Shown piece after piece: positions 1 through 64,000 of a stretch of DNA of 64,000 nucleotides. A program made the translations under genes and the position numbers. How positions within the stretch are numbered: the first letter of the stretch is position 1; every line of letters begins with the position of its first letter. Source of the stretch: Flavobacterium nackdongense (GTDB taxonomy: Bacteria; Bacteroidota; Bacteroidia; Flavobacteriales; Flavobacteriaceae); contig NZ_CP037933.1 in NCBI RefSeq assembly GCF_004355225.1, positions 868,001 through 932,000 on the forward strand, given 5' to 3'. The notes beneath the pieces are model-generated. The model made no database searches. It had not been told where the DNA came from and worked only from the letters and a program-made list of their open reading frames with translations.

Positions 1-1109
1 TACTAATCGTTTTGATGCTGCCAATTTTTAGTACAGCACAATCTAAAAAAACGATAAACATTCTAAACAATTCCAATTTAGATCGAAAAGAAGCAGTAAT
101 TGCCATACAATGGGAAACTATTTTAACCAATTATCCCAAAATTGATACCACAGATTTTGTCGTAATTAATCCAAAAACGAAGCAACAAATTCCGTTTCAA
201 TTGGAACATCGTGGTCTTAAAACAATACAAAACCTATTACTTCAAGTCGATGTAAAAGCAAAATCAACGCTCTCACTTAGCATCCAAAAAGGAAAACCAG
301 AAAATTTTGTTGTCAAAACCTATGCCCGTTTTGTTCCAGAGCGAAAAGATGATTTCGCTTGGGAAAATGACCGTATAGCTTTTCGTACTTATGGAAAAGC
401 CATAGAAAAAACAAAAGAAGACGCTTATGGTTTAGATGTTTGGGTCAAACGCACCGATAAAATGATTATCAATGAGCGCTATAAACTAGGCGATTATCAC
501 ATAGATCACGGCAATGGTATGGATTATTACCACGTTGGCTTTTCATTAGGAGCAGGCAATATGGCACCTTATATCAACGATACCATTCGTTATTCTGGCA
601 ATTATCACCAATGGAAAGTTTTGGATAACGGTCCTTTGCGCTCCACTTTTCAATTGTTTTATGACACTTGGAACGCAGGCGGAACAAAAGTAAAAGCGAC
701 AAAAACCATATCCTTGGATGCTGGTTCACAACTCAATCGCATAGAAAATGTCTATTTGTTCGACGGTGACAAACCACTACCCGTTGTAGTTGGAATTATA
801 AAAAGACCAGAAGCTGGAATCATTTCATTAGACGAAAAACAAGGAACAATGTCCTATTGGGAACCTACGCACAAAGAACACGGAACCACTGGAGTTGGTT
901 CTATACTAACTTCTACTGTCAATGCAATGCTAGTAAATGACAAGCAAATATTAGCCAAAACCGAAGTGAAAAATAATGAACCCATCATTTATTACAGTGG
1001 AGCCGCTTGGGACAAAGCTGGAAAAATAGCCAATTCAAAACAATGGGACAGCTATTTAGAAACTTTTTCGCAACAGATTGCAGCCCCATTAATCATTACA
1101 ATACAATAA
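1..1109 (+). CDS. DUF4861 family exported protein (5' end outside window)
   Basis: The reading frame is open to the left edge: codons before the first ATG (position 15) read L-I-V-L and continue into M-L-P-I-F-S-T-A-Q. This is the end of a signal peptide, so the true start lies outside the window. The mature part resembles DUF4861 proteins found in polysaccharide loci that process uronic-acid sugars; the stretch around HIDHGNGMDYYHVGFSLG supports this. The biochemical function of the family is not established to my knowledge. It lies 25 bp before the SDR gene on the same strand, so it is probably co-transcribed and periplasmic. The family call is from recognition of the sequence, not a search. 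Confidence 0.75.
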   Translation, partial: LIVLMLPIFSTAQSKKTINILNNSNLDRKEAVIAIQWETILTNYPKIDTTDFVVINPKTKQQIPFQLEHRGLKTIQNLLLQVDVKAKSTLSLSIQKGKPENFVVKTYARFVPERKDDFAWENDRIAFRTYGKAIEKTKEDAYGLDVWVKRTDKMIINERYKLGDYHIDHGNGMDYYHVGFSLGAGNMAPYINDTIRYSGNYHQWKVLDNGPLRSTFQLFYDTWNAGGTKVKATKTISLDAGSQLNRIENVYLFDGDKPLPVVVGIIKRPEAGIISLDEKQGTMSYWEPTHKEHGTTGVGSILTSTVNAMLVNDKQILAKTEVKNNEPIIYYSGAAWDKAGKIANSKQWDSYLETFSQQIAAPLIITIQ

Positions 1110-1134
1110 ATAATAATTATAAAATAAAAAATTT

Positions 1135-1926
1135 ATGTCAATAAATCTATTTGATTTAACCGGAAAAACGGCACTAATCACTGGAGGAGTACACGGATTA
1201 GGAATGGCGATGGCAAAAGGATTAGGTCAGGCTGGAGCCAGAATTGTAGTCAACGATCTTTCGCAAGAAGCATTGGATAAAGCAGTGGCCGAATACAAAT
1301 CAGTTGGGCTTGAAGCTTACGGCTACGTTTTTAATGTTTGCGATGAACAAGCTGTAATAGCCAGCATTGCAAAGATAGAAGCCGAAGTGGGACCTATTGA
1401 TATTTTAATCAACAACGCTGGAATCATCAAAAGAACGCCTATCGTAGATATGACCATAGAAGATTTTACAGCAGTAATAACAGTTGATTTAATCAGTCCT
1501 TTTATTGTTTCTAAAAATGTAGCCAAAGGAATGATGCAACGTGGCGGCGGAAAAATCATCAATATTTGTTCGATGATGAGCGAACTGGGAAGAGATTCTG
1601 TAAGTGCTTATGCTGCTGCCAAAGGTGGCTTGAAAATGCTAACTAAAAATATGGCTACGGAATGGGCAAAATTCAATATTCAAACCAACGGTATCGGTCC
1701 AGGTTATTTTGCGACAAGTCAAACCGCTCCTATTAGAGTAGACGGACATCCATTTAATGAATTTATCATCAGTAGAACACCTGCTGCTCGTTGGGGAGAT
1801 CCTGAAGATTTGCAAGGTGCTGCCATTTTTCTATCATCCAAAGCGAGTGATTTTGTCAACGGACATATTCTGTATGTAGATGGTGGAATTCTGGCAACTA
1901 TTGGTAAACCTTCCAATGAAGATTAA
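1135..1926 (+). CDS. SDR-family oxidoreductase, gluconate 5-dehydrogenase / KduD-like
   Basis: Classical short-chain dehydrogenase of 263 residues with no signal peptide, hence cytoplasmic. Visible are the cofactor motif TGGVHGLG (residues 16-23), NNAG (93-96), a catalytic Ser near 146 and Y159-xxx-K163. The C-terminal VDGG is typical of the gluconate 5-dehydrogenase / 2-deoxy-gluconate 3-dehydrogenase group. In loci containing a lyase, such enzymes often reduce the keto-deoxy-uronate released from unsaturated uronic acid; a role in fucose oxidation is the alternative. It sits between a DUF4861 gene and a heparinase-type lyase gene, which favours uronate metabolism. The exact substrate cannot be read from sequence. 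Confidence 0.88.
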   Translation: MSINLFDLTGKTALITGGVHGLGMAMAKGLGQAGARIVVNDLSQEALDKAVAEYKSVGLEAYGYVFNVCDEQAVIASIAKIEAEVGPIDILINNAGIIKRTPIVDMTIEDFTAVITVDLISPFIVSKNVAKGMMQRGGGKIINICSMMSELGRDSVSAYAAAKGGLKMLTKNMATEWAKFNIQTNGIGPGYFATSQTAPIRVDGHPFNEFIISRTPAARWGDPEDLQGAAIFLSSKASDFVNGHILYVDGGILATIGKPSNED

Positions 1927-1962
1927 TTCTTGAACTGCGTAATTTAATCCCATACCAATTAG

Positions 1963-1980
1963 GTCTTCGCTGCCGAAGGC
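1963..1980 (+). other. Short stable hairpin in the SDR-lyase gap
   Basis: CTTCG (1965-1969) pairs with CGAAG (1974-1978) around the loop CTGC, extended by G63-C80 and a T-G wobble. No T-run follows, so it is not a standard intrinsic terminator. It may mark an mRNA processing point in the 84-bp gap before the lyase gene. Confidence 0.35.
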
Positions 1981-2010
1981 ATTGTTATCATCACTCGTTA
2001 AATAAATCTA

Positions 2011-3870
2011 ATGTTTCATAAATACGTCTTACTATTTCTTTTCAGTTGCGCTACTATTTGTATGAATGGTGCTACCAGGATCGTATCGGTTGTCACGACC
2101 AATAGTGATCTATTTTCAGTTGAGGAAAAAATCTCAGCACATCCCAGATTGTTGCTGAAACAAGGCGAAGAACTAAAAATAAAAAACCGGATTCAGACTA
2201 ATTCCAGTATGCTATCGTTACACCAGTGCATTCTAAGTTATGCAGACGAAGTACTCAACAAAGCCCCATTAGAACGAACACTCACCGGCAAAAGATTGTT
2301 AACGGTTTCTAACGAGGCCTTAAAACGAATCTATTATTTGTCCTATGCCTATCGAATGACGAAGGAAACCCAATATGCCGTTCGAGCCGAAAAAGAAATA
2401 CTAGCGGTTTGTGCGTTTCAAGATTGGAATCCTTCCCATTTTTTGGATGTTTCCGAAATGACGATGGCAGTGGCTATTGGTTATGATTGGTTGTTTAGCA
2501 GTCTTTCAGAAGCCACAAGGGACAAAGTGCGACAAGCGATTTTGGAGTACGCATTTACACCAGCGAATGATAAAAAAATTGCTAAATTTTACAAAGCCTC
2601 CAACAATTGGAATCAAGTATGTAATACGGGTTTGGTTTTTGGTGCACTCGCTATCTACGACGAAGAACCCGAAAAAGCGAAGCAAATACTGGAAAAATCC
2701 ATTAAGTCGATTCCATTGGCTACAAAAAGTTATGGTCCAGACGGTGCTTATCCCGAGGGGTATATGTACTGGGGCTATGGCACTGGTTTTCAGGTTAGTT
2801 TATTGACTGCACTTGAAACCGCTTTGGGTACCGATTTTCAATTATCTAAAGACAAAGGATTTTTGCAAACGCCCAATTATATGTTGATGATGGTAGGTCC
2901 TTCAGGTTGGTGTTACAACTATGGCGATTCCGGTGTAAAACCGCCGTTTATGCCCGCAATGTATTGGTTTGCAGCGAAACTGAACAATCCTGCATTACTT
3001 TATCAAGAGCAACAGTATTTAGCTACTATGACCAAATGCAATACCGGTCCTAATGGTCGTTTGCTACCCAATATATTGATTTTTTCGAAAGACATAGAAC
3101 TGAAAGAGGCAAAAACACCCCAAATTCAGTTTTACAGTACCAAAGGAGATAAACCACTTTTTATTTACCGAAGTGGGTGGAACGATAAAAACGACGCCTA
3201 TTTAGGTGTAGTGGGTGGCAGAGCCAATGCTTCTCACGGGCATATGGATGCGGGTTCGTTTGTCTATGAAAAAAATGGTGTCCGCTGGTCGTTAGATCTT
3301 GGTTTACAATCCTATAGCAGTTTAGAAAGCAAAGGAGTGGCGCTTTGGAACAATAAACAAGACGGTCAACGGTGGGATGTGTTTCGAATTGGTCCCAAAG
3401 GACATTCGACCCTAACCATCAATGGGGAACGCCATTTGGTTGCCGGCGAAGCTAAAATTACCAAAACCTTTAAAACTAAAGACTGCAAAGGAGCCGAACT
3501 GGATTTGTCGCCCGTTTTTGCCAATAGTGTTCGACAGGTTATTCGAAAAGTAAGTTTAGATGCTAAAAACGATTTAAGCATTATTGATAAAATCAAAACC
3601 AAAGAAAAAGATGCAAGGGTGGCCTGGCAAATGGTTACACCAAATGATGCTAAAATTGTAGGACCAAATCAAATTGAACTAACGAAAGACGGTCAAAAAA
3701 TGCTCTTAACGGTGAGTGCACCCACTGCAATTGAAATGAAAATAGAGACAACCACCTCCGAAAACAGTTTTGATGAAGAAAATCCAGGAAGTCTTAGAGT
3801 AGGTTTTGAAACCAATCTTCCCGCCCATACAACATCCGAACTAATTATAAAATTAACTAGTCAAAATTAA
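2011..3870 (+). CDS. Heparinase II/III-type polysaccharide lyase
   Basis: A 619-residue exported protein with an N-terminal hydrophobic signal. The first two thirds look like the alpha/alpha toroid of heparinase II/III-like lyases: HPRLLL near residue 45, then NNWNQVCN and PDGAYPEGYMYWGYG. The last third starts with the family's beta-sandwich signature, ANASHGHMDAGSFV. Such enzymes cleave uronic-acid-containing chains by beta-elimination, with Asn, His and Tyr residues of these motifs acting in catalysis. The PL family (PL12, 15, 17, 21, 33 or a newer one) cannot be assigned by eye. The next gene (GH39) follows after 11 bp, and the preceding SDR would suit the lyase product. Confidence 0.85.
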   Translation: MFHKYVLLFLFSCATICMNGATRIVSVVTTNSDLFSVEEKISAHPRLLLKQGEELKIKNRIQTNSSMLSLHQCILSYADEVLNKAPLERTLTGKRLLTVSNEALKRIYYLSYAYRMTKETQYAVRAEKEILAVCAFQDWNPSHFLDVSEMTMAVAIGYDWLFSSLSEATRDKVRQAILEYAFTPANDKKIAKFYKASNNWNQVCNTGLVFGALAIYDEEPEKAKQILEKSIKSIPLATKSYGPDGAYPEGYMYWGYGTGFQVSLLTALETALGTDFQLSKDKGFLQTPNYMLMMVGPSGWCYNYGDSGVKPPFMPAMYWFAAKLNNPALLYQEQQYLATMTKCNTGPNGRLLPNILIFSKDIELKEAKTPQIQFYSTKGDKPLFIYRSGWNDKNDAYLGVVGGRANASHGHMDAGSFVYEKNGVRWSLDLGLQSYSSLESKGVALWNNKQDGQRWDVFRIGPKGHSTLTINGERHLVAGEAKITKTFKTKDCKGAELDLSPVFANSVRQVIRKVSLDAKNDLSIIDKIKTKEKDARVAWQMVTPNDAKIVGPNQIELTKDGQKMLLTVSAPTAIEMKIETTTSENSFDEENPGSLRVGFETNLPAHTTSELIIKLTSQN

Positions 3871-3881
3871 ATTTAATACAA

Positions 3882-5468
3882 ATGAACCGCTTAAAAAAAA
3901 TTGTTCTTTGTGCATTAGTCATAGTATCTACGGCTAGTTGGGCGCAAAAAAAAGAATCTAAATGGGTGGCACCTCGTATAGTCGCCGCCGATATGAATGC
4001 TGTTTCTGGCCCTACAAAAACAGGTTGGCGTAAATGCGTTGGTGCTGGACGAGCTAACGAAGGCTTGCGTGCCGATTGGCAAGAACAATTAAAAAAAGTA
4101 AAAAAGGACATTGGTTTCGAAAACATTCGAATGCACGGTTTGTTGCACGACGATATGGGCGTTTATTTTGAGGAAAAAAAAGGCAAACCAACTTACAACT
4201 GGCAATATATTGATCAACTCTATGATTTCTTAGTTAGCATTAATGTAAAACCATTTGTAGAATTGTCGTTTATGCCCAAAGATTTGGCTAGTGGACCAGA
4301 AACTGTTTTTTGGTGGAAAGGGAATATAACGCCGCCAAAAGATTATGATAAATGGTACAATTTAATCAAAGCCTTGACGGAACATTTTACGGAACGCTAT
4401 GGAGCGGAAGAAGTAAAAACTTGGTATTTCGAAGTTTGGAACGAACCAAATCATCCCGCTTTTTTAAAAGGTACTCAAGACGACTACTTCAAGATGTATG
4501 ACTATACAGCCAAAGCCATTAAGGCGGTCAACAAGGACTACAAAGTGGGTGGCCCTGCTAGTGCGGGTAACGCCTGGGTTTCTGAAATTATTGCCTATTG
4601 CGACAAACAAAATGTGCCAATCGATTTTATTGCAACACATACCTATTCTGTTATCAAAGGGACTTTTGATGAAACCGGAAAAACAGGAATTCAATTTAAT
4701 CCCGATCCTATGGCGGTTACCAAAGATGTTATCAATTCTAGAAAATTGATTCAAGAATCTACAAAACCCAATTTAGAATTGCATTATACCGAGTGGAGCA
4801 GCTCGTTTTCGTCTAGTGATCCTATTCATGATACCTATCAGTCGGCTGCTTTTATTTTGGATAAAATTAAAGGCACGGAGAATTTTGCCAACTCAATGTC
4901 GTATTGGACATTTACCGATATTTTTGAAGAAAAAGGTCCTAGAGCTACTCCATTTCACGGAGGATTCGGCTTGCTGAATTACCAATCCATCAAAAAACCA
5001 GCCTATTATGCCTATCAATTTTTGAATAAATTAGGAGCAACGGAAATCAAAAGTTCCGACAATGCTACATGGGTTTGTAAAAACAATAAAGGCGATATTC
5101 AATCCCTGATTTGGGATTTTACCATCACGCAGCCCGAAGACAAAGTGTTCAATTCGGTCTATTACAAACGGGATCTTCCTGCTAAACCAAAAGGTACAGT
5201 TCAGTTGAAATACAACAATGTAGCAGAAGGTAAATACCAACTTTCTATCGTAAAAGTAGGCTATCAAAGCAATGACTTGTATGGTTCATATATGAAAATG
5301 GGGTCTCCTAATCAATTGACTAAAAAACAAGTAGAACAGTTAAGCAACGAAAATACGGGTACACCAATTATCAATGAAGTGGTTGAAGTTAAGAAAGATA
5401 AAATTTTTAATTATCAATTACCGATGCGAGAAAACGACGTCTATTTTGTCAATCTGGAGAAATTATAA
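3882..5468 (+). CDS. GH39 glycoside hydrolase, beta-xylosidase-like
   Basis: A 528-residue protein with a signal peptide ending S-W-A-Q. The TIM-barrel part contains the GH39 acid/base motif WNEPN (Glu188) and the nucleophile region LHYTEWSS (Glu304). GH39 includes beta-xylosidases and alpha-L-iduronidases; the flavobacterial polysaccharide-locus members are mostly xylosidase-like. The C-terminal part (about 400-528) forms the accessory beta domain. It is followed after a single base by GH29, so the two are translationally close and clearly in one operon. A xylosyl or uronyl substrate is inferred from family and context. Confidence 0.87.
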   Translation: MNRLKKIVLCALVIVSTASWAQKKESKWVAPRIVAADMNAVSGPTKTGWRKCVGAGRANEGLRADWQEQLKKVKKDIGFENIRMHGLLHDDMGVYFEEKKGKPTYNWQYIDQLYDFLVSINVKPFVELSFMPKDLASGPETVFWWKGNITPPKDYDKWYNLIKALTEHFTERYGAEEVKTWYFEVWNEPNHPAFLKGTQDDYFKMYDYTAKAIKAVNKDYKVGGPASAGNAWVSEIIAYCDKQNVPIDFIATHTYSVIKGTFDETGKTGIQFNPDPMAVTKDVINSRKLIQESTKPNLELHYTEWSSSFSSSDPIHDTYQSAAFILDKIKGTENFANSMSYWTFTDIFEEKGPRATPFHGGFGLLNYQSIKKPAYYAYQFLNKLGATEIKSSDNATWVCKNNKGDIQSLIWDFTITQPEDKVFNSVYYKRDLPAKPKGTVQLKYNNVAEGKYQLSIVKVGYQSNDLYGSYMKMGSPNQLTKKQVEQLSNENTGTPIINEVVEVKKDKIFNYQLPMRENDVYFVNLEKL

Positions 5469-5469
5469 A

Positions 5470-6867
5470 ATGAAAAATATTTTTATTTTATTAGTTACAA
5501 TTTGTATGGGTTTGAAACTACAAGCTCAAACATCGGCTATACCTGCAAAAATGGAATGGTGGAGTGATGCAAAATTTGGAATGTTTATTCATTGGGGGTT
5601 GTATTCGCAGGCCGCTGGCTATTGGAAAGGGCATAAGGCGAAAGGAGGCGGTCAATTAATGTTGAATGAGAAAATTCCATTGGAAGAGTATTCCAAAATT
5701 GCATTGGACTTTAAGCCCATAAAATTCGATGCCGAAAACTGGGTTTTATTGGCTAAAAATGCTGGTCAGAAATATATTGTTATTACAGCAAAGCACCACG
5801 ATGGTTTTTCTATGTTCAATTCTCCATCAAGTAAGTACAATATTAAGGTTTGTACACCTTATGCCAAAGATCCTATAAAAGATTTGGCAGATGCTTGCCA
5901 TAAACACGGAATTAAATTTGGTTTTTACTACTCGCTTGGGCGGGATTGGGAAGACCCTGATGTGCCTACAAATTGGCCAACAAAAGGAGCACGTAGTAAT
6001 TTAGTAGATTATCCAAATGAAGATCAAAAAGTTTTTAACAGGTACTTTGAAAGAAAAGTAAAGCCACAGATAAAAGAACTTCTCACACAGTACGGAACTA
6101 TTGATATTCTATGGTTTGATACCCCTGAAATGATCAGTCCGACTGAAAGCAAAGAACTTCTAACCATTATTAATACAATCCAACCAAATTGTATAATAAA
6201 CAGTAGAATAGGTAATAATCTTGGCGATTATAAAGTACTGGAACAAAAAATTGGCAATACTATTCAAACCACACCTTGGGAATCGTGTGTTACGATAAGC
6301 AAAGATTGGGGGTATGTTAAATATGATAGTGTTTACAAATCGCCCGAATTGATTACACGTCATTTGCTAGAGACTGTGGCAAAAGGAGGAAATTATCTGC
6401 TAAATGTTGCCCCAACAGGTCTCGGAGAAATAACCCAACCAGCTCGCGAACGATTGGAGACCATAGGTAAATGGATGTTACAAAACGGTGTTGGGATTTA
6501 TGGAACTCGTCCTTGGAAAATAGATAGAGAAATTCTAGATAAAACCACTACAGAAATGGTAAGCATCGTGAAAGAAACTGAAAATGAAATGAAAGACGGG
6601 GTGAAAGATATAACACCAAAGTTAATCACTGCTGATGTACGATTCTTATCTAAAGGGAATAGTTTGATAGCTTTTGTATCCAGTTACAAAAATAAAACAG
6701 TTGTGATTAAATCCTTGGCGACGGCTGCTTTTCAGCCTATAAAAAAAGTGGAACCTATTGGTTACAAAATAAAGGTAAAATGGAAACAAACTCCTGAAGG
6801 ATTACTAATTGATATGCCTTCATTTTCTATACCAGAAATACCTATTGTTGGATTTAAAATAATATAA
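5470..6867 (+). CDS. GH29 alpha-L-fucosidase
   Basis: A 465-residue exported enzyme. I chose the ATG at 5470 because it begins a clean signal peptide (MKNIFILLVTICMGLKLQAQ) and follows the GH39 stop by one base; the frame stays open further upstream inside GH39. GH29 marks are WWSDAKFGMFIHWGLYS (from residue 30), AKHHDGF (108-113) and the nucleophile region ILWFD with Asp217. It removes alpha-L-fucose from chain ends with retention. The C-terminal 100 residues form the beta-sandwich. Together with the GH95 gene downstream it makes L-fucose a strong candidate component of the substrate. Confidence 0.92.
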   Translation: MKNIFILLVTICMGLKLQAQTSAIPAKMEWWSDAKFGMFIHWGLYSQAAGYWKGHKAKGGGQLMLNEKIPLEEYSKIALDFKPIKFDAENWVLLAKNAGQKYIVITAKHHDGFSMFNSPSSKYNIKVCTPYAKDPIKDLADACHKHGIKFGFYYSLGRDWEDPDVPTNWPTKGARSNLVDYPNEDQKVFNRYFERKVKPQIKELLTQYGTIDILWFDTPEMISPTESKELLTIINTIQPNCIINSRIGNNLGDYKVLEQKIGNTIQTTPWESCVTISKDWGYVKYDSVYKSPELITRHLLETVAKGGNYLLNVAPTGLGEITQPARERLETIGKWMLQNGVGIYGTRPWKIDREILDKTTTEMVSIVKETENEMKDGVKDITPKLITADVRFLSKGNSLIAFVSSYKNKTVVIKSLATAAFQPIKKVEPIGYKIKVKWKQTPEGLLIDMPSFSIPEIPIVGFKII

Positions 6868-6903
6868 GACTTAACCTTAATAGCATTTTGCGCTCCGAAT
6901 AAA

Positions 6904-7911
6904 ATGAAAAAATTATATCAATATAAGATAGTATCTACAAAATTAATTCCTTGTTTGTACTTTTTAATGGTAAACTCCTTGATATTCGCCCAAGAATATC
7001 CTTCAATTGTCTTAAAAAATAAAAAGTTGGAAGCCTTGATTTTTTTACCAAACACCAGCACAAGCTACTACCAAGCTTCGCGTTTTGATTGGGGAAGTAT
7101 GGTGGGACAAATTACGTACAATGGACATACCTACTTACAGCAATGGAATGGCTATAACGGACGCGGTGATTTAGGAATTCACAATCCTTTAACTCCCAAT
7201 ACAGGAACGGGATTAGCAGAAGAATTTACCGCAGCATTGGGATTTAATGAAGCCGATTTGCAAGGCCAATTTGTAAAAATTGGTGTTGGTGTGCTACAAA
7301 AAGTAGATCAAAAAGTATACAATTTTTCAACTCCTTATACCATTGTAGAACCAGTAAAATACACCTATAAATCTACTGCTTCTACATTGACATTAACGCA
7401 AGAACTAACCACCAAATTAGGATATTCCTATATTTTAGAACGTACTTACGAACTGTTAGACAATAAAATAGTAGTAAAACACCGACTGAAAAATATTGGC
7501 GAAAAGCCAATTGCAACCGAAACCTATTCGCATAACTTTATGCAATTCGATTACGGTGCTTTCAGTCCTGATTTTTCTTTATACTTTCTAAAAGGAGCAA
7601 TCAATCCGTTGAATTGTCAATTAGTGGCACCTAAAAAAGTGCAACTATCAGAAACGAAAGTTGACATTATTCAAGAATTCCCTGATTATTCCCCTTGTTT
7701 TGGAATGTTGGATTTGAAAGTTAAAAAAGGAGATTTCAAATTACAAAACAACAAAACAGGAATGGCTGTTTCGATGGAATTAGATAGAGATGCCTCATCT
7801 TTTGCCCTTTGGATGTGGCAAAAGTCCTTTTGTGGCGAACCAAGAATTCAAATTGACTTACAACCCAAGCAAGAAACAACTTGGACAAGCACTTATACCT
7901 TTACAAACTAA
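6904..7911 (+). CDS. Galactose mutarotase-like exported protein
   Basis: A 335-residue protein with an N-terminal signal (hydrophobic to S-L-I-F-A-Q). The rest reads as a beta-sandwich of the aldose-epimerase superfamily: YYQASRFDWGSMVGQI, then GHTYLQQWN, and a central ETYSHNFMQFD with a conserved His. Proteins of this kind occur in Bacteroidota glycan loci and are usually annotated as hypothetical or aldose 1-epimerase-like. An epimerase would help interconvert anomers of released sugars in the periplasm, but this has not been shown and the fold is also used by lyases and lectin-like proteins. It lies between GH29 and GH31 with short gaps. Confidence 0.7.
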   Translation: MKKLYQYKIVSTKLIPCLYFLMVNSLIFAQEYPSIVLKNKKLEALIFLPNTSTSYYQASRFDWGSMVGQITYNGHTYLQQWNGYNGRGDLGIHNPLTPNTGTGLAEEFTAALGFNEADLQGQFVKIGVGVLQKVDQKVYNFSTPYTIVEPVKYTYKSTASTLTLTQELTTKLGYSYILERTYELLDNKIVVKHRLKNIGEKPIATETYSHNFMQFDYGAFSPDFSLYFLKGAINPLNCQLVAPKKVQLSETKVDIIQEFPDYSPCFGMLDLKVKKGDFKLQNNKTGMAVSMELDRDASSFALWMWQKSFCGEPRIQIDLQPKQETTWTSTYTFTN

Positions 7912-7933
7912 TCTTTAAAATAATTACTAACCT

Positions 7934-10246
7934 ATGAATACATTTAAAATCAGAGGCATTCTAAGCCTCATTATTATGTTTCCGGCCCTATTGTTGGCGC
8001 AAACATTTGACAACATCGACCAAGGCATTCAATTGCAAACCTTAGGAATGAATGTTCGGATTGAATTTTACACCCCAAGTATTGTTCGCGTACATAAAAC
8101 CTTGCAATCCGAAAATTTCAACAATCCGACTTATGTCATCCACCAACCAAAACAAACGACAAAAGTAGCTGTCGAGAAAAAAGAAGGTTTTATATATCTT
8201 AGTTCTGCTCAATTGACCCTAAAAGTCAATCCGAAAACTGGAAGCATTGAATTTCTGAAATCAAACGGAAGCAATCTATTGCTCGACAAAGATTATGGAA
8301 CTAATTTCTCGAATATTTTGGCGGGCGGTAAACCCTTTTACAAAATGCGAAGCGAATTTTTGTTAGAAAAGGACGAAGCTATTTATGGTTTAGGACAAAT
8401 TTTAGACAATAAACTCAACCGTCGTGACTCGCAACACCATCTGCAAAACGAAAATATGCACACGACTTCGCCCTATTTTATGTCCATCAAAGGCTATGGA
8501 GTGTATATGGATAATTATTCTATTTCCGATTTTGAAGACAACAAACAAGGCTTGTCTTTTGAATGTTTGGGTAAAGCGGTAGATTATTATTTTATGTACG
8601 GCGGAAATGCTGATGGTGTAGTTTCGCAAATCCGTTGGTTGACCGGAAAAACGCCTATGTTACCATTATGGGCTTATGGTTTTTTTCAAAGTAAAGAAAG
8701 ATACAAAACTCAGGACGAAAGTGTGGAAGTGGTTAAAAAATTGCGCAGTTTGAAAATCCCCATCGATGGTATTATTCAAGATTGGAGATATTGGCCGGAA
8801 CACGTAAACGATAGCGTTTGGAACTCGCATAGTTTTGATGCCAAACGTTTTCCAGATCCTTTGAAATGGATTGATGAAGTACATAAATTGAACACCAAAT
8901 TGATGATTGTGGCTTGGCCAGCTATTGGTCCTTTGAGTCCACAATGGAAGCCCTTCAAAGAACAAAATTTGATTTTGAATTTTGATTCCTATCCTAAAAC
9001 CAGTGGTGCGAGACCTTATGATGTGTACAATCCAAAAGGAATTGAAATGTATTGGCAATCACTCAATAAAGGAATTTATTCTTATATGAAAAATGATGCT
9101 TGGTGGTTGGATTCTACCGAACCCGATCATATGAATGTAAAACCCGAAGATTTTGAAGTCCCTACTTTTGCGGGGCCCTATAAAACGGTTAAAAATGCGT
9201 ATTCACTCTTGCATAACAAAGGAATTGCCACCAATCAATTGGCGACAAATCCGCAGGATCGTGTAGTTATTTTGACTCGTTCTGGATTTTTAGGACAACA
9301 AAAATATGGCTCTATTACTTGGAGTGGCGATGTGCGATCCACTTGGGAAAATCTTGAAAAACAAGTACCAGCGTCTTTAAACTTCTCTTTGATGGGACTT
9401 CCGTATTGGAATTCGGATATTGGAGGTTTCCAAGCTTTCGACTGGAAAAAATCTGGCGGAACAAAAAGTCCAGAATATCAGGAATTATACCTTCGTTGGA
9501 TGCAATTCGGATTGTTTTCTACAATGATGCGCAGCCACGGAACAGGATTGCCACGTGAAATATGGAATTTTGGTCAAAAGGGCGAATGGTGTTACGATGG
9601 TCAGGAACAATGCATCAACTTACGCTACAGTTTATTACCTTATATTTATAGTACTTCTTGGGATGTGAGTGCACACGATGGCACTTTTATGCGTGCTTTG
9701 TTTATGGATTTTCCTGAGGATAAAAAAACACACGATTTAGGCACTCAATTTTTGTTTGGTAAATCCATTATGGTAGCTCCTGTGACCAAATATAATGTGC
9801 AAAATTGGGAAGTATACCTTCCGAAAGGAGCCGATTGGTTTGACTATTGGACCAACGAAAAAGTAGTTGGTGGAACAAGCATCAATCGTGCAGTTGACAA
9901 AGTGACGATTCCATTGTACATCAAAGCGGGAAGTATTATTCCATTTGGACCTAAAGTACAATACGCAACCGAGAAAAAATGGGACAATTTGGTACTAAAA
10001 GTATATCCAGGTGCTGATGGTAGTTTTACTTTATACGAAGATGAATTTGAAAACAACAATTACCAAAAAGGAGCGTATTCTGAAATTCCGATGACTTGGA
10101 ACGAAAAAGAGCAAACTTTAACTGTCGGAGAACGCAAAGGAAAATACAAAGGAATGTTGACTAAACGTCAGTTTACTGTGAAAACCAATACGGGAGCTGA
10201 AAAAGTAGTTTCATACACTGGGAAAGAAGTAAAAGTGAAATTATAG
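7934..10246 (+). CDS. GH31 alpha-glycosidase (alpha-xylosidase/alpha-glucosidase type)
   Basis: A 770-residue protein with a signal peptide ending L-L-A-Q. It has the GH31 N-terminal beta-sandwich (DUF4968-like), a TIM barrel with nucleophile motif WWLDSTEPD (Asp393) and acid/base motif SGDVRS (Asp466), and a C-terminal DUF5110-like sheet (KVYPGADGSFTLYEDE). The WLDxTEP form is common in alpha-xylosidases and related exo-enzymes, so xylose or glucose at chain ends is plausible, but GH31 also contains galactosidases and sulfoquinovosidases. It is 22 bp behind the mutarotase-like gene. Removing terminal sugars in the periplasm is the expected role. Confidence 0.9.
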   Translation: MNTFKIRGILSLIIMFPALLLAQTFDNIDQGIQLQTLGMNVRIEFYTPSIVRVHKTLQSENFNNPTYVIHQPKQTTKVAVEKKEGFIYLSSAQLTLKVNPKTGSIEFLKSNGSNLLLDKDYGTNFSNILAGGKPFYKMRSEFLLEKDEAIYGLGQILDNKLNRRDSQHHLQNENMHTTSPYFMSIKGYGVYMDNYSISDFEDNKQGLSFECLGKAVDYYFMYGGNADGVVSQIRWLTGKTPMLPLWAYGFFQSKERYKTQDESVEVVKKLRSLKIPIDGIIQDWRYWPEHVNDSVWNSHSFDAKRFPDPLKWIDEVHKLNTKLMIVAWPAIGPLSPQWKPFKEQNLILNFDSYPKTSGARPYDVYNPKGIEMYWQSLNKGIYSYMKNDAWWLDSTEPDHMNVKPEDFEVPTFAGPYKTVKNAYSLLHNKGIATNQLATNPQDRVVILTRSGFLGQQKYGSITWSGDVRSTWENLEKQVPASLNFSLMGLPYWNSDIGGFQAFDWKKSGGTKSPEYQELYLRWMQFGLFSTMMRSHGTGLPREIWNFGQKGEWCYDGQEQCINLRYSLLPYIYSTSWDVSAHDGTFMRALFMDFPEDKKTHDLGTQFLFGKSIMVAPVTKYNVQNWEVYLPKGADWFDYWTNEKVVGGTSINRAVDKVTIPLYIKAGSIIPFGPKVQYATEKKWDNLVLKVYPGADGSFTLYEDEFENNNYQKGAYSEIPMTWNEKEQTLTVGERKGKYKGMLTKRQFTVKTNTGAEKVVSYTGKEVKVKL

Positions 10247-10310
10247 TATTTATCTTAGTTTTAAATAGTGTTAAAGTAAAATAACTAGTATCCAAACCCA
10301 AACCACTTGC

Positions 10311-10341
10311 TTATAAATTATGTAACAATGGTTATAAATTA
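10311..10341 (+). promoter_or_regulatory. Direct repeat TTATAAATTA upstream of GH95
   Basis: TTATAAATTA occurs at 10311-10320 and again at 10332-10341, with starts 21 bases apart (two helical turns), inside the 145-bp gap before GH95. This is the widest gap in the first transcription unit. It could be an operator or simply AT-rich sequence; no regulator gene is nearby to link it to. Confidence 0.25.
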
Positions 10342-10391
10342 AAAATTGAAATTTTAAAATGAACTGGTACTTTTTTATGTACCTAAAAAAT

Positions 10392-12779
10392 ATGAAATCA
10401 ATAGTAGTTTTAAAAATACTGGTTATTTTACTTTTTACACTTGGTTGTTTTGCACAAATGCCTCTCAAAAAGTATGAACTCCGATACACAACACCCGCTT
10501 CCAATTCAAATGAAGGTTGGGAGGACTTGTCCTTGCCTTTAGGAAATGGATATTTTGGGGTGAATGTCTTTGGAGGCGTTGCAACCGAAAGACTGCAACT
10601 CAGTGAAAAGAGTATGTATATGCGGGACACCACCCAAACGAATTCTTCATACAAAACAATCGCTTTAACCAATTTTGGTGAAACGTATATTGAATTTCCA
10701 CATGCTGCAAAGGAGGTAACCCACTACGAGCGAAAACTAGATATCCGAAATGCTAGAGCCACGGTAAGCTATACTTATCAAGGCGTAGACTACAAACGCG
10801 AACTCTTTACCAGCTATCCCGACAAGGTGATGGTTGTAAAAATTTCCGCTTCGACTCCAGGAAAAGTAAACTTTACACTCCGACCTAAACATATTTTTCT
10901 GGGATCAATGCGACAAGGTACCGTAAAGGCCGCAAACGACAGAATTACAATGTCAGGAGTTTTAGAACCCTATAAACTTCTTTTTGAAGCCCAATACCGA
11001 GTTAAAAATTATGGTGGAACCATTTCGTCACAGAATGATACAAATGGTACCAACGGAATCATAACCGTTCAAAATGCCGATACAGCAGTAATTGTAATGG
11101 CGTTAGCCACCAATTATGTGTTGTCGCCTGCGGTTTTGGAAGGAGATAATAAAGATACTTTCACGATAGTAAACAAACTAAAAGACCAACCCAATCCTAA
11201 CCTTCAAATTTCAAAAATTGTTGATTCTGCCTTTGCGCTGAATTACGAACAATTATTTAAAAATCACCTTGAAGATTACAGCGCACTTTTTTCAAGAGTT
11301 TCCATAGAATTAGGCGAAAAAAATGCAGAAACCACAACCGATAAACTATTAGCAGATTATAAAAACGGAAATGAAAGCCGCTATCTGGAAGAACTCTATT
11401 TTCAGTATGGTCGGTATTTATTAATTTCATCTTCCCGAAAAGGAACACTTCCAGCAAATTTACAAGGCACTTGGAATGCGCTTCACGCTGCCCCTTGGAC
11501 CGGCGGATATTGGTTGAACATCAATTATCAAATGAATTATTGGCCTGCATTTCAAACAAACTTAGCCGAAACGTTTACGCCCTACTTGGATTATATAGAA
11601 GCTTCAGTGCCCTCGGGTCACAGCAGAGGTTCCGAACTTGTGAAGAAATACAATTCCAAAAATTTTTCGGAGGAGAAAGGCGCTTGTGGATGGACTATTG
11701 GCACCGGAAATAGCCCTTATAAAAATAGTAATCCTGGTCCTACATCTGGTTTTGGTACTGGCCCCTTTGTGTGTCAATCTATTTGGGATTATTATGAATT
11801 TACAAAAGACATAGCGGTCTTAAAAAGAATTTATCCCACTATTAAAGGGTCGAGTGATTTTACATCCCGCATCGTTCGCGAAATTCCTGAATTTAAAAAT
11901 TTGCTATTGTGCAGTCCGTCTTGGTCTCCTGAAAGTCAGTATTTTTCAGGTCCAAATACCAAAAAATACATAGATATTCCCGGAACCGCTTACGATCAAC
12001 AATTAATTTATCAAGGTCATTTAAACACCATTGCAGCCGCAAAAATACTCGGGATTGATGCGAAAATGGTCCAATTGCTTGAGAAACAACTTCCACTACT
12101 GGATCCTGTACAAATCGGTACATCGGGACAAGTAAAAGAATTTAGAACTGAAAACGAATACAGTGAGTTCGGTGATCCTGCCCACCGTCATATTTCACAG
12201 TTGATTGGTTTATTTCCTGGTACGATAATCAACGAGACAACACCAAAATGGCTAGAAGCGGCAAAAGTAACCCTCACGAAAAGAGGAGACAGAGCCACAG
12301 GATGGTCGGTAGCATATAAAATGAACATGTGGGCTAGAGCCAAAGATGGAAATCACGCATACACTCTTTATCAGAATCTGCTGAAATTCAACACCAAAAA
12401 TAACCTTTGGGACACCCACCCACCTTTTCAAATTGATGGCAATTTAGGAGGTACTGCAGGAGTTGCAGAAATGCTGTTACAAAGCCACGCGGGATATATT
12501 GAACCCTTAGCCGCTCTGCCGGACTCGTGGAAAACGGGATCCTACGAAGGACTAATGGCTCGAGGAAATTTTCAAATTGCAGCACAATGGTCAGAAAAGA
12601 AATTATCACAATTGAAAATTAAATCGAATGCGGGTGAAGTATGCCGGATTTTCTATCCCAAAATCGAAAAATCGAAACTAAAATCTACCACTGGAAAAGT
12701 CTTGCATTTCAAGAAAGAAAAAAATAACCTTATAAGTTTTGAAACGATTCAAGGTCAAGAGTATATATTTGAATTATAA
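10392..12779 (+). CDS. GH95 alpha-L-fucosidase/galactosidase
   Basis: A 795-residue exported enzyme. The ATG at 10392 is preferred over an in-frame ATG 11 codons earlier because it gives a normal signal peptide (MKSIVVLKILVILLFTLGCFAQ). GH95 marks are the N-terminal WEDLSLPLGNGYFG, the helical-barrel motif MNYWPAFQTNLAE with the paired Asn used to activate water, and HPPFQIDGNLGG with the catalytic Asp. GH95 enzymes invert and mainly remove alpha-1,2-L-fucose, while some act on L-galactose. It complements the retaining GH29 enzyme, so two differently linked fucoses may be present in the substrate. Confidence 0.92.
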   Translation: MKSIVVLKILVILLFTLGCFAQMPLKKYELRYTTPASNSNEGWEDLSLPLGNGYFGVNVFGGVATERLQLSEKSMYMRDTTQTNSSYKTIALTNFGETYIEFPHAAKEVTHYERKLDIRNARATVSYTYQGVDYKRELFTSYPDKVMVVKISASTPGKVNFTLRPKHIFLGSMRQGTVKAANDRITMSGVLEPYKLLFEAQYRVKNYGGTISSQNDTNGTNGIITVQNADTAVIVMALATNYVLSPAVLEGDNKDTFTIVNKLKDQPNPNLQISKIVDSAFALNYEQLFKNHLEDYSALFSRVSIELGEKNAETTTDKLLADYKNGNESRYLEELYFQYGRYLLISSSRKGTLPANLQGTWNALHAAPWTGGYWLNINYQMNYWPAFQTNLAETFTPYLDYIEASVPSGHSRGSELVKKYNSKNFSEEKGACGWTIGTGNSPYKNSNPGPTSGFGTGPFVCQSIWDYYEFTKDIAVLKRIYPTIKGSSDFTSRIVREIPEFKNLLLCSPSWSPESQYFSGPNTKKYIDIPGTAYDQQLIYQGHLNTIAAAKILGIDAKMVQLLEKQLPLLDPVQIGTSGQVKEFRTENEYSEFGDPAHRHISQLIGLFPGTIINETTPKWLEAAKVTLTKRGDRATGWSVAYKMNMWARAKDGNHAYTLYQNLLKFNTKNNLWDTHPPFQIDGNLGGTAGVAEMLLQSHAGYIEPLAALPDSWKTGSYEGLMARGNFQIAAQWSEKKLSQLKIKSNAGEVCRIFYPKIEKSKLKSTTGKVLHFKKEKNNLISFETIQGQEYIFEL

Positions 12780-12814
12780 ACTTTAGAATAGAAAAAATTA
12801 AAATACTATAAACA

Positions 12815-14224
12815 ATGAAAAAACTAATTGTAGCCCTTGTGCTAGTTAATGTTTTTGGCCTTATGGCACAAAACTCCAAAAAACCGAATGTCATTATCAT
12901 TTACAATGACGATTTAGGCTATCAAGATTTAGGGTGTTACGGTTCGCCAAACATCAAAACACCCCGTATTGACCAGATGGCGAAAGAAGGCGTTCGATTT
13001 ACAGACTGTTATTCGGCTTCGCCTGTTTGTTCCGCTTCGAGAGCGGCTTTGCTAACAGGTTGCTATCCGCAACGAGTTGGGGTACCAGGTGTCATTTCAG
13101 CAGGTGCCAATCAAGGATTGAGTCCAAAAAACACAACCCTAGCGGAAATTTTAAAAAGTGTGGGTTATGCGACAGCCGCTGTTGGCAAATGGCATTTAGG
13201 CGATCAGCCGCAACATTTGCCCACTAATCAGGGCTTTGATTCCTTTTTTGGGATTCCGTATAGCAACGATATGTATCCTTCAAAAAATATTCCTTACGCA
13301 GCTAATTGTCAGTTCAACGAAGGCTATGATTTAAATAAAATCAATGAGGCATTTGCCAATATGAAACCGGGTGACAAACAACCCGAGTCTGCCAAACACA
13401 AAGTGCCGTTGATGCGCAATTTAGAAACTATCGAATTTCCAGTAGATCAAACTACCATAACCAAACGATATGCGGATGAAGGCATTTCCTTCATTAAACA
13501 AAGTGTCAAAGACAAAAAACCTTTTTTCCTTTACTTAGCGAATTCGATGCCTCATATTCCGCTTTATGTTTCGCCTCAATTTAAGGGAAAAAGTAAGCGC
13601 GGACTTTATGGCGATGTAGTCGAAGAAATAGACTATAACACCGGAAGAATTCTCGATGTATTGAAAGAATTAAAAATCGATAAAAACACCATCGTTATTT
13701 TTTCATCCGACAATGGACCTTGGTTGGCAAAAGGAGCTGATGGAGGTTCAGCACTCCCGCTGTTCGAAGGTAAATTCACCAGTTTTGAAGGAGGATTGCG
13801 AGTGCCTTTTATTATAAAATGGCCTAATGAAATTAAAGCGGATGGAGTTTGTAAAAAATTAATTTCTACAATTGATATACTTCCAACATTAGCGAGTATT
13901 ACGGGTGCAAAACTGCCTGAAATGGAAATAGATGGAACATCGGTTTTGGATTTATGGAAAGGTGATCCAAGTGCAAAAAACCCACACGAGTTCTACTTTA
14001 TGATTTACACGGGGCAATCGGTTCGCTCTGGCGATTGGAAATACCATAAAAAACAAATATTTTCAGTAAACAAAGATACACAAACAGACAAATCTCCCGC
14101 TTTATACAACCTAAAAGACGATATTGGTGAAACAAAAAATTTATTAAATGAATATCCCGAAATAGCTCAAAAATTAGCCAAAGCACTTGACGAGCATTTA
14201 AGCAGGATTAATGTTAAAAAATAA
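12815..14224 (+). CDS. S1-family sulfatase (CSASR formylglycine motif)
   Basis: A 469-residue exported sulfatase (signal ends G-L-M-A-Q). Metal-binding Asp pair in IIYNDDLGYQDLG (about 31-33), formylglycine site Cys72 in CSASR, then GKWHLG, and SDNGPW in the second metal site. The motif uses Ala instead of the common Pro at the third position, which maturing enzymes accept in the general C-x-P/A-x-R form. It hydrolyses a sulfate ester from a sugar, probably exo-acting in the periplasm. It is last in the first unit and is followed by a strong terminator. Confidence 0.93.
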   Translation: MKKLIVALVLVNVFGLMAQNSKKPNVIIIYNDDLGYQDLGCYGSPNIKTPRIDQMAKEGVRFTDCYSASPVCSASRAALLTGCYPQRVGVPGVISAGANQGLSPKNTTLAEILKSVGYATAAVGKWHLGDQPQHLPTNQGFDSFFGIPYSNDMYPSKNIPYAANCQFNEGYDLNKINEAFANMKPGDKQPESAKHKVPLMRNLETIEFPVDQTTITKRYADEGISFIKQSVKDKKPFFLYLANSMPHIPLYVSPQFKGKSKRGLYGDVVEEIDYNTGRILDVLKELKIDKNTIVIFSSDNGPWLAKGADGGSALPLFEGKFTSFEGGLRVPFIIKWPNEIKADGVCKKLISTIDILPTLASITGAKLPEMEIDGTSVLDLWKGDPSAKNPHEFYFMIYTGQSVRSGDWKYHKKQIFSVNKDTQTDKSPALYNLKDDIGETKNLLNEYPEIAQKLAKALDEHLSRINVKK

Positions 14225-14272
14225 AATTGCAAAAGTCCTATAGCATCCACACTTAAACGATCAAGAAGAACT

Positions 14273-14307
14273 AAACCCACTAATTTTTTGAATTTGGTGG
14301 GTTTTTT
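14273..14307 (+). terminator. Intrinsic terminator after the first unit
   Basis: AAACCCAC (14273-14280) pairs perfectly with GTGGGTTT (14297-14304), with a further AATT/AATT pairing in the loop, and the stem runs into TTTTTT. It lies 48 bases after the sulfatase stop and closes the first transcription unit. Confidence 0.75.
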
Positions 14308-14921
14308 ATTTCATAAGCAAACCAGAATTCTTTAAAAAAAATTTTCTTTATCATTTTTCACGATTCAATTTTTATTCAAAAAAGGCAAAAACAGACCGCT
14401 TTCTTCTCAAGGCGTATTTCGATCATATTTAAAATTTGAAAATAAATTCAAGTTTTTAGTTTTCCCTAAATAATCGAAAATGTGGCGCTTTAGATTAATG
14501 AAAAATAAAAATGATTGTGTGCCTTCGGATTAGAATAGTATTTATAAAAATCCTTACACGGTCTCGCAAAAGTAAAAATCATTTTTGGTATAGACCCGCA
14601 TCCAAAGTTTAAGAAATAAATAAGAGGTCTTCATTCCCAAATTTATGCCAATCTGGCAATAATTGCTATTATAATTAAATTAATAAAAAATTACAGCAAT
14701 CATTAATTGTAAATTAATCAATTATTAATCTTGGGCTAATACTTTTGATTAAAGATTTAAAATTTAGTGTCGAAATCGATTTTTATCAATTGCATTCCAA
14801 GAATAGAAATAACCCAATATCGCGAGTTTTTTTATTGCCTTGGAATCTAAAAAAATCAAGTATTTCATAAAACAATCAACCAATTGAAAACCCTATTCTA
14901 AAAACCTACAGAAAATAAGTA
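14308..14921 (+). other. Long intergenic leader before the phosphoesterase unit
   Basis: About 610 bases without a supportable gene. AT-rich throughout and all frames are interrupted. One exact match to the Bacteroidota -7 box, TACTTTTG, lies at 14740-14747, but I find no TTG at the usual distance upstream. The gap likely carries the promoter of the second unit, and would leave a leader of about 170 bases. Confidence 0.5.
14740..14747 (+). promoter_or_regulatory. Possible -7 box for the phosphoesterase unit
   Basis: TACTTTTG matches TAnnTTTG exactly. The -33 TTG is not found at 19-21 bases upstream (nearest TTG is 30 bases away), so this is weak evidence. Confidence 0.3.
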
Positions 14922-17336
14922 ATGATGAAAAAAAATACATTTCTTGCCCTTGTACTCCTATCACTTTGTTTTTCGGTGACAAGTTGGAGTCAAAATATTG
15001 TTTATCCTTGGCGTGCCACGACTGCAATACTCAAAGGAGGCGAAAGCTTTGAAGTTTGGTTTAATGCTGCCAATGGGCAAACCGTAAACTCCGTTGAACT
15101 CAAAGCAGCGTTTCAAAATGTAAGTACTTCGATTAGCAGTGTCAATGGCAATTGGGTATACGACCCGATGTCTGGCAACACCTACAATATGAAAATTACG
15201 GTTAGCGTGCCTGCCAACGCAGTTGCCGATCGATATGACCTTGTTCTGAACACCTCATCTGGACCTATTACGTCCTATGGTGGTGTCAAAATTGTAAAAG
15301 AATACAAACCCGAGTATTACGTGATGCATATGTCGGATGGCCATTTATATCAGGCTGGTTATGATACCGATGTTATTTTGCAAAGAAAATCGGCTATGGT
15401 AGACATCGCCAATATTATGGATGTTCAAGTGCTTATCGAAACGGGGGACAATATGTATAACGTACGAAATCATCCCGAAAGAGAAGAGTATTATTTTATT
15501 GGCAGTCCTTCCATCAATACCAAAGGAATGTCGAAATGTACAGCAGCCACATTTATAACACCCGGTGATCACGAAGGATTTACTGCCAATGATTTTGCCC
15601 AAGGAACACCACAACAAAATGCTGACTTCGTCAATGATTATTGGGGGTTACAGAATCACAGTTTCAAATATGGAAATGGACGATTTATGAATCTTAACAA
15701 TGCTTGGTCGGTATCGGAAACCAATCCGGGGCAACATCAATATCAAATAGATGATGCCATTTCTTGGTTGCACAATGCGGGTTCGGGCGGGAATTTCTTT
15801 CTGACAGCAGGACATTGTTACAACAAAATGCACAGTTTTATCGACACCGATACAAAGCTCAGCCTAGTTCTAGCGGGGGATAAACATCATATCTATACGT
15901 CCAATCCGTATTCCTTTACTCCCGGAAGTCCTGCTGTTGCCTATATCGCTGCATCGGGAATCAACCATTTTGCGTTCAACCTTTTTAAAGTTAATAACGC
16001 AACCGGAAGTTACTCAGCCCCAACGGGTGTCAATGGATTTGCAGATGTCTTGTTTAGCGGTGACCAAGACCTACCTGCTACTTGGGTATCGAATCTGACA
16101 CTTGCTTATTCCGCGGCCAATGATGGAAGCACAACTATTAACACTGCTACAATTGACAATAAATTTAACTTCCCGCTAACGGCAGCCAAAGTGCGTTTTG
16201 TTGTTCCCAAAGGTTTTAATTATAATGTAACCAATGGTATTGTGGAACAGGAATATGACGGAACGCAATTTCATATTGTCGATGTCTTGACCGATGTAAA
16301 TGCTGCTAGCAAAAAAGAAATCTATATTACTTCGGGCAGTCCCATCGACTTATGTCCCGATGATCCAAACAAAACGGCTCCCGGCAATTGTGGCTGCGGA
16401 GTACCAGAGGGCACTTGCACCGTTGCTGTAACCGGTCTAACGGTAAATCCAACCACCGCAAAATTGCACTTGAATGTTATCAAACAAATTGTCGCTACCA
16501 TCACTCCTGCCAATGCAACAAACAAACAGATTACTTGGAGCAGCAGTGACCCAGCTGTAGCGACTGTTAGTCCTGCAGGCTTAGTTACCGCAATAAGCGG
16601 AGGAACTGCAATTATTACGGCAACCGCCCAAGATGGAAATATCACAGCAACAACAAGCATCACGGTAATTCCAAATAATACCCTGTACCAAGCCGAAGAT
16701 GCCGAACTTAATGGTGCTCTAATTGTGACATCGCAGCCGGACTACCACGGCACCGGATTTGTAGATTACACCAATCCATCAAACGATTATATCAAATGGT
16801 CGGTCTATGTGCCTACCGATGGCAATTACAATCTGAACTTCCGATATGCTTTGGCCTCTGGCAGCAGACCATTAAACTTAAACGTTAATGGTGTTAACAA
16901 AAACTCTTTGACTTTTCCTGTAACCGGTAGTTTTGCCGTTTGGGGCAATTACATCAGTAGTCAAGCCTTAAAAGCAGGTACCAATACCATTACACTGACA
17001 GCAATCGGTTCGAGTGGAGGTAATTTTGATGAGCTTACCATTTCGAATACTCTTGGCATCAACGATTTACCCCAAGGAAATGAAAATAAAACAGTCAAAG
17101 TTTTTCCCAATCCACTAACACAATCAAGTCTTTATGTCTCTACCGATGGATTTGATAATGACACCAACGTTCGTATTACGATTACCAACACCAACGGTCA
17201 AAAAATATACGAGAAAAAACTCCATGATCCTTGTCAGACCGAGATAAATCTAGCCGAGAAATTACCGAATGCGCTCTATTTTGTTACTGTGCAATCCGAT
17301 CAAACCAAAATTGTAAAAAAATTAATTGTAAAATAG
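14922..17336 (+). CDS. T9SS-secreted metallophosphoesterase with Ig-like and CBM6 domains, paralogue 1
   Basis: An 804-residue protein: signal peptide; N-terminal beta domain (about 25-125); calcineurin-like phosphoesterase domain (about 130-380); a Cys-rich linker with CGCGVPEGTC (about 485-500); a BIG2-type Ig-like domain (to about 585); a CBM6-type carbohydrate-binding domain beginning YQAEDAE (about 590-710); and a T9SS C-terminal sorting domain. It would be secreted and bind a polysaccharide. The active site differs from the two downstream copies: SDGH and GDN are present, but GNHD has become GDHE (about 215) and GHVH has become GDKH (about 320), replacing an Asn and a His metal ligand. 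It may use another metal or be inactive. Confidence 0.85.
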   Translation: MMKKNTFLALVLLSLCFSVTSWSQNIVYPWRATTAILKGGESFEVWFNAANGQTVNSVELKAAFQNVSTSISSVNGNWVYDPMSGNTYNMKITVSVPANAVADRYDLVLNTSSGPITSYGGVKIVKEYKPEYYVMHMSDGHLYQAGYDTDVILQRKSAMVDIANIMDVQVLIETGDNMYNVRNHPEREEYYFIGSPSINTKGMSKCTAATFITPGDHEGFTANDFAQGTPQQNADFVNDYWGLQNHSFKYGNGRFMNLNNAWSVSETNPGQHQYQIDDAISWLHNAGSGGNFFLTAGHCYNKMHSFIDTDTKLSLVLAGDKHHIYTSNPYSFTPGSPAVAYIAASGINHFAFNLFKVNNATGSYSAPTGVNGFADVLFSGDQDLPATWVSNLTLAYSAANDGSTTINTATIDNKFNFPLTAAKVRFVVPKGFNYNVTNGIVEQEYDGTQFHIVDVLTDVNAASKKEIYITSGSPIDLCPDDPNKTAPGNCGCGVPEGTCTVAVTGLTVNPTTAKLHLNVIKQIVATITPANATNKQITWSSSDPAVATVSPAGLVTAISGGTAIITATAQDGNITATTSITVIPNNTLYQAEDAELNGALIVTSQPDYHGTGFVDYTNPSNDYIKWSVYVPTDGNYNLNFRYALASGSRPLNLNVNGVNKNSLTFPVTGSFAVWGNYISSQALKAGTNTITLTAIGSSGGNFDELTISNTLGINDLPQGNENKTVKVFPNPLTQSSLYVSTDGFDNDTNVRITITNTNGQKIYEKKLHDPCQTEINLAEKLPNALYFVTVQSDQTKIVKKLIVK
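17275..17335 (+). repeat. 61-bp direct repeat, copy 1 (3' end of phosphoesterase 1)
   Basis: These 61 bases, encoding the end of the T9SS domain (from S-Y-F-V-T-V-type residues through K-L-I-V-K), are identical to 19772-19832 at the end of paralogue 2. Paralogue 3 differs at several bases here. Confidence 0.85.
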
Positions 17337-17367
17337 AACTAATCACTACCAGAAATACCCAAGCCAA

Positions 17368-19833
17368 ATGAAAAAAATACTACCAATAATCATTTTCCTT
17401 TTGACCTTCTTGTTGTCAACTGTGAGCTGGTCTCAAAAAATTATTTACCCTTGGCGTTCAACCACCGCCATTGTCAAAGCAGGCGAAACTTTCGAAGTTT
17501 GGTTCAATGCCGATGCCGGTCAAACGCTAAATGAAGTCTCTCTACGAGGACCTTTCAACAATACCGATGTCACGATTACCGATACTAAAACAGATACTTG
17601 GGTCTATGATCAATGGTCAGGAAATACCTGTAATCGCAAATACACCATTAGCGTTCCAGCCAATACTCCAGCGGATCGCTACGATTTAATTTTAAAAACA
17701 TCGACAGGCGACGAAATATCACTGGCAGCGGTTAAAGTCATTAAAGAATACAAAAGCAATTATTATATTTTGCATTTCTCCGATGTACATCGTTGGCAAG
17801 GTACTTATGACACGCCAAATATCATACTACGCGAAGTTTCGACTATTGTGGATATTGCCAATATCATCGACCCTGCAATGATCATCGAAACGGGGGACAA
17901 TCATTATCAAAACACCACAAATGAAGCGAGTTCACTTGCTCGAATCGAACAATACATGAACGGATATACAGGAACATCAGGCTGGGTAAATGGGATGAAT
18001 AATTTCTTCGCACCCGTTTTTACGGTACCCGGAAACCACGATACTCCTAATAAAAATTTCGAATTAGAACCGGGTTATCCAAACCCGGGTTATGAAAAAA
18101 ATGCTGCCATAACCCAAAATAAATTTTATGGACTTCAAGCTTTTAATTTCTCTTACGGGAGTACTCGATTTATGGGTGTAAACAACTCTTGGACGCCTGA
18201 TACTGGTGGCGGTGCAGCTGGATATGTGGCCAACTACCAATGGCAATTAGATGCGGCTAATGCGTGGTTAAATAGTGCCGGTAGTGGCAAATTTAGAATT
18301 GGTTTTTTTCACGTACCACAAGAAAGTATTCCACCGGTTTATAACGCCTTTAAAAACGCAGGAAATCCGCTAGGTTTGATGTTAGCTGGACATGTTCACA
18401 GCATTACAAATAGTCCATTTACCTATGACAGCCGTTTGTGCTACACCACTTTATCCTGTAGAGACGGAAGTAAAAGTGCTCCTTTCAACTTATACAAAGT
18501 AGACGATGTAGCGGGTACTTATGAAACAGTGGGTAATGCACAGTCTGCTCATCAAGGATTGGAAACTGCAAAAAACTACAACACACCTAAATTGAAATTG
18601 ACTTATGCCAATGCCAATGACGGTACTAGTGAAACCAATGTTGCAACGATAGTCAATAAATTTACTTTTCCAATTGCAGGAGCAAGAGTACGTTTTGTCG
18701 TGCCAAAAGGGGGACCGTATTATGTAACAAACGCAACTATCAAACAAGAATTTGACGGAACCAATTTTCACATCATTGATGCTACCTATAATTTGGCTGC
18801 AACTAGTACAACTGTTGTGAACTTGTTCAAAGGAATTCAGGTTGACCAATGCCCCAATGACCCTGACAAAATGGAACCTGGCATCTGCGGTTGTGGGATT
18901 CCAGAGGGCACTTGTCCAATTCCAGTTACAGGTGTCTTAATTTCTCCATCGAATGTAAAAATGAATACGAATACTGATAGACAATTATTCGCCACAGTCC
19001 AACCTTCCAATGCAACCAATAAATCGATAAATTGGACTAGTAATGATACCGGAATCGCCACAGTTGATACTAATGGTTTAGTTACAGCTAATGCAACAGG
19101 TACTGCCACCATTACGGCAACAACAGTTGATGGTACTAAAATAGCTAATAGCAACATTACAGTACTTACCAATAATAATAATTATCAAGCAGAAGATGCC
19201 GAATTTGTTGGTCCCGTGATCGCTACTAACCAACTCGGATACAACGGCACTGGCTTCTTGGACTATACTAACGCCACAAACGATTTTATCAAATGGAACG
19301 TTTATGTACCAACCACGGGCAATTATACTTTAAATTTCCGTTATGCGGCCTCCGCAAATAGACCCTTAAAACTAACCATCAACGGAGTTGACGTCAGTGC
19401 CTCTTTTGCGTTTCCATCAACAGGTAGTTTTGCCATTTGGGGAAATATTTCCACTAGTCAATTATTAACTGCAGGAAACAACACCATAACCTTGACTGCC
19501 ATTGGTTCTAGTGGAGGGAATTTTGATGAACTTACTATCGCTAGTACCCTCGGTGTAAATGATAAAACATTCGAGAATGAGACCAAAACCGTTAGGGTAT
19601 ATCCCAACCCGGTAGCCAATGGAATTTTTACTGTTGCAACAGACGGACTCGACGATGACACTAACGTTCGTATTATTGTAACCAATAGTATCGGTCAGAA
19701 AATTCATGAAAAAAAAATAAACGATCCGTGCCATACCGATATCAATCTCGATGGCAAACTAAGCGAATCCATCTATTTTGTTACTGTGCAATCCGATCAA
19801 ACCAAAATTGTAAAAAAATTAATTGTAAAATAA
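17368..19833 (+). CDS. T9SS-secreted metallophosphoesterase with Ig-like and CBM6 domains, paralogue 2
   Basis: An 821-residue protein with the same domain order as the preceding gene: signal peptide, beta domain, calcineurin-like phosphoesterase, CGCG linker, BIG2-like domain, CBM6-type domain, T9SS sorting domain. The full set of metal-ligand motifs is present: FSDVH (about 137-141), ETGDNH, PGNHD and AGHVH, with an extra FFH before the last. It should be a bimetal phosphomonoesterase or phosphodiesterase acting outside the cell on a carbohydrate-bound substrate. The start is 31 bp after paralogue 1. In the catalytic domain it is much closer to paralogue 3 than to 1. The natural phosphoester is unknown. 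Confidence 0.87.
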   Translation: MKKILPIIIFLLTFLLSTVSWSQKIIYPWRSTTAIVKAGETFEVWFNADAGQTLNEVSLRGPFNNTDVTITDTKTDTWVYDQWSGNTCNRKYTISVPANTPADRYDLILKTSTGDEISLAAVKVIKEYKSNYYILHFSDVHRWQGTYDTPNIILREVSTIVDIANIIDPAMIIETGDNHYQNTTNEASSLARIEQYMNGYTGTSGWVNGMNNFFAPVFTVPGNHDTPNKNFELEPGYPNPGYEKNAAITQNKFYGLQAFNFSYGSTRFMGVNNSWTPDTGGGAAGYVANYQWQLDAANAWLNSAGSGKFRIGFFHVPQESIPPVYNAFKNAGNPLGLMLAGHVHSITNSPFTYDSRLCYTTLSCRDGSKSAPFNLYKVDDVAGTYETVGNAQSAHQGLETAKNYNTPKLKLTYANANDGTSETNVATIVNKFTFPIAGARVRFVVPKGGPYYVTNATIKQEFDGTNFHIIDATYNLAATSTTVVNLFKGIQVDQCPNDPDKMEPGICGCGIPEGTCPIPVTGVLISPSNVKMNTNTDRQLFATVQPSNATNKSINWTSNDTGIATVDTNGLVTANATGTATITATTVDGTKIANSNITVLTNNNNYQAEDAEFVGPVIATNQLGYNGTGFLDYTNATNDFIKWNVYVPTTGNYTLNFRYAASANRPLKLTINGVDVSASFAFPSTGSFAIWGNISTSQLLTAGNNTITLTAIGSSGGNFDELTIASTLGVNDKTFENETKTVRVYPNPVANGIFTVATDGLDDDTNVRIIVTNSIGQKIHEKKINDPCHTDINLDGKLSESIYFVTVQSDQTKIVKKLIVK
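19772..19832 (+). repeat. 61-bp direct repeat, copy 2 (3' end of phosphoesterase 2)
   Basis: Identical to 17275-17335. The flanking bases differ at both ends, so the identity is sharply limited to this stretch. Confidence 0.85.
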
Positions 19834-19849
19834 GTAAGATTTAAAATAA

Positions 19850-22321
19850 ATGAAAATGAAAAAAACTGTACAAATTTCGATTTTTATCTTGACGCTCTTA
19901 TTTTCTATAAGTAGTTGGTCTCAAAAAATTGTATATCCTTGGCGCGCCACGACTGCCATTGTAAAAAGCGGCGAAAATTTTGAAGTTTGGTTCAATGCTG
20001 CCGATGGACAAACTATCAATTCCGTTGAATTGAGAGGCCCTTTCAACACGGTTACTGCAACGATTACGAACACAGCTACAGATACTTGGGTTTATGATAA
20101 ATGGTCCGGAAATACCTGTAATCGAAAATTATCTGTAAATGTTCCCGCCAACACCCCTAGCGACCGTTATGACTTGATTTTAAAAACATCTACTGGTGAC
20201 GAAATATCACTAGCTGCGGTTAAAGTCCTCAAAGAATTCAAAAACAACTTTTATGTGCTGCATTTTTCAGATGCGCATCGTTGGCAAGGCAGCTATGATA
20301 CGCCAAACATCATACTGCGTGAAATTTCAACTATCATCGATATTGCCAATATTATTGACCCAGAAATGATTATCGAAACAGGCGACAATCACTACCAAAA
20401 CACTGCGAATGAAGCTAGCTCAATGGATCGTATCAATCAATATATGAATGGATTTATGAATGGAACGGATTACGTAAATGGTATGAATAATGCATTCGCA
20501 CCAGTATTTACTGCTCCTGGAAATCACGATACACCACAGAAAAATTATGAATTAGAACCAGGCTATCCAACCCCAGGTTATGAAAAAATTCCATCTTTAT
20601 TTTACAATAAATTTTATGGCCTTCAAGCCCATAATTTTGCTTACGGGGATGTCCGCTTTATAGGTGTTAACAACTCTTGGTTTCCAGACGATGGCCGAGG
20701 AACACCTAATTTCTCCCACCAAACAGACGAAGCGGTCAGTTGGCTCAACACCGTTGGAAAAGGCACTATGCGAATTGGCTATTGCCACGTCAATACTGGG
20801 CAACCTTCGCGTGAATTTAACAATCCGCTGAAAGCAGCAGGAGCTCCACTGAATTTATTATTGGTAGGTCACGTACACAGCATCACGTACAGTCCGTATG
20901 TGCTTGACGACAAAAAGATTGAATACTCTGCCACTACGGTTAGAGATGGTTTAAAAAGAGTACCTTTCAATTTATACAAAATAGATGCTAGTGCTGGTAC
21001 TTATGAAACGATTTCAAATGAACAAGCGTATCAAGAGGGTCTAGAAACTGCAAAAAGCTACAACACTGCAAAACTAAAATTGACGTATTCCGCTTTGAAT
21101 GATGGGGCTACTGGAAACAATACGGCAACCATTGTCAATAAATTCAGCTTTCCAATTACGGGAGCTAGAGTACGTTTTGTAGTACCAAAAGGCAGCCCAT
21201 ACTATGTCAGAAACGCCGTGATCAAACAAGAATTTGACGGAACCAATTTTCATATTGTTGATGCCACTTATAACTTAGAGCCGAACAGCACCACAATAGT
21301 AAGTATTCACGCTGGAATTCAGGAAGATTTATGCCCGCTTGACCCCAACAAAATGGATCCAGGTCTATGTGGCTGCGGTGTAGCCGAAGGTACTTGTCCG
21401 GTGCTAGTAACTGATATTCTTTTTCAACCTACTGTAATCCGTTTGAATATCGATACAAGTCGCCTCTTAGTGCCTACTATCGTTCCTGCGAATGCCACCA
21501 ATAAAGCCGTAATTTGGGAAAGTAGTAATCCAAGCGCCATAAGTGTAAATGCTTTTGGAAAAATTACGGCTTTAAGTGAAGGCAGCGCTATCATTACCGG
21601 AACTACTGTAGACGGCGGTAAAAAAGTAACTATCAATGTCAGTACTGTTATGGATACGGTAAACTATCAAGCAGAAGATGCCGAATATGTTGGGCCACTT
21701 GAAGTCACCAATCAACCGGGCTATAAAGGGAACGGTTTTTTAGATTATACCAACGCCTCTAATGATTATATCAAATGGACGGTCAATGTTCCTGCTGATG
21801 GAAACTACAATTTAGGTTTTCGCTATGCCATTTTATCGAATAATCGCCCTTTAAGATTGACTATCAATGATGAAATACGAAATTCATCCACTCCTTTTAC
21901 GGCGACAGGTTCTTGGTCAAATTGGAGAGTATATACCACAACTCAGGCATTGGTTGCAGGAAACAATACCATTATACTCACCGCAACAGGAGCTAGTGGT
22001 GGAAATTTCGACGAGTTATCAGTAACAGGTACACTTGGGGTTCATAATTTCGGCAAAGGACAATCAAACAAATCGGTTCGAGTTTCACCTAATCCATTAA
22101 CCAGTGGGATTCTTACTGTAGCCACCGATGGTTTTGATGATGATACCAACATTCGCATTTACATCACGACTGCCAATGGACAAAAAATTTATGAAAATAA
22201 ACTAAATGATCCTTGCCATACCGATATCAATCTAGCGGGCAAATTAAGCAATTCGATCTATTTCGTTACTGTAGAATCCGATCAATCCAAAGTGGTAAAA
22301 AAATTAATAGTCCAACAATAA
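19850..22321 (+). CDS. T9SS-secreted metallophosphoesterase with Ig-like and CBM6 domains, paralogue 3
   Basis: An 823-residue protein with the same architecture as the two genes before it, 16 bp downstream of paralogue 2. Active-site motifs FSDAH, ETGDNH, PGNHD, GYCH and VGHVH are intact. The linker (CGCGVAEGTC), the BIG2-like domain, the CBM6-type YQAEDAE domain and the T9SS tail are all present. The middle of the phosphoesterase domain, which forms the substrate-facing loops, differs from paralogue 2, suggesting related but distinct substrates. Sequence similarity indicates tandem duplication of one ancestral gene. Confidence 0.87.
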   Translation: MKMKKTVQISIFILTLLFSISSWSQKIVYPWRATTAIVKSGENFEVWFNAADGQTINSVELRGPFNTVTATITNTATDTWVYDKWSGNTCNRKLSVNVPANTPSDRYDLILKTSTGDEISLAAVKVLKEFKNNFYVLHFSDAHRWQGSYDTPNIILREISTIIDIANIIDPEMIIETGDNHYQNTANEASSMDRINQYMNGFMNGTDYVNGMNNAFAPVFTAPGNHDTPQKNYELEPGYPTPGYEKIPSLFYNKFYGLQAHNFAYGDVRFIGVNNSWFPDDGRGTPNFSHQTDEAVSWLNTVGKGTMRIGYCHVNTGQPSREFNNPLKAAGAPLNLLLVGHVHSITYSPYVLDDKKIEYSATTVRDGLKRVPFNLYKIDASAGTYETISNEQAYQEGLETAKSYNTAKLKLTYSALNDGATGNNTATIVNKFSFPITGARVRFVVPKGSPYYVRNAVIKQEFDGTNFHIVDATYNLEPNSTTIVSIHAGIQEDLCPLDPNKMDPGLCGCGVAEGTCPVLVTDILFQPTVIRLNIDTSRLLVPTIVPANATNKAVIWESSNPSAISVNAFGKITALSEGSAIITGTTVDGGKKVTINVSTVMDTVNYQAEDAEYVGPLEVTNQPGYKGNGFLDYTNASNDYIKWTVNVPADGNYNLGFRYAILSNNRPLRLTINDEIRNSSTPFTATGSWSNWRVYTTTQALVAGNNTIILTATGASGGNFDELSVTGTLGVHNFGKGQSNKSVRVSPNPLTSGILTVATDGFDDDTNIRIYITTANGQKIYENKLNDPCHTDINLAGKLSNSIYFVTVESDQSKVVKKLIVQQ

Positions 22322-22340
22322 TTCAATTAGTGACCGATCG

Positions 22341-22354
22341 GGAAGTCCTCTTCC
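22341..22354 (+). other. Small hairpin between phosphoesterase 3 and the kinase
   Basis: GGAAG pairs with CTTCC around TCCT, just after a CCGATCGG palindrome. No T-run follows. It may partly attenuate or process the transcript in the 61-bp gap. Confidence 0.3.
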
Positions 22355-22382
22355 ATTGGTTCATTAAATTAAAATATAAAAA

Positions 22383-23495
22383 ATGAGTAATGCAATAATC
22401 GATGACAAACGCATCGTAATGACCTTAGACGCTGGAGGAACTAATTTTGTATTTTCCGCCATTCAAGGCAACAAACAAATCGTAGAATCCATAAGACTCT
22501 ACCCCAATTCAGACCATTTAGAAAAATGTCTTGAAACAGTTATTTCAGGTTTTGAGATTGTAAAAAAAGAATTAAAAAGTGAACCTGTAGCCATCAGTTT
22601 TGCTTTCCCAGGTCCAGCCGATTACCCCAAAGGAATCATCGGTGATTTACCCAATTTACCGGCATTTCGTGGTGGAGTGGCTTTGGGTCCAATGTTAGAA
22701 AATCATTTCAACATCCCAGTTTATATCAATAATGATGGTAATTTATTTGCCTACGGCGAAGCGCTATTTGGATTTATTCCTGAAATAAATAAACGGTTAG
22801 AAGAAACCAATAGCCCCAAAAGATTCCATAACATCATAGGTATTACGCTTGGAACGGGATTCGGTGTCGGATTAGTATGCAACAAGCAATTAATTACAGG
22901 CGATAATTCAAACGGTGGCGAAGGTTGGCTCCTGCGGGATATCTTAAGTCCAGACTGCCACGTCGAAGAACATTTAAGCCGTGAGGGAATCAGGCGAAGT
23001 TATGCAGCGAAATCAAATACTGCCGTGGAAAACGTTGGAATGCCTTTTGAAATTTACAAAATTGCCAAAGGAATCGAAACCGGAAATCAACAAGCCGCTA
23101 TCGAAACATTTAATGATTTCGGAACCGTTTTAGGCGAAGCATTGGCCAACCTAATCACCCTTCTGGACGGGATTGTTGTTCTCGGAGGAGGCGTTTCTGA
23201 AGCTTACGACCTTTTTGCCCCAGCAATGTTCGAACAATTAGAATCAAAATTTAGATTGCATAATGGCGACCCACTAAACCGTTTGGTGCCTCGTGTATTC
23301 AACCTAGAAGATCCAGTGGGTATGAAAAGATTGCTTGATGGTAACCAAATAGATTTAGCCATTCCTGGCACAGACAAAACCATCAGCTATGATCCTTTTC
23401 TGCGAACTGGAGTGCGAGTGACCAAAAATGACACTTGCCAAATAATTTCTTTAGGTGCTTACGCATTTGCACTCAATAAATTGGACTCCAATTAA
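22383..23495 (+). CDS. ROK-family sugar kinase-like protein
   Basis: A 370-residue cytoplasmic protein. The N-terminal phosphate loop MTLDAGGTN (13-21), the acidic AFPGPADY region, YINNDGN with the catalytic Asp, and GITLGTGFGVG place it in the ROK/hexokinase fold. The CxCGxxGCxE zinc motif of many ROK kinases is absent; the equivalent stretch reads GGEGWLLRD, so it is a divergent subgroup. It presumably phosphorylates a monosaccharide released by the locus. It is one of few cytoplasmic catabolic enzymes here. Substrate cannot be predicted. Confidence 0.82.
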   Translation: MSNAIIDDKRIVMTLDAGGTNFVFSAIQGNKQIVESIRLYPNSDHLEKCLETVISGFEIVKKELKSEPVAISFAFPGPADYPKGIIGDLPNLPAFRGGVALGPMLENHFNIPVYINNDGNLFAYGEALFGFIPEINKRLEETNSPKRFHNIIGITLGTGFGVGLVCNKQLITGDNSNGGEGWLLRDILSPDCHVEEHLSREGIRRSYAAKSNTAVENVGMPFEIYKIAKGIETGNQQAAIETFNDFGTVLGEALANLITLLDGIVVLGGGVSEAYDLFAPAMFEQLESKFRLHNGDPLNRLVPRVFNLEDPVGMKRLLDGNQIDLAIPGTDKTISYDPFLRTGVRVTKNDTCQIISLGAYAFALNKLDSN

Positions 23496-23559
23496 TACAT
23501 TTCAAAAGCATGAAAGTCAAGTATAGCCATTACTTTGCTAGTTCTGGCGAATAAAAAAA

Positions 23560-23573
23560 GGTATATTTATACC
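23560..23573 (+). promoter_or_regulatory. Palindrome GGTATATTTATACC before the esterase gene
   Basis: A perfect inverted repeat (GGTATA, TT, TATACC) that ends 16 bases before the ATG of the esterase gene. It could be an operator or a hairpin shielding the start region. No regulator is linked to it. Confidence 0.3.
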
Positions 23574-23589
23574 AAAAAATTTAAATAAA

Positions 23590-25053
23590 ATGAATACTAA
23601 TTTATCCTTCCGAAAAGCCGTTTTTACAATAGCCGTGCTACTTTCGATGTTTCAGCTGCAAGCCAAGGTGCGCCTGCCATCTATTCTGGCCGACAATATG
23701 GTTTTGCAACAAAAAACAGAAGCCAAATTATGGGGCTGGGCCAATGCCAATGCTAAAGTTGAAGTAAAAACTTCTTGGAATAAAAAAACCTATAAAACCA
23801 CTGCTGATGCCAACGGAAATTGGTTGCTCAAAATCAATACTCCGGCTGCTGGTGGACCTTTCCAAATAAGCATTTCAGATGGCGAAGTCCTCACATTAAA
23901 AAACATCCTCATTGGCGAAGTGTGGTTTTGCTCTGGCCAATCGAATATGGAAATGCCCGTGAAAGGTTTTCCACGCCAACCCACAAAAGGCGGAAATTCG
24001 GTCATTGCAAAAGCCAATCCTAAAGTGCCGATTAGAATGTTTTTGGCTGACTCGAAAGAGGGGAAATTCATCAAACAATTCAGCAAAAAACCACAAACCG
24101 ATTGCCAAGGTCAATGGTTAGACAACAGCTCGGAGAACGTTGCCAATGCTAGTGCCACTGCTTACTTTTTTGCCCAATACGTGCAAGAAGTTTTGGATGT
24201 GCCCGTTGGCATTATTGTCTCGTCTTTGGGCGGTTCTATGGTCGAATCCTGGATGAGTCGGGAAGCTATTTCTGCTTTCAAAGAAGTCGATTTGTCTGTT
24301 TTAGATAACGACACCGAAATCAAAAAACCGAACAGCACAGCCTGTGTGAACTTCAATGCCAAAATTAACCCATTTACTAATTTTACCATCAAAGGTTTTT
24401 TGTGGTATCAAGGCGAAAGCAATAAAAACAATGCCGATTTATATGCCAAACTAATGCCTGCCTTTGTCAAGGATTTACGTTCGAGATGGGACATCGGTGA
24501 GTTTCCGTTTTATTATGTACAAATCGCGCCCTACAATTACGATGGTGCCGACAAAACTTCGGCGGCTCGTTTGCGCGAAGTGCAAACTCAACATATCACC
24601 GACATACCCAATTCCGGAATGATAACTACCTTAGATATTGGTAGCCCTCAATTTATTCATCCTGTCAATAAAGAAACGGTTGGAGAACGTCTCGCCTTAT
24701 GGGCATTGGGAGCGACCTACGGCAAAAAAGGTTTTGGCTATGCCCCTCCAATTTTCAAATCAATGGAAATCAAGGAGGCTAAAATCTATATCGACTTTAA
24801 AAATGCCGACCAAGGAATCAGTCCGATGTGGACCCCGCTCAAAGGATTTGAAATCGCTGGCGAAGATAAAATTTTCTATCCTGCCAATGCCGAAATCGAA
24901 ACCTCCACTACCCGACTTGCCGTTTCGAGCGAAAAAGTAGCCAAACCGGTGGCCGTTCGCTATGCTTTCAAAAATTATGCTGAAGCGAGTATTTTTGGGA
25001 TTACGGGAATTCCGGTAGCCCCTTTCAGAACCGATGATTGGCCATTACAATAG
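23590..25053 (+). CDS. Sialate O-acetylesterase-like SGNH esterase
   Basis: A 487-residue exported protein of the family annotated as sialate O-acetylesterase. Visible are LPSILADNMVLQQ at the mature N-terminus, the nucleophile block CSGQSNMEMPV, the block WYQGESN and the His block FIHPVNKETVGERLALWAL. In polysaccharide loci these enzymes generally remove O-acetyl groups from sugars rather than from sialic acid. The Asp often seen two residues before the His (DIHP) is Phe here, a variant I cannot interpret further. The 94-bp gap before it contains a palindrome. It implies that the target glycan is acetylated as well as sulfated. Confidence 0.87.
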   Translation: MNTNLSFRKAVFTIAVLLSMFQLQAKVRLPSILADNMVLQQKTEAKLWGWANANAKVEVKTSWNKKTYKTTADANGNWLLKINTPAAGGPFQISISDGEVLTLKNILIGEVWFCSGQSNMEMPVKGFPRQPTKGGNSVIAKANPKVPIRMFLADSKEGKFIKQFSKKPQTDCQGQWLDNSSENVANASATAYFFAQYVQEVLDVPVGIIVSSLGGSMVESWMSREAISAFKEVDLSVLDNDTEIKKPNSTACVNFNAKINPFTNFTIKGFLWYQGESNKNNADLYAKLMPAFVKDLRSRWDIGEFPFYYVQIAPYNYDGADKTSAARLREVQTQHITDIPNSGMITTLDIGSPQFIHPVNKETVGERLALWALGATYGKKGFGYAPPIFKSMEIKEAKIYIDFKNADQGISPMWTPLKGFEIAGEDKIFYPANAEIETSTTRLAVSSEKVAKPVAVRYAFKNYAEASIFGITGIPVAPFRTDDWPLQ

Positions 25054-25108
25054 TTACCAAAAACACCATATTTACTAATTTATATACTTACAATCCCCTT
25101 CAATACCA

Positions 25109-28100
25109 ATGAAAAATTTTATAATGACAAAAAAACGAATTTGCCTACTCCTTTTAACCACTTCATTTGGTGTTTTTGGACAACAATTGGAGTATAAAAA
25201 TGATTTCTCGAATGCTGCAACTACCCTGAAAACTGTTGAAAGAGGAAGCTGTACCGTCGTTGATGGTGTTTTGAAATCTACAGATGCCTATGCTAAGTTC
25301 GGAAATCCGGAATGGAAGAATTATACTGTCAAATTCAAAGCCAGAGCACCAAAAAGTGCCGAACAAGTACAAATTTGGGCGGGTTTCAGAGCTTTTAACA
25401 GAAATGACAGATACGTTGTAGGACTACGAGGTGGATTGCAAAACACGCTTTACCTGAGCCGTATGGGTTATATGGGCACCGATGAGTTTCTTGGTTTAAG
25501 AGTCTTAAATTTCAAACCCGTTCCCGGCACTTGGTACGACATCAAAATAGAAGTGGTGGGCAATCGCATCCGTATCTTCTTGGACAATGAAGCACTACCT
25601 TACCTTGATATTGTGGACAAAAACGCCAATTTAGCTCCAGCCGGCGAAGTGACCCTCGGCGGAAGTTGGATCGAAACGGAGTTTGATGATTTGTCCATCA
25701 CCGCATTGGATGAAAATTATCTAAAAAACCAAGCTGTAGTCGAATGGAGCAAAAAAATTGAACCGAACGACAAGGAAAACAGAAGAATTGCCGATAGAGC
25801 CAATTACAAACCTATCGTAGTAGACGCTTTGAAAGGCAGTCGTTCTGAAATAGTTTTGGATGGCAATTGGTTGTTTATGCCCGAAAATGAACTTGCTGAT
25901 GCAAAAAATGGTTCAAATGAAAATGCGCAGGATACCAACTGGCACACGATGTCGGTTCCTAACTTTTGGAATCCATCACGCGTTTGGTTGCACGGTGAAT
26001 CCTTCGAAGGTTTCCCGAAAGGCGTTTCGGATGTATATTTTCAAAAAGAAACCGATCGCTGCAAAAATTACACTTTCGACTATACGAAAACCAAGGTAGC
26101 TTGGTACCGTCAATATGTGGAACTGCCAACAACTATCCAGTCAAAACACATCACTTTGAATTTCGATGCGGTTTCAAAAATTGCTGAAGTATACATCAAC
26201 GGAAAATTGGCGGGATCACACGTGGGAATGTTTGGTGATTTCACAATAGATGCAACCCCATTCTTACGAGCAGGGAAAAATCTTATTGCCGTTCGTGTGG
26301 TTCGTGATTTTATAACCAATATCGAAGATGGCGATAAAATTGTAGATGTTGCAGTAACGGTACCCGTAACCAACAATATGCTGAAAGATATTGCCCACGG
26401 GTTTTTCAAAGATGATCCGGCTGGTATTTGGCAGCCCGTAAAAATGGTCATCACTGACAATTTGAAGATTGAAGATGTTTACATCAAACCTAGTTTACAA
26501 GGTGCTACCTTTGAAGTCACCTTAAAAAACTACGCTTCAAAATCGGTTAAATACGATTTGACTACCGAAATTTTAGACAAAGAAACTACGAGTCAATTGT
26601 ACACAGGAACTTCTTTGACAAAAGGAGAATTAAAAGCGGGTGAAGAGCGAAAAGTTACCTTTACCATCGCAAACCTGAAACCCCGATTGTGGACGCCAAA
26701 TCATCCGAATTTGTATCATTTTAATTTCAAATTAGTTTCCGGAACCACAGAAATCGACAGCAAAACAATCACTTCGGGTTTCAGAACATTTGAAGTAAAA
26801 AATGGTTTCTTCTTCCTGAACGGCAACCAATACTGGCTTCGTGGTGCCAATCACACCTCTTATGCATTGGGCATCAACGACCGAAATTTAGCAGATACTT
26901 TTTATCAGTTGATGAAAACTGCCAATATGGATGTGACCCGCACACATACTGTGCCTTACAACGAACTTTGGATGGATGCCTCGGATGAAAACGGCATCGG
27001 AATTAGTTATGAAGGAACTTGGCCTTGGTTAATGATCAAAAATTCGATGCCGGAACCAAAGCTTTTGCAATTATGGTCGGATGAATTTATTGGTCTTTTG
27101 AAAAAATACAGAAACCATCCTTCTATCTTGATTTGGACCGTGAATAACGAAATGAAATTCTACGATAATCCGGGAGATCTTGAACCAACGAAGGCCAAAA
27201 TGAAAGTCATCTCAGATGTGGTCAAACGAATGCGAGAAATTGACCCGACAAGGCCTATTAGTTTCGATTCCAATTATGTGCGCAATGAGCAAAAATTTGG
27301 CAAAGAATATTTTAAGACTATTGACGACGGCGATATCGACGACGACCATAAATACATCAACTGGTATGATTATACCGTTTTTAAATTTTTCAAGGGTGAA
27401 TTCCAGAAAAAGGCCAATCCCGGTCGACCTTTAATCAGCCAAGAATTATCAACCGGTTATCCTAATGCAGAAACAGGTCACGCTACTCGTTTTTACAACC
27501 TAGTGCATCAAAATCCGCAAAGTTTAATCGGATATCAGTCGTATGAATTTGGTAATCCGCAAGCGTTTTTGAATGTAAACTCATTTATAACCGGAGAATT
27601 AGCCGAGGCGCTTCGTCGTACAGGCGATAAAATGGCAGGTGTTTTACATTTTGCACTGCTTACTTGGTTCCGAAATGCCTACGATTATAAAAACATCGAA
27701 CCCTATCCAACGTATTTTGCGATGCAAAGAGCAATGTCTCCAGTATTGGTAAGTGCTGAATTATGGGGACGAAATTTATACGGTGGCGAAAAAATACCCG
27801 TGAAATTTGCTGTAGTAAACGACAGAGAAAACGGAACAGCCGTAAAAGAATCGATGGTTCAATGGGAATTACAGGCAGAAAATGGGGAGAAATTAGTGGG
27901 TGGCAAAGAAAAAGTGCCCGCAGTGCAACATTCTGCTCGTCAATGGGTCACGCCTGAAATCATTATTCCTGAGAATTTAACAGCACCAAAATCAGTTGCC
28001 AAGCTTAAACTAAAACTAATCGAAAGCGGCATTACCATTGCGGAAAACGAATACAAACTGAATGTCGCTACCAAACAATGGAGTGCTTCGGTCATCAACC

Positions 28101-28744
28101 CAGCCAAGAAAATTGCGGTAGTCGATTTTAATGGAATGAACAAATCTTTGGATTTCTTGAAAGTGAAATATACTGCCTATCCAACAGTCGCTGCGGCGCT
28201 TCAGGCAAAGGCAGATGTGTATCTGTTTTCAGGACTTGAGGTTTCAAAAAACTGCAGCGAGCAAGACATTCAGGCTATTCGAACAAGCATTAATAAAGGA
28301 GCTAAAGCATTGGTATTGAAATCAGCAGAGGCAGCTCAAAAAATATATCCTGAATACATCACGGGAGTTCTTGTACCTACCGAAGGGGATATCGTCAATA
28401 TGGAAATGCCAGAATCCCCTGTTTTTGATGGAATCGGTTTATTTGACTTACGCTATTTCAACAACAACAAAACAGAAGTTCCTACGGTTTGCAACGCTGC
28501 TTTAAAAATCAACCGAAGCAAAGAAGTGGTTGAATTGGCCAATCAAACTAAAATACACGGATATATCAATGGCGAAATGAAAGACAGATCCGAATATGTT
28601 AAAACCATAAAAGGCTTTTCAATTTTGAGAATCAACAAAGGTGGAGCTGCCATCATTTCGACTATGAGCCACGAAAAAGCAACTACCGACCCAATTGCTG
28701 GAAGGCTTTTAACGAATATGATTAATGATTTATTGATGCATTAA
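25109..28744 (+). CDS. Large multidomain GH2-family protein
   Basis: A 1211-residue exported protein. After the signal peptide come a jelly-roll domain resembling LamG/DUF1080 (about 25-210), the GH2 sugar-binding domain (about 250-450), an Ig-like domain, and the TIM barrel starting at NGFFFLNGNQYWLRGANH. The putative acid/base Glu is in TVNNEMKF (near 680) and the nucleophile Glu in LISQELSTG (near 779). A C-terminal region (about 985-1211) resembles the glutamine-amidotransferase-like domain seen in some beta-galactosidases. GH2 includes galactosidases, glucuronidases, mannosidases and others, so specificity is open. The extra N- and C-terminal domains make it longer than usual GH2 enzymes. 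Confidence 0.85.
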   Translation: MKNFIMTKKRICLLLLTTSFGVFGQQLEYKNDFSNAATTLKTVERGSCTVVDGVLKSTDAYAKFGNPEWKNYTVKFKARAPKSAEQVQIWAGFRAFNRNDRYVVGLRGGLQNTLYLSRMGYMGTDEFLGLRVLNFKPVPGTWYDIKIEVVGNRIRIFLDNEALPYLDIVDKNANLAPAGEVTLGGSWIETEFDDLSITALDENYLKNQAVVEWSKKIEPNDKENRRIADRANYKPIVVDALKGSRSEIVLDGNWLFMPENELADAKNGSNENAQDTNWHTMSVPNFWNPSRVWLHGESFEGFPKGVSDVYFQKETDRCKNYTFDYTKTKVAWYRQYVELPTTIQSKHITLNFDAVSKIAEVYINGKLAGSHVGMFGDFTIDATPFLRAGKNLIAVRVVRDFITNIEDGDKIVDVAVTVPVTNNMLKDIAHGFFKDDPAGIWQPVKMVITDNLKIEDVYIKPSLQGATFEVTLKNYASKSVKYDLTTEILDKETTSQLYTGTSLTKGELKAGEERKVTFTIANLKPRLWTPNHPNLYHFNFKLVSGTTEIDSKTITSGFRTFEVKNGFFFLNGNQYWLRGANHTSYALGINDRNLADTFYQLMKTANMDVTRTHTVPYNELWMDASDENGIGISYEGTWPWLMIKNSMPEPKLLQLWSDEFIGLLKKYRNHPSILIWTVNNEMKFYDNPGDLEPTKAKMKVISDVVKRMREIDPTRPISFDSNYVRNEQKFGKEYFKTIDDGDIDDDHKYINWYDYTVFKFFKGEFQKKANPGRPLISQELSTGYPNAETGHATRFYNLVHQNPQSLIGYQSYEFGNPQAFLNVNSFITGELAEALRRTGDKMAGVLHFALLTWFRNAYDYKNIEPYPTYFAMQRAMSPVLVSAELWGRNLYGGEKIPVKFAVVNDRENGTAVKESMVQWELQAENGEKLVGGKEKVPAVQHSARQWVTPEIIIPENLTAPKSVAKLKLKLIESGITIAENEYKLNVATKQWSASVINPAKKIAVVDFNGMNKSLDFLKVKYTAYPTVAAALQAKADVYLFSGLEVSKNCSEQDIQAIRTSINKGAKALVLKSAEAAQKIYPEYITGVLVPTEGDIVNMEMPESPVFDGIGLFDLRYFNNNKTEVPTVCNAALKINRSKEVVELANQTKIHGYINGEMKDRSEYVKTIKGFSILRINKGGAAIISTMSHEKATTDPIAGRLLTNMINDLLMH

Positions 28745-28757
28745 GACCAATTATAAA

Positions 28758-29930
28758 ATGAGCTGTTCCAATTCAATTGTAAAAACCTTTTTCTGTCTAT
28801 TCTTATGGTGCTGCTTTTCTTTTACTAGTTCAGCTCAAGAAGAATACAAAGACCCAAAAAACAAAGACCCCAAAGAAGTTTTTGCTGGAGGTTCCTTTTA
28901 TGAAGTACAAAAGTATCCGCAAACTAAGCCCAACAAAACACCCAAAAACATCATTTTAATGATTGGAGATGGTATGGGACTTGCTCAAGTGTACAGTGGT
29001 CTGACGGCAAACGGTGGCCATTTGAACTTAGAAAATTTCAAAAACATTGGGTTCTCAAAAACCAGTTCATCGGATCAATATGTGACCGATTCTGCGGCTG
29101 GCGCAACAGCTTTATCTACAGGGGTAAAAACCTATAACGGAGCGATTGGTGTAGATCCCAACAAAAAACCAGTCGTACACATTCTGGAAAGAGCGGAAAA
29201 AAAAGGGCTTACCACAGGTTTGGTTTCCACCTCTGCCATCACCCACGCTACGCCAGCCTCTTTTATCGCCCACGTCGATTCTCGAAAAAGTTTCGATGAT
29301 ATTGCCTTGGATTTTATCAGCAACGATATCGATGTATTTATTGGTGGCGGAAAAAAATATTTCGAAAAACGCAAAGACGGTAAAAACCTTAGCCAAGAAC
29401 TCAAGGACAAAGGCTATCAGGTTCTTTACAACATCGAAGATATCCAAAATGTAAAATCGGGAAAACTTGCCGGTTTGACCGCCGAAGATCATAACAAACC
29501 GATGCCTGACAGAGGCGAGATGCTTGTTCCAGCCACGCAAACTGCCCTGAAACTTTTGTCCCAAAACAAGAAAGGTTTCTTTCTGATGGTCGAGGGTTCG
29601 CAAATAGATTTTGCTGCGCATAAAAACGATACTCCGGGAGTAGTTCTCGAAATGTTAGATTTTGATAAAGCGATTGGAGCTGCTTTAGCCTTTGCCGCCT
29701 CTAATAAAGAAACTTTAATCATCGTTACCGCCGACCACGAAACGGGTGGAATGACGCTATTGGACGGCGATTACAAAACCGGAAAAGTAGTAGCAAAATA
29801 TACTAGTTTAGGCCACTCAGGAATTGCAGTTCCTATTTTCGCTTTTGGTCCTGGATCCGAGGAGTTTACTGGCTTTATGGAGAATACTGAAATTGCCGAA
29901 AAAATGATGCAATTGCTAAAATTGAAATAA
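28758..29930 (+). CDS. Alkaline phosphatase (PhoA-type fold)
   Basis: A 390-residue exported protein. The alkaline phosphatase marks are all present: metal-binding MIGDGMG (Asp71), nucleophile VTDSAAGATALSTG (Ser112), THATPAS, and ADHETGG near the C-terminus. It should release phosphate from monoesters in the periplasm or cell envelope. A phosphatase inside a sulfatase-rich locus is unusual, and it is in the same unit as the three secreted metallophosphoesterases. It may finish the removal of phosphate begun by them. Being of the same superfamily as sulfatases, a sulfate or phosphonate substrate is a possible alternative, but the Ser motif favours phosphate. Confidence 0.9.
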   Translation: MSCSNSIVKTFFCLFLWCCFSFTSSAQEEYKDPKNKDPKEVFAGGSFYEVQKYPQTKPNKTPKNIILMIGDGMGLAQVYSGLTANGGHLNLENFKNIGFSKTSSSDQYVTDSAAGATALSTGVKTYNGAIGVDPNKKPVVHILERAEKKGLTTGLVSTSAITHATPASFIAHVDSRKSFDDIALDFISNDIDVFIGGGKKYFEKRKDGKNLSQELKDKGYQVLYNIEDIQNVKSGKLAGLTAEDHNKPMPDRGEMLVPATQTALKLLSQNKKGFFLMVEGSQIDFAAHKNDTPGVVLEMLDFDKAIGAALAFAASNKETLIIVTADHETGGMTLLDGDYKTGKVVAKYTSLGHSGIAVPIFAFGPGSEEFTGFMENTEIAEKMMQLLKLK

Positions 29931-29964
29931 GTAGTACGGCTAAAAAAACGCAAAATTGACTCCA

Positions 29965-30846
29965 ATGAAACAGTCCAAAAAATATCTTTTCACACTAGTA
30001 ATCGCTTTTTTTGCGATTAGTTTAGGAACGGCACAAGATAAAACAGCCACGTACGACGCACCAGACCAAGCCGTTTGGCACGCCAAATCTAGAACTTGGT
30101 TTGTTTCGAATTTAGGAGGAGGAATTTCCCTAAAAAAAGACCATTACGGATGGATCACACAAACCGACAAGAATGGAAAGGTGATTCAGGATTTTTGGAT
30201 AGGAAAAACAGAGGGAATGCACGCCCCAAGTGGGATGACAACAACCGATGACTACCTCTACGTGTGTGATCGAGAGGGCGTGTATGAAATTGAAATCGCC
30301 AAAAGAAAAATTAAAAACTTCTTCAAAATTGAAGGGGCTTCCTTCATCAATGATGTCGTAATTGCCCAAAATGGAGACTTATATGTTTCTGACTTTTTTG
30401 GCGATAAAATATACAAACTGCCCAAAGAAAATCGAAAACCAGAGGTTTGGCTTGAAACTGCCACTTTGAAAGCACCCGATGGATTGTATATGGAAAAAGA
30501 TAAATTAATTGTTGCGTCTTGGGGAAAACTGAGCAATCCAGCCACTTTTGAAACATCGGTCTTGGGTGATTTGCTGAGCATTGATTTAAAAACAAAGAAA
30601 ATCGAAGTTCTAATAAGCAAAATGGGGAACTTGGAAGGCATTACCAAAGCAGATAACTTTTATTTTGTAACCGATTGGTTTTCTGGCAAAGTGTTGCAAG
30701 TTGATGTGCGCCAAAAAACGGTAAGCACTTTCATTTCCGGTCTAAAAAATCCTACCGATCCCAATTTTGCTCCTGAATTGAATGTGTTGGCTATTCCGCA
30801 ACACGGGACCAATCAAGTCCTTTTTATCAACCTACAAAAGAACTAA
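29965..30846 (+). CDS. SMP-30/gluconolactonase-family protein
   Basis: A 293-residue protein. I chose the ATG at 29965, three codons inside a TTG-initiated frame, since it starts the signal peptide (ends L-G-T-A-Q). The rest is a beta-propeller of the SMP-30 type, with motifs such as WHAKSRTWFVSNLGG, INDVVIAQNGDLYVSD and APDGLYME. Members hydrolyse sugar lactones. Here it appears exported, so any lactone would be opened in the periplasm. A combination with the SDR dehydrogenase for oxidative sugar catabolism is possible, but their different compartments argue against a direct pathway. It overlaps no neighbour; gaps are 34 and 12 bp. Confidence 0.83.
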   Translation: MKQSKKYLFTLVIAFFAISLGTAQDKTATYDAPDQAVWHAKSRTWFVSNLGGGISLKKDHYGWITQTDKNGKVIQDFWIGKTEGMHAPSGMTTTDDYLYVCDREGVYEIEIAKRKIKNFFKIEGASFINDVVIAQNGDLYVSDFFGDKIYKLPKENRKPEVWLETATLKAPDGLYMEKDKLIVASWGKLSNPATFETSVLGDLLSIDLKTKKIEVLISKMGNLEGITKADNFYFVTDWFSGKVLQVDVRQKTVSTFISGLKNPTDPNFAPELNVLAIPQHGTNQVLFINLQKN

Positions 30847-30858
30847 TAAGCTGTATTG

Positions 30859-31746
30859 ATGAAGATAATTTCAAATAGTATGTTTTTGTTTCTAATTGGT
30901 TTTATTGCTTGTTCTCCAACAAAGAACAGCGATCAGCGATCCGATACAACTAAAAATTGGCCTGTTGCCAGTTATAATTATGGCGGACTAGAAAAGAAAA
31001 CGCCACAGGAACAACTACAACTTTTAGAAAATTCAGGTTACGATGGGATTGTTTTAAAAAGTGAAAAAATAGAAGATTTCAATAGCCTAGAGGAATTTAT
31101 TCGATTGGATGAAATGAATTCGAAATTTAAAATAAATGCTGTTTTTGAACGCTATAATTTTAATGATTCCGAGGAAAGAAAAGAGCGTTGGAAAAAAGTA
31201 GTCGATAAAATAGCGAATCGAAACATTCAAATCTGGATTATTTTCGGCAAAAAGACAGAAGGAATTACCGATGATTTCATTGACCAAAAATTAAGAGAAA
31301 TCACCAATTATGCAAAGCAAAAAAAAGTAGAAGTCATCCTATATCCACACAGTGATTGCTACATTGCTTCGGCAGAGGAAGCCCTGCCTTTTGTCGAAAA
31401 AATCAATAATTCCAATCTAAAACTGGCCATTCATTTGTATCACGAGGTGAGAGCAGGAAACGGAGCTCGAATCGCCGAGGTTTTTGATAAAGTAAAACAC
31501 CGTTTGGGAGCGGTAACTTTTGCCGGAACCAATGTTGTCGCCGATTATACCAACCCGAAAACGCGCGATTTGAGTACTATTAAACCCGTTGGAACTGGCG
31601 ATTTTGACTTAACTCATTTTATTTTGCCTCTAAAAAAATCGAATTATAAAGGAACCGTGACGATTATGAACTTTGGCATAACCGAAAGTCCTGAGGTGTA
31701 TTTGCCAAAATCTTTGGCGGAATGGAATAGACTAGTAAAAAATTGA
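30859..31746 (+). CDS. Lipoprotein with sugar isomerase/epimerase-like TIM barrel
   Basis: A 295-residue protein; the signal FLIGFIACS places the lipid-attached Cys at residue 18, so it is membrane-anchored. The mature part looks like the xylose isomerase/AP endonuclease 2 TIM-barrel family (LLENSGYDGIVLK, VEVILYPHSDCYI, LAIHLYHEV). Such lipoproteins are frequent in Bacteroidota glycan loci and are described as sugar phosphate isomerase/epimerase-like, although they sit outside the cytoplasm where sugar phosphates are not expected. Its stop lies 32 bp before the preferred GH92 start. Function unknown. Confidence 0.75.
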   Translation: MKIISNSMFLFLIGFIACSPTKNSDQRSDTTKNWPVASYNYGGLEKKTPQEQLQLLENSGYDGIVLKSEKIEDFNSLEEFIRLDEMNSKFKINAVFERYNFNDSEERKERWKKVVDKIANRNIQIWIIFGKKTEGITDDFIDQKLREITNYAKQKKVEVILYPHSDCYIASAEEALPFVEKINNSNLKLAIHLYHEVRAGNGARIAEVFDKVKHRLGAVTFAGTNVVADYTNPKTRDLSTIKPVGTGDFDLTHFILPLKKSNYKGTVTIMNFGITESPEVYLPKSLAEWNRLVKN

Positions 31747-31778
31747 AAAATCAATACCCAATCAAAAAAAAGACTTTA

Positions 31779-34028
31779 ATGAATACTTTTAAAAAAAATA
31801 TAATACCATTTATTGTCACGCTGTTTTCCGTTGGATTCGCAAATGCACAGGAAGATTTTACGAAATATGTGGATCCCACTATTGGCAATGTCGCTCAATT
31901 TTTGGTTCCCACCTATCCTACTTTCAGTCTGCCGAACCAAATGTTGCGAATGTTTCCTGTGAAAGCCGATTATTTAGAAGATCAAGTTACCGCTTGGCCT
32001 TTGCAGGTAGAAATGCATCGCAAATCCAATGTACTCAAAATGAAGGTCAGTCTTGGAGAAATCAAATCGGAGACTTGGAAAAGGAAAATGACCATCGACC
32101 ACGATCTTGAAATCATAAGACCTTGGCACTACTCCACTTATTTAATCGATGATGATATCACGCTAAGTTTTACTCCTGCAAAAAAATGTGCTATCTACCA
32201 ATATGATTTTCCTGTTGCCGCCCAAAAGAATATTTTAATCGAAGGAACGGAGGCAATGATTGCGGAGTTTTTAGGTGGCAATACCTTTGCGATGACCGAG
32301 CAATTTACCTATAATTCAAAAGGTGCCACTCCAACGAATCCAAAAATGAACGCCTATTGCTATGGCGAAATCACAGATGTTTCAGGAAATCCGTTACCTA
32401 AAGTCCAAATTGTGGCCGCCAAAAATAGATTGTCCATCAGCCTGCTCGAAAACGAGGCGAAGACGGTTTTATTAAAATATGCCATTTCGTATATCAGCTT
32501 AGAGCAAGCCAAGAAAAATTTTAAAGCCGAACTAGCCCAATCTAATTTTGAAAAGACGCTAGCAAATGGTAAAAAAGCTTGGGAAAAAGTAATCAACCAA
32601 ATAGAAGTTGTGGGCGGAACGGAGGGCCAAAAAAGATCTTTCTATACCGCCTTGTACCGCACTTACGAGCGAATGATTGACATCAATGAAGATGGCCAAT
32701 ATTACAGTGGTTATGATTCCAAAGTGCATCAATCGGACCGTTCTTTTTATGTAGACGATTGGATTTGGGATACCTTTCGCGCCAAACATCCACTGAATTC
32801 TATTTTGAATCCAAAAATGCAAAGTGACATTCTAAATTCGTATGTTCAAATGTACCAACAAAGCGGATGGATGCCCACTTTTCCGGAAGTCATTGGCAAC
32901 AACATCGATATGAATTGTTACCATTCATCAGTATTATTCGTTGACGCGCATCGCAAAGGAATTTCAGGTTTTGATATTCAGAAAGCGTTTGAAGGCGTAA
33001 AGAAGAATTTGACCGAAGCAACGCTTATTCCTTGGCGACAAGGCAATCGAAAAGTAGGCATTGACGATTTCTACCACGAAAAAGGTTATTTTCCTTCCCT
33101 AAAAATCGATGAAAAAGAAACCGAACCTCTCGTAGATGAATTTGAAAAAAGACAACCCGTAGCGGTCACTTTAGGAATGAGTTTTGATGCTTGGGCTTTA
33201 TCGGAATTGGCCAAAGAACTAAAATTAGAAACAGATTATAAAAAATTTGCGCAGATTTCGAAGAACTATCAAAACCTTTGGCATCCCGAAAAAAGACTTT
33301 TTATGCCAAAAGATGCGGCTGGCGAATGGGTTAATATCAATCCAAAATTAGATGGTGGAAAGGGCTACCGCAATTATTTTGACGAAAACAATGGATGGAC
33401 GTATGCTTGGAACGTACAACACGACATCGAGGGGTTGACCAACTTGCTCGGTGGGAAGGAAAAAGCAGAAGCCCGTTTGGACCAACTATTCAGAGAACCC
33501 CTCGATACAAGGAAAAGTTTGTTTTATGTGGATGGGTCTAATTCAACAGGGATGGTGGGTCAGTTTTCGATGGGAAATGAACCTTCCTTCCATATTCCGT
33601 ATTTGTACAACTACTTTGGAGTCCCTTGGAAAACGCAAAAACGCGTTCGATTTTTACTCGATGTTTGGTTCAAAGATACCATTTTTGGCATACCAGGCGA
33701 CGAAGATGGTGGCGGAATGTCAGCCTTTGTTGTGTTTTCATCCCTAGGTTTTTACCCAATAACTCCAGGATTGCCCATTTACACCATCGGAAGTCCTGTT
33801 TTTGAAAAATCAACGATTCATTTGCCCAACAAAAAAGACTTTACTGTAGTAGCCAAAGACGCCAATAAAGAAAACAAATACATTCAAAAAGCCTTTTTCA
33901 ACGGAAAAGAAATCAACACTCCATTCTTCACGCATAACGAATTGATTAATGGAGGAACCCTAGAATTGATAATGGGCAAGAAACCGAATAAAGTATGGGG
34001 AAAAGAGGCAGTTGCACCAACGAAATAG
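31779..34028 (+). CDS. Divergent GH92 glycoside hydrolase (alpha-mannosidase family)
   Basis: A 749-residue exported enzyme. The ATG at 31779 opens a proper signal peptide (ends F-A-N-A-Q); the frame extends 12 codons upstream into the previous stop. Family marks include YVDPTIGN, WDTFRAKHPL, SGWMPTFPE and the C-terminal GDEDGGGMSAFVVFSSLGFYP. The last motif in typical GH92 reads close to GNEDCGQMSAWYVFS, so this copy keeps the acidic residues but changes neighbouring positions, and its N-terminal glycine-rich loop also differs. GH92 enzymes are calcium-dependent inverting alpha-mannosidases. A mannose or mannose-like unit is therefore suspected in the substrate. Confidence 0.85.
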   Translation: MNTFKKNIIPFIVTLFSVGFANAQEDFTKYVDPTIGNVAQFLVPTYPTFSLPNQMLRMFPVKADYLEDQVTAWPLQVEMHRKSNVLKMKVSLGEIKSETWKRKMTIDHDLEIIRPWHYSTYLIDDDITLSFTPAKKCAIYQYDFPVAAQKNILIEGTEAMIAEFLGGNTFAMTEQFTYNSKGATPTNPKMNAYCYGEITDVSGNPLPKVQIVAAKNRLSISLLENEAKTVLLKYAISYISLEQAKKNFKAELAQSNFEKTLANGKKAWEKVINQIEVVGGTEGQKRSFYTALYRTYERMIDINEDGQYYSGYDSKVHQSDRSFYVDDWIWDTFRAKHPLNSILNPKMQSDILNSYVQMYQQSGWMPTFPEVIGNNIDMNCYHSSVLFVDAHRKGISGFDIQKAFEGVKKNLTEATLIPWRQGNRKVGIDDFYHEKGYFPSLKIDEKETEPLVDEFEKRQPVAVTLGMSFDAWALSELAKELKLETDYKKFAQISKNYQNLWHPEKRLFMPKDAAGEWVNINPKLDGGKGYRNYFDENNGWTYAWNVQHDIEGLTNLLGGKEKAEARLDQLFREPLDTRKSLFYVDGSNSTGMVGQFSMGNEPSFHIPYLYNYFGVPWKTQKRVRFLLDVWFKDTIFGIPGDEDGGGMSAFVVFSSLGFYPITPGLPIYTIGSPVFEKSTIHLPNKKDFTVVAKDANKENKYIQKAFFNGKEINTPFFTHNELINGGTLELIMGKKPNKVWGKEAVAPTK

Positions 34029-34037
34029 TTATAAAAT

Positions 34038-34068
34038 TTTGACAGATATTGATGTCGAAATTTGTCAA
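34038..34068 (+). terminator. Possible terminator after GH92
   Basis: TTTGACA (34038-34044) can pair with TGTCAAA around 34063-34069, with an inner GACA/TGTC pairing, followed by an AT-rich stretch containing TTTGTTTTT. The alternative pairings make it uncertain. Confidence 0.4.
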
Positions 34069-34100
34069 ATATATTTGTTTTTATGGATTGAATTTATATC

Positions 34101-34425
34101 GGTCGTTCCTATGGAACTTTACCAATTCCCTAAATTAATTATCCCGAACTAAAGTTCGGGGCTACAATATGAATCGTTCCTACGGAACTAAAATGCAAAG
34201 AGATTTTGGCTCGTAGCATATTGTAAGAATGAACTACAGTTGGAGCAACAATATGCTTCGTTCCTGCGGAACAATAATGCAAATTGATGTTGGCTAGTAA
34301 CATATTGTAGGGATGGACTTCAGTTTGTCTCTGGAAAGAGCCGTAGGCTCGTAACATATTGTAGGGATGGACTTTAGCCCGTCCTAAAAAATGGAATACA
34401 CATAAAGTGCCGTAGGTACGATCTA
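34101..34425. repeat. Cluster of short palindromic repeats (REP-like)
   Basis: Within about 325 noncoding bases there are at least five short palindromes: CGTTCCTATGGAAC (34104-34117), CCCGAACTAAAGTTCGGG (34143-34160), CGTTCCTACGGAAC (from 34174), CGTTCCTGCGGAAC (from 34259) and GAGCCGTAGGCTC (34338-34350). They alternate with variants of an arm reading ACAATATG in one direction and CATATTGT in the other (near 34164, 34218, 34248, 34301 and 34354). The arms and hairpins occur in both orientations, as expected of extragenic palindromic elements mobilised by an REP-associated transposase. No transposase is in the window. Confidence 0.75.
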
Positions 34426-34525
34426 TATTTAGATATAATTACATAATAGGTGGATAGATTTCCTCGCCATTTATTAAAAAAAGAGTCAAAATTTTTAATT
34501 AACAACGTTTATAACTTACTAAAAA
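34426..34525 (+). other. AT-rich leader before GH43
   Basis: No gene is visible between the palindrome cluster and GH43. The sequence is AT-rich and should contain the promoter of the third unit, but I find no convincing -7/-33 pair. Confidence 0.4.
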
Positions 34526-35458
34526 ATGAAACTAAAATTAAACCTACTGTTTGGACTATTTATTTTTTGTGCAGCACATTCACAAAACCCAGTTATTCGC
34601 CATCCTTTTACAGCCGATCCTTCGCTTCATCGATGGAGTGATGGTAAATTCTATATTTATGGTTCACACGATAAAGATGTTTTAGGCAGATGGAATATGG
34701 AAGATTATCACGTATTTTCTTCTGAGAACTTAGTAAATTGGAAAGATCACGGGGTCGTTTTGCATAATTCACAAACCCCTTGGGACGGTCCTTTTTGGGC
34801 TCCTGACGCAGCTGAAAAAAATGGAAAATTTTACTTTTATTTCCCCGAAGGTGCCAATATTGGTGTTGCAGAAAGTGATTCGCCTACAGGACCATTCCTA
34901 AATCCGCGCAGTATTTACAAAATGCCAGAAGGCTATGTTCAGGCTTATGACCCTGCCGTTTTTTCGTATAAAGGCAAGAACTATTTAATCATTTCTGAAA
35001 GAAAAAGTCTAAAAACTCCTTTCTACCCAGTAATTTTTACGCTAAAAGACAATATGGTAGAAATTGAACCCAATTCAAAAGTCGAACTTCCACCAATGGA
35101 TAAATTTCACGAAGGCCCATTCCTTTTCGAAAGAAAAGGCAAAATATATATGATTGGTGGCGGCTATACTTCACTCCGATACTGGATGGCGGATGATCTT
35201 TTTGGTCCTTACGAATACAAAGGCGACTTTTTCACGGGGAATGACACGTTTACGGTTTCAAAAACCGCCCACGGTTCCGTACTCGAATTCGACAATCAGT
35301 ACTATCTGGCTTGCCATTACGATGTGTTTCCGGGTGGACCCTACCAACGAACGACCTGCATTGAATATATGTATTTTAACGAAGATGGAACTATCAAACC
35401 CATTACTCCCACTCGCGAAGGGGTAAAACCAGTAGTAATCCAAACGAAAAAAAATTAG
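34526..35458 (+). CDS. GH43 family glycoside hydrolase
   Basis: A 310-residue exported protein with a signal ending A-A-H-S-Q. The five-bladed propeller of GH43 is indicated by the catalytic triad in order: Asp31 in FTADPSLH, Asp142 in AYDPAVF and Glu196 in FHEGPF. Length fits a single catalytic domain with no accessory module. GH43 enzymes act on beta-xylosides, alpha-L-arabinofuranosides or galactans, so it fits a xylose- or galactose-containing side chain. It begins the third unit and is followed after 23 bp by a sulfatase. Confidence 0.9.
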   Translation: MKLKLNLLFGLFIFCAAHSQNPVIRHPFTADPSLHRWSDGKFYIYGSHDKDVLGRWNMEDYHVFSSENLVNWKDHGVVLHNSQTPWDGPFWAPDAAEKNGKFYFYFPEGANIGVAESDSPTGPFLNPRSIYKMPEGYVQAYDPAVFSYKGKNYLIISERKSLKTPFYPVIFTLKDNMVEIEPNSKVELPPMDKFHEGPFLFERKGKIYMIGGGYTSLRYWMADDLFGPYEYKGDFFTGNDTFTVSKTAHGSVLEFDNQYYLACHYDVFPGGPYQRTTCIEYMYFNEDGTIKPITPTREGVKPVVIQTKKN

Positions 35459-35481
35459 TCATACCCTAATTAGTGCGTTTT

Positions 35482-37095
35482 ATGAAGTTCAGGAACCTCT
35501 TTCGAATGTTGCTTTGTTCGCTCCTTATTTTTGCTTTTTTGGGCAATAGGACTGCCTATGGGCAAAATAAGAAAACAAGGAAAAAACCGAATGTCATTAT
35601 CCTATTTTCCGATCAGCACAACAAGAAAGTGATGGGTTTTGAAGGCCATCCCGATGTACTAACTCCCAATCTGGATAAACTGGCGAGTCAGTCGGTTGTT
35701 TTCGATAGAGCCTATTGCACGACTGGAATCTGTGCTCCTTCGAGATCTTCCTTGATGACGGGAATTTATCCCCGAACCTTGGGATTGCTTTCCAACAGCG
35801 AGAGAACGAAGGTTATGGAAGAAGTGGTTCCGTTAGCAGTACTTTTCAAACAAAATAACTACCGTACTTTTGCCTTTGGAAAACGCCATACTTCATTGGC
35901 CGTTGACAATGGTTGGGATGTACAACGCAGCCATTTATGCAATGAAACCCCCGGAAACAGTTATACGGAATGGGTTCAAAAAAATGGTTTTGGTAAAGAA
36001 TTTGCAAAAGATTGGGCCGCCGAATTTGGCAAAGGTTCCGAATGTTCTGAACAAGCCTCCGAAAAAATCCCGACTGCAGATCTAGGAACCAGAATGTCGG
36101 CATTACCCGAGAATATGACTATGGAAGCTTTTACCACCAAACTGACCATAGAAATGATCAAGGAACAAGCCAAAAACGATTCGCCGTTTTTTTGCTGGGC
36201 CACGTTTTACCGACCGCATCAGCCGTATACTCCTCTGAAAAAATATATGGATATGTACGATGTTTCGAAATGGAGAGAAGGAAAAAAGAAGGGGAGTTCC
36301 ATTGTAAAACCCGCCAGTCTAACTGAACCTATAGAAAATATTCCACCAATGATGCAATCCATCCGCACCGGCGGAAATAAAGTTTGGAACGTTGATAAAG
36401 CCATTCTGGATGAGCAGCTTTGGCGCAATCATATTGGCGCTTATTATGCCTTGGTATCCGAAGTAGATTATTGTGTTGGCGAAATACTCAAAGCCCTTGA
36501 TGAAGCTGGAATTGCCGATGAAACGATTGTGATTTATACTGCAGACCACGGCGATTTTGTGGGACACCACGGTATGGTCGAAAAAGCCGCTGCAGGTCAG
36601 AACGTTTATGAAGATATTCTAAATATTCCTTTAATCATTCGCTATCCTGGCAACAAGCAAAAAGGCAAACGTTCCGTTGAATTGGTGAGTTTAGTCGATA
36701 TCTATCCTACCTTAGTGGATTTGCTTGGGCTAAAAATGCCTGATCTGAAACATCCCCTTCAAGGAAAATCGATGAAAGGAACGCTTACGCAAGGAACGCC
36801 AATGCATCGCGACTATTTTGTTTCGGAAAGTTGGTCACAGGCTACAGTTATTACCAAAGATTCTAAATTGGGAATGATGATTGACCCAACCCAATACGCT
36901 AAGAAATTTGACTTTAGATCTTTCGGCGATCAGTTTTTTATTCGAAAATCGGATGCCTTGGAAATTAAAAATGAAATTAACAACAAAGATTTTACCACAG
37001 AAATCGCAAAACTAAGAGCCTACTACCAAGATTTTACCGCAAAAGTACCTGATATTGGTAAACAAGAAGTGATTAATAAATTGGTAAAAAAATAA
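35482..37095 (+). CDS. S1-family sulfatase (CAPSR)
   Basis: A 537-residue exported sulfatase. The ATG at 35482 is preferred to a GTG three codons upstream since it begins the signal peptide (ends T-A-Y-G-Q). Formylglycine site Cys84 in CAPSR, N-terminal metal site LFSDQHNKKVMG, and ADHGDFVGHHG for the second. The form SDQHN without a double Asp, plus the internal insertion, marks a subfamily different from its neighbours. It is the first of three consecutive sulfatases, all in the same direction with gaps of 27 and 8 bp. The position of the sulfate it removes is not readable from sequence. Confidence 0.92.
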   Translation: MKFRNLFRMLLCSLLIFAFLGNRTAYGQNKKTRKKPNVIILFSDQHNKKVMGFEGHPDVLTPNLDKLASQSVVFDRAYCTTGICAPSRSSLMTGIYPRTLGLLSNSERTKVMEEVVPLAVLFKQNNYRTFAFGKRHTSLAVDNGWDVQRSHLCNETPGNSYTEWVQKNGFGKEFAKDWAAEFGKGSECSEQASEKIPTADLGTRMSALPENMTMEAFTTKLTIEMIKEQAKNDSPFFCWATFYRPHQPYTPLKKYMDMYDVSKWREGKKKGSSIVKPASLTEPIENIPPMMQSIRTGGNKVWNVDKAILDEQLWRNHIGAYYALVSEVDYCVGEILKALDEAGIADETIVIYTADHGDFVGHHGMVEKAAAGQNVYEDILNIPLIIRYPGNKQKGKRSVELVSLVDIYPTLVDLLGLKMPDLKHPLQGKSMKGTLTQGTPMHRDYFVSESWSQATVITKDSKLGMMIDPTQYAKKFDFRSFGDQFFIRKSDALEIKNEINNKDFTTEIAKLRAYYQDFTAKVPDIGKQEVINKLVKK

Positions 37096-37122
37096 TATAT
37101 ATTCAAAAAAATAGATTGAGCT

Positions 37123-38466
37123 ATGTCTGCTTTAAATAAAATGATTTTAAAACTACATTTCAGTATGTGCTTAATCGTACTTTTTTCGATAGGGACATTA
37201 GCACAAGAAAAACCCAATGTAATAATTATCTTGGCAGATGATCAGGGAAATGCTGATGCTGGATTTCAGCGCTCGCCTGCTACCCTATCGACTCCATCAA
37301 TCGATAAACTCGCGGCCAGCGGCGTGATTTTTTCACAAGCCTACGCCAGTGCCTATGTTTGTGCCCCAACCAGGGCAGGTTTACTGACAGGTCGCTATCA
37401 ACAGCGGTTTGGTTTTTATACGGCCAACGATTCTAGAGTCGGGCTGCCATTGAGTGAGACAACCCTAGCCGACCTTTTGCAAAAAGAAGGATATCGCACA
37501 GGAATTTTCGGAAAATGGCATTTAGGTATTGAAGAATCCTACCACCCGCTAAAGAGAGGATTTATGGATTTCTATGGCTTTCTAGGGCACGGCGGTCACG
37601 ATTATTATAATTTCAGTTGCCCCGATGAAAAAAATTACGAATGTATTCAGCGAAATTTCAAAACGGTAAATGAATCCGGCTATTTGACTGATATTCTGGC
37701 AAAAGAAGCCTGTTCCTTCATTAAAGGAAATGCAGAAAAAAAGAAACCGTTCTTTTTGTATCTCCCTTTCAATGCGGTTCACGCTCCCTTGCAAGCACCG
37801 GAAGAGGATATCAAAAGATTCAATACCGGAAACAGAAACAGGGATATTCAATTGGCGATGATTTATCGTATGGATCTGGCAATAGGCGAAGTGATTAAAA
37901 CCTTGAAAGAAGAAGGAATTTATGAAAATACCCTAATTTTCTATTTTTCAGACAACGGCGGTGCCAAAGCAACATCGGCCAACAACCTGCCGCTTAGAGA
38001 CTATAAACAAAGTGTTTATGAAGGTGGGCTTCGGGTTCCATTTGTCGTGAGTTGGCCAGCCCAACTACAACCGTCGGTTTGCAAGGAACCCATTATCTCC
38101 CTCGATATTATGCCTACAATTTGTGCTATTTTGGATATCAAACTTCCAACCAACAAAATTTTCGATGGAAAAAATATACTTCCGGCCATCGACGGAAAAT
38201 TGAAGCAACCGCTGCACGAGGCCCTATTTTGGGATGGAGCTGAAAACCGATGGGCGGTTCGATCTGGTCAATGGAAACTGGTTTTTGACAAAGGCGCGAA
38301 ATTAGAATTATATGATCTCCAGAACGATATCAGCGAAAGCAGGAACCTAGCAGCTCAAAATCCCGATAAAACAAATGAACTAAAACTGAAATATGAAAAA
38401 TGGCGTGCTGAAATGAAAACACCTATGGGCGATTTTAAGAAAAAAAATAGAAAAAAAAATAAATAA
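37123..38466 (+). CDS. S1-family sulfatase (CAPTR)
   Basis: A 447-residue exported sulfatase with N-terminal signal to T-L-A-Q. Metal-binding LADDQGNADAG, formylglycine site Cys80 in CAPTR, GKWHLGI, and FSDNGGAKAT. Belongs to the compact class near 450 residues, close to the arylsulfatase A/B-like exo-sulfatases. The last residues are rich in Lys, common in exported flavobacterial proteins. It is co-transcribed with the preceding and following sulfatases. Confidence 0.92.
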   Translation: MSALNKMILKLHFSMCLIVLFSIGTLAQEKPNVIIILADDQGNADAGFQRSPATLSTPSIDKLAASGVIFSQAYASAYVCAPTRAGLLTGRYQQRFGFYTANDSRVGLPLSETTLADLLQKEGYRTGIFGKWHLGIEESYHPLKRGFMDFYGFLGHGGHDYYNFSCPDEKNYECIQRNFKTVNESGYLTDILAKEACSFIKGNAEKKKPFFLYLPFNAVHAPLQAPEEDIKRFNTGNRNRDIQLAMIYRMDLAIGEVIKTLKEEGIYENTLIFYFSDNGGAKATSANNLPLRDYKQSVYEGGLRVPFVVSWPAQLQPSVCKEPIISLDIMPTICAILDIKLPTNKIFDGKNILPAIDGKLKQPLHEALFWDGAENRWAVRSGQWKLVFDKGAKLELYDLQNDISESRNLAAQNPDKTNELKLKYEKWRAEMKTPMGDFKKKNRKKNK

Positions 38467-38474
38467 CCACCACC

Positions 38475-40064
38475 ATGACATCCCTCTATCATAAAGTATC
38501 GATACTCCTTGTTGCCGGGCTACTTTCGGCCACTTTTGCAGCTTATGGTCAAAAAGAAAAGTATCCTAATGTCCTACTAATTATAACCGATCAGCAAGCG
38601 TGGAATGCTGTTGGATATTCGGGAAACAAGCAAATTAAAACACCAAATCTGGATAAATTGGCCAGCCAAAGCACCAATTTTAATCAAGCTGTTACTCCCT
38701 GTCCGGTTTGCGTTCCAGCTCGTACCTCGATTTTAACAGGGCGTCTAACCGAAACCACGACCATTCGCGAAAACAGCGATGTCACTAAAGGCGATTGTTA
38801 TTTTCCAACCTTCGACGAAATTCTGTCTAAAAGAGGCTATAACGCTCAAGTTTATGGCAAATACCATTCCCCGGAACATATGGCGCGTGTTTACAAAAAT
38901 CCGCCTGTAAAAGGAATGAAAGGCACAGAACCAATTATCAAATGGGAATCCAATTACGTATCCTACATTAGAGAAAACTTTACAAAAAGACCTTTGAAAC
39001 CCGGAGAATTGTACGAAACCACTTTTTACGGTGGCACCGTTCCTTACAAACTCGATCCAACAGATCGCTATTATAAATATATGCCCTCTGGAATTATACC
39101 GGAAAAAGAGCTCGAAAAAAAGTTGAGTCAGGCTGACATTCACGGCGTATTGGATTTATCCGCTGATTTTACCGTAACCGCAGTTCAAGGCAAGCAAACC
39201 ATAGAAGCATTAGAACGACTGAAAAACGAACAATTTATACTCACAAGTTCCTTTCATTGCCCGCACGTACCCATCACTCCGTCAGAACCTTACGCTTCGA
39301 TGTATCAAGCCAAGGATATGCTGGTTCCTATTTCTGTCGAGGACAAAAGATTAAACTCCCCCTACAATCCGGGAACCATAGAAACACCCTACAACGAAAA
39401 AGACAAAGTGCAATTTATGACAGCGAATTACTATGCTTTCGTCACCGAAGTCGATGAATGGGTGGGCAAAATTCTAAAAAAAATAGACGACTTGAATTTA
39501 ACCAATAATACATTGGTCATCTTCGTTTCCGATCACGGAGAGATGCTTGGAGCCCACGGATTGCGCGGTAAATTCAATTTCTATGAAGAATCGGTGCGAG
39601 TGCCTTTTCTATTTCGATATCCAAATAAAATCAAAGCGGGTCAAACCATAACCACTCCCGTTTCGACACTGAATATTTTCCCTACCATTTTGGATTATGC
39701 GGGACTAAAATCGATACCTACCGATGGCTATTCCCTAAAAGCTGTTATGGAAGGAACTGGCTCGCCAAAATACGATTTTGCTGTCTCGGAATGGCAATGG
39801 AAAAATGAAAATGTCCCATCGATAATGATACGAACTGAAGAATGGAAATTGATGACGACGCATCGCAAAGACGGAAAAAATATTGAAGCTTTATACGATT
39901 TAAAAAAGGATCCATTCGAAATGAATAACCTTTTAGGCTCAAACCCCGAACGATTCAAATATAAAGAAAGAGCGGAAATACTTCGGTCGAAATTAGTGGG
40001 GTATTTAAAAGATGTCAATTCTCCTTTGGTCAAAGGAATTGAAGAAAGAGTGTTAATTCGGTAA
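38475..40064 (+). CDS. S1-family sulfatase (CVPAR)
   Basis: A 529-residue exported sulfatase starting 8 bp after the previous one. N-terminal ITDQQAWNAVG, formylglycine site Cys79 in CPVCVPARTSILTG, then VSDHGEMLGAHG in the second metal site. It belongs to the same subgroup as the sulfatases at 42286 and 47024: all three share TDQQ, P-C-x-V-C-x-P-A-R, HIPHAP/CPHVP, and the ending PxEMNNLLGSNP. The three copies probably arose by duplication and may act on related sulfated sugars. Confidence 0.92.
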   Translation: MTSLYHKVSILLVAGLLSATFAAYGQKEKYPNVLLIITDQQAWNAVGYSGNKQIKTPNLDKLASQSTNFNQAVTPCPVCVPARTSILTGRLTETTTIRENSDVTKGDCYFPTFDEILSKRGYNAQVYGKYHSPEHMARVYKNPPVKGMKGTEPIIKWESNYVSYIRENFTKRPLKPGELYETTFYGGTVPYKLDPTDRYYKYMPSGIIPEKELEKKLSQADIHGVLDLSADFTVTAVQGKQTIEALERLKNEQFILTSSFHCPHVPITPSEPYASMYQAKDMLVPISVEDKRLNSPYNPGTIETPYNEKDKVQFMTANYYAFVTEVDEWVGKILKKIDDLNLTNNTLVIFVSDHGEMLGAHGLRGKFNFYEESVRVPFLFRYPNKIKAGQTITTPVSTLNIFPTILDYAGLKSIPTDGYSLKAVMEGTGSPKYDFAVSEWQWKNENVPSIMIRTEEWKLMTTHRKDGKNIEALYDLKKDPFEMNNLLGSNPERFKYKERAEILRSKLVGYLKDVNSPLVKGIEERVLIR

Positions 40065-40203
40065 TTACATCCATAAAATACTATTTCTGGTTTGGATTGA
40101 TGGCAATGCGATCGTTGACAGCTTTTGCTTAAAAAACCTACTGTGCCATTTTCTAAAAATTCCACTGTGCTTCGGTAATCATTCAGTAGAGTAAGCTATC
40201 AAA

Positions 40204-40548
40204 TGCTCTGCTGTTCCCAGAATATGCCATACAACAAAAGCTCGATTGGGTTGTAATGAATTCCTAGTTGCTCTTCAAATAGAGACAATTTCAAAATCTG
40301 CACAGCAAATTCCTTTTTCAGAGTCTCAATTCTGGAAAGGTGTTCCTGATGGTTCAGCAGTGGCCATAATTGATTTTTTAGAGTTGATAAAAAAGAGCAA
40401 ACCACAGAAAATTATTGTACCACCCTGGGCTCGGGCGCAAAAGCATTTTGACATAGAACTTCCGCAATCGGACTTGATAAAAAGTTTCGATTATAGGCCT
40501 AAAAATGGCAATCTGATACTAAAATCGTTATTATTTTCGATCCGTTAA
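40204..40548 (+). pseudogene. Frameshifted remnant of unknown protein
   Basis: Two adjoining frames look protein-like in sequence (see the surrounding gap) and overlap at 40246-40268, where a frameshift would join them. The C-terminal 100 residues have an even composition and a natural end at 40548. No start codon or signal is evident. The family was not identified; an ordinary chance ORF remains possible. Confidence 0.3.
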
Positions 40549-40590
40549 TTTTATTAATTAATTATTAATGTAAAATTATGTGTACGCCAT

Positions 40591-40598
40591 TATTTTTG
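40591..40598 (+). promoter_or_regulatory. Possible -7 box of the fourth unit
   Basis: TATTTTTG matches TAnnTTTG. No TTG occurs 19-21 bases upstream, so support is weak. Confidence 0.25.
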
Positions 40599-40852
40599 TT
40601 TTCAAATCTAGAATAATGAAAAAGAAAATAGGACTCGAAATACTAAACCAATCCTATGTCCCAGCGGTTTTTAAGGACCTATCTTGGCACAATATGAAAG
40701 GGCATAAAAACTTGTGATTTCGATGGAAATAGTGTCCATAAATAAAATTGAAAAAAGTTAAGTGAAGCAAATCGAAAGCCTGATTAAATCATTTTAAAAA
40801 TATAGCGATAGAAAAGCAAAACACAATCGACTAAAAAAAAAGAGAATACGAA

Positions 40853-42253
40853 ATGAAGTCAACCAAAATTTTGAGTATAGCCATTATTCTTGCTGCATTT
40901 GTTGGCTTGCAAAATGGGCGTGCTCAAATAGCAGCAGGACATAAAAAACCAAATGTCATCATCATCCTAACCGATGATATGGGCTATGGCGAAATCTCTT
41001 GTTATAATAAAAATCAAATACAAACTCCCAATATTGATCGTCTCGCCAACGAAGGCGTTCGATTTACTGATTTTTACGTTCCTACACCGTATTGCGCGCC
41101 GTCGAGAGCCAGTTTACTTACCGGCAGATTTCCGCTGCGACACGGTATGGTCGAAAACCCAGCTCCCGATGCCAACATCAACGACATCGGATTGAATTCG
41201 ACGGAAGTTACTTTGGGAGAAGCTTTTCAAGAAGCGGATTACAAAACCAAATGCATCGGCAAATGGCATTTGGGGCACAAACCAGAGTTCAGCCCTTTGA
41301 AACACGGCTTCGACGAGTATTATGGTATGCTGTATTCGAACGATATGCGCCCCGTGCAACTCATTGAAAACAATGAAATTGTCGAAAAAACAGTCGATCA
41401 GCGCCAGCTTACGCAAAAATACACCTCAAAAGCATTGGAGTTTATCGACCGAAATCAAAAATCGCCTTTCTTTTTGTATTTGGCTCAAGCGATGCCGCAT
41501 AAACCTTTAGCTGCTTCGGCTCCGTTTTTTACAGACGGAAATTCAAAAGAATTGTACGAAAGTGTCATTCGAGAATTGGATTGGTCTACCGGCGAAATCA
41601 TCAATAAATTGGCTAAATTGGGTATTTTAGAAAATACAATTCTTATCTTTATGTCGGACAATGGACCTTGGTATGGCGGCAATACAGGAGGATTCAAAGG
41701 GATGAAAGCCAACAATTGGGAAGGCGGAATTCGAGTGCCATTTATAGCGCGATATCCAAAAGCGCTACCGCAAGGAAAAACGATCAGCACAGCCTGCTCG
41801 TCTCTAGATATTTTTCCGACTTTGATGGCATTAACCCAAACTAAAACCAATCCTTCTATAAAATTAGACGGTCAAAATATACTGAACATCGCCACAGGAA
41901 AATCCAATTCGCACGCGCCTATTTTCTCAATGAAAGACACTAAAATAAGAACGATTCGGGATGGAAAATGGAAGTTGTTTTTATCAAAACCCGATTATTT
42001 TAAGGAAATTGATTCGGAAAAATGGATCGACAAAAGAGCACCGGACGGAACGACAATCCTTGCTCCTTTTCAACAAGCCACTCCAACAGATTATCCCGGA
42101 GCAAAACCAATTCAAATGGAAGGAGAAATGCTTTTGTTTGACCTCGAAAAAGACCCTTTCGAAAGCACTAATCTAATCGATAAATTTCCGGAAATTAAAG
42201 AAAATTTGATTCGGAAGTACAATGCCTTTTTAAATACAATGCCAAAACTATAA
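40853..42253 (+). CDS. S1-family sulfatase (CAPSR), arylsulfatase A-like
   Basis: A 466-residue exported sulfatase. Signal peptide ends N-G-R-A-Q. ILTDDMGYGEISCY with the metal Asp pair, formylglycine site Cys81 in CAPSR, GKWHLGH, and MSDNGPWYGGN. Its class resembles that of the sulfatase at 12815: compact, with DD at the metal site and GP in SDNGPW. It heads a unit followed at 32 bp by another sulfatase. Confidence 0.93.
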   Translation: MKSTKILSIAIILAAFVGLQNGRAQIAAGHKKPNVIIILTDDMGYGEISCYNKNQIQTPNIDRLANEGVRFTDFYVPTPYCAPSRASLLTGRFPLRHGMVENPAPDANINDIGLNSTEVTLGEAFQEADYKTKCIGKWHLGHKPEFSPLKHGFDEYYGMLYSNDMRPVQLIENNEIVEKTVDQRQLTQKYTSKALEFIDRNQKSPFFLYLAQAMPHKPLAASAPFFTDGNSKELYESVIRELDWSTGEIINKLAKLGILENTILIFMSDNGPWYGGNTGGFKGMKANNWEGGIRVPFIARYPKALPQGKTISTACSSLDIFPTLMALTQTKTNPSIKLDGQNILNIATGKSNSHAPIFSMKDTKIRTIRDGKWKLFLSKPDYFKEIDSEKWIDKRAPDGTTILAPFQQATPTDYPGAKPIQMEGEMLLFDLEKDPFESTNLIDKFPEIKENLIRKYNAFLNTMPKL

Positions 42254-42285
42254 ACAGAAACCAAAAGATAATAACACCCAGAAAT

Positions 42286-44175
42286 ATGAAATCAGTACGC
42301 ACTTATTGGAAAACTTTGCTGTTGGCTACTTTTTTACTTTTAGTAGCAAAAAACTATGCCCAAACCACGCAAAAACCCAATCTACTATTTATTATTACCG
42401 ATCAGCAACGCTACGATGCAATGAGTATCGCAGGCAATACTATTTTGAAAACCCCCAACCTAGATCGACTAGCCAAACAAGGGGCACGTTTCAAAAATGC
42501 CTATACACCTTGTGCCGTTTGTGGCCCGGCTCGCGCTTCCATTTTGACCGGTCGTACTGTCGAAAACCACGGAATTTTAACGAATACCGAAGCCGATTCG
42601 GCAACACCCCAATCGGCGACTATAATGCCGCAAAAAACCTTCGACCAAATATTGACGGAACAATTTGGCTACAAAGCTGAATATTATGGCAAATGGCACG
42701 CACCTGAATTTGCTGCCAATTGCTATACCAATCCAATAAAAGTGTCAAAAAGTGGCCGTTCGATTTTTGGTTCTAATGGAGATATTCGATTTTATAAGGA
42801 CAATTATTTAGACCTTGTTTTTCCAAAACCGGCTATAACATCGCTAAAACCAAACGAATTGTACGACACCTTTACCGAACGCCCTTATGTGCCAAATATT
42901 TTAGATAAACGCTATGGAAAAACTCAAGCACAAGTTGATGCTTCGGGTACCGTTTATGCCCAACCCGATCTGCACGGCGTAATAACCATTCCCGATGAGC
43001 AATCCCTAACGGCCTTCAGAGCAAGGCAAACTATGGAAGCGCTAGAACGTTTGAAAAACACTAATTTTAGTATTACAGCCTCTTTTCATATTCCACACGC
43101 TCCAATGTTGCCGAGCAAGTATTATTCCGATATGTATCCCATTAGCGGCTTGACGGCGCCCGTTAGTATTTCGGATCCGATGACCAATAGCCCGTATAAG
43201 AAATCGAATTCTAGAGAAACGCTGCCAGAATATGCCGATGCCAACAAAATAAAATACCTAATATCCGATTATTATGCTCTTGTTACCGAAGTCGATGATT
43301 GGATTGGTAAAATTTTGGACAAAGTTGACCAACTTGGATTAACCAATAATACGCTAATCATTTTCACCAGTGACCACGGCGAAAATTTGGGTGCTCACGG
43401 AATGCGTGAAAAAAATGTTTTTTACGAAGAAGCCGCACACGTTCCCACCTTGATCAGTTTCCCTGGCAAAATTGCCCCAAATACGGTTGTCGATGGCTAT
43501 GTTTCGAATGTCGATTTGTTTGCGACCATCAATGACTATTTACAAATCCCAGAACAACCATCAGACGGTAAAAGTTTGCGCGGCCTTATCGAAGGCACGA
43601 ATCCCAACCAAGGAAAATATGTGGTAACCGAATGGCATAGCGATCCTACAAAATGGCCGAGTTATATGATTGTAAAAGGCGATTGGAAAATGTTGATTCC
43701 GTCGACCGCTACTTCGACCGTTATCGATGCGCTGTACAATTTAAAAGACGATCCCTATGAAATGAATAATTTGATGGGCAGCAATCCGAATAAAAGCAAT
43801 TATACCCAAAAAATAAATGAATTGCATACCGATTTGCTTACCTGGCTTAAGAAAAACAATTCGAAAAAATACGACGGAGTCCTGAACCGAAATTTGACTG
43901 GTACTCCACTCACGCTATCCACCGAAAGTCACCAATCGCGTACTTGTGAATTAAAAGTTTTTCCAAATCCGACTTCAAAGTACCTGATTATTGATAGCAA
44001 GACCGAACGTATTGATGGGCTTGAAATATACGATAGCAATGGACGATTAGTGTACTCCGAAAAAACTTCGTTTACAGGTTCAAAAAAAATAGAAATCGAT
44101 TTAAAACCTGGAATTTATCTTATCAAAGCGAAAAGCGACTGTTATTTTGCCCCTCAAAAAATTATTATCAAATAA
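42286..44175 (+). CDS. S1-family sulfatase with T9SS sorting domain (CGPAR)
   Basis: A 629-residue protein with a signal peptide ending N-Y-A-Q. The sulfatase domain (about 28-530) has ITDQQRYDAMS, formylglycine Cys79 in CGPAR, and TSDHGENLGAHG. The last 80 residues form a T9SS sorting domain: LKVFPNPTSKYLIID, then LEIYDSNGRLVYS and DLKPGIYLIKAKS. It is the only sulfatase here with such a tail, so it is probably secreted or surface-attached while the others remain periplasmic. Its catalytic domain is very close to that of the sulfatase at 47024, which lacks the tail. It may act first on the intact polymer. Confidence 0.93.
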   Translation: MKSVRTYWKTLLLATFLLLVAKNYAQTTQKPNLLFIITDQQRYDAMSIAGNTILKTPNLDRLAKQGARFKNAYTPCAVCGPARASILTGRTVENHGILTNTEADSATPQSATIMPQKTFDQILTEQFGYKAEYYGKWHAPEFAANCYTNPIKVSKSGRSIFGSNGDIRFYKDNYLDLVFPKPAITSLKPNELYDTFTERPYVPNILDKRYGKTQAQVDASGTVYAQPDLHGVITIPDEQSLTAFRARQTMEALERLKNTNFSITASFHIPHAPMLPSKYYSDMYPISGLTAPVSISDPMTNSPYKKSNSRETLPEYADANKIKYLISDYYALVTEVDDWIGKILDKVDQLGLTNNTLIIFTSDHGENLGAHGMREKNVFYEEAAHVPTLISFPGKIAPNTVVDGYVSNVDLFATINDYLQIPEQPSDGKSLRGLIEGTNPNQGKYVVTEWHSDPTKWPSYMIVKGDWKMLIPSTATSTVIDALYNLKDDPYEMNNLMGSNPNKSNYTQKINELHTDLLTWLKKNNSKKYDGVLNRNLTGTPLTLSTESHQSRTCELKVFPNPTSKYLIIDSKTERIDGLEIYDSNGRLVYSEKTSFTGSKKIEIDLKPGIYLIKAKSDCYFAPQKIIIK

Positions 44176-44185
44176 TGCACCTACG

Positions 44186-46810
44186 ATGAAAAATTTTAAA
44201 AAATTAGGATTGCTATTTACTATTTTTTGGTTAAATGTAAGCAATGCTGCGACTCCAGTAGCCTCCGTAGTGTTATCAAATCCAGCTGTTTCAAACAAAT
44301 TGACACAGTATACCGATAACAACTCCGCTGCCGAAGCCTACACCATTCAAACGACAAAGGATGGTGTGCAATGCCGTGAAATACCTAGCAGTAAATATGC
44401 CTATTTTAGAGTAGATGACACCACCATACCTTCAACTGATACCAATTTATTGTTTTATATTACTTTTTATGATGAAGGTACGAATACCTTTAATTTGCAA
44501 TACAATTCTAATGATACCAGCGGCACTACTTCAAACCAAAATTATAAATCTAGTGTTATTACTAAAACGGGGTCCAATACTTGGATAACGGTTACCATCG
44601 CTATTCCAAATGCTTCATTCAGAAATGCCCAAAACAACGCAAGCGACTTTAGAATCAGTGGTGGTACAAATGTTTATATCAGCAAAATTGAAATTGCAAA
44701 AGGAAGCTTAAACCCAAATATTGAACCTATTCCAGTAGTATCGGCAAGCTCTTACTCTGAATTCACTGGTAAATCAGTTGCGGGTTACCAAGCTTGGTTC
44801 AAAACAGGTAACGCTACTTCAGGTTGGACGCATTGGAGTGGAAACACACCTCCTGCCACCAACAAAGCGCATTTCGAAATCTATCCCGATGTAACCGAAT
44901 ACCTCGATACCGATTTGGCTCAAACGGCATTGGCGAATTTAGGCAATGGCAATCCCTCGACCTTATTCAATTCGACCAACAAATCCGTGATTGATACCCA
45001 TTTCAAATGGATGAAAGATTATGGCATCGATGGAGCTGCTGTGCAACGCTTTATTGGCAACATCGGAGGAGCAATCATCAACTCTCCCAATTCTGCTGCA
45101 ACAAAAATCAAACAAGCAGCCGAAGCCAACGGGCGAATTTTTTACATTTGTTACGATACATCCTCCAGCGGAATGGAGGCGACTTGGGATGAAACAATTA
45201 AATTTGACTGGGTGTACAATGTAGAACAAAATAATAATCTAACGGCTAGTCCGGCTTATGCCAAAGTAGGAAACAAACCTGTTGTCCAACTTTGGGGAAC
45301 CGGCATGGCTGGTGGAAAAAACCCCGGAACGGCAGCTGAAACAATCGCCTTGATTCAATTTTTACAATCGCGTGGTTGCTACGTTATTTGTGGCTCACCC
45401 AGAGGTTGGCGTACTGGTAATCGGGATTCCAAAGGCTTGGCGCAAACCTCTACTATACCTGGCGATCAGGAAAATTTTGAGCCCGTTTATAATGCTTATG
45501 ATATGATTTCGCCCTGGATGGTGGGTCGCATTCGAACCAATTCGGATTCTGATGCTATACTTACCAGCACGATGATAGGCGATAAAAGTTATTGCAATGC
45601 CCGAAACATATCATATATGCCAGTCATTTTCCCAGGTTTTGCTTGGTCGCAATGGAATGAAGGAACGGTCAATTGGGCCCCTCGAAACGCGGGTGATTTT
45701 ATGTGGAGACAAGCCTATAATATCAAAACTTTGGGCGTGGCGAATATGTATTTTGCTATGTTCGACGAATACGATGAGGGCACAGCCATAATGAAAAATG
45801 CCACGGATTGGACTATGATTCCCACAGATCAATACTTCTTGACTTCGAGTGCCGACGGAATTTGGTGTTCCTCCGATTTTCAGCTTCGGGTTGCGGGTGC
45901 ATCCATCGAAATGCTAAAAGGAACTAGAGCATTAACGGCTACTATGCCTATTCCCCACTCTTTAGGTCCCGTTTATTACCGCAATAGTTTTGAACAACGA
46001 ACCACTGCTTACAATTATATTGGCGGAATAGCACAAAATACGGGTACTTTCAATGTAGATCCTTGTTTTTATAAAGCGACTGTCTTGGCCAATTCCAATG
46101 TGGTCAATCCGTATTGCGACATCCAACAACTCAATGTCAAAAGTGGTCTTTATTCGGTAAAAGCGTCGGGTACCATCAGCAGTAATGCAGCAGCAGTTTT
46201 TAACAAACGTATCGCTGAAGTGAAAATTCCTGTCACAAAAGATATGAAACTATCTTTTTGGAAAAAGACGGAAAACGATTTGGGTCGCTATGTTTTTGTT
46301 GATTTACTTACAAACACCGGAAAAAAATTAAGCGCCTACAGTTATACCGATCAAAATGGGAATCCAATGAATGCTGCAACAGCACACGGAACCGTGGGTG
46401 CAGGTTGGGAAAAATTCAGCTGTGATTTTGGCAAAGACGTTCTTTTAGGGGAAACCATCGTAGGCATTCAAATCAATTATGAACAAACCGCGATGGGTAA
46501 TTTTGAAGCCTATTTCGATGACTTTCTAATTGAAGAAGCCAAGACACTTGGACAAACAACGCTCGAAAAATTGGTCGAAAATCCATTCGAAATAAATCAA
46601 AATCCATCGATGGGAGCATTTGTTTTGGCCAATACTAGCGGCGAAGAATGTACTTTTGCAGTTTATAATTTATTGGGACAACTATTGATGAACAAAAAAT
46701 CGAATCAAAGCGAGGAGACCATCGACTTAACAAGCAATCCGGACGGAATCTATCTATTGCAGGTGATTTACAATGGCAATTCGTATATTCAAAAATTGAT
46801 TAAAAAATAA
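44186..46810 (+). CDS. GH71/GH99-like endo-acting protein with T9SS domain
   Basis: An 874-residue secreted protein. The ATG at 44186 gives a standard signal peptide (ends V-S-N-A); the frame is open 13 codons upstream within the previous gene. An N-terminal jelly-roll domain (about 25-185) is followed by a barrel with marks of the GH71/GH99-like group: VAGYQAWFKTG, HFKWMKDYGIDGAAVQRF, VYNVEQ and FPGFAWSQWN. A C-terminal beta domain precedes a T9SS tail (ENPFEINQNPSMGAF). GH99 enzymes are endo-alpha-mannosidases and GH71 are alpha-1,3-glucanases, so an endo attack on an alpha-linked backbone is suggested. It shares the secretion route of the sulfatase 10 bp upstream. Confidence 0.8.
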   Translation: MKNFKKLGLLFTIFWLNVSNAATPVASVVLSNPAVSNKLTQYTDNNSAAEAYTIQTTKDGVQCREIPSSKYAYFRVDDTTIPSTDTNLLFYITFYDEGTNTFNLQYNSNDTSGTTSNQNYKSSVITKTGSNTWITVTIAIPNASFRNAQNNASDFRISGGTNVYISKIEIAKGSLNPNIEPIPVVSASSYSEFTGKSVAGYQAWFKTGNATSGWTHWSGNTPPATNKAHFEIYPDVTEYLDTDLAQTALANLGNGNPSTLFNSTNKSVIDTHFKWMKDYGIDGAAVQRFIGNIGGAIINSPNSAATKIKQAAEANGRIFYICYDTSSSGMEATWDETIKFDWVYNVEQNNNLTASPAYAKVGNKPVVQLWGTGMAGGKNPGTAAETIALIQFLQSRGCYVICGSPRGWRTGNRDSKGLAQTSTIPGDQENFEPVYNAYDMISPWMVGRIRTNSDSDAILTSTMIGDKSYCNARNISYMPVIFPGFAWSQWNEGTVNWAPRNAGDFMWRQAYNIKTLGVANMYFAMFDEYDEGTAIMKNATDWTMIPTDQYFLTSSADGIWCSSDFQLRVAGASIEMLKGTRALTATMPIPHSLGPVYYRNSFEQRTTAYNYIGGIAQNTGTFNVDPCFYKATVLANSNVVNPYCDIQQLNVKSGLYSVKASGTISSNAAAVFNKRIAEVKIPVTKDMKLSFWKKTENDLGRYVFVDLLTNTGKKLSAYSYTDQNGNPMNAATAHGTVGAGWEKFSCDFGKDVLLGETIVGIQINYEQTAMGNFEAYFDDFLIEEAKTLGQTTLEKLVENPFEINQNPSMGAFVLANTSGEECTFAVYNLLGQLLMNKKSNQSEETIDLTSNPDGIYLLQVIYNGNSYIQKLIKK

Positions 46811-47023
46811 GGTTTCACCAGGTTTTGTGTAAAAATCAAAACAGTTATAAACTATAATTACAACTATTTTGAACCATTAAGAGGATTAAGAAACTTAGGT
46901 TTTGAGTACGCTTAATGACACGAACGAAGCGGACTTAATGTTCGTAATGGTTTAAAAAAAATGGATATTCACAACATTTCCATTAGACCTAAAATTAATT
47001 CTAAATTACAACTTATATAAATA
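46811..47023 (+). other. Short intergenic gap with inverted GAACCATTAAG/AATGGTTT
   Basis: GAACCATTA near 46871 and TAATGGTTT near 46945 can form a long-range stem. It separates the T9SS-tagged pair from the last sulfatase. No gene is visible. Confidence 0.3.
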
Positions 47024-48619
47024 ATGACAACAAAAAATCAACTTTGGCCTTCGCTACTTTTCATTTTATTTTTCATTAGCGCCCCGAGTCTTTGGTCTCA
47101 GCAAAACAAAAAACCGAACTTATTGTTCATTATGACCGATCAGCAACGTTTTGATGCGATGAGCATTGCTGGAAATAAAGTATTGAAAACGCCCAATTTA
47201 GACCGCTTGGCCAAACAAGGTGCTCGATTCAAAAATGCCTACACTCCTTGCGCCGTTTGTGCACCGGCAAGAACGTCGATACTCACAGGCACCACTGTGG
47301 AAAATAACGGAATGAGAACCAATGAATATGCCTATAGTTACAAGAAAGAAGGCTTGATGACAATGCCTACTTTCGATGAAATCCTAACCCAAAAAGGCTA
47401 CCATTGCGAATATTTTGGAAAATGGCATACGCAAAGCTCGAATGCCCGTATTTATAAAAACCCTTTAAAAACAAATGCAGCAGGAAAATCAGTTTTCGGA
47501 CCAGAAGGATCCTTATTGATTTACGAAGATTTCTTAAATGAAAAGTCTCCCAATAGACCATTAAAAACGGGAGAATTATACGACACGTACACCAATAGAC
47601 CTTATAAAACCGATCCTTTGGATAAATTTCACGGCAAAACCGATGCCGATGTAAAACAAAGCAAGAGAAAAATAATCCAACCTGATTTGCACGGTGAATT
47701 ATTGATCGACAAAGAATATACTGTTACGGCCTTTCAAGCCAAACAAACCATTGATGCCCTGGAGCGACTCAAAGATTCCACCTTTAGTATTACGTGTTCC
47801 TTTCATTTTCCGCACGCGCCGATGCTGCCTACCAAACCCTATTCAACGATGTATCCCGCGAGTAAAATGGTAGCCCCTTTCAGCATTGCGGACAAGATGG
47901 AAAACACACCTTACCAGAAAGCAAATGGTCGTCACGAACATACCGAATATGCCGATCCTGAAAAAATCAAATATATGATTTCGAGTTACTATGGCCTTAT
48001 TAAAGAAGTCGATGACTGGGTGGGTAAAATTTTAGACAAAGTCGATGCGTTGGGTCTGGCCGATAATACATTGGTGATTTTTACCAGTGATCACGGCGAA
48101 ATGCTCGGAGCCCACGGAATGCGCGAAAAAAATGTTTTTTATGAAGAATCGGCGCATATCCCATTGCTGATCCGTTTTCCAAATCAAATAAAAAAGAATA
48201 CCCTAGTCAACGGCTATGTCTCGAATGTAGATTTATTTGCTACCATTTTTGATTATTTGAAAGCCGATAAACAAAAATCTGACGGCACAAGCCTTCGAGG
48301 ATTAATAGAAGGTACTGATACTCAAAACGGCAAATATGTGGTACAGGAATGGGATTATCGCGGCGATACAGAACCCAATTATATGATTGTAAAGGACGGC
48401 TGGAAATTGATTATTCCCTATTCTGAAACCTCCAAAGTCATCAATGTTTTGTACGACCTCAACACCGACCCGCACGAAATGAACAATCTTTTGGGTTCGA
48501 ATCCAGACAAACAAAAATATGCCGACAAAGCCGAAGACCTCCGCAAAACCCTTGTCGAATGGTTGATTAAAAATAAATCCTCGCATATCGAAGGAGTTCA
48601 AAAGAGAAAATTAATTTAA
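47024..48619 (+). CDS. S1-family sulfatase (CAPAR)
   Basis: A 531-residue exported sulfatase with signal ending S-L-W-S-Q. IMTDQQRFDAMS, formylglycine site Cys79 in CAPAR, and TSDHGEMLGAHG. It is a near paralogue of the sulfatase at 42286 through most of the catalytic domain, but has no T9SS tail. It is the last gene of the polysaccharide locus; downstream genes are unrelated and partly on the other strand. Predicted periplasmic. Confidence 0.92.
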   Translation: MTTKNQLWPSLLFILFFISAPSLWSQQNKKPNLLFIMTDQQRFDAMSIAGNKVLKTPNLDRLAKQGARFKNAYTPCAVCAPARTSILTGTTVENNGMRTNEYAYSYKKEGLMTMPTFDEILTQKGYHCEYFGKWHTQSSNARIYKNPLKTNAAGKSVFGPEGSLLIYEDFLNEKSPNRPLKTGELYDTYTNRPYKTDPLDKFHGKTDADVKQSKRKIIQPDLHGELLIDKEYTVTAFQAKQTIDALERLKDSTFSITCSFHFPHAPMLPTKPYSTMYPASKMVAPFSIADKMENTPYQKANGRHEHTEYADPEKIKYMISSYYGLIKEVDDWVGKILDKVDALGLADNTLVIFTSDHGEMLGAHGMREKNVFYEESAHIPLLIRFPNQIKKNTLVNGYVSNVDLFATIFDYLKADKQKSDGTSLRGLIEGTDTQNGKYVVQEWDYRGDTEPNYMIVKDGWKLIIPYSETSKVINVLYDLNTDPHEMNNLLGSNPDKQKYADKAEDLRKTLVEWLIKNKSSHIEGVQKRKLI

Positions 48620-48821
48620 GTTTTTTGCAGCAGTTTACATTTCTTCTTTTTGTCCTTTTAAGGAGTTGCACATTCACATAGAAGCTGACAAATCAAAAAA
48701 ATCTGTATTTATCTTTCCAAGAGATTCTTACAGATTTTTTTATTATCACAAATCCCAACTTCTAACTACCAACCTCGTTTTTCGTACTTCGTATATCGTA
48801 TATCAAATATTGCCCTATCTC
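48620..48821. other. Intergenic end of the glycan locus with short tandem repeat
   Basis: About 200 bases separating the last sulfatase from the convergent pseudogene. At 48777-48804 a degenerate repeat of TTCGTA/TATCGTA units occurs (TTCGTACTTCGTATATCG). No clear terminator for the sulfatase is seen. Confidence 0.4.
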
Positions 48822-49844
48822 TCAAAAAGTAAACCCAACCGAGGTTATAATCCCCCAATCGTTCAAGGGATCGGCATTTTTTGAGGGCTGACTATCGTAG
48901 TTTTCATAAAATTGTACATTCAGAAAAAAATCTTTGATAAGTTCATATTTGGCTGCCAAATCATATTCAAGTCTGACGCGGCCCATATTCGTAACCGAGG
49001 GAAATACATTAAGCCCTGAGGTTATATCAATTTTTGGACTACGGTATTTAAACCACTTGAATTGGGCACTCACAAAAGCTTCTAAATTTTCAGACGTCGT
49101 TGCTGCGGTAATTGTTTTTTCTTGATTGGCCAAAAGCCCTCCCATTACATTGAAGCGAATAGAATTAGTTCATGACACATCATACCCCATTGCATAACCG
49201 GCCTGCGCCCGATAGTCCAAATCGAGTTGCGTATTTTGTTGGACTTGAATCGAAATATTGCTTTGCCATTTATGTGGTAAAAAATGACTCACCGTCAACC
49301 CAATCGTATTATTTTTAGACTTCAGGCTTCCATCGTCAGTCTCCAAACTTTCGAGTTTAAATTGTGTAGAATAAAAGGTAGTTCGATGGGTTACCTTCGT
49401 ATTTAAACTATATTGAAACACATTACTAGCTTTAGTAAAGGTCAAACCTAAATCAACAGAGCCATCAATTTTTTGAAAAAAGCTGCTTTTAATGGGAATA
49501 ATTAATACAATATCCCACAGCCGTTTCGGAATAGTATCGGTCACAGTTATCACATTTACGGTGGACATCACCTCCGATTTTTTTAAACGACCAAAAAACT
49601 TCTCACCAGAATTCATCCGAATCTCAAAATATTTTGCCGTATGAATGGTATTTATTTTATCAAATTCAATACTGATAGTTTTCATCGCATCAGTACTGAA
49701 ATCAAGTAATCCATACTGAAATTTCTTTAACTCGCCCGTGATTCTATCGCCATTACGCAGATAAATAGTGTCGTTTTTCTGGGCTTGAACGCTCAGAAAG
49801 CAGCAACAAATGAAAGCGAGACAAACGAATAAATTCCTGTGCAT
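48822..49844 (-). pseudogene. DUF481-type outer-membrane protein gene with one in-frame stop
   Basis: The upstream part encodes 224 residues: a signal peptide ending V-Q-A-Q, then IYLRNGDRITGELKKFQYG and the start of a beta-barrel-like repeat of alternating strands. A TGA at 49172-49170 interrupts the frame after G-Y-D-V-S, and the same frame continues for about 115 residues, ending with a C-terminal Phe in TSVGFTF as outer-membrane barrels do. Removing the stop gives a 340-residue protein typical of the DUF481 family. No frameshift is present, so a single base change is enough. It could be a recent inactivation, a suppressed stop or a sequencing error. Confidence 0.75.
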
Positions 49845-50115
49845 TTTAAGATAGATGGAGTTTTACAAAATTCACTTTTTCCCCTTTTGGGATTGGAATA
49901 CTAAAATGTAAATTAACAAAATAATTATCTAAATTCTGAAGCAAACCTTAAAAACATAGTGATTTGAAGGTTTCGAACAAAATGAAAGTTCATCAACAAG
50001 AGTTCCACCCACATACTATAGATAGGCTAGTTTTATCGTCACTTTTACTACACTCGTACGGGCAAAAGTTATAAAATTTGCCAAGAATACTAAAAAATTA
50101 CATACTTTTACGGCC

Positions 50116-50442
50116 GTGAAAATTTTTACCTTCATATTATCTTTATATCTTATGGCACTTTCGTGTTTGCCGTGTGCAGATGTGGAAGTGAATAGCTTGG
50201 CACATTCTGCATCCACAGTTGCAGCAAACCACGAAAATCATTCGGACCAAAACAGTTTCGATTTATGTGCCCCTTTTTGTGTTTGTAATTGTTGTGGGCA
50301 ACATATTTTAAATTACAATCAAGAAATTACATTTGAGTTTAGAAAAATCCCAACAGAAATAACTACTCAAATTCCTACCTACAAATCAATTCTGGCTTCC
50401 AATTTCTTCGGGAGTATTTGGCAACCACCTCAAATAGCATAA
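50116..50442 (+). CDS. Small exported Cys-rich protein (DUF6660-like)
   Basis: A 108-residue protein initiated by GTG at 50116, giving a short signal-like N-terminus; an ATG further in (codon 13) is an alternative. The middle has a dense metal-ligand cluster: H-x-x-H from NHENHSD and CAPFCVCNCCGQH. It resembles small proteins called DUF6660 that precede CusA-type pumps in Flavobacteriia. A periplasmic metal-binding or sensing role is inferred from the Cys/His cluster and from the pump gene 94 bp downstream. Confidence 0.65.
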   Translation: MKIFTFILSLYLMALSCLPCADVEVNSLAHSASTVAANHENHSDQNSFDLCAPFCVCNCCGQHILNYNQEITFEFRKIPTEITTQIPTYKSILASNFFGSIWQPPQIA

Positions 50443-50536
50443 TGAAGCCCGAGTAATTTCGGGTTATAGAGTTGTGGACTTTCCACAGTATTCAATGGGC
50501 ATTAGTGTCTAATTACTCATTCATTATACTATTACG

Positions 50537-53500
50537 ATGATAAATAAAATCATTAAGTTTTCCGTAAACAACAAACTCATTACTGGTGTTTTCTTGACGA
50601 TATTTGTTTTGTTTGGCATTTATTCTTTCACACAATTAAGTGTCGATGCGTTGCCCGATGTAACCAATAATCAAGTCCAAGTAGTTACAAATACTCCTAA
50701 TTTGGCTACCCAAGAAGTGGAGCAGTTTATAACCTATCCGTTAGAAACTGAGTTCAAATCATTGTCCGAAATGGTCGAATTGCGGAGTACAAGCCGTTCG
50801 GGTTTGTCGGTAATTACGATTGTTTTCAAAGACAACGTTCCAGTTAATATTGCTCGTCAACGAGTAGATGAAAAAATAAAATCGGCTACCGATAATATTC
50901 CAAAACAATATGGAACACCCGAATTATTACCGCCAACAACAGGGCTTGGCGAAATCTTTCAATATGTTTTAGTCCCACAAAAAGGATATGAAAAAAAATA
51001 CAACCTATCCGAATTAAGAACCATCCAAGATTGGATCGTGCGCCGTCAATTATTAGGAACAGTGGGCGTGGTCGATGTGAGCAGTTTTGGAGGTAAACTA
51101 AAACAATACGAAGTTTCAGTAAAACCCGAACGCCTTTCGGCTAATAATTTAACGCTTATTGATGTGTTTGATGCTTTGCAAAACAACAACGAAAACACAG
51201 GCGGAAGCTATATTGATAAAGGTCCAAATATCTATTTTATTCGTGGAGAAGGACTAATTCAAAACCTTGAAGACATCAATAATATTGTAGTCAAAAACAA
51301 TTCAGGCGTTCCCATTTTAATAAAAGACATTGCCGAAGTTAAATTTGGTTTTGCACCTCGATACGGAGCAATGACAAGAAACGGAAAAGGCGAAACCGTT
51401 GGTGGCGTAGTTTTAATGCAAAAAGGAGAAAATGCAGTACGAGTTATTGAGCGAGTAAAGGAGAAAATGAAATCCATTGAAAAATCTTTGCCACAAGGCG
51501 TAAAAATTGATGTATTTGTAGATAGAACCAAACTAATTGAGAAAACTGTTAGTACAGTTTCAACCAATTTATTAGAGGGTGCATTAATCGTTATTTTAGT
51601 TCTTGTGTTATTTCTAGGAAGTTTAAGAGCAGGTTTAATTGTGGCTTCTGTCATTCCGTTGGCAATGCTTTTTGCCATAATCATAATGAATATTTTTGGA
51701 TTGAGTGCCAATTTAATGAGTATGGGAGCATTAGATTTTGGGCTTATTGTTGACGGTGCTGTAATTGTGGTCGAAGCCACTTTGCATATTTTCTCAAAGC
51801 ATTATAAAAGCAATATCCTTTCTCAAAATCAAATGGACAAGGAAGTAATCAAAAGTTCTTCAAAGATTATGAGTAGTGCCATATTTGGGCAAATCATTAT
51901 CTTAATTGTTTACATTCCGTTGTTTGTTTTAAGCGGTGTTGAGGGTAAAATGTTTATGCCAATGGCACAAACTGTTAGTTTCGCCATCGTAGGAGCATTA
52001 ATACTCTCACTTACTTATGTGCCTTGGGCTAGTAGTCTTTTTTTAGATAAGAAAGTTAGCGACAAACCCAATTTTACCGATAGGTTTATCAATAAACTAA
52101 ACAATTGGTATCAGCCTTATTTGGTTAAAGCTTTAGAGAGAAAGTTTGCAGTTATTGGAGTTGCAATATTCTTATTTATTGCATCATTATTTATATTCAA
52201 TTCATTAGGAGGAGAATTTATTCCCGAATTAGATGAGGGTGATTTTGCAATGAATTACACTATCCGACAAGGAAGCAGTTTGCCTCAAAGTATCGAGGTT
52301 GGTACACAATTAGAAAAACTAGCACTAACATTTCCAGAAGTTAAAGAAGTAGTTGGTAAAATTGGAAGTAGCGAAATTCCAACCGACCCAATGCCTATTG
52401 AAAGTGCTGATTTGATTATGGTAATGAAAGACAAAAAAGAATGGACTACGGCACACAACAAAGAAGATTTAGCCGAGAAAATGAACGAAAAATTAAGTCA
52501 AATTCCTGGTTGTAATTTATCATTTGAGCAACCTATTCAAATGCGTTTTAATGAGTTGATTGCAGGGGTAAAATCGGATATTGCTATAAAAATATTTGGC
52601 GATAATTTAGATAAATTGTTTTCAGAAGCCAATAAAACGGTTCCTATCATCAAAGGGATTGAGGGGTTAACTGATATAAAAGTAGAACAAGTAACGGGGA
52701 TGCCTCAATTGGTGGTAAAATACAACCGAAATAAAATTGCTCAATATGGATTAAATATTGCCGATGTAAACCGAATTTTAAACACGGCTTATGCAGGTGG
52801 AACAACTGGCGTTGTATATGAGGGAGAGAAAAAATTTGATTTGGTCGTTCGTATTCCTAAAAACCAAAACACAGATATTGACGCTTTAAAATCATTATTA
52901 ATTCCAACACCGAGAGGCAATCAAATTCCATTAAACGAAGTGGCAGAAATCACTTTTAAAACTGCACCATCACAAATAAGCCGTGAAAATGCAGAGCGTA
53001 GAATAGTGATTGAAGCCAACGTTCGTGGTCGTGATGTTGAAAGTGTAGTTTTAGAAATTCAACAAAAATTAGATGCCAAATTAAAATTACCTGAAGGCTA
53101 TTTTATTACTTATGGTGGACAATTTCAAAACCTACAAGAGGCAAAAGGAAGATTGCAATTAGCTGTTCCTGTTGCGCTGTTGCTTATTTTCTTTTTACTC
53201 TTTTTGTCATTCCGTTCACTTAAAGAAGCTACCATTATTTTTTCAGCAATTCCTTTGGCATCCATTGGTGGAATTATTGCTTTGTGGGTTCGTGGAATGA
53301 ATTTTAGCATATCAGCAGGAGTTGGCTTTATTGCGCTGTTTGGAGTAGCAGTTTTAAACGGAATCGTTTTAATAAGTTATTACAACCAACTAAAAGAAGA
53401 GGGCGAAGACAATCTTTTAAAACGTATTTACAAAGGCAGTAGTGCAAGGTTAAGACCAATTTTAGCAACAGCAACCGTCGCTTCTTTAGGCTTTTTACCA

Positions 53501-54838
53501 ATGGCATTAAGCACGAGCGCAGGGGCAGAAGTACAAAAACCATTGGCGACTGTCGTTATTGGCGGTTTGCTAACTTCTACACTATTAACATTATTTGTTT
53601 TACCAGTTTTATATTATCTAGTTATGACACCAAAAAAGATAAAAGTAAATCCAAAAATCGCAACTATTGTTGTGCTGTTTTTTAGTTGTTTTTCTTTCAA
53701 TGCCAATGCACAAACACAAACGTTCACTTTGCAAAATGCGTTGGATTTGGCAACCAAGAATTATCCAACGTTGCAACAAGCGACTTTGCAAACACAGCAA
53801 CAACAAGCATTAACCAAAACGGCAACTGTTCTCGATCCTTTCAATATCAATAGTAATTTAGGACAAATAAACAGCAAGTTGTTTGATTATAATATTGGCG
53901 TAGCACAAGGTTTTAAACTATCAAACAAAGCCGATAGAAACCTATTAAATCAAAATGTAGCAGTAGCAAAATCCTTTGAAGCTGTTACAAAAAATGAGTT
54001 GATAAAAAACGTGTCAAATGCCTATTTCAATTGGCTTTACAATGTCCAACACTATAATTTATTGCTAGAAACGGATAACATTTTTGCCGATTATGAAAAA
54101 TATGCGGATAAGAAATTTCAAGTAGGAGAAACGAGTAAATTGGAAAAAATAAACGCCTCATTGCAACGCAAAGAATTAAAAATGCAATTGGCAGAAGCTA
54201 ATTCGCAAGTACTGTTTTATTTGACCGAATTACAAAAGTGGACACGAACCAATGAATCATACCAAGCACCAACGAAATACGATGCTTTACCCGAAATTAA
54301 TGTAAGCGATAGTACATTGGTCAAAAACCATCCTGTTTTACAGTTTTTACAACAGCAAATTATAGCTAAAGAATTAGCAATAAAATCTGAAAAGGCAAAA
54401 GCCAATCCATCTTTCAATTTAGGCGTAAATACTCAAAGTTTAGACAAAGAGAATCCATTTTATTATGGTAGTTTGGGTATCAATATTCCTTTATTCAGAA
54501 ACGGAATTAAAGCCAAAACACAAGTTGCTAAACTAGAAACCGAAATTGCTAAAAAGGAATTAGAAAAATCCCAACAGGAACTAGCAACTATTTATTTGCA
54601 ACAATTCCAATTGCAAAAACAATATTCCGAGCAACTCAATTTCTACAAAACAGAGGGTTTGCCAATGGCAGAAACCATTGTAAATTCAGCACAACGGCTT
54701 TATAAATCGGGAGATATTGGCTATATAGAGTATACCCAAAACCTAAAAGATGCCAATAAAATAAAAACCGATTATTTGATTGCAATGAACAATTACAATC
54801 AAACGATAATCAACATTCAATATTTATTAAACAAATAA
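50537..54838 (+). CDS. CusA/CzcA-type RND heavy-metal efflux pump fused to TolC-like domain
   Basis: A 1433-residue protein. Residues 1 to about 1035 are a heavy-metal RND permease with 12 transmembrane segments; the proton-relay motif DFGLIVDGAVIVVE (from Asp400) is intact. From about 1055 it continues as an outer-membrane efflux (TolC-family) protein with the coiled repeats of that family. The joint contains a hydrophobic stretch ending F-N-A-N-A-Q, which looks like a retained signal peptide with a signal peptidase I site. An internal ATG (codon 1030) precedes it. Fusion of pump and channel is known in Bacteroidota. It should export monovalent or divalent metals such as copper, silver, zinc, cobalt or cadmium. 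Confidence 0.9.
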   Translation: MINKIIKFSVNNKLITGVFLTIFVLFGIYSFTQLSVDALPDVTNNQVQVVTNTPNLATQEVEQFITYPLETEFKSLSEMVELRSTSRSGLSVITIVFKDNVPVNIARQRVDEKIKSATDNIPKQYGTPELLPPTTGLGEIFQYVLVPQKGYEKKYNLSELRTIQDWIVRRQLLGTVGVVDVSSFGGKLKQYEVSVKPERLSANNLTLIDVFDALQNNNENTGGSYIDKGPNIYFIRGEGLIQNLEDINNIVVKNNSGVPILIKDIAEVKFGFAPRYGAMTRNGKGETVGGVVLMQKGENAVRVIERVKEKMKSIEKSLPQGVKIDVFVDRTKLIEKTVSTVSTNLLEGALIVILVLVLFLGSLRAGLIVASVIPLAMLFAIIIMNIFGLSANLMSMGALDFGLIVDGAVIVVEATLHIFSKHYKSNILSQNQMDKEVIKSSSKIMSSAIFGQIIILIVYIPLFVLSGVEGKMFMPMAQTVSFAIVGALILSLTYVPWASSLFLDKKVSDKPNFTDRFINKLNNWYQPYLVKALERKFAVIGVAIFLFIASLFIFNSLGGEFIPELDEGDFAMNYTIRQGSSLPQSIEVGTQLEKLALTFPEVKEVVGKIGSSEIPTDPMPIESADLIMVMKDKKEWTTAHNKEDLAEKMNEKLSQIPGCNLSFEQPIQMRFNELIAGVKSDIAIKIFGDNLDKLFSEANKTVPIIKGIEGLTDIKVEQVTGMPQLVVKYNRNKIAQYGLNIADVNRILNTAYAGGTTGVVYEGEKKFDLVVRIPKNQNTDIDALKSLLIPTPRGNQIPLNEVAEITFKTAPSQISRENAERRIVIEANVRGRDVESVVLEIQQKLDAKLKLPEGYFITYGGQFQNLQEAKGRLQLAVPVALLLIFFLLFLSFRSLKEATIIFSAIPLASIGGIIALWVRGMNFSISAGVGFIALFGVAVLNGIVLISYYNQLKEEGEDNLLKRIYKGSSARLRPILATATVASLGFLPMALSTSAGAEVQKPLATVVIGGLLTSTLLTLFVLPVLYYLVMTPKKIKVNPKIATIVVLFFSCFSFNANAQTQTFTLQNALDLATKNYPTLQQATLQTQQQQALTKTATVLDPFNINSNLGQINSKLFDYNIGVAQGFKLSNKADRNLLNQNVAVAKSFEAVTKNELIKNVSNAYFNWLYNVQHYNLLLETDNIFADYEKYADKKFQVGETSKLEKINASLQRKELKMQLAEANSQVLFYLTELQKWTRTNESYQAPTKYDALPEINVSDSTLVKNHPVLQFLQQQIIAKELAIKSEKAKANPSFNLGVNTQSLDKENPFYYGSLGINIPLFRNGIKAKTQVAKLETEIAKKELEKSQQELATIYLQQFQLQKQYSEQLNFYKTEGLPMAETIVNSAQRLYKSGDIGYIEYTQNLKDANKIKTDYLIAMNNYNQTIINIQYLLNK

Positions 54839-54848
54839 AATCCTAAAG

Positions 54849-55997
54849 ATGAAAAATAATATAGCAATCATAATCCTTTTGTTTTTGGGCGTAGTTTCTT
54901 GTAAAAAGAGCGATGCTGAAGCACCAAAGGAAACCGAAGCCGAAAAAACTACAACAGCAGTAGTAACGTTTACCGATGCACAAATAAAAGCCATCGATTT
55001 GCAGTTGGGCGATTTTGAAAATAAAAACCTAACGACAAATTTAAAGATAAACGGAAAACTATCATTGCCACCACAATATCAAGCGCAAGTTAGTATCTTG
55101 ACTGGAGGTGTTGTAAAAAACATTTTCGTGCAAGAGGGCGAATTTGTTAATGCAGGAAAGACTTTGGCAACAATCGCCAATACTGATGTGATACAATTGC
55201 AACAGGATTATTTAGAGAACAACGCCAATCTTATCTATTTAGAAAAAGAATATCAACGCCAAAAAGAGTTGCGTGATGATAATATCAATGCAGGGAAAAC
55301 CTATCAACAATCGCAAAGAGAATTGCAAATTGCGCAAGCCAAAAAGGAAACCTTAAAATCTAAATTGGCTCAATTAGGAATTAATGCCAATAATTTATCT
55401 TCTAAAAATATCGCTTCAAATATTGCCATTTCAGCACCGATAAGCGGTTACATTCAACACATCAATTTAAGTATGGGCAAATTTGCCGATGCTAACGCTA
55501 CATTATTTGAAATCATTGACAACCGTTTTTTACATTTGGATTTAAAGGTTTTTGAAAAAGACATCCATAAAATCAAAATCGGGCAAGAAATAACGTTTAG
55601 TGATGCTAACGATGTTTCACATTCGCACCCAGCTAAAATTTACGCTATCAATAAAGCTTTTGAGCCGAACGAACAAGCTGTAATAGTTCACGCCAAAATA
55701 AACGAAACCACCGAAACCGTCTTGCCCGGAATGTATGTAGAAGCAAGAGTTAAAATCGACAATACTAATACAAAGGCACTGCCAACGGAGGCAATTGTAA
55801 ATAATGGGAACGACCATTTTATATTTGTAGCAACTGGCAAAAATACTTTTCAGGAAATAAAAGTAAATATTGGAGCATCCGATTTGGGCTATACAGAAGT
55901 AAAAGCAATCGATAAAATCCCTGCCAATGCTAAAGTAGTTATCAAAGGGGCGTATTATCTTTTATCAGAATTAACCAAAGGAAGCGGAGAAGAATAA
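54849..55997 (+). CDS. CusB-like periplasmic adaptor lipoprotein
   Basis: A 382-residue lipoprotein: VVSCKKS with Cys18 as acylation site. Adaptor marks include the barrel-sandwich half VVKNIFVQEGEFVNAGKTLATI, a helical hairpin (about 130-175), and the second half IAISAPISGYIQHINLSMGKFADANATL. It links the inner-membrane pump to the outer-membrane channel and completes the tripartite system encoded by the previous gene, which is only 10 bp upstream. It lacks obvious CusF-like metal-binding Met or His clusters at the N-terminus. Confidence 0.9.
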   Translation: MKNNIAIIILLFLGVVSCKKSDAEAPKETEAEKTTTAVVTFTDAQIKAIDLQLGDFENKNLTTNLKINGKLSLPPQYQAQVSILTGGVVKNIFVQEGEFVNAGKTLATIANTDVIQLQQDYLENNANLIYLEKEYQRQKELRDDNINAGKTYQQSQRELQIAQAKKETLKSKLAQLGINANNLSSKNIASNIAISAPISGYIQHINLSMGKFADANATLFEIIDNRFLHLDLKVFEKDIHKIKIGQEITFSDANDVSHSHPAKIYAINKAFEPNEQAVIVHAKINETTETVLPGMYVEARVKIDNTNTKALPTEAIVNNGNDHFIFVATGKNTFQEIKVNIGASDLGYTEVKAIDKIPANAKVVIKGAYYLLSELTKGSGEE

Positions 55998-56006
55998 TAA
56001 ATTATA

Positions 56007-56609
56007 AAAATAATATGGGAAAATGTTTTTGCAACAAAACAACCAAACCAAGTCAATTGGAATCAAAAATACCCTCAAACAGCTATTGATTCTTTAGAAA
56101 ATATAAACCTATCCAAAACCGCCAATATTATCGATATTGGTGGTGGTGATAGTAATTTAGTTGATGCCATACCAGACAAATAGTATAAAATTATTGGGGA
56201 TTTAGACATTTTAAAAATTGGTTAGACAGAGCAAAATACGTTTGGAAAATAACGCTCCTTTAGTCCATTGGATTGTTGCTGATAGTACAGAATTCAAACC
56301 CGAATTAGCTTTCGATTTTTGGCACGACCAAGCCGCTTTCATTTCTTGACAGAAAAAGAACGGACGACTCCATATAAAACCATTATTAGAAATGCAATAA
56401 ACCACAACTGAAATTTTCTTTTAGGCAGTTTTCCATAAAATGGACTGCTAAAATGTATTGGTTTGGAAATTAAACAATAGCCTGAAAACGCATTGAAAAA
56501 TACGTTCAACAAGTGTTTTCAAGCCGTGAAATGTTATGAAGAAAATCAAACACCCCTTTTGATTAAGCCAAAACTTTCAGTTTTGCGGATTTAAAAAAAT
56601 TATTAGAAT
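56007..56609 (+). pseudogene. Decayed SAM-dependent methyltransferase gene
   Basis: Segments of a class I methyltransferase are readable in order: WENVFATKQPNQVNW, ANIIDIGGGDSNLVDA (the SAM-binding motif), an FDFWHD stretch, RFHFLTEKER, then LLGSFP-like and GLEIKQ. They are separated by stop codons (for example at 56181) and frameshifts, with short deletions. The 5' end starts right after the adaptor gene, so it was probably the fourth gene of the metal operon. Family members are sometimes labelled tellurite-resistance or thiopurine methyltransferase-like. No intact copy is in the window. Confidence 0.8.
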
Positions 56610-56737
56610 GATACATCCACTAATACGATGCAAATCACAAAATTATTCAAATAGCTCCTCTTGAAAAATTAGCCCGCTTTGAAAATTAGTTTTTTATTAG
56701 TTTTTTTAAAAATATAAAATAATGTTTAACAGTATAA
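56610..56737. other. Convergent gap before malic enzyme 3' end
   Basis: AT-rich sequence between the decayed methyltransferase and the end of the malic enzyme gene. I see no clear terminator on either strand. Confidence 0.35.
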
Positions 56738-58378
56738 TTATCGAAATTTATCTAAAGTGATATTTTTATAATTCGGCACATACATTTTAGTTTTCACAAA
56801 AGCGGCAATATCAGTAGGTTTATCGACTCCTGCGAGCTCGCTTTCGAAAATAACTTCGGCAATTTTTATGGCCACATTGACAGAAACATTCAAAATGTTT
56901 TTCACACTCGGATAAATCAAGCCCATTTCAAAATCCTTTTGGGTAACTTGTTCAGCAACCGCTTCGGCCGCAGTGATGAACATCAAATCGGTAACCCGTT
57001 TCGCTTCGGTGGCAAAAAGTGCCAATCCCATAGCTGGAAAAATAAACACATTATTTCCTTGTCCTGGAGTAAATGTTTTTCCTTCATAAATAACAGGCGC
57101 AAATGGACTTCCGCTGGCAAAAATGGCTTTACCTTTGCTCCAAACATAAGCTTGTTCCGCAGTACATTCAGAATGTGAAGTCGGGTTGGAATACGGAAAA
57201 ATAATAGGTCGTTCGTTGACCAAACTCATATTTTCAATCACTTGCTGATTGAATGCCCCTCCCACGGTGCTCACTCCAATGATAGCTGTTGGTTTTACTT
57301 GAAGTACGGCAGCGGCCAAATCATTAGTAGGTTCGCCCTGGTGTGCAAATTGTATTTGATACTCGGCCAAATCGGTTCTTGACGACACCAAAAGTCCATT
57401 GATATCAAACATCCAAATATGCTCTAAGGCTTCTTCCCTACTCAAACCGTCTTTCTGGAATTTTTGAACTAACAAATCGGCAATACCAAAAGCAGCAGCT
57501 CCTGCGCCAAAGAATAGGAATTTTTGATCCTTGAAGGGTTTCCCCATCAACCGGCTTATCGAAATAAATCCGGCGGTCGCAATTGCCGCTGTACCTTGAA
57601 TATCATCATTGTAGGTGCAAACTTTATTTTTGAATTTATTCAAAATTCGAATGGCATCGACCCCTTTGAAATCCTCCCATTGGATGCAAATCTTAGGAAA
57701 AACTTTGTTGATGGCGATTACAAAAGCCTCGATAAATTCATCATATTCCTGCCCAGTGATTCGCTTTTGTTTCAAACCAGGATAGAGCGGGTCTTTTAGA
57801 AAATCTTCATTATTGGTGCCTACATCCAAAATGATAGGAAGTGTATGCTCTGGCGGAACCCCTGCACAAGCCGTGTATAAAGCCAATTTACCGATGGGAA
57901 TACCCAATCCGCAGACTCCCAAATCACCTAATCCTAAAATTCTTCCGCCATCGGTGACAACGGTAAAACGAATGTCTTCTTCGTGCCAATGTCTAAGAAT
58001 TTTTTCGATCTTATCCTTTTGATGAATTGAAATATGCAAACCTCTGACTCTTCTGGTGATATGGCCAAATTTTTCACAAGCTTCACCCACCGTTGGCGTA
58101 TACACCAAGGGCAAAAACTTCGCAGGATCATTACTAACCAAATTAAAAAACAAGGTTTGGTTCGTTTCTAATAAATTAGACAAATAAATGTATTTGTTAA
58201 TCGGTGCTTCAATCTGCTCCAATTGATTATCAATCCGCAGCATTTGGGTTTCGATACTTTCAATTTGATCCGGCAGCAAACCTTCTAAATGGTATTTTTC
58301 TCTTTCTTCTAATGTAAAAGCAGTCCCTTTATTGAATCGGGGATCTCGCATCAACGAATAGCCTATATTATCTTTCAT
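56738..58378 (-). CDS. maeA: NAD-dependent malic enzyme (MaeA/SfcA type)
   Basis: A 546-residue cytoplasmic enzyme that decarboxylates malate to pyruvate. Catalytic Tyr in YTPTVGEACEKFGH (about 93), Lys in GIPIGKLALYTACAGV, the metal ligand block ILDVGTNNEDF, NDDIQGTAAIA, and the nucleotide-binding FFGAGAAAFGIADLL. Length is near the 560 residues of E. coli MaeA and the order of domains is the same; it lacks the phosphotransacetylase domain of MaeB. It is probably a stand-alone housekeeping gene, with its own promoter about 110 bp upstream. The NAD rather than NADP preference is inferred from family resemblance. Confidence 0.92.
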   Translation of the reverse strand: MKDNIGYSLMRDPRFNKGTAFTLEEREKYHLEGLLPDQIESIETQMLRIDNQLEQIEAPINKYIYLSNLLETNQTLFFNLVSNDPAKFLPLVYTPTVGEACEKFGHITRRVRGLHISIHQKDKIEKILRHWHEEDIRFTVVTDGGRILGLGDLGVCGLGIPIGKLALYTACAGVPPEHTLPIILDVGTNNEDFLKDPLYPGLKQKRITGQEYDEFIEAFVIAINKVFPKICIQWEDFKGVDAIRILNKFKNKVCTYNDDIQGTAAIATAGFISISRLMGKPFKDQKFLFFGAGAAAFGIADLLVQKFQKDGLSREEALEHIWMFDINGLLVSSRTDLAEYQIQFAHQGEPTNDLAAAVLQVKPTAIIGVSTVGGAFNQQVIENMSLVNERPIIFPYSNPTSHSECTAEQAYVWSKGKAIFASGSPFAPVIYEGKTFTPGQGNNVFIFPAMGLALFATEAKRVTDLMFITAAEAVAEQVTQKDFEMGLIYPSVKNILNVSVNVAIKIAEVIFESELAGVDKPTDIAAFVKTKMYVPNYKNITLDKFR

Positions 58379-58490
58379 AGTTGTACTATTTTAGGGTTAG
58401 TAACAGATTCTACCTTTGGATCTATATTTAAAAATAAATCTAAAACAGAATCATCCTCGGCTTCAACGAATTACAGTCGAAGAAAAACCA

Positions 58491-58521
58491 AAGTTAGCAA
58501 AGATTTTCTGCACAATCAATC
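58491..58521 (-). promoter_or_regulatory. Bacteroidota-type promoter for malic enzyme
   Basis: On the - strand TAACTTTG (58498-58491) matches TAnnTTTG exactly, and a TTG (58521-58519) lies 20 bases upstream. Transcription would begin near 58485, leaving a leader of about 105 bases before the ATG at 58378. Confidence 0.55.
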
Positions 58522-58566
58522 AATAAAATAAAAAAAGAGGAAGATTGACTATTTTCAAAAGGTTGC

Positions 58567-58606
58567 AAAAAAAAAAGGTTGTAACTATTCGAAAATAATT
58601 ACAACC
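58567..58606 (-). terminator. Intrinsic terminator of the DUF2490 gene
   Basis: GGTTGTAA (58577-58584) pairs with TTACAACC (58599-58606). Read on the - strand, the stem is followed by ten consecutive T residues (58576-58567). It lies 22 bases beyond the stop. Confidence 0.8.
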
Positions 58607-58628
58607 ATTTAGGTTCAATCCAAAAACT

Positions 58629-59369
58629 TTAATCTGCGTGAGCGATACTGGAACTCATATAAAAGAACAATCGCAAAGTATGATTCATATCGTACTGATA
58701 CCCATTCGACTTTTGTTGATACACATTCATATACCCAAAATCGAAACTCAATTTAGGATTGATAGATTGTTTAATTCCAATAAAAAAACGATTTTGATCA
58801 AAAGTATTCAGAACGATATCCTGCCCAAATTGAACCAACAGTTCATCTGAAAGAACTAACGAAGGCGCTTTTTTATTTTTGAATACAGGAATGGTGGCAC
58901 TTAACAAATACCGTACACGATTCGAAAATTTATTTTCGCCTGTTTCCTGGTCATTGACTATGATTTCTTGCCAGCGCTGTTCATTTCGAATCCGTTGAAG
59001 CAATGCAACATTTCCTTGTTTGGTAATCATCTGAACTTGTTGATAGATTCTGTTTTCATCCGAAAAAGTACTCCAGGTAGGATTCTTTGGTGCCAACCAC
59101 ATATGGGCGTATCCAGCGGTAAATGAAAATTTTGAATTCGGAATATAGGCAAGTCCGCCTCTTAAAAAGAAAAAATTATTGTCCTGAAAAAAATCATTGG
59201 TTCTAAGATGAACATCAGCAGCAATTCCCCAATGTGGACTAAATTTAGTAACTGTATTCAGGGAAACCCAGGTTTGAAACTGTTCATTGATTTCTTTTGG
59301 TTTGACGGTTTGGGCTAATAGTACTGCGGGGAATAGTACCAAAAGGATTTTTAATAAATTTGTTTTCAA
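58629..59369 (-). CDS. DUF2490 family outer-membrane-type protein
   Basis: A 246-residue protein if started at the TTG at 59369, which opens a perfect signal peptide (L-K-T-N-L-L-K then hydrophobic, ending L-L-A-Q). An ATG in the same frame at 59468 is open but would put 33 unlikely residues before the signal; a promoter located between the two starts supports the shorter form. The mature part is made of alternating beta strands (EINEQFQTWVSLNTVTKFSPHWGIAADVHLR, shown here as start EINEQFQTW) and resembles DUF2490, a beta-barrel family of unknown function. Probably in the outer membrane. Confidence 0.8.
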   Translation of the reverse strand: MKTNLLKILLVLFPAVLLAQTVKPKEINEQFQTWVSLNTVTKFSPHWGIAADVHLRTNDFFQDNNFFFLRGGLAYIPNSKFSFTAGYAHMWLAPKNPTWSTFSDENRIYQQVQMITKQGNVALLQRIRNEQRWQEIIVNDQETGENKFSNRVRYLLSATIPVFKNKKAPSLVLSDELLVQFGQDIVLNTFDQNRFFIGIKQSINPKLSFDFGYMNVYQQKSNGYQYDMNHTLRLFFYMSSSIAHAD

Positions 59370-59405
59370 AATAGTGTGTTTAAGTTGTGTTTTTAATTTC
59401 GACTG

Positions 59406-59437
59406 CAAATTTACTTTATAGATTTGGCGACTACAAA
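59406..59437 (-). promoter_or_regulatory. Bacteroidota-type promoter of the DUF2490 gene
   Basis: On the - strand TAAATTTG (59413-59406) matches the -7 box and TTTG (59437-59434) lies 20 bases upstream, a near-ideal arrangement. Transcription would start near 59399, downstream of the ATG at 59468, so that start would be excluded. Confidence 0.65.
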
Positions 59438-59505
59438 TTTTAGCTTGTGTAAAAAGTGCAAAAAACATAATTTATTTTTATTCTATTTAGGTAAAATAGT
59501 ACACA

Positions 59506-59549
59506 AAAAAAACGGTCATCCCGCATTACAAATCGGAAGATGACCGTTA
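59506..59549 (-). terminator. Intrinsic terminator of the large arylsulfatase gene
   Basis: AACGGTCATC (59512-59521) pairs perfectly with GATGACCGTT (59540-59549). On the - strand this 10-bp stem is followed by a run of T residues at 59513-59506. It lies about 40 bases beyond the stop. Confidence 0.85.
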
Positions 59550-59590
59550 ATTATAAAGCTATAGAACAAAGACGTTCCATTTCAAAATGT

Positions 59591-61981
59591 TTATTCCTTA
59601 CTAAAAGCTCTTGCTGCTTCTCGTTCTAAATCAATATATGGCTCTTTTCCAGTATTCACAGTTACAAAGCTAATTTCGCCTCCTTCAAATTCTCCGGGCG
59701 AAGCATATTGTTTGCTCACAGGATCTCCACTATCAAAACCTACACAAAGTCCATCACCCACAAGGGTAAACTTACCTACTTGAGCGGTCATTGCACCTGT
59801 TGCAACAGCTTTGTCGTTGATATACAATTTGGCAGTACCTATAGATTCTCCGTGTTCACCTGCTTTTTCTTTGGTAAACTCCACACCAAAAGTATATTTT
59901 CCTGGTTTTATGGTCTCTGTTGAAACCAATTGCTGTTCTTTGATACCCAAGAAATTATACACATAATACAATTTTTGGTCTTTAATAAACAAACTATGTC
60001 CTCCAAAACGAGAACCGTGTGCAAAAATCACACCCGATGCATCCGCTTTAATCTCTACATTGGCAATAATCTTGTACGACTTTCCTCTAACACTAACCGC
60101 CACCGCTTCGGGAACTTGACTTGTGTGCGGGTAATAGGTATAACTATCTTTCGCTTCTTCTTCGGTTGGCCTTGGAATGGTTATGATTTGCATGGTAGTT
60201 CTATCATCCAAGGGCAAAGCATTATTTTTCTTGGCTTCATCCAACCACAATTTTTTCAAAGCTTCTAATTTGTCCGGATATTGTTTGGCCAAATCTTTAG
60301 ACTCAGAACGATCGGCTTCCACATTATACAGTTCCCATTGATCTTGATCAAATTTTCCTTTATCGGTCAAAGGCGCATGTACAGCAACGGCCTTCCAACC
60401 GTCTTGCCATACAGCGCGAGTACCTAACATAGAAAAATATTGAACGTGTTTTTGGGTAGGATCATTCGGTTTTGCATCAAAACTGTATTTCATCGAAACT
60501 CCAGATAAAGGATATTGTTCGACTCCTTTATACACCTTTGGCATTTCCAATCCACAGATTTCTAAAATGGTTGGAACAATATCAACGGCGTGATGGTATT
60601 GATTACGTACTTCGCCACGAGCTTTGATTCCTTTTGGCCAGGTAATCGTCAACGGACAATCTGTGCCTCCGGCATAGTTGGAATAGCGTTTGAACATTTT
60701 AAAAGGTGTCGATAATGCAGCTGCCCAACCAGTTGGATAATGCTCGTAGGTATTGGGGCCTCCCAACTCATCGATCAATTTCATATTCTCAGCTAAATCA
60801 TCAGGAAACCCATTGAAGAATTTATTTTCATTTACAGAACCGTTTGGTGTACCTTCGCCCGAAGCACCGTTATCAGAAGCATACATAATCACTGTGTTTT
60901 CATATTGTCCTGTTTTTTTCAAATAATCAACAATGCGACCAATTTCTACATCGGTATATTCGGAAAAAGCGGCGTATACTTCGCACAAACGTGAAAATAA
61001 TTTCTTTTCGTCAGCACTTAATGAATTCCAAGGACGTACTGCATCGGCGGGATTTGCCAAAGCTGCAGGCATCGGATTCCATTCGGTAAGTGTCGTCCCT
61101 TTTGGCAAAATGCCTTTGGCAATCATACGTGGCAATACCCATTTCCGATAGGCATCATAACCGTCATCAAATTTGCCTTTGTATTTAGCAATATAGTCTT
61201 TTGGTGCTTGGTGAGGGGCGTGATTTGCTCCAGGGCAATACCACATAAACCAAGGTTTCGAAGGATTAGCCGATTTTTGATCCCCAATCATCTTGATAGC
61301 TTGATCCGCCAAATCTTTGGATAAATGATAGCCTTTTTCAGGACCATACGGAGCTTCGATGGCGTGATTATCTTCGGTTAAATCAGGATAAAACTGATTG
61401 GTTTCTCCACCGATAAATCCATAAAATCGATCATATCCTTGCTGTAATGGCCATTGGCTTTTGTTGGCTCCTGCTGACAAATCAGTTTCAGGAACATTAT
61501 GATTTTTACCTAACCAAAAAGTACTCCATCCATTATCGTTTAATATTTGAGCCATGGTAGCCGCTTGAGCAGGCAACTGGCAACTGAATCCAGGATAACC
61601 GTTGGCGCCTTCAGTAATAACCCCCATTCCATTCAGGTTGTGGTTTCGACCAGTGTTGATACAAGAACGGGTTGGCGAACACAACGCAACTGTTTGCCAT
61701 TGGGTATAAGTCAATCCATCGGCTGCCAGCTTATCCATAGTGGGCATATTGATTCTTCCACCATAAGGCGACCAAGCTGCTAAACCAGTATCGTCGTAAA
61801 GAATAAATAAAATGTTGGGGGAACCTTCCGGAGCTTTTTTACGAACAAACGGAGCCCAATCCGGTTTAGAATCTCTTACATCGAGTTTGATGTCTCCCTT
61901 GAATGCGGGTGTTTGTGCCTGACTACTAAAGCAAAGTAGTGCCGTAATCCCAAGTAGCAAAGATGTGATTTTGATTTTCAT
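59591..61981 (-). CDS. Large arylsulfatase (S1 family, CSPTR)
   Basis: A 796-residue exported sulfatase with a signal ending S-S-Q-A-Q. The metal site ILYDDTGLAAWSPYGG, formylglycine site Cys101 in CSPTR, GKNHNVPE and YASDNGASGEG are all present. After about residue 560 comes an additional C-terminal beta domain (about 620-790) that is longer than in the compact sulfatases and fits the 760-800 residue arylsulfatase group related to bacterial AtsA. It is encoded apart from the polysaccharide locus on the other strand with its own terminator, so it may serve general sulfate scavenging from aryl or alkyl esters rather than the glycan. Confidence 0.92.
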   Translation of the reverse strand: MKIKITSLLLGITALLCFSSQAQTPAFKGDIKLDVRDSKPDWAPFVRKKAPEGSPNILFILYDDTGLAAWSPYGGRINMPTMDKLAADGLTYTQWQTVALCSPTRSCINTGRNHNLNGMGVITEGANGYPGFSCQLPAQAATMAQILNDNGWSTFWLGKNHNVPETDLSAGANKSQWPLQQGYDRFYGFIGGETNQFYPDLTEDNHAIEAPYGPEKGYHLSKDLADQAIKMIGDQKSANPSKPWFMWYCPGANHAPHQAPKDYIAKYKGKFDDGYDAYRKWVLPRMIAKGILPKGTTLTEWNPMPAALANPADAVRPWNSLSADEKKLFSRLCEVYAAFSEYTDVEIGRIVDYLKKTGQYENTVIMYASDNGASGEGTPNGSVNENKFFNGFPDDLAENMKLIDELGGPNTYEHYPTGWAAALSTPFKMFKRYSNYAGGTDCPLTITWPKGIKARGEVRNQYHHAVDIVPTILEICGLEMPKVYKGVEQYPLSGVSMKYSFDAKPNDPTQKHVQYFSMLGTRAVWQDGWKAVAVHAPLTDKGKFDQDQWELYNVEADRSESKDLAKQYPDKLEALKKLWLDEAKKNNALPLDDRTTMQIITIPRPTEEEAKDSYTYYPHTSQVPEAVAVSVRGKSYKIIANVEIKADASGVIFAHGSRFGGHSLFIKDQKLYYVYNFLGIKEQQLVSTETIKPGKYTFGVEFTKEKAGEHGESIGTAKLYINDKAVATGAMTAQVGKFTLVGDGLCVGFDSGDPVSKQYASPGEFEGGEISFVTVNTGKEPYIDLEREAARAFSKE

Positions 61982-62287
61982 ATGTTATTTGTTTTTAGGA
62001 ATTTAGAAAGCTAAAGTAACAAAATGTTTTAAAATAAACGAGAAAATACTATTATATAAACCTTAATTTTTAAAGACTTAAGTATTCTATTTTGTGGTTT
62101 AGACAACATTTATTGCGAGAAAATTAGATCAATAGCACTACGCTATGATGAAGGTTTACTGCTGCAATAACCCTATACTTCTTCCAATAAAAAGTCAAAA
62201 TCGCACATTTTTTTATTGATAATATCGCAATACCTTTTTTTGTTTTCCAAATATTATTCTTACATTTAAAATCTCAAAAAGAAACCA
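61982..62287. other. Divergent intergenic region
   Basis: About 300 AT-rich bases between the arylsulfatase (-) and the restriction-modification gene (+). It should hold both promoters, but no exact TAnnTTTG with a partner TTG was found on either strand. Confidence 0.4.
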
Positions 62288-64000
62288 ATGACCATACCAC
62301 AATATTTAACCAAAATAAACACCCTTTACATTACTGGTAACGCAAGAGAACACTCCTACAGAGGCGATTTGCAAAACTTGATAATGGCCATTTTGCCCGA
62401 TATTTTAGTCACTAACGAACCCGCAAGAGTAGATTGTGGCGCACCTGATTACGTGTTAACTCGCAAAGATGTACCAATTGGTTATATCGAGGCTAAAGAT
62501 ATTGGAGTCGATTTAAAAGACAAAAAACTAAAGGAACAATTTGACCGATACAAATCGGGGTTAACCAATTTGATTTTTACCGATTATTTAGATTTTCATT
62601 TTTACAAAGATGGCGAGTTCATAACCAAAATAGCCATTGCACGAATAGAAAAAACCACCCCGCCCGATGGGCACCCCTCCAAAGGAGGGGAATTAACAAC
62701 AATCGTTCCCATTCCCGAAAATTTCGAACAGTTTACCCACCTAATACAAAACTTTGCTTTAACGGTATCCCAAACCATCAAGTCACCCACCAAATTGGCA
62801 CAAATGATGGCAGGAAAAGCCAAATTAATGGCCGATGTAATCGAAAAGTCATTGAACTATGACGACCAGCAAGGCATTCGTTCCAGTATCAAATCGCAAA
62901 TGTTGTCGTTTCAACAAATGCTGATTCACGATATAGACAATAAATCCTTTGCCGACATTTACTCCCAAACCATTGCTTACGGGATGTTTGCCGCACGGTA
63001 TCACGACCCCACTTTGCCGACCTTTTCCCGAATGGAAGCCTCACAATTAATCCCAAAGAGTAACCCCTTTTTACGCAAACTGTTTCAAGACATTGCGGGG
63101 TTCGATTTAGACACTCGATTGGATTGGATTGTAGAGGAATTAGTGACCATATTCCTTGCAAGTGATGTGGCGCAGATTATGAAAAACTTTGGTAAAAGCA
63201 CCAAACAAGAAGACCCTGTGGTTCACTTTTATGAAACTTTTTTGGGCGAATACAATCCCGCTTTGCGAAAAGCCCGTGGCGTTTGGTACACACCGCAACC
63301 CGTGGTGAATTTTATAGTTCGTGCCGTTGATGATATCCTGAAAACCGAATTCGATTTACCACAAGGTTTAGCCGACACTAGTAAAATAAAGATAAAAACC
63401 AAAGTTCAAAAATTTGACAACCGGTCCAAAAACAAATCTATTGTTATTGGCGAACAAGAACACGAACAGGAAGTACACAAAGTACAAATTCTGGATCCCG
63501 CAACAGGAACAGGAACATTTCTTGCCGAGGTGGTAAGACATATTTACAAAAAATTCGAAGGACAACAAGGTATTTGGAGCAAATATGTAACCAATGATTT
63601 AATCCCTCGATTGAACGGTTTTGAGTTGCTAATGGCCAGTTATGCAATGGCACACCTCAAAATAGATATGCTTTTAACGGAAACAGGATATAAACCGCAA
63701 CAATTCCCCTCCTCTGGAGGGGTGTCCGAAGGACGGGGTGGTGACCAACGGTTTAGAATTTTCCTGACCAACTCCCTCGAAGAAGCACACCCCGACACGG
63801 CAACCCTTTTTAGTTCTTGGCTCTCAGACGAAGCAGACCAAGCCAACGCCATAAAACGTGATGCGCCCGTAATGGTGGTTATGGGAAATCCGCCGTATAG
63901 TGGTGAGAGCAGCAATAAAGGCGAATGGATTATGAACCTGATGGAAGATTATAAAAAAGAACCCGGCGGTAAAGAAAAATTAAAAGAAAAGAATTCAAAA
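62288..64000 (+). CDS. Type ISP/IIG-like restriction-modification protein (3' end outside window)
   Basis: An ATG at 62288 begins a frame that stays open for 571 codons to the right edge, so only the N-terminal part is visible. An N-terminal nuclease-like region carries the triad-like D-Y-V-L...I-E-A-K (about 57-73); this is followed by a helical region and an N6-adenine methylase domain with motif I DPATGTGTF (403-411) and motif IV NPPY (534-537). That order, with nuclease, helicase-like or spacer region and methylase in one chain, is typical of type ISP or IIG enzymes; in this stretch I see no helicase motifs, which favours the shorter type. Two repeat copies are embedded in its frame. Confidence 0.8.
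   Translation, partial: MTIPQYLTKINTLYITGNAREHSYRGDLQNLIMAILPDILVTNEPARVDCGAPDYVLTRKDVPIGYIEAKDIGVDLKDKKLKEQFDRYKSGLTNLIFTDYLDFHFYKDGEFITKIAIARIEKTTPPDGHPSKGGELTTIVPIPENFEQFTHLIQNFALTVSQTIKSPTKLAQMMAGKAKLMADVIEKSLNYDDQQGIRSSIKSQMLSFQQMLIHDIDNKSFADIYSQTIAYGMFAARYHDPTLPTFSRMEASQLIPKSNPFLRKLFQDIAGFDLDTRLDWIVEELVTIFLASDVAQIMKNFGKSTKQEDPVVHFYETFLGEYNPALRKARGVWYTPQPVVNFIVRAVDDILKTEFDLPQGLADTSKIKIKTKVQKFDNRSKNKSIVIGEQEHEQEVHKVQILDPATGTGTFLAEVVRHIYKKFEGQQGIWSKYVTNDLIPRLNGFELLMASYAMAHLKIDMLLTETGYKPQQFPSSGGVSEGRGGDQRFRIFLTNSLEEAHPDTATLFSSWLSDEADQANAIKRDAPVMVVMGNPPYSGESSNKGEWIMNLMEDYKKEPGGKEKLKEKNSK
62654..62690 (+). repeat. 37-bp double-hairpin repeat, copy 1 (inside the R-M gene)
   Basis: Begins ACCACCCCG, followed by a first hairpin CCCGATGGG and a second one CCCCTCCAAAGGAGGGG. 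It is translated in frame and adds about 12 residues (T-P-P-D-G-H-P-S-K-G-G) between KIAIARIE and IVPIPENFEQF. It is the reverse complement of copy 2 with six differences. Confidence 0.85.
63706..63742 (-). repeat. 37-bp double-hairpin repeat, copy 2 (opposite orientation)
   Basis: Read on the - strand it matches copy 1 at 31 of 37 bases. The first hairpin reads TCCTTCGGA instead of CCCGATGGG, with the outer pair changed from C-G to T-A on both sides. It is translated in frame as P-S-S-G-G-V-S-E-G-R-G-G between GYKPQQF and DQRFRIFLTNS. Confidence 0.85.

Follow-up and report, generated by a model that had tools for sequence, protein, structure and literature searches.

We analysed a window of 64,000 nucleotides of Flavobacterium nackdongense (contig NZ_CP037933.1), in which three adjacent genes on the + strand (14922-22321) encode secreted metallophosphoesterases (MPEs). 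A sequence-only reading had described three such neighbours with one common domain order, and the open reading frames and Pfam matches bear this out: all three ORFs are intact and share the order signal peptide, MPE, Cys-rich linker, Big_2, CBM35/CBM6-type module and T9SS tail, gene 1 and gene 2 being separated by 31 bp and gene 2 and gene 3 by 16 bp. The domain positions below are from Pfam, and D/D denotes Asp at two metal ligand positions.

14922-17336, + strand: gene 1, 804 aa, secreted MPE of the D/D type
15567-15569, + strand: gene 1, codon of residue 216, Asp in motif III (GDHE; canonical Asn)
15879-15881, + strand: gene 1, codon of residue 320, Asp in motif V (GDKH; canonical His)
16425-16652, 16680-17000 and 17100-17330, + strand: gene 1, Big_2, CBM35 and T9SS tail
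17368-19833, + strand: gene 2, 821 aa, secreted MPE with canonical metal ligands
18922-19140, 19183-19497 and 19597-19827, + strand: gene 2, Big_2, CBM35 and T9SS tail
19850-22321, + strand: gene 3, 823 aa, secreted MPE with canonical metal ligands
21407-21637, 21662-22021 and 22085-22312, + strand: gene 3, Big_2, CBM35/CBM6 and T9SS tail

Pfam matches to Big_2, to both CBM_35 and CBM_6 and to Por_Secre_tail were obtained for all three genes, a linker with four Cys residues (C..CGC..C) can be read from each sequence, and a type A C-terminal sorting domain scores above cut-off in each protein (PF18962 and TIGR04183). The module had been called CBM6-type; it is present in all three proteins, the best-scoring family being CBM_35 in genes 1 and 2 and CBM_6 only in gene 3. 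The nearest solved sequences to the gene 3 module, with clear kinship, are 2vzp and 2w47, both described as CBM35 modules in the part of PMC9843283 available to us. Compared to these, over the binding-site regions listed in that part of PMC9843283, the gene 3 module keeps the Trp (WSNW), the Arg (NRPL) and the late Asn (GGNFDEL) but not the His which the same source ascribes to uronate-specific CBM35. Judged from the sequence, the CBM35-like module may bind uronates.

The MPE domains carry two types of metal site. Genes 2 and 3 have the full canonical ligand set (D, H, D, N, H, H, H, H), contained in the motifs SDVH, GDNHY, GNHD, FHV and GHVH of gene 2 and SDAH, GDNHY, GNHD, CHV and GHVH of gene 3, and both match PF00149 (Metallophos; E 7.4e-9 and 2.5e-7, respectively). 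In contrast to the canonical MPE superfamily, gene 1 has Asp for Asn in motif III and Asp for His in motif V, the other six positions being kept, and gave no PF00149 match in the Pfam scan. By analogy with GpdQ, we take the exchanged ligands to be those of the second metal. Since gene 1 is homologous to gene 3 over the MPE domain, with 43% identity (gene 2: 69%), it is a divergent MPE type and not a stranger. A recent local triplication as the whole story was rejected on these identities together with the co-occurrence of the ligand types: of 13 genomes carrying a full-length D/D domain, 10 contain both types (23 genomes have a full-length domain of either kind), counted over the fetched loci rather than over every match in those genomes. 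A homologue of gene 1, P0139, is present in Flavobacterium sp. TSSA_36.

Across 260 distinct domains, the exchanges GNH to GDH and GHxH to GDxH are strictly paired, both occurring in 112 domains, neither in 148 and one alone in none, and the other six ligand/catalytic positions are kept in all 112 D/D domains. We therefore rejected the idea that gene 1 is a decayed copy; going by these alignments, it is a conserved variant and a member of a large sister type. In a FastTree tree the D/D clade holds three returns to N/H, two of which rest on single metagenomic sequences. The joint exchange of both ligands, in a sulfatase-rich setting, could alternatively mean that the D/D type is no longer a phosphoesterase and hydrolyses another bond, e.g. 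a sulfate ester, or serves for binding only. The retention of the remaining six positions in 112/112 domains, however, is what an active dimetal hydrolase would show, and we know of no sulfatase with an MPE fold; we regard such a change of function as very unlikely.

The dimetal MPE fold is seen in the predicted model of the gene 3 MPE part, in which additional beta-rich parts flank the core on both sides, and is assigned to genes 1 and 2 by homology. Among the closest known systems is the calcineurin-like MPE superfamily (PF00149; Rv0805, GpdQ and Lmo2642), from which the window MPEs differ in being secreted with a CBM and a T9SS tail; no chain matched when the MPE family profile was compared to the PDB sequences at E up to 0.1. 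The gene 3 model resembles phosphomonoesterases, phosphodiesterases and nucleotide esterases without favouring any of them: the VIA fold-search rows are tied (within about 2 Z units), and Foldseek puts purple acid phosphatases first, a 5'-nucleotidase seventh and Mre11 fifteenth, TM being < 0.45 for all of these, while its best 50 rows also contain some glycoside hydrolases that are plainly unrelated. Fold search thus did not separate diesterase from monoesterase. Purple acid phosphatases combine DxG as motif I with GDxxY. The MPE family resembles the plant enzymes in a beta-rich N-terminal domain ahead of the MPE core (model residues 1-411 aligned) and in GDxxY, present in 246/260 domains, but motif I is DxH in 260/260 domains and the identity to the gene 3 model is 11%, placing the family outside the purple acid phosphatases as defined by DxG and GDxxY.

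The surroundings of the MPE genes contain the following features.

12815-14224, + strand: sulfatase directly upstream of gene 1, gap of 697 bp
22383-23495, + strand: ROK-family protein, first gene after gene 3
23590-25053, + strand: SASA-type carbohydrate esterase
25109-28744, + strand: GH2 family enzyme
28758-29930, + strand: PhoA-type alkaline phosphatase, in the same gene run as the MPEs
31743-34028, + strand: GH92 alpha-mannosidase family
35473-48619, + strand: run of six sulfatases (starting at 35473, 37123, 38475, 40853, 42286, the latter with a T9SS tail, and 47024) around a GH99-like gene
44147-46810, + strand: GH99-like protein, 887 aa, T9SS tail (FDEYDEGT)
59591-61981, - strand: eighth sulfatase

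Seven sulfatases had been counted earlier, which holds for the + strand, the eighth lying on the other strand; the alkaline phosphatase reported there is confirmed (PF00245, E 3.9e-87; nearest solved chain 2iuc). The GH99-like gene 44147-46810 and a SusC/SusD pair had been overlooked. The former matches the GH99-like protein of cluster 2 (phmmer E 4.3e-43) and has no Pfam GH99 match; the latter (TonB receptor and SusD, locus L013) lies about 6-11 kb upstream of the window. A promoter scan (35 sites versus 24.5, sd 5.9, in shuffles) and a terminator scan (5 versus 7.1) were not used.

SusC/SusD, GH92 and sulfatases, by which sulfated alpha-mannan PULs are recognised, are thus all present, and the locus resembles the marine Polaribacter/Formosa sulfated alpha-mannan/glucuronomannan PULs with their GH92s, several sulfatases, a distant GH99 relative and SusC/SusD (PMC13063451, PMC6298971, PMC9723552). 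Such PULs are further recognised by a GH195 endo-mannanase and S1_51/S1_11 sulfatases; the window gene 44147-46810 is GH99-like by phmmer. As GH29, GH95, GH39, GH31, GH2 and GH43 are found in the window as well, its glycan is probably a more complex one. A word search of the main texts of the three papers, limited to the chosen words, found no phosphoesterase in their PULs, and the mannan-locus papers examined yielded no description of a phosphorylated sulfated mannan; among the matches listed, no publication reports mannan/sulfatase loci together with either a phosphoesterase or a glycyl radical enzyme. The only characterised sulfated alpha-1,3-mannan is said, in the accessible part of PMC13063451, to supply just the elements C, O, S and H; a further 18 PUL enzymes from the same Polaribacter are described there as inactive on it. 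The MPE family was found in 1/97 genomes of the Polaribacter filamentus genus, the one being P. filamentus, and is therefore no regular part of Polaribacter sulfated-mannan loci.

Comparison of 25 MPE-bearing genomes reveals a tight local association. GH99-like genes lie within 10 kb of an MPE gene in 17 of 59 cases versus at most 0.5 expected (36-fold) and genes for an unassigned glycyl radical enzyme in 8 of 14 versus 0.1 expected (71-fold), the expectation being an upper bound from genome size and the genomes being related and chosen for carrying an MPE; 4/63 GH99 rows (second pieces of one protein) and 1/48 MPE rows (contig already represented) were omitted. Among the matches listed (150 of 177 for GH92, 150 of 271 for GH43), GH92 is enriched 9.2-fold at this distance, modestly above the GH43 control. 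Because this control itself reaches 5.6-fold, much of the GH92 signal is general gene clustering, which does not explain the GH99-like and glycyl radical enzyme signals. Glycerol dehydratase or choline lyase is not supported as an assignment for the neighbouring glycyl radical enzyme, its five best NCBIfam matches reaching 251-332 bits versus cut-offs of 678-1100; aligned by eye to 1r8w, it has no counterpart of the His and Asp numbered His281 and Asp447.

Of 36 public homologue loci, 24 contain one or more genes of the types GH92, GH99-like, sulfatase, DUF5010 and GH130, within fetched flanks of up to 10 kb a side and labelled by phmmer (score at least 50) against reference proteins nearly all from the window's genome. 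Sulfatases occur in 17/36 loci; they and DUF5010 were counted in these loci only, without a background. One locus (L018) has the glycyl radical enzyme but none of the other core neighbours, and 11 have no core neighbours, comprising seven stretches of 3.9-8.2 kb and the real negatives L019, L039, L040 and L045 (11.5-21.3 kb). Since the homologues mostly have glycan-degradation neighbours, the link to a sulfated glycan proposed in the sequence-only reading is supported and sharpened towards alpha-mannan; the other half of that proposal, enzyme action on a phosphoester of this glycan, we still infer.

Two related metagenomic homologues (P0089 and P0095) are fused to GH99; the end of P0089 gives the impression of a sequencing adapter, and P0095 has the same fusion without it. 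The MPE family, an uncharacterised one, is rare and scattered over several phyla. The window's genome holds five MPEs, one of which was missed by a survey of the taxonomic family (397 genomes) and added from a separate search. Glycan-anchored phosphatases or nucleotidases might simply harvest organic phosphorus in algal mucilage, the PUL serving as anchor only, as would suit the alkaline phosphatase in the same gene run and the resemblance of the gene 3 fold to 5'-nucleotidase and purple acid phosphatases. Yet the marked clustering of the MPE genes with those for GH99-like and glycyl radical enzymes and the GH99 fusion argue against phosphorus scavenging, as does the occurrence in 1/397 family genomes (up to four candidates scored per genome), unlike a general phosphorus gene. 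A Pfam scan of 98 neighbours gave 96 families, and no phosphate-uptake family is among the commonest 25. We consider scavenging rather unlikely.

An EEP gene directly precedes the MPE gene in three genomes. Its product is a distant relative of 4c1r, the EEP-family mannosyl-6-phosphatase of the Bacteroides yeast-mannan system, which is the third-best solved match after two uncharacterised ones; to our knowledge, this system is without sulfatases. The likeness lies in phosphate removal in a setting of alpha-mannan degradation, but the window proteins have the MPE and not the EEP fold, and EEP neighbours are found in other genomes only, the best EEP match in the window's genome having 36% identity and lying about 2 Mb away. 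Of ten close EEP relatives (63-100% identity, 9 genomes), three adjoin an MPE gene, one lies at 18 kb and six are on other contigs. EEP proteins include phospholipid and inositol-phosphate enzymes, and GH92 and GH99 also act on N-glycans, which would fit a phosphorylated glycoconjugate as substrate instead of a polysaccharide, e.g. phosphoglycoproteins or glycosyl inositol phospholipids with sulfated mannose chains. The accessible part of PMC6298971 suggests that the sulfated mannan substrate might be a glycoprotein. SusC/SusD, the GH99-like proteins and the CBM35-like module, however, point to a polymer, and the commonest 25 neighbour families include neither a lipase nor a ceramidase; a glycoconjugate thus appears unlikely.

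The observed architecture, the fold of the gene 3 model, the ligand patterns and the genomic association are best explained by a model according to which the three MPEs are glycan-docked secreted dimetal phosphoesterases acting on a phosphorylated, sulfated alpha-mannan-type glycan, a model we hold with about even confidence. The enzymes are probably phosphodiesterases rather than monoesterases, and mannan is the putative substrate. In the presumed order of steps, the CBM35-like module would hold the MPEs on a uronate-bearing, sulfated, alpha-mannan-type polysaccharide, where they would cut off, outside the cell, phosphodiester-linked substituents or bridges that would otherwise obstruct the co-encoded sulfatases, the GH99-like endo-mannanase and the GH92 exo-mannosidase. 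The alkaline phosphatase (28758-29930) would take the remaining phosphate monoesters, the EEP-family enzyme perhaps doing so in the three other genomes. The joint deployment of canonical (genes 2 and 3) and exchanged (gene 1) active sites may mean that each type handles a different phosphoester bond. Against this model stand the characterised sulfated alpha-1,3-mannan, with its stated supply of C, O, S and H only and the 18 PUL enzymes inactive on it (PMC13063451), and the fold matches to phosphatases and 5'-nucleotidase, as well as the MPE frequency of 1/97 in the P. filamentus genus, the EEP adjacency of 3/10, the GH92 enrichment near the GH43 control, the 11/36 loci without core neighbours and the absent uronate-type His in the gene 3 module.

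A more specific version, which we offer as a long shot, is that the sulfated alpha-mannan-type glycan bears a phosphodiester-linked small organic group, the loci encoding its entire removal and use. Both metal-site types of the surface MPE would cleave the diester, the alkaline phosphatase or EEP enzyme would remove the phosphate, a sodium symporter would take in the freed alcohol and the co-encoded, unassigned glycyl radical enzyme would eliminate from or dehydrate it. If so, the D/D site would represent a catalytic variant new to the metallophosphoesterase superfamily.

The paired ligand exchange, which conceals most of these proteins from the Pfam model, offers a clean natural test of how substrate choice in a ubiquitous superfamily depends on the dimetal site. 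The tight link to the MPEs gives a handle on the substrate of the glycyl radical enzyme. The breakdown of algal sulfated mannans is nowadays deduced from gene clusters; the literature examined made no mention of these glycans being phosphorylated. Our data suggest that phosphate-linked groups are present on some sulfated glycans in nature and have to be removed by microbes, and the glycan-docked MPE family provides enzymes with which to find such phosphoester substituents.

The three tandem metallophosphoesterase (MPE) genes of the window are arranged as follows:

14922-17336, plus strand: gene 1, intact, head to tail with gene 2
17368-19833, plus strand: gene 2, intact, 31-bp gap to gene 1
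19850-22321, plus strand: gene 3, intact, 16-bp gap to gene 2

Each encodes about 800 amino acids and starts, as judged by sequence inspection, with a stretch resembling a signal peptide, followed by a beta-rich N-terminal part, the MPE core, another beta-rich part, a four-Cys linker, Big_2, a CBM35/CBM6-type module and a T9SS type A tail, the beta-rich parts on either side of the core being placed from a predicted model of gene 3. A sulfatase lies upstream of gene 1 (gap 697 bp), and 3' of the three genes we find ROK, a SASA esterase, GH2, an alkaline phosphatase, two smaller genes, GH92, GH43 and six sulfatases. An 887-aa protein (44147-46810) gave a T9SS match alone in Pfam; phmmer identifies it as GH99-like, with E 4.3e-43 against another such protein from this genome, and it carries FDEYDEGT compared to FNEWGEGT in the GH99 domain of the metagenomic MPE homologue P0095. 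A SusC-like receptor and SusD are located upstream of the window, and together with the glycan genes within it the locus is therefore a polysaccharide utilisation locus extending beyond the window. The glycan locus also encodes a 335-aa protein (6904-7911) with no Pfam or NCBIfam match. Downstream of the sulfatase run, one ORF (50537-55997) fuses an AcrB-type RND pump to an outer-membrane efflux (OEP) domain, an HlyD-type gene being next.

The carbohydrate module of gene 3 is closest to 2vzp (E 8.8e-23) and 2w47 (E 1e-21), with 2vzq and 2vzp sharing one entry of the match list. Chi-CBM35 (2vzq) and Rhe-CBM35 (2w47) are among the modules specific for uronic acids according to PMC9843283. Of the site's residues, Trp, Arg and the late Asn are retained in the alignment of gene 3, and the His tied by the same paper to uronate-specific modules is lacking. 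Diatom glucuronomannan contains glucuronic acid, as stated in PMC9723552, which fits a putative uronate binding without proving it.

The MPE part of gene 3 has 391 protein matches at E <=1e-5 (8000 candidates scored) and that of gene 1 has 302 at 1e-10; a family profile search of PDB chains gave no match at E up to 0.1. We aligned 260 distinct MPE domains, taken from the homologue lists of gene 3 (best 120 of 391) and gene 1 (best 120 of 302) and from the fetched loci. All 260 keep Asp and His in motif I, Asp in motif II, His in motif III, His in motif IV and the final His in motif V, and 246 have GDxxY, which is characteristic of purple acid phosphatases. The Asn in motif III and the first His in motif V, positions at which the related enzyme GpdQ binds its second metal, are both retained (N/H) in 148 domains and both replaced by Asp (D/D) in 112, with no domain showing a single change. 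The N/H type is found in genes 2 and 3, the D/D type in gene 1 and in a further MPE of the same genome (C1:803743). On a FastTree tree built with the two exchanged columns left out, at least four state changes are needed: all D/D domains fall within one 128-member clade (support 89), which includes 16 N/H domains, 14 of them forming a clade of their own (support 99) and the other two being single metagenomic sequences. On this tree the two positions have thus switched jointly more than once, which we take as evidence for a coupled metal-site change in an active enzyme.

A survey of 397 genomes from the window's taxonomic family (up to four candidates per genome scored) matched the MPE family in the window's genome alone and missed one of this genome's own five members. 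Within the genus of Polaribacter filamentus, 1 of 97 genomes matched, P. filamentus itself. Scanning with two peptide patterns yielded 36 MPE loci in 24 public genomes, nearly all metagenome-assembled. By record title, the hosts are Flavobacterium, Paludibacter, other Bacteroidales, P. filamentus, Planctomycetota/Phycisphaerae, Verrucomicrobia, Opitutaceae, Pontiellaceae and single Fibrobacteria, Myxococcota and Deltaproteobacteria bins. This patchy distribution suggests that the family may have spread by horizontal transfer.

The window's genome (4.2 Mb, one contig) has a second cluster, in which two more MPEs lie 79-88 kb upstream of gene 1 and a glycyl radical enzyme is also encoded:

C1:794864: second-cluster MPE, 465 aa
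C1:803743: second-cluster MPE, 1122 aa, with Big_2 and CBM35
C1:816192-819580 (L010:13192-16577): glycyl radical enzyme with its activase, roughly 50 kb upstream of the window

The two MPEs are surrounded by GH92, one GH99-like and one GH130-like protein, a sulfatase, a protein bearing an alpha-1,3-glucanase domain, two DUF5010 proteins, an SSF symporter, and the glycyl radical enzyme with its activase. The one DUF5010 protein scanned with Pfam (L009:11312-13768) shares the Big_2-CBM35-T9SS tail cassette of the MPEs. C1:819765-825066 (L010/L011) starts with a pair of Gfo/Idh/MocA-type oxidoreductase-like genes, the first assigned by similarity and the second by Pfam; next come a small gene and one for a protein with a 3-keto-disaccharide hydrolase domain. 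G400 and G403 likewise have relatives of these genes close to MPEs.

Across the 36 loci, phmmer labels assign sulfatase to 17, GH99-like to 14, DUF5010 (PF16402, adjoining the MPEs) to 9, glycyl radical enzyme to 8, GH92 to 7, GH130 to 6, SSF to 5, EEP to 3 and alkaline phosphatase to 2; 11 loci have no core-family neighbour by these labels. Pfam, applied nearest first to 98 of 144 candidates within 6 kb of an MPE, gave sulfatase 10, DUF5010 9, CBM_35_2 9, radical SAM 4, SSF 3, EEP 3, GH99 3 and GH130 2 among the 25 listed of 96 families, and three PF00149 proteins outside the MPE family profile. In 25 genomes, 17 of 59 GH99-like matches lie within 10 kb of an MPE versus at most 0.48 expected, and 8 of 14 glycyl radical enzymes versus 0.11; among the matches listed, the values are 8 of 150 for GH92 (0.87 expected) and 4 of 150 for the GH43 control (0.71 expected). 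Larger stretches of G400, G403, G412, G413, G419 and G404 (P. filamentus) place MPEs in the same loci as GH92, sulfatases, GH99-like proteins and genes resembling SusC or SusD.

The glycyl radical enzyme has PFL-like and Gly_radical domains and, like the dehydratase aligned with it, a GC-x-E stretch; it falls below the cut-off for every NCBIfam model listed. Proteins 76-100% identical to it occur in 11 of 25 genomes, ten of these being other MPE-bearing genomes (76-93%). The distance to an MPE is within 10 kb in eight, 12 kb in the window's own genome, and in two the genes are on another contig; three weaker matches (40-46%) in two genomes lie apart from the MPE. SSF symporter and GH130-like genes often adjoin these relatives, and the neighbour genes suggest that the enzyme may act on a product of the same glycan as the MPEs.

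MPE and GH99 domains are joined in a single chain in the related metagenomic homologues P0089 and P0095, the only two of 236 homologue proteins listed with PF16317, which probably represent one fusion event. In G413, G409 and G419, an EEP-family gene is directly 5' of the MPE (81% and 82% identity to the G413 EEP for G409 and G419); in G413 the EEP-MPE gap is 15 bases and the MPE and symporter genes overlap by 4. The G413 EEP matches 3g6s and 3mpr, both uncharacterised, and then 4c1r, named mannosyl-6-phosphatase. Seven more close relatives (63-74%) occupy other positions, with an MPE 18 kb away for one in G404, and the window's genome has no close EEP; an alkaline phosphatase is located within the window's MPE gene run. 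A 410-aa protein with no Pfam match (L085:14383-15612, G413) precedes the EEP-MPE pair and has relatives in L031 and L048, the pair being preceded in this way in three genomes.

Phosphorus scavenging by the MPEs is possible. The simplest account is that the MPEs, docked on the glycan, would cleave phosphodiester-linked groups off a sulfated alpha-mannan-type glycan, since this accounts for the fold of the MPEs, their docking on the glycan, the fusion to GH99 and the phosphomonoesterases nearby. The main gap of the mannan reading is chemical: because the characterised diatom mannan is said, in the abstract of PMC13063451, to supply C, O, S and H alone, the MPEs must act on a different glycan or on one with more decorations. 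The window's fucosidase, GH39, GH31, GH2 and GH43 genes likewise call for more than mannose in the glycan. Within the searches made, both the setting and the D/D site of the MPE family are new; the family itself belongs to a known superfamily.
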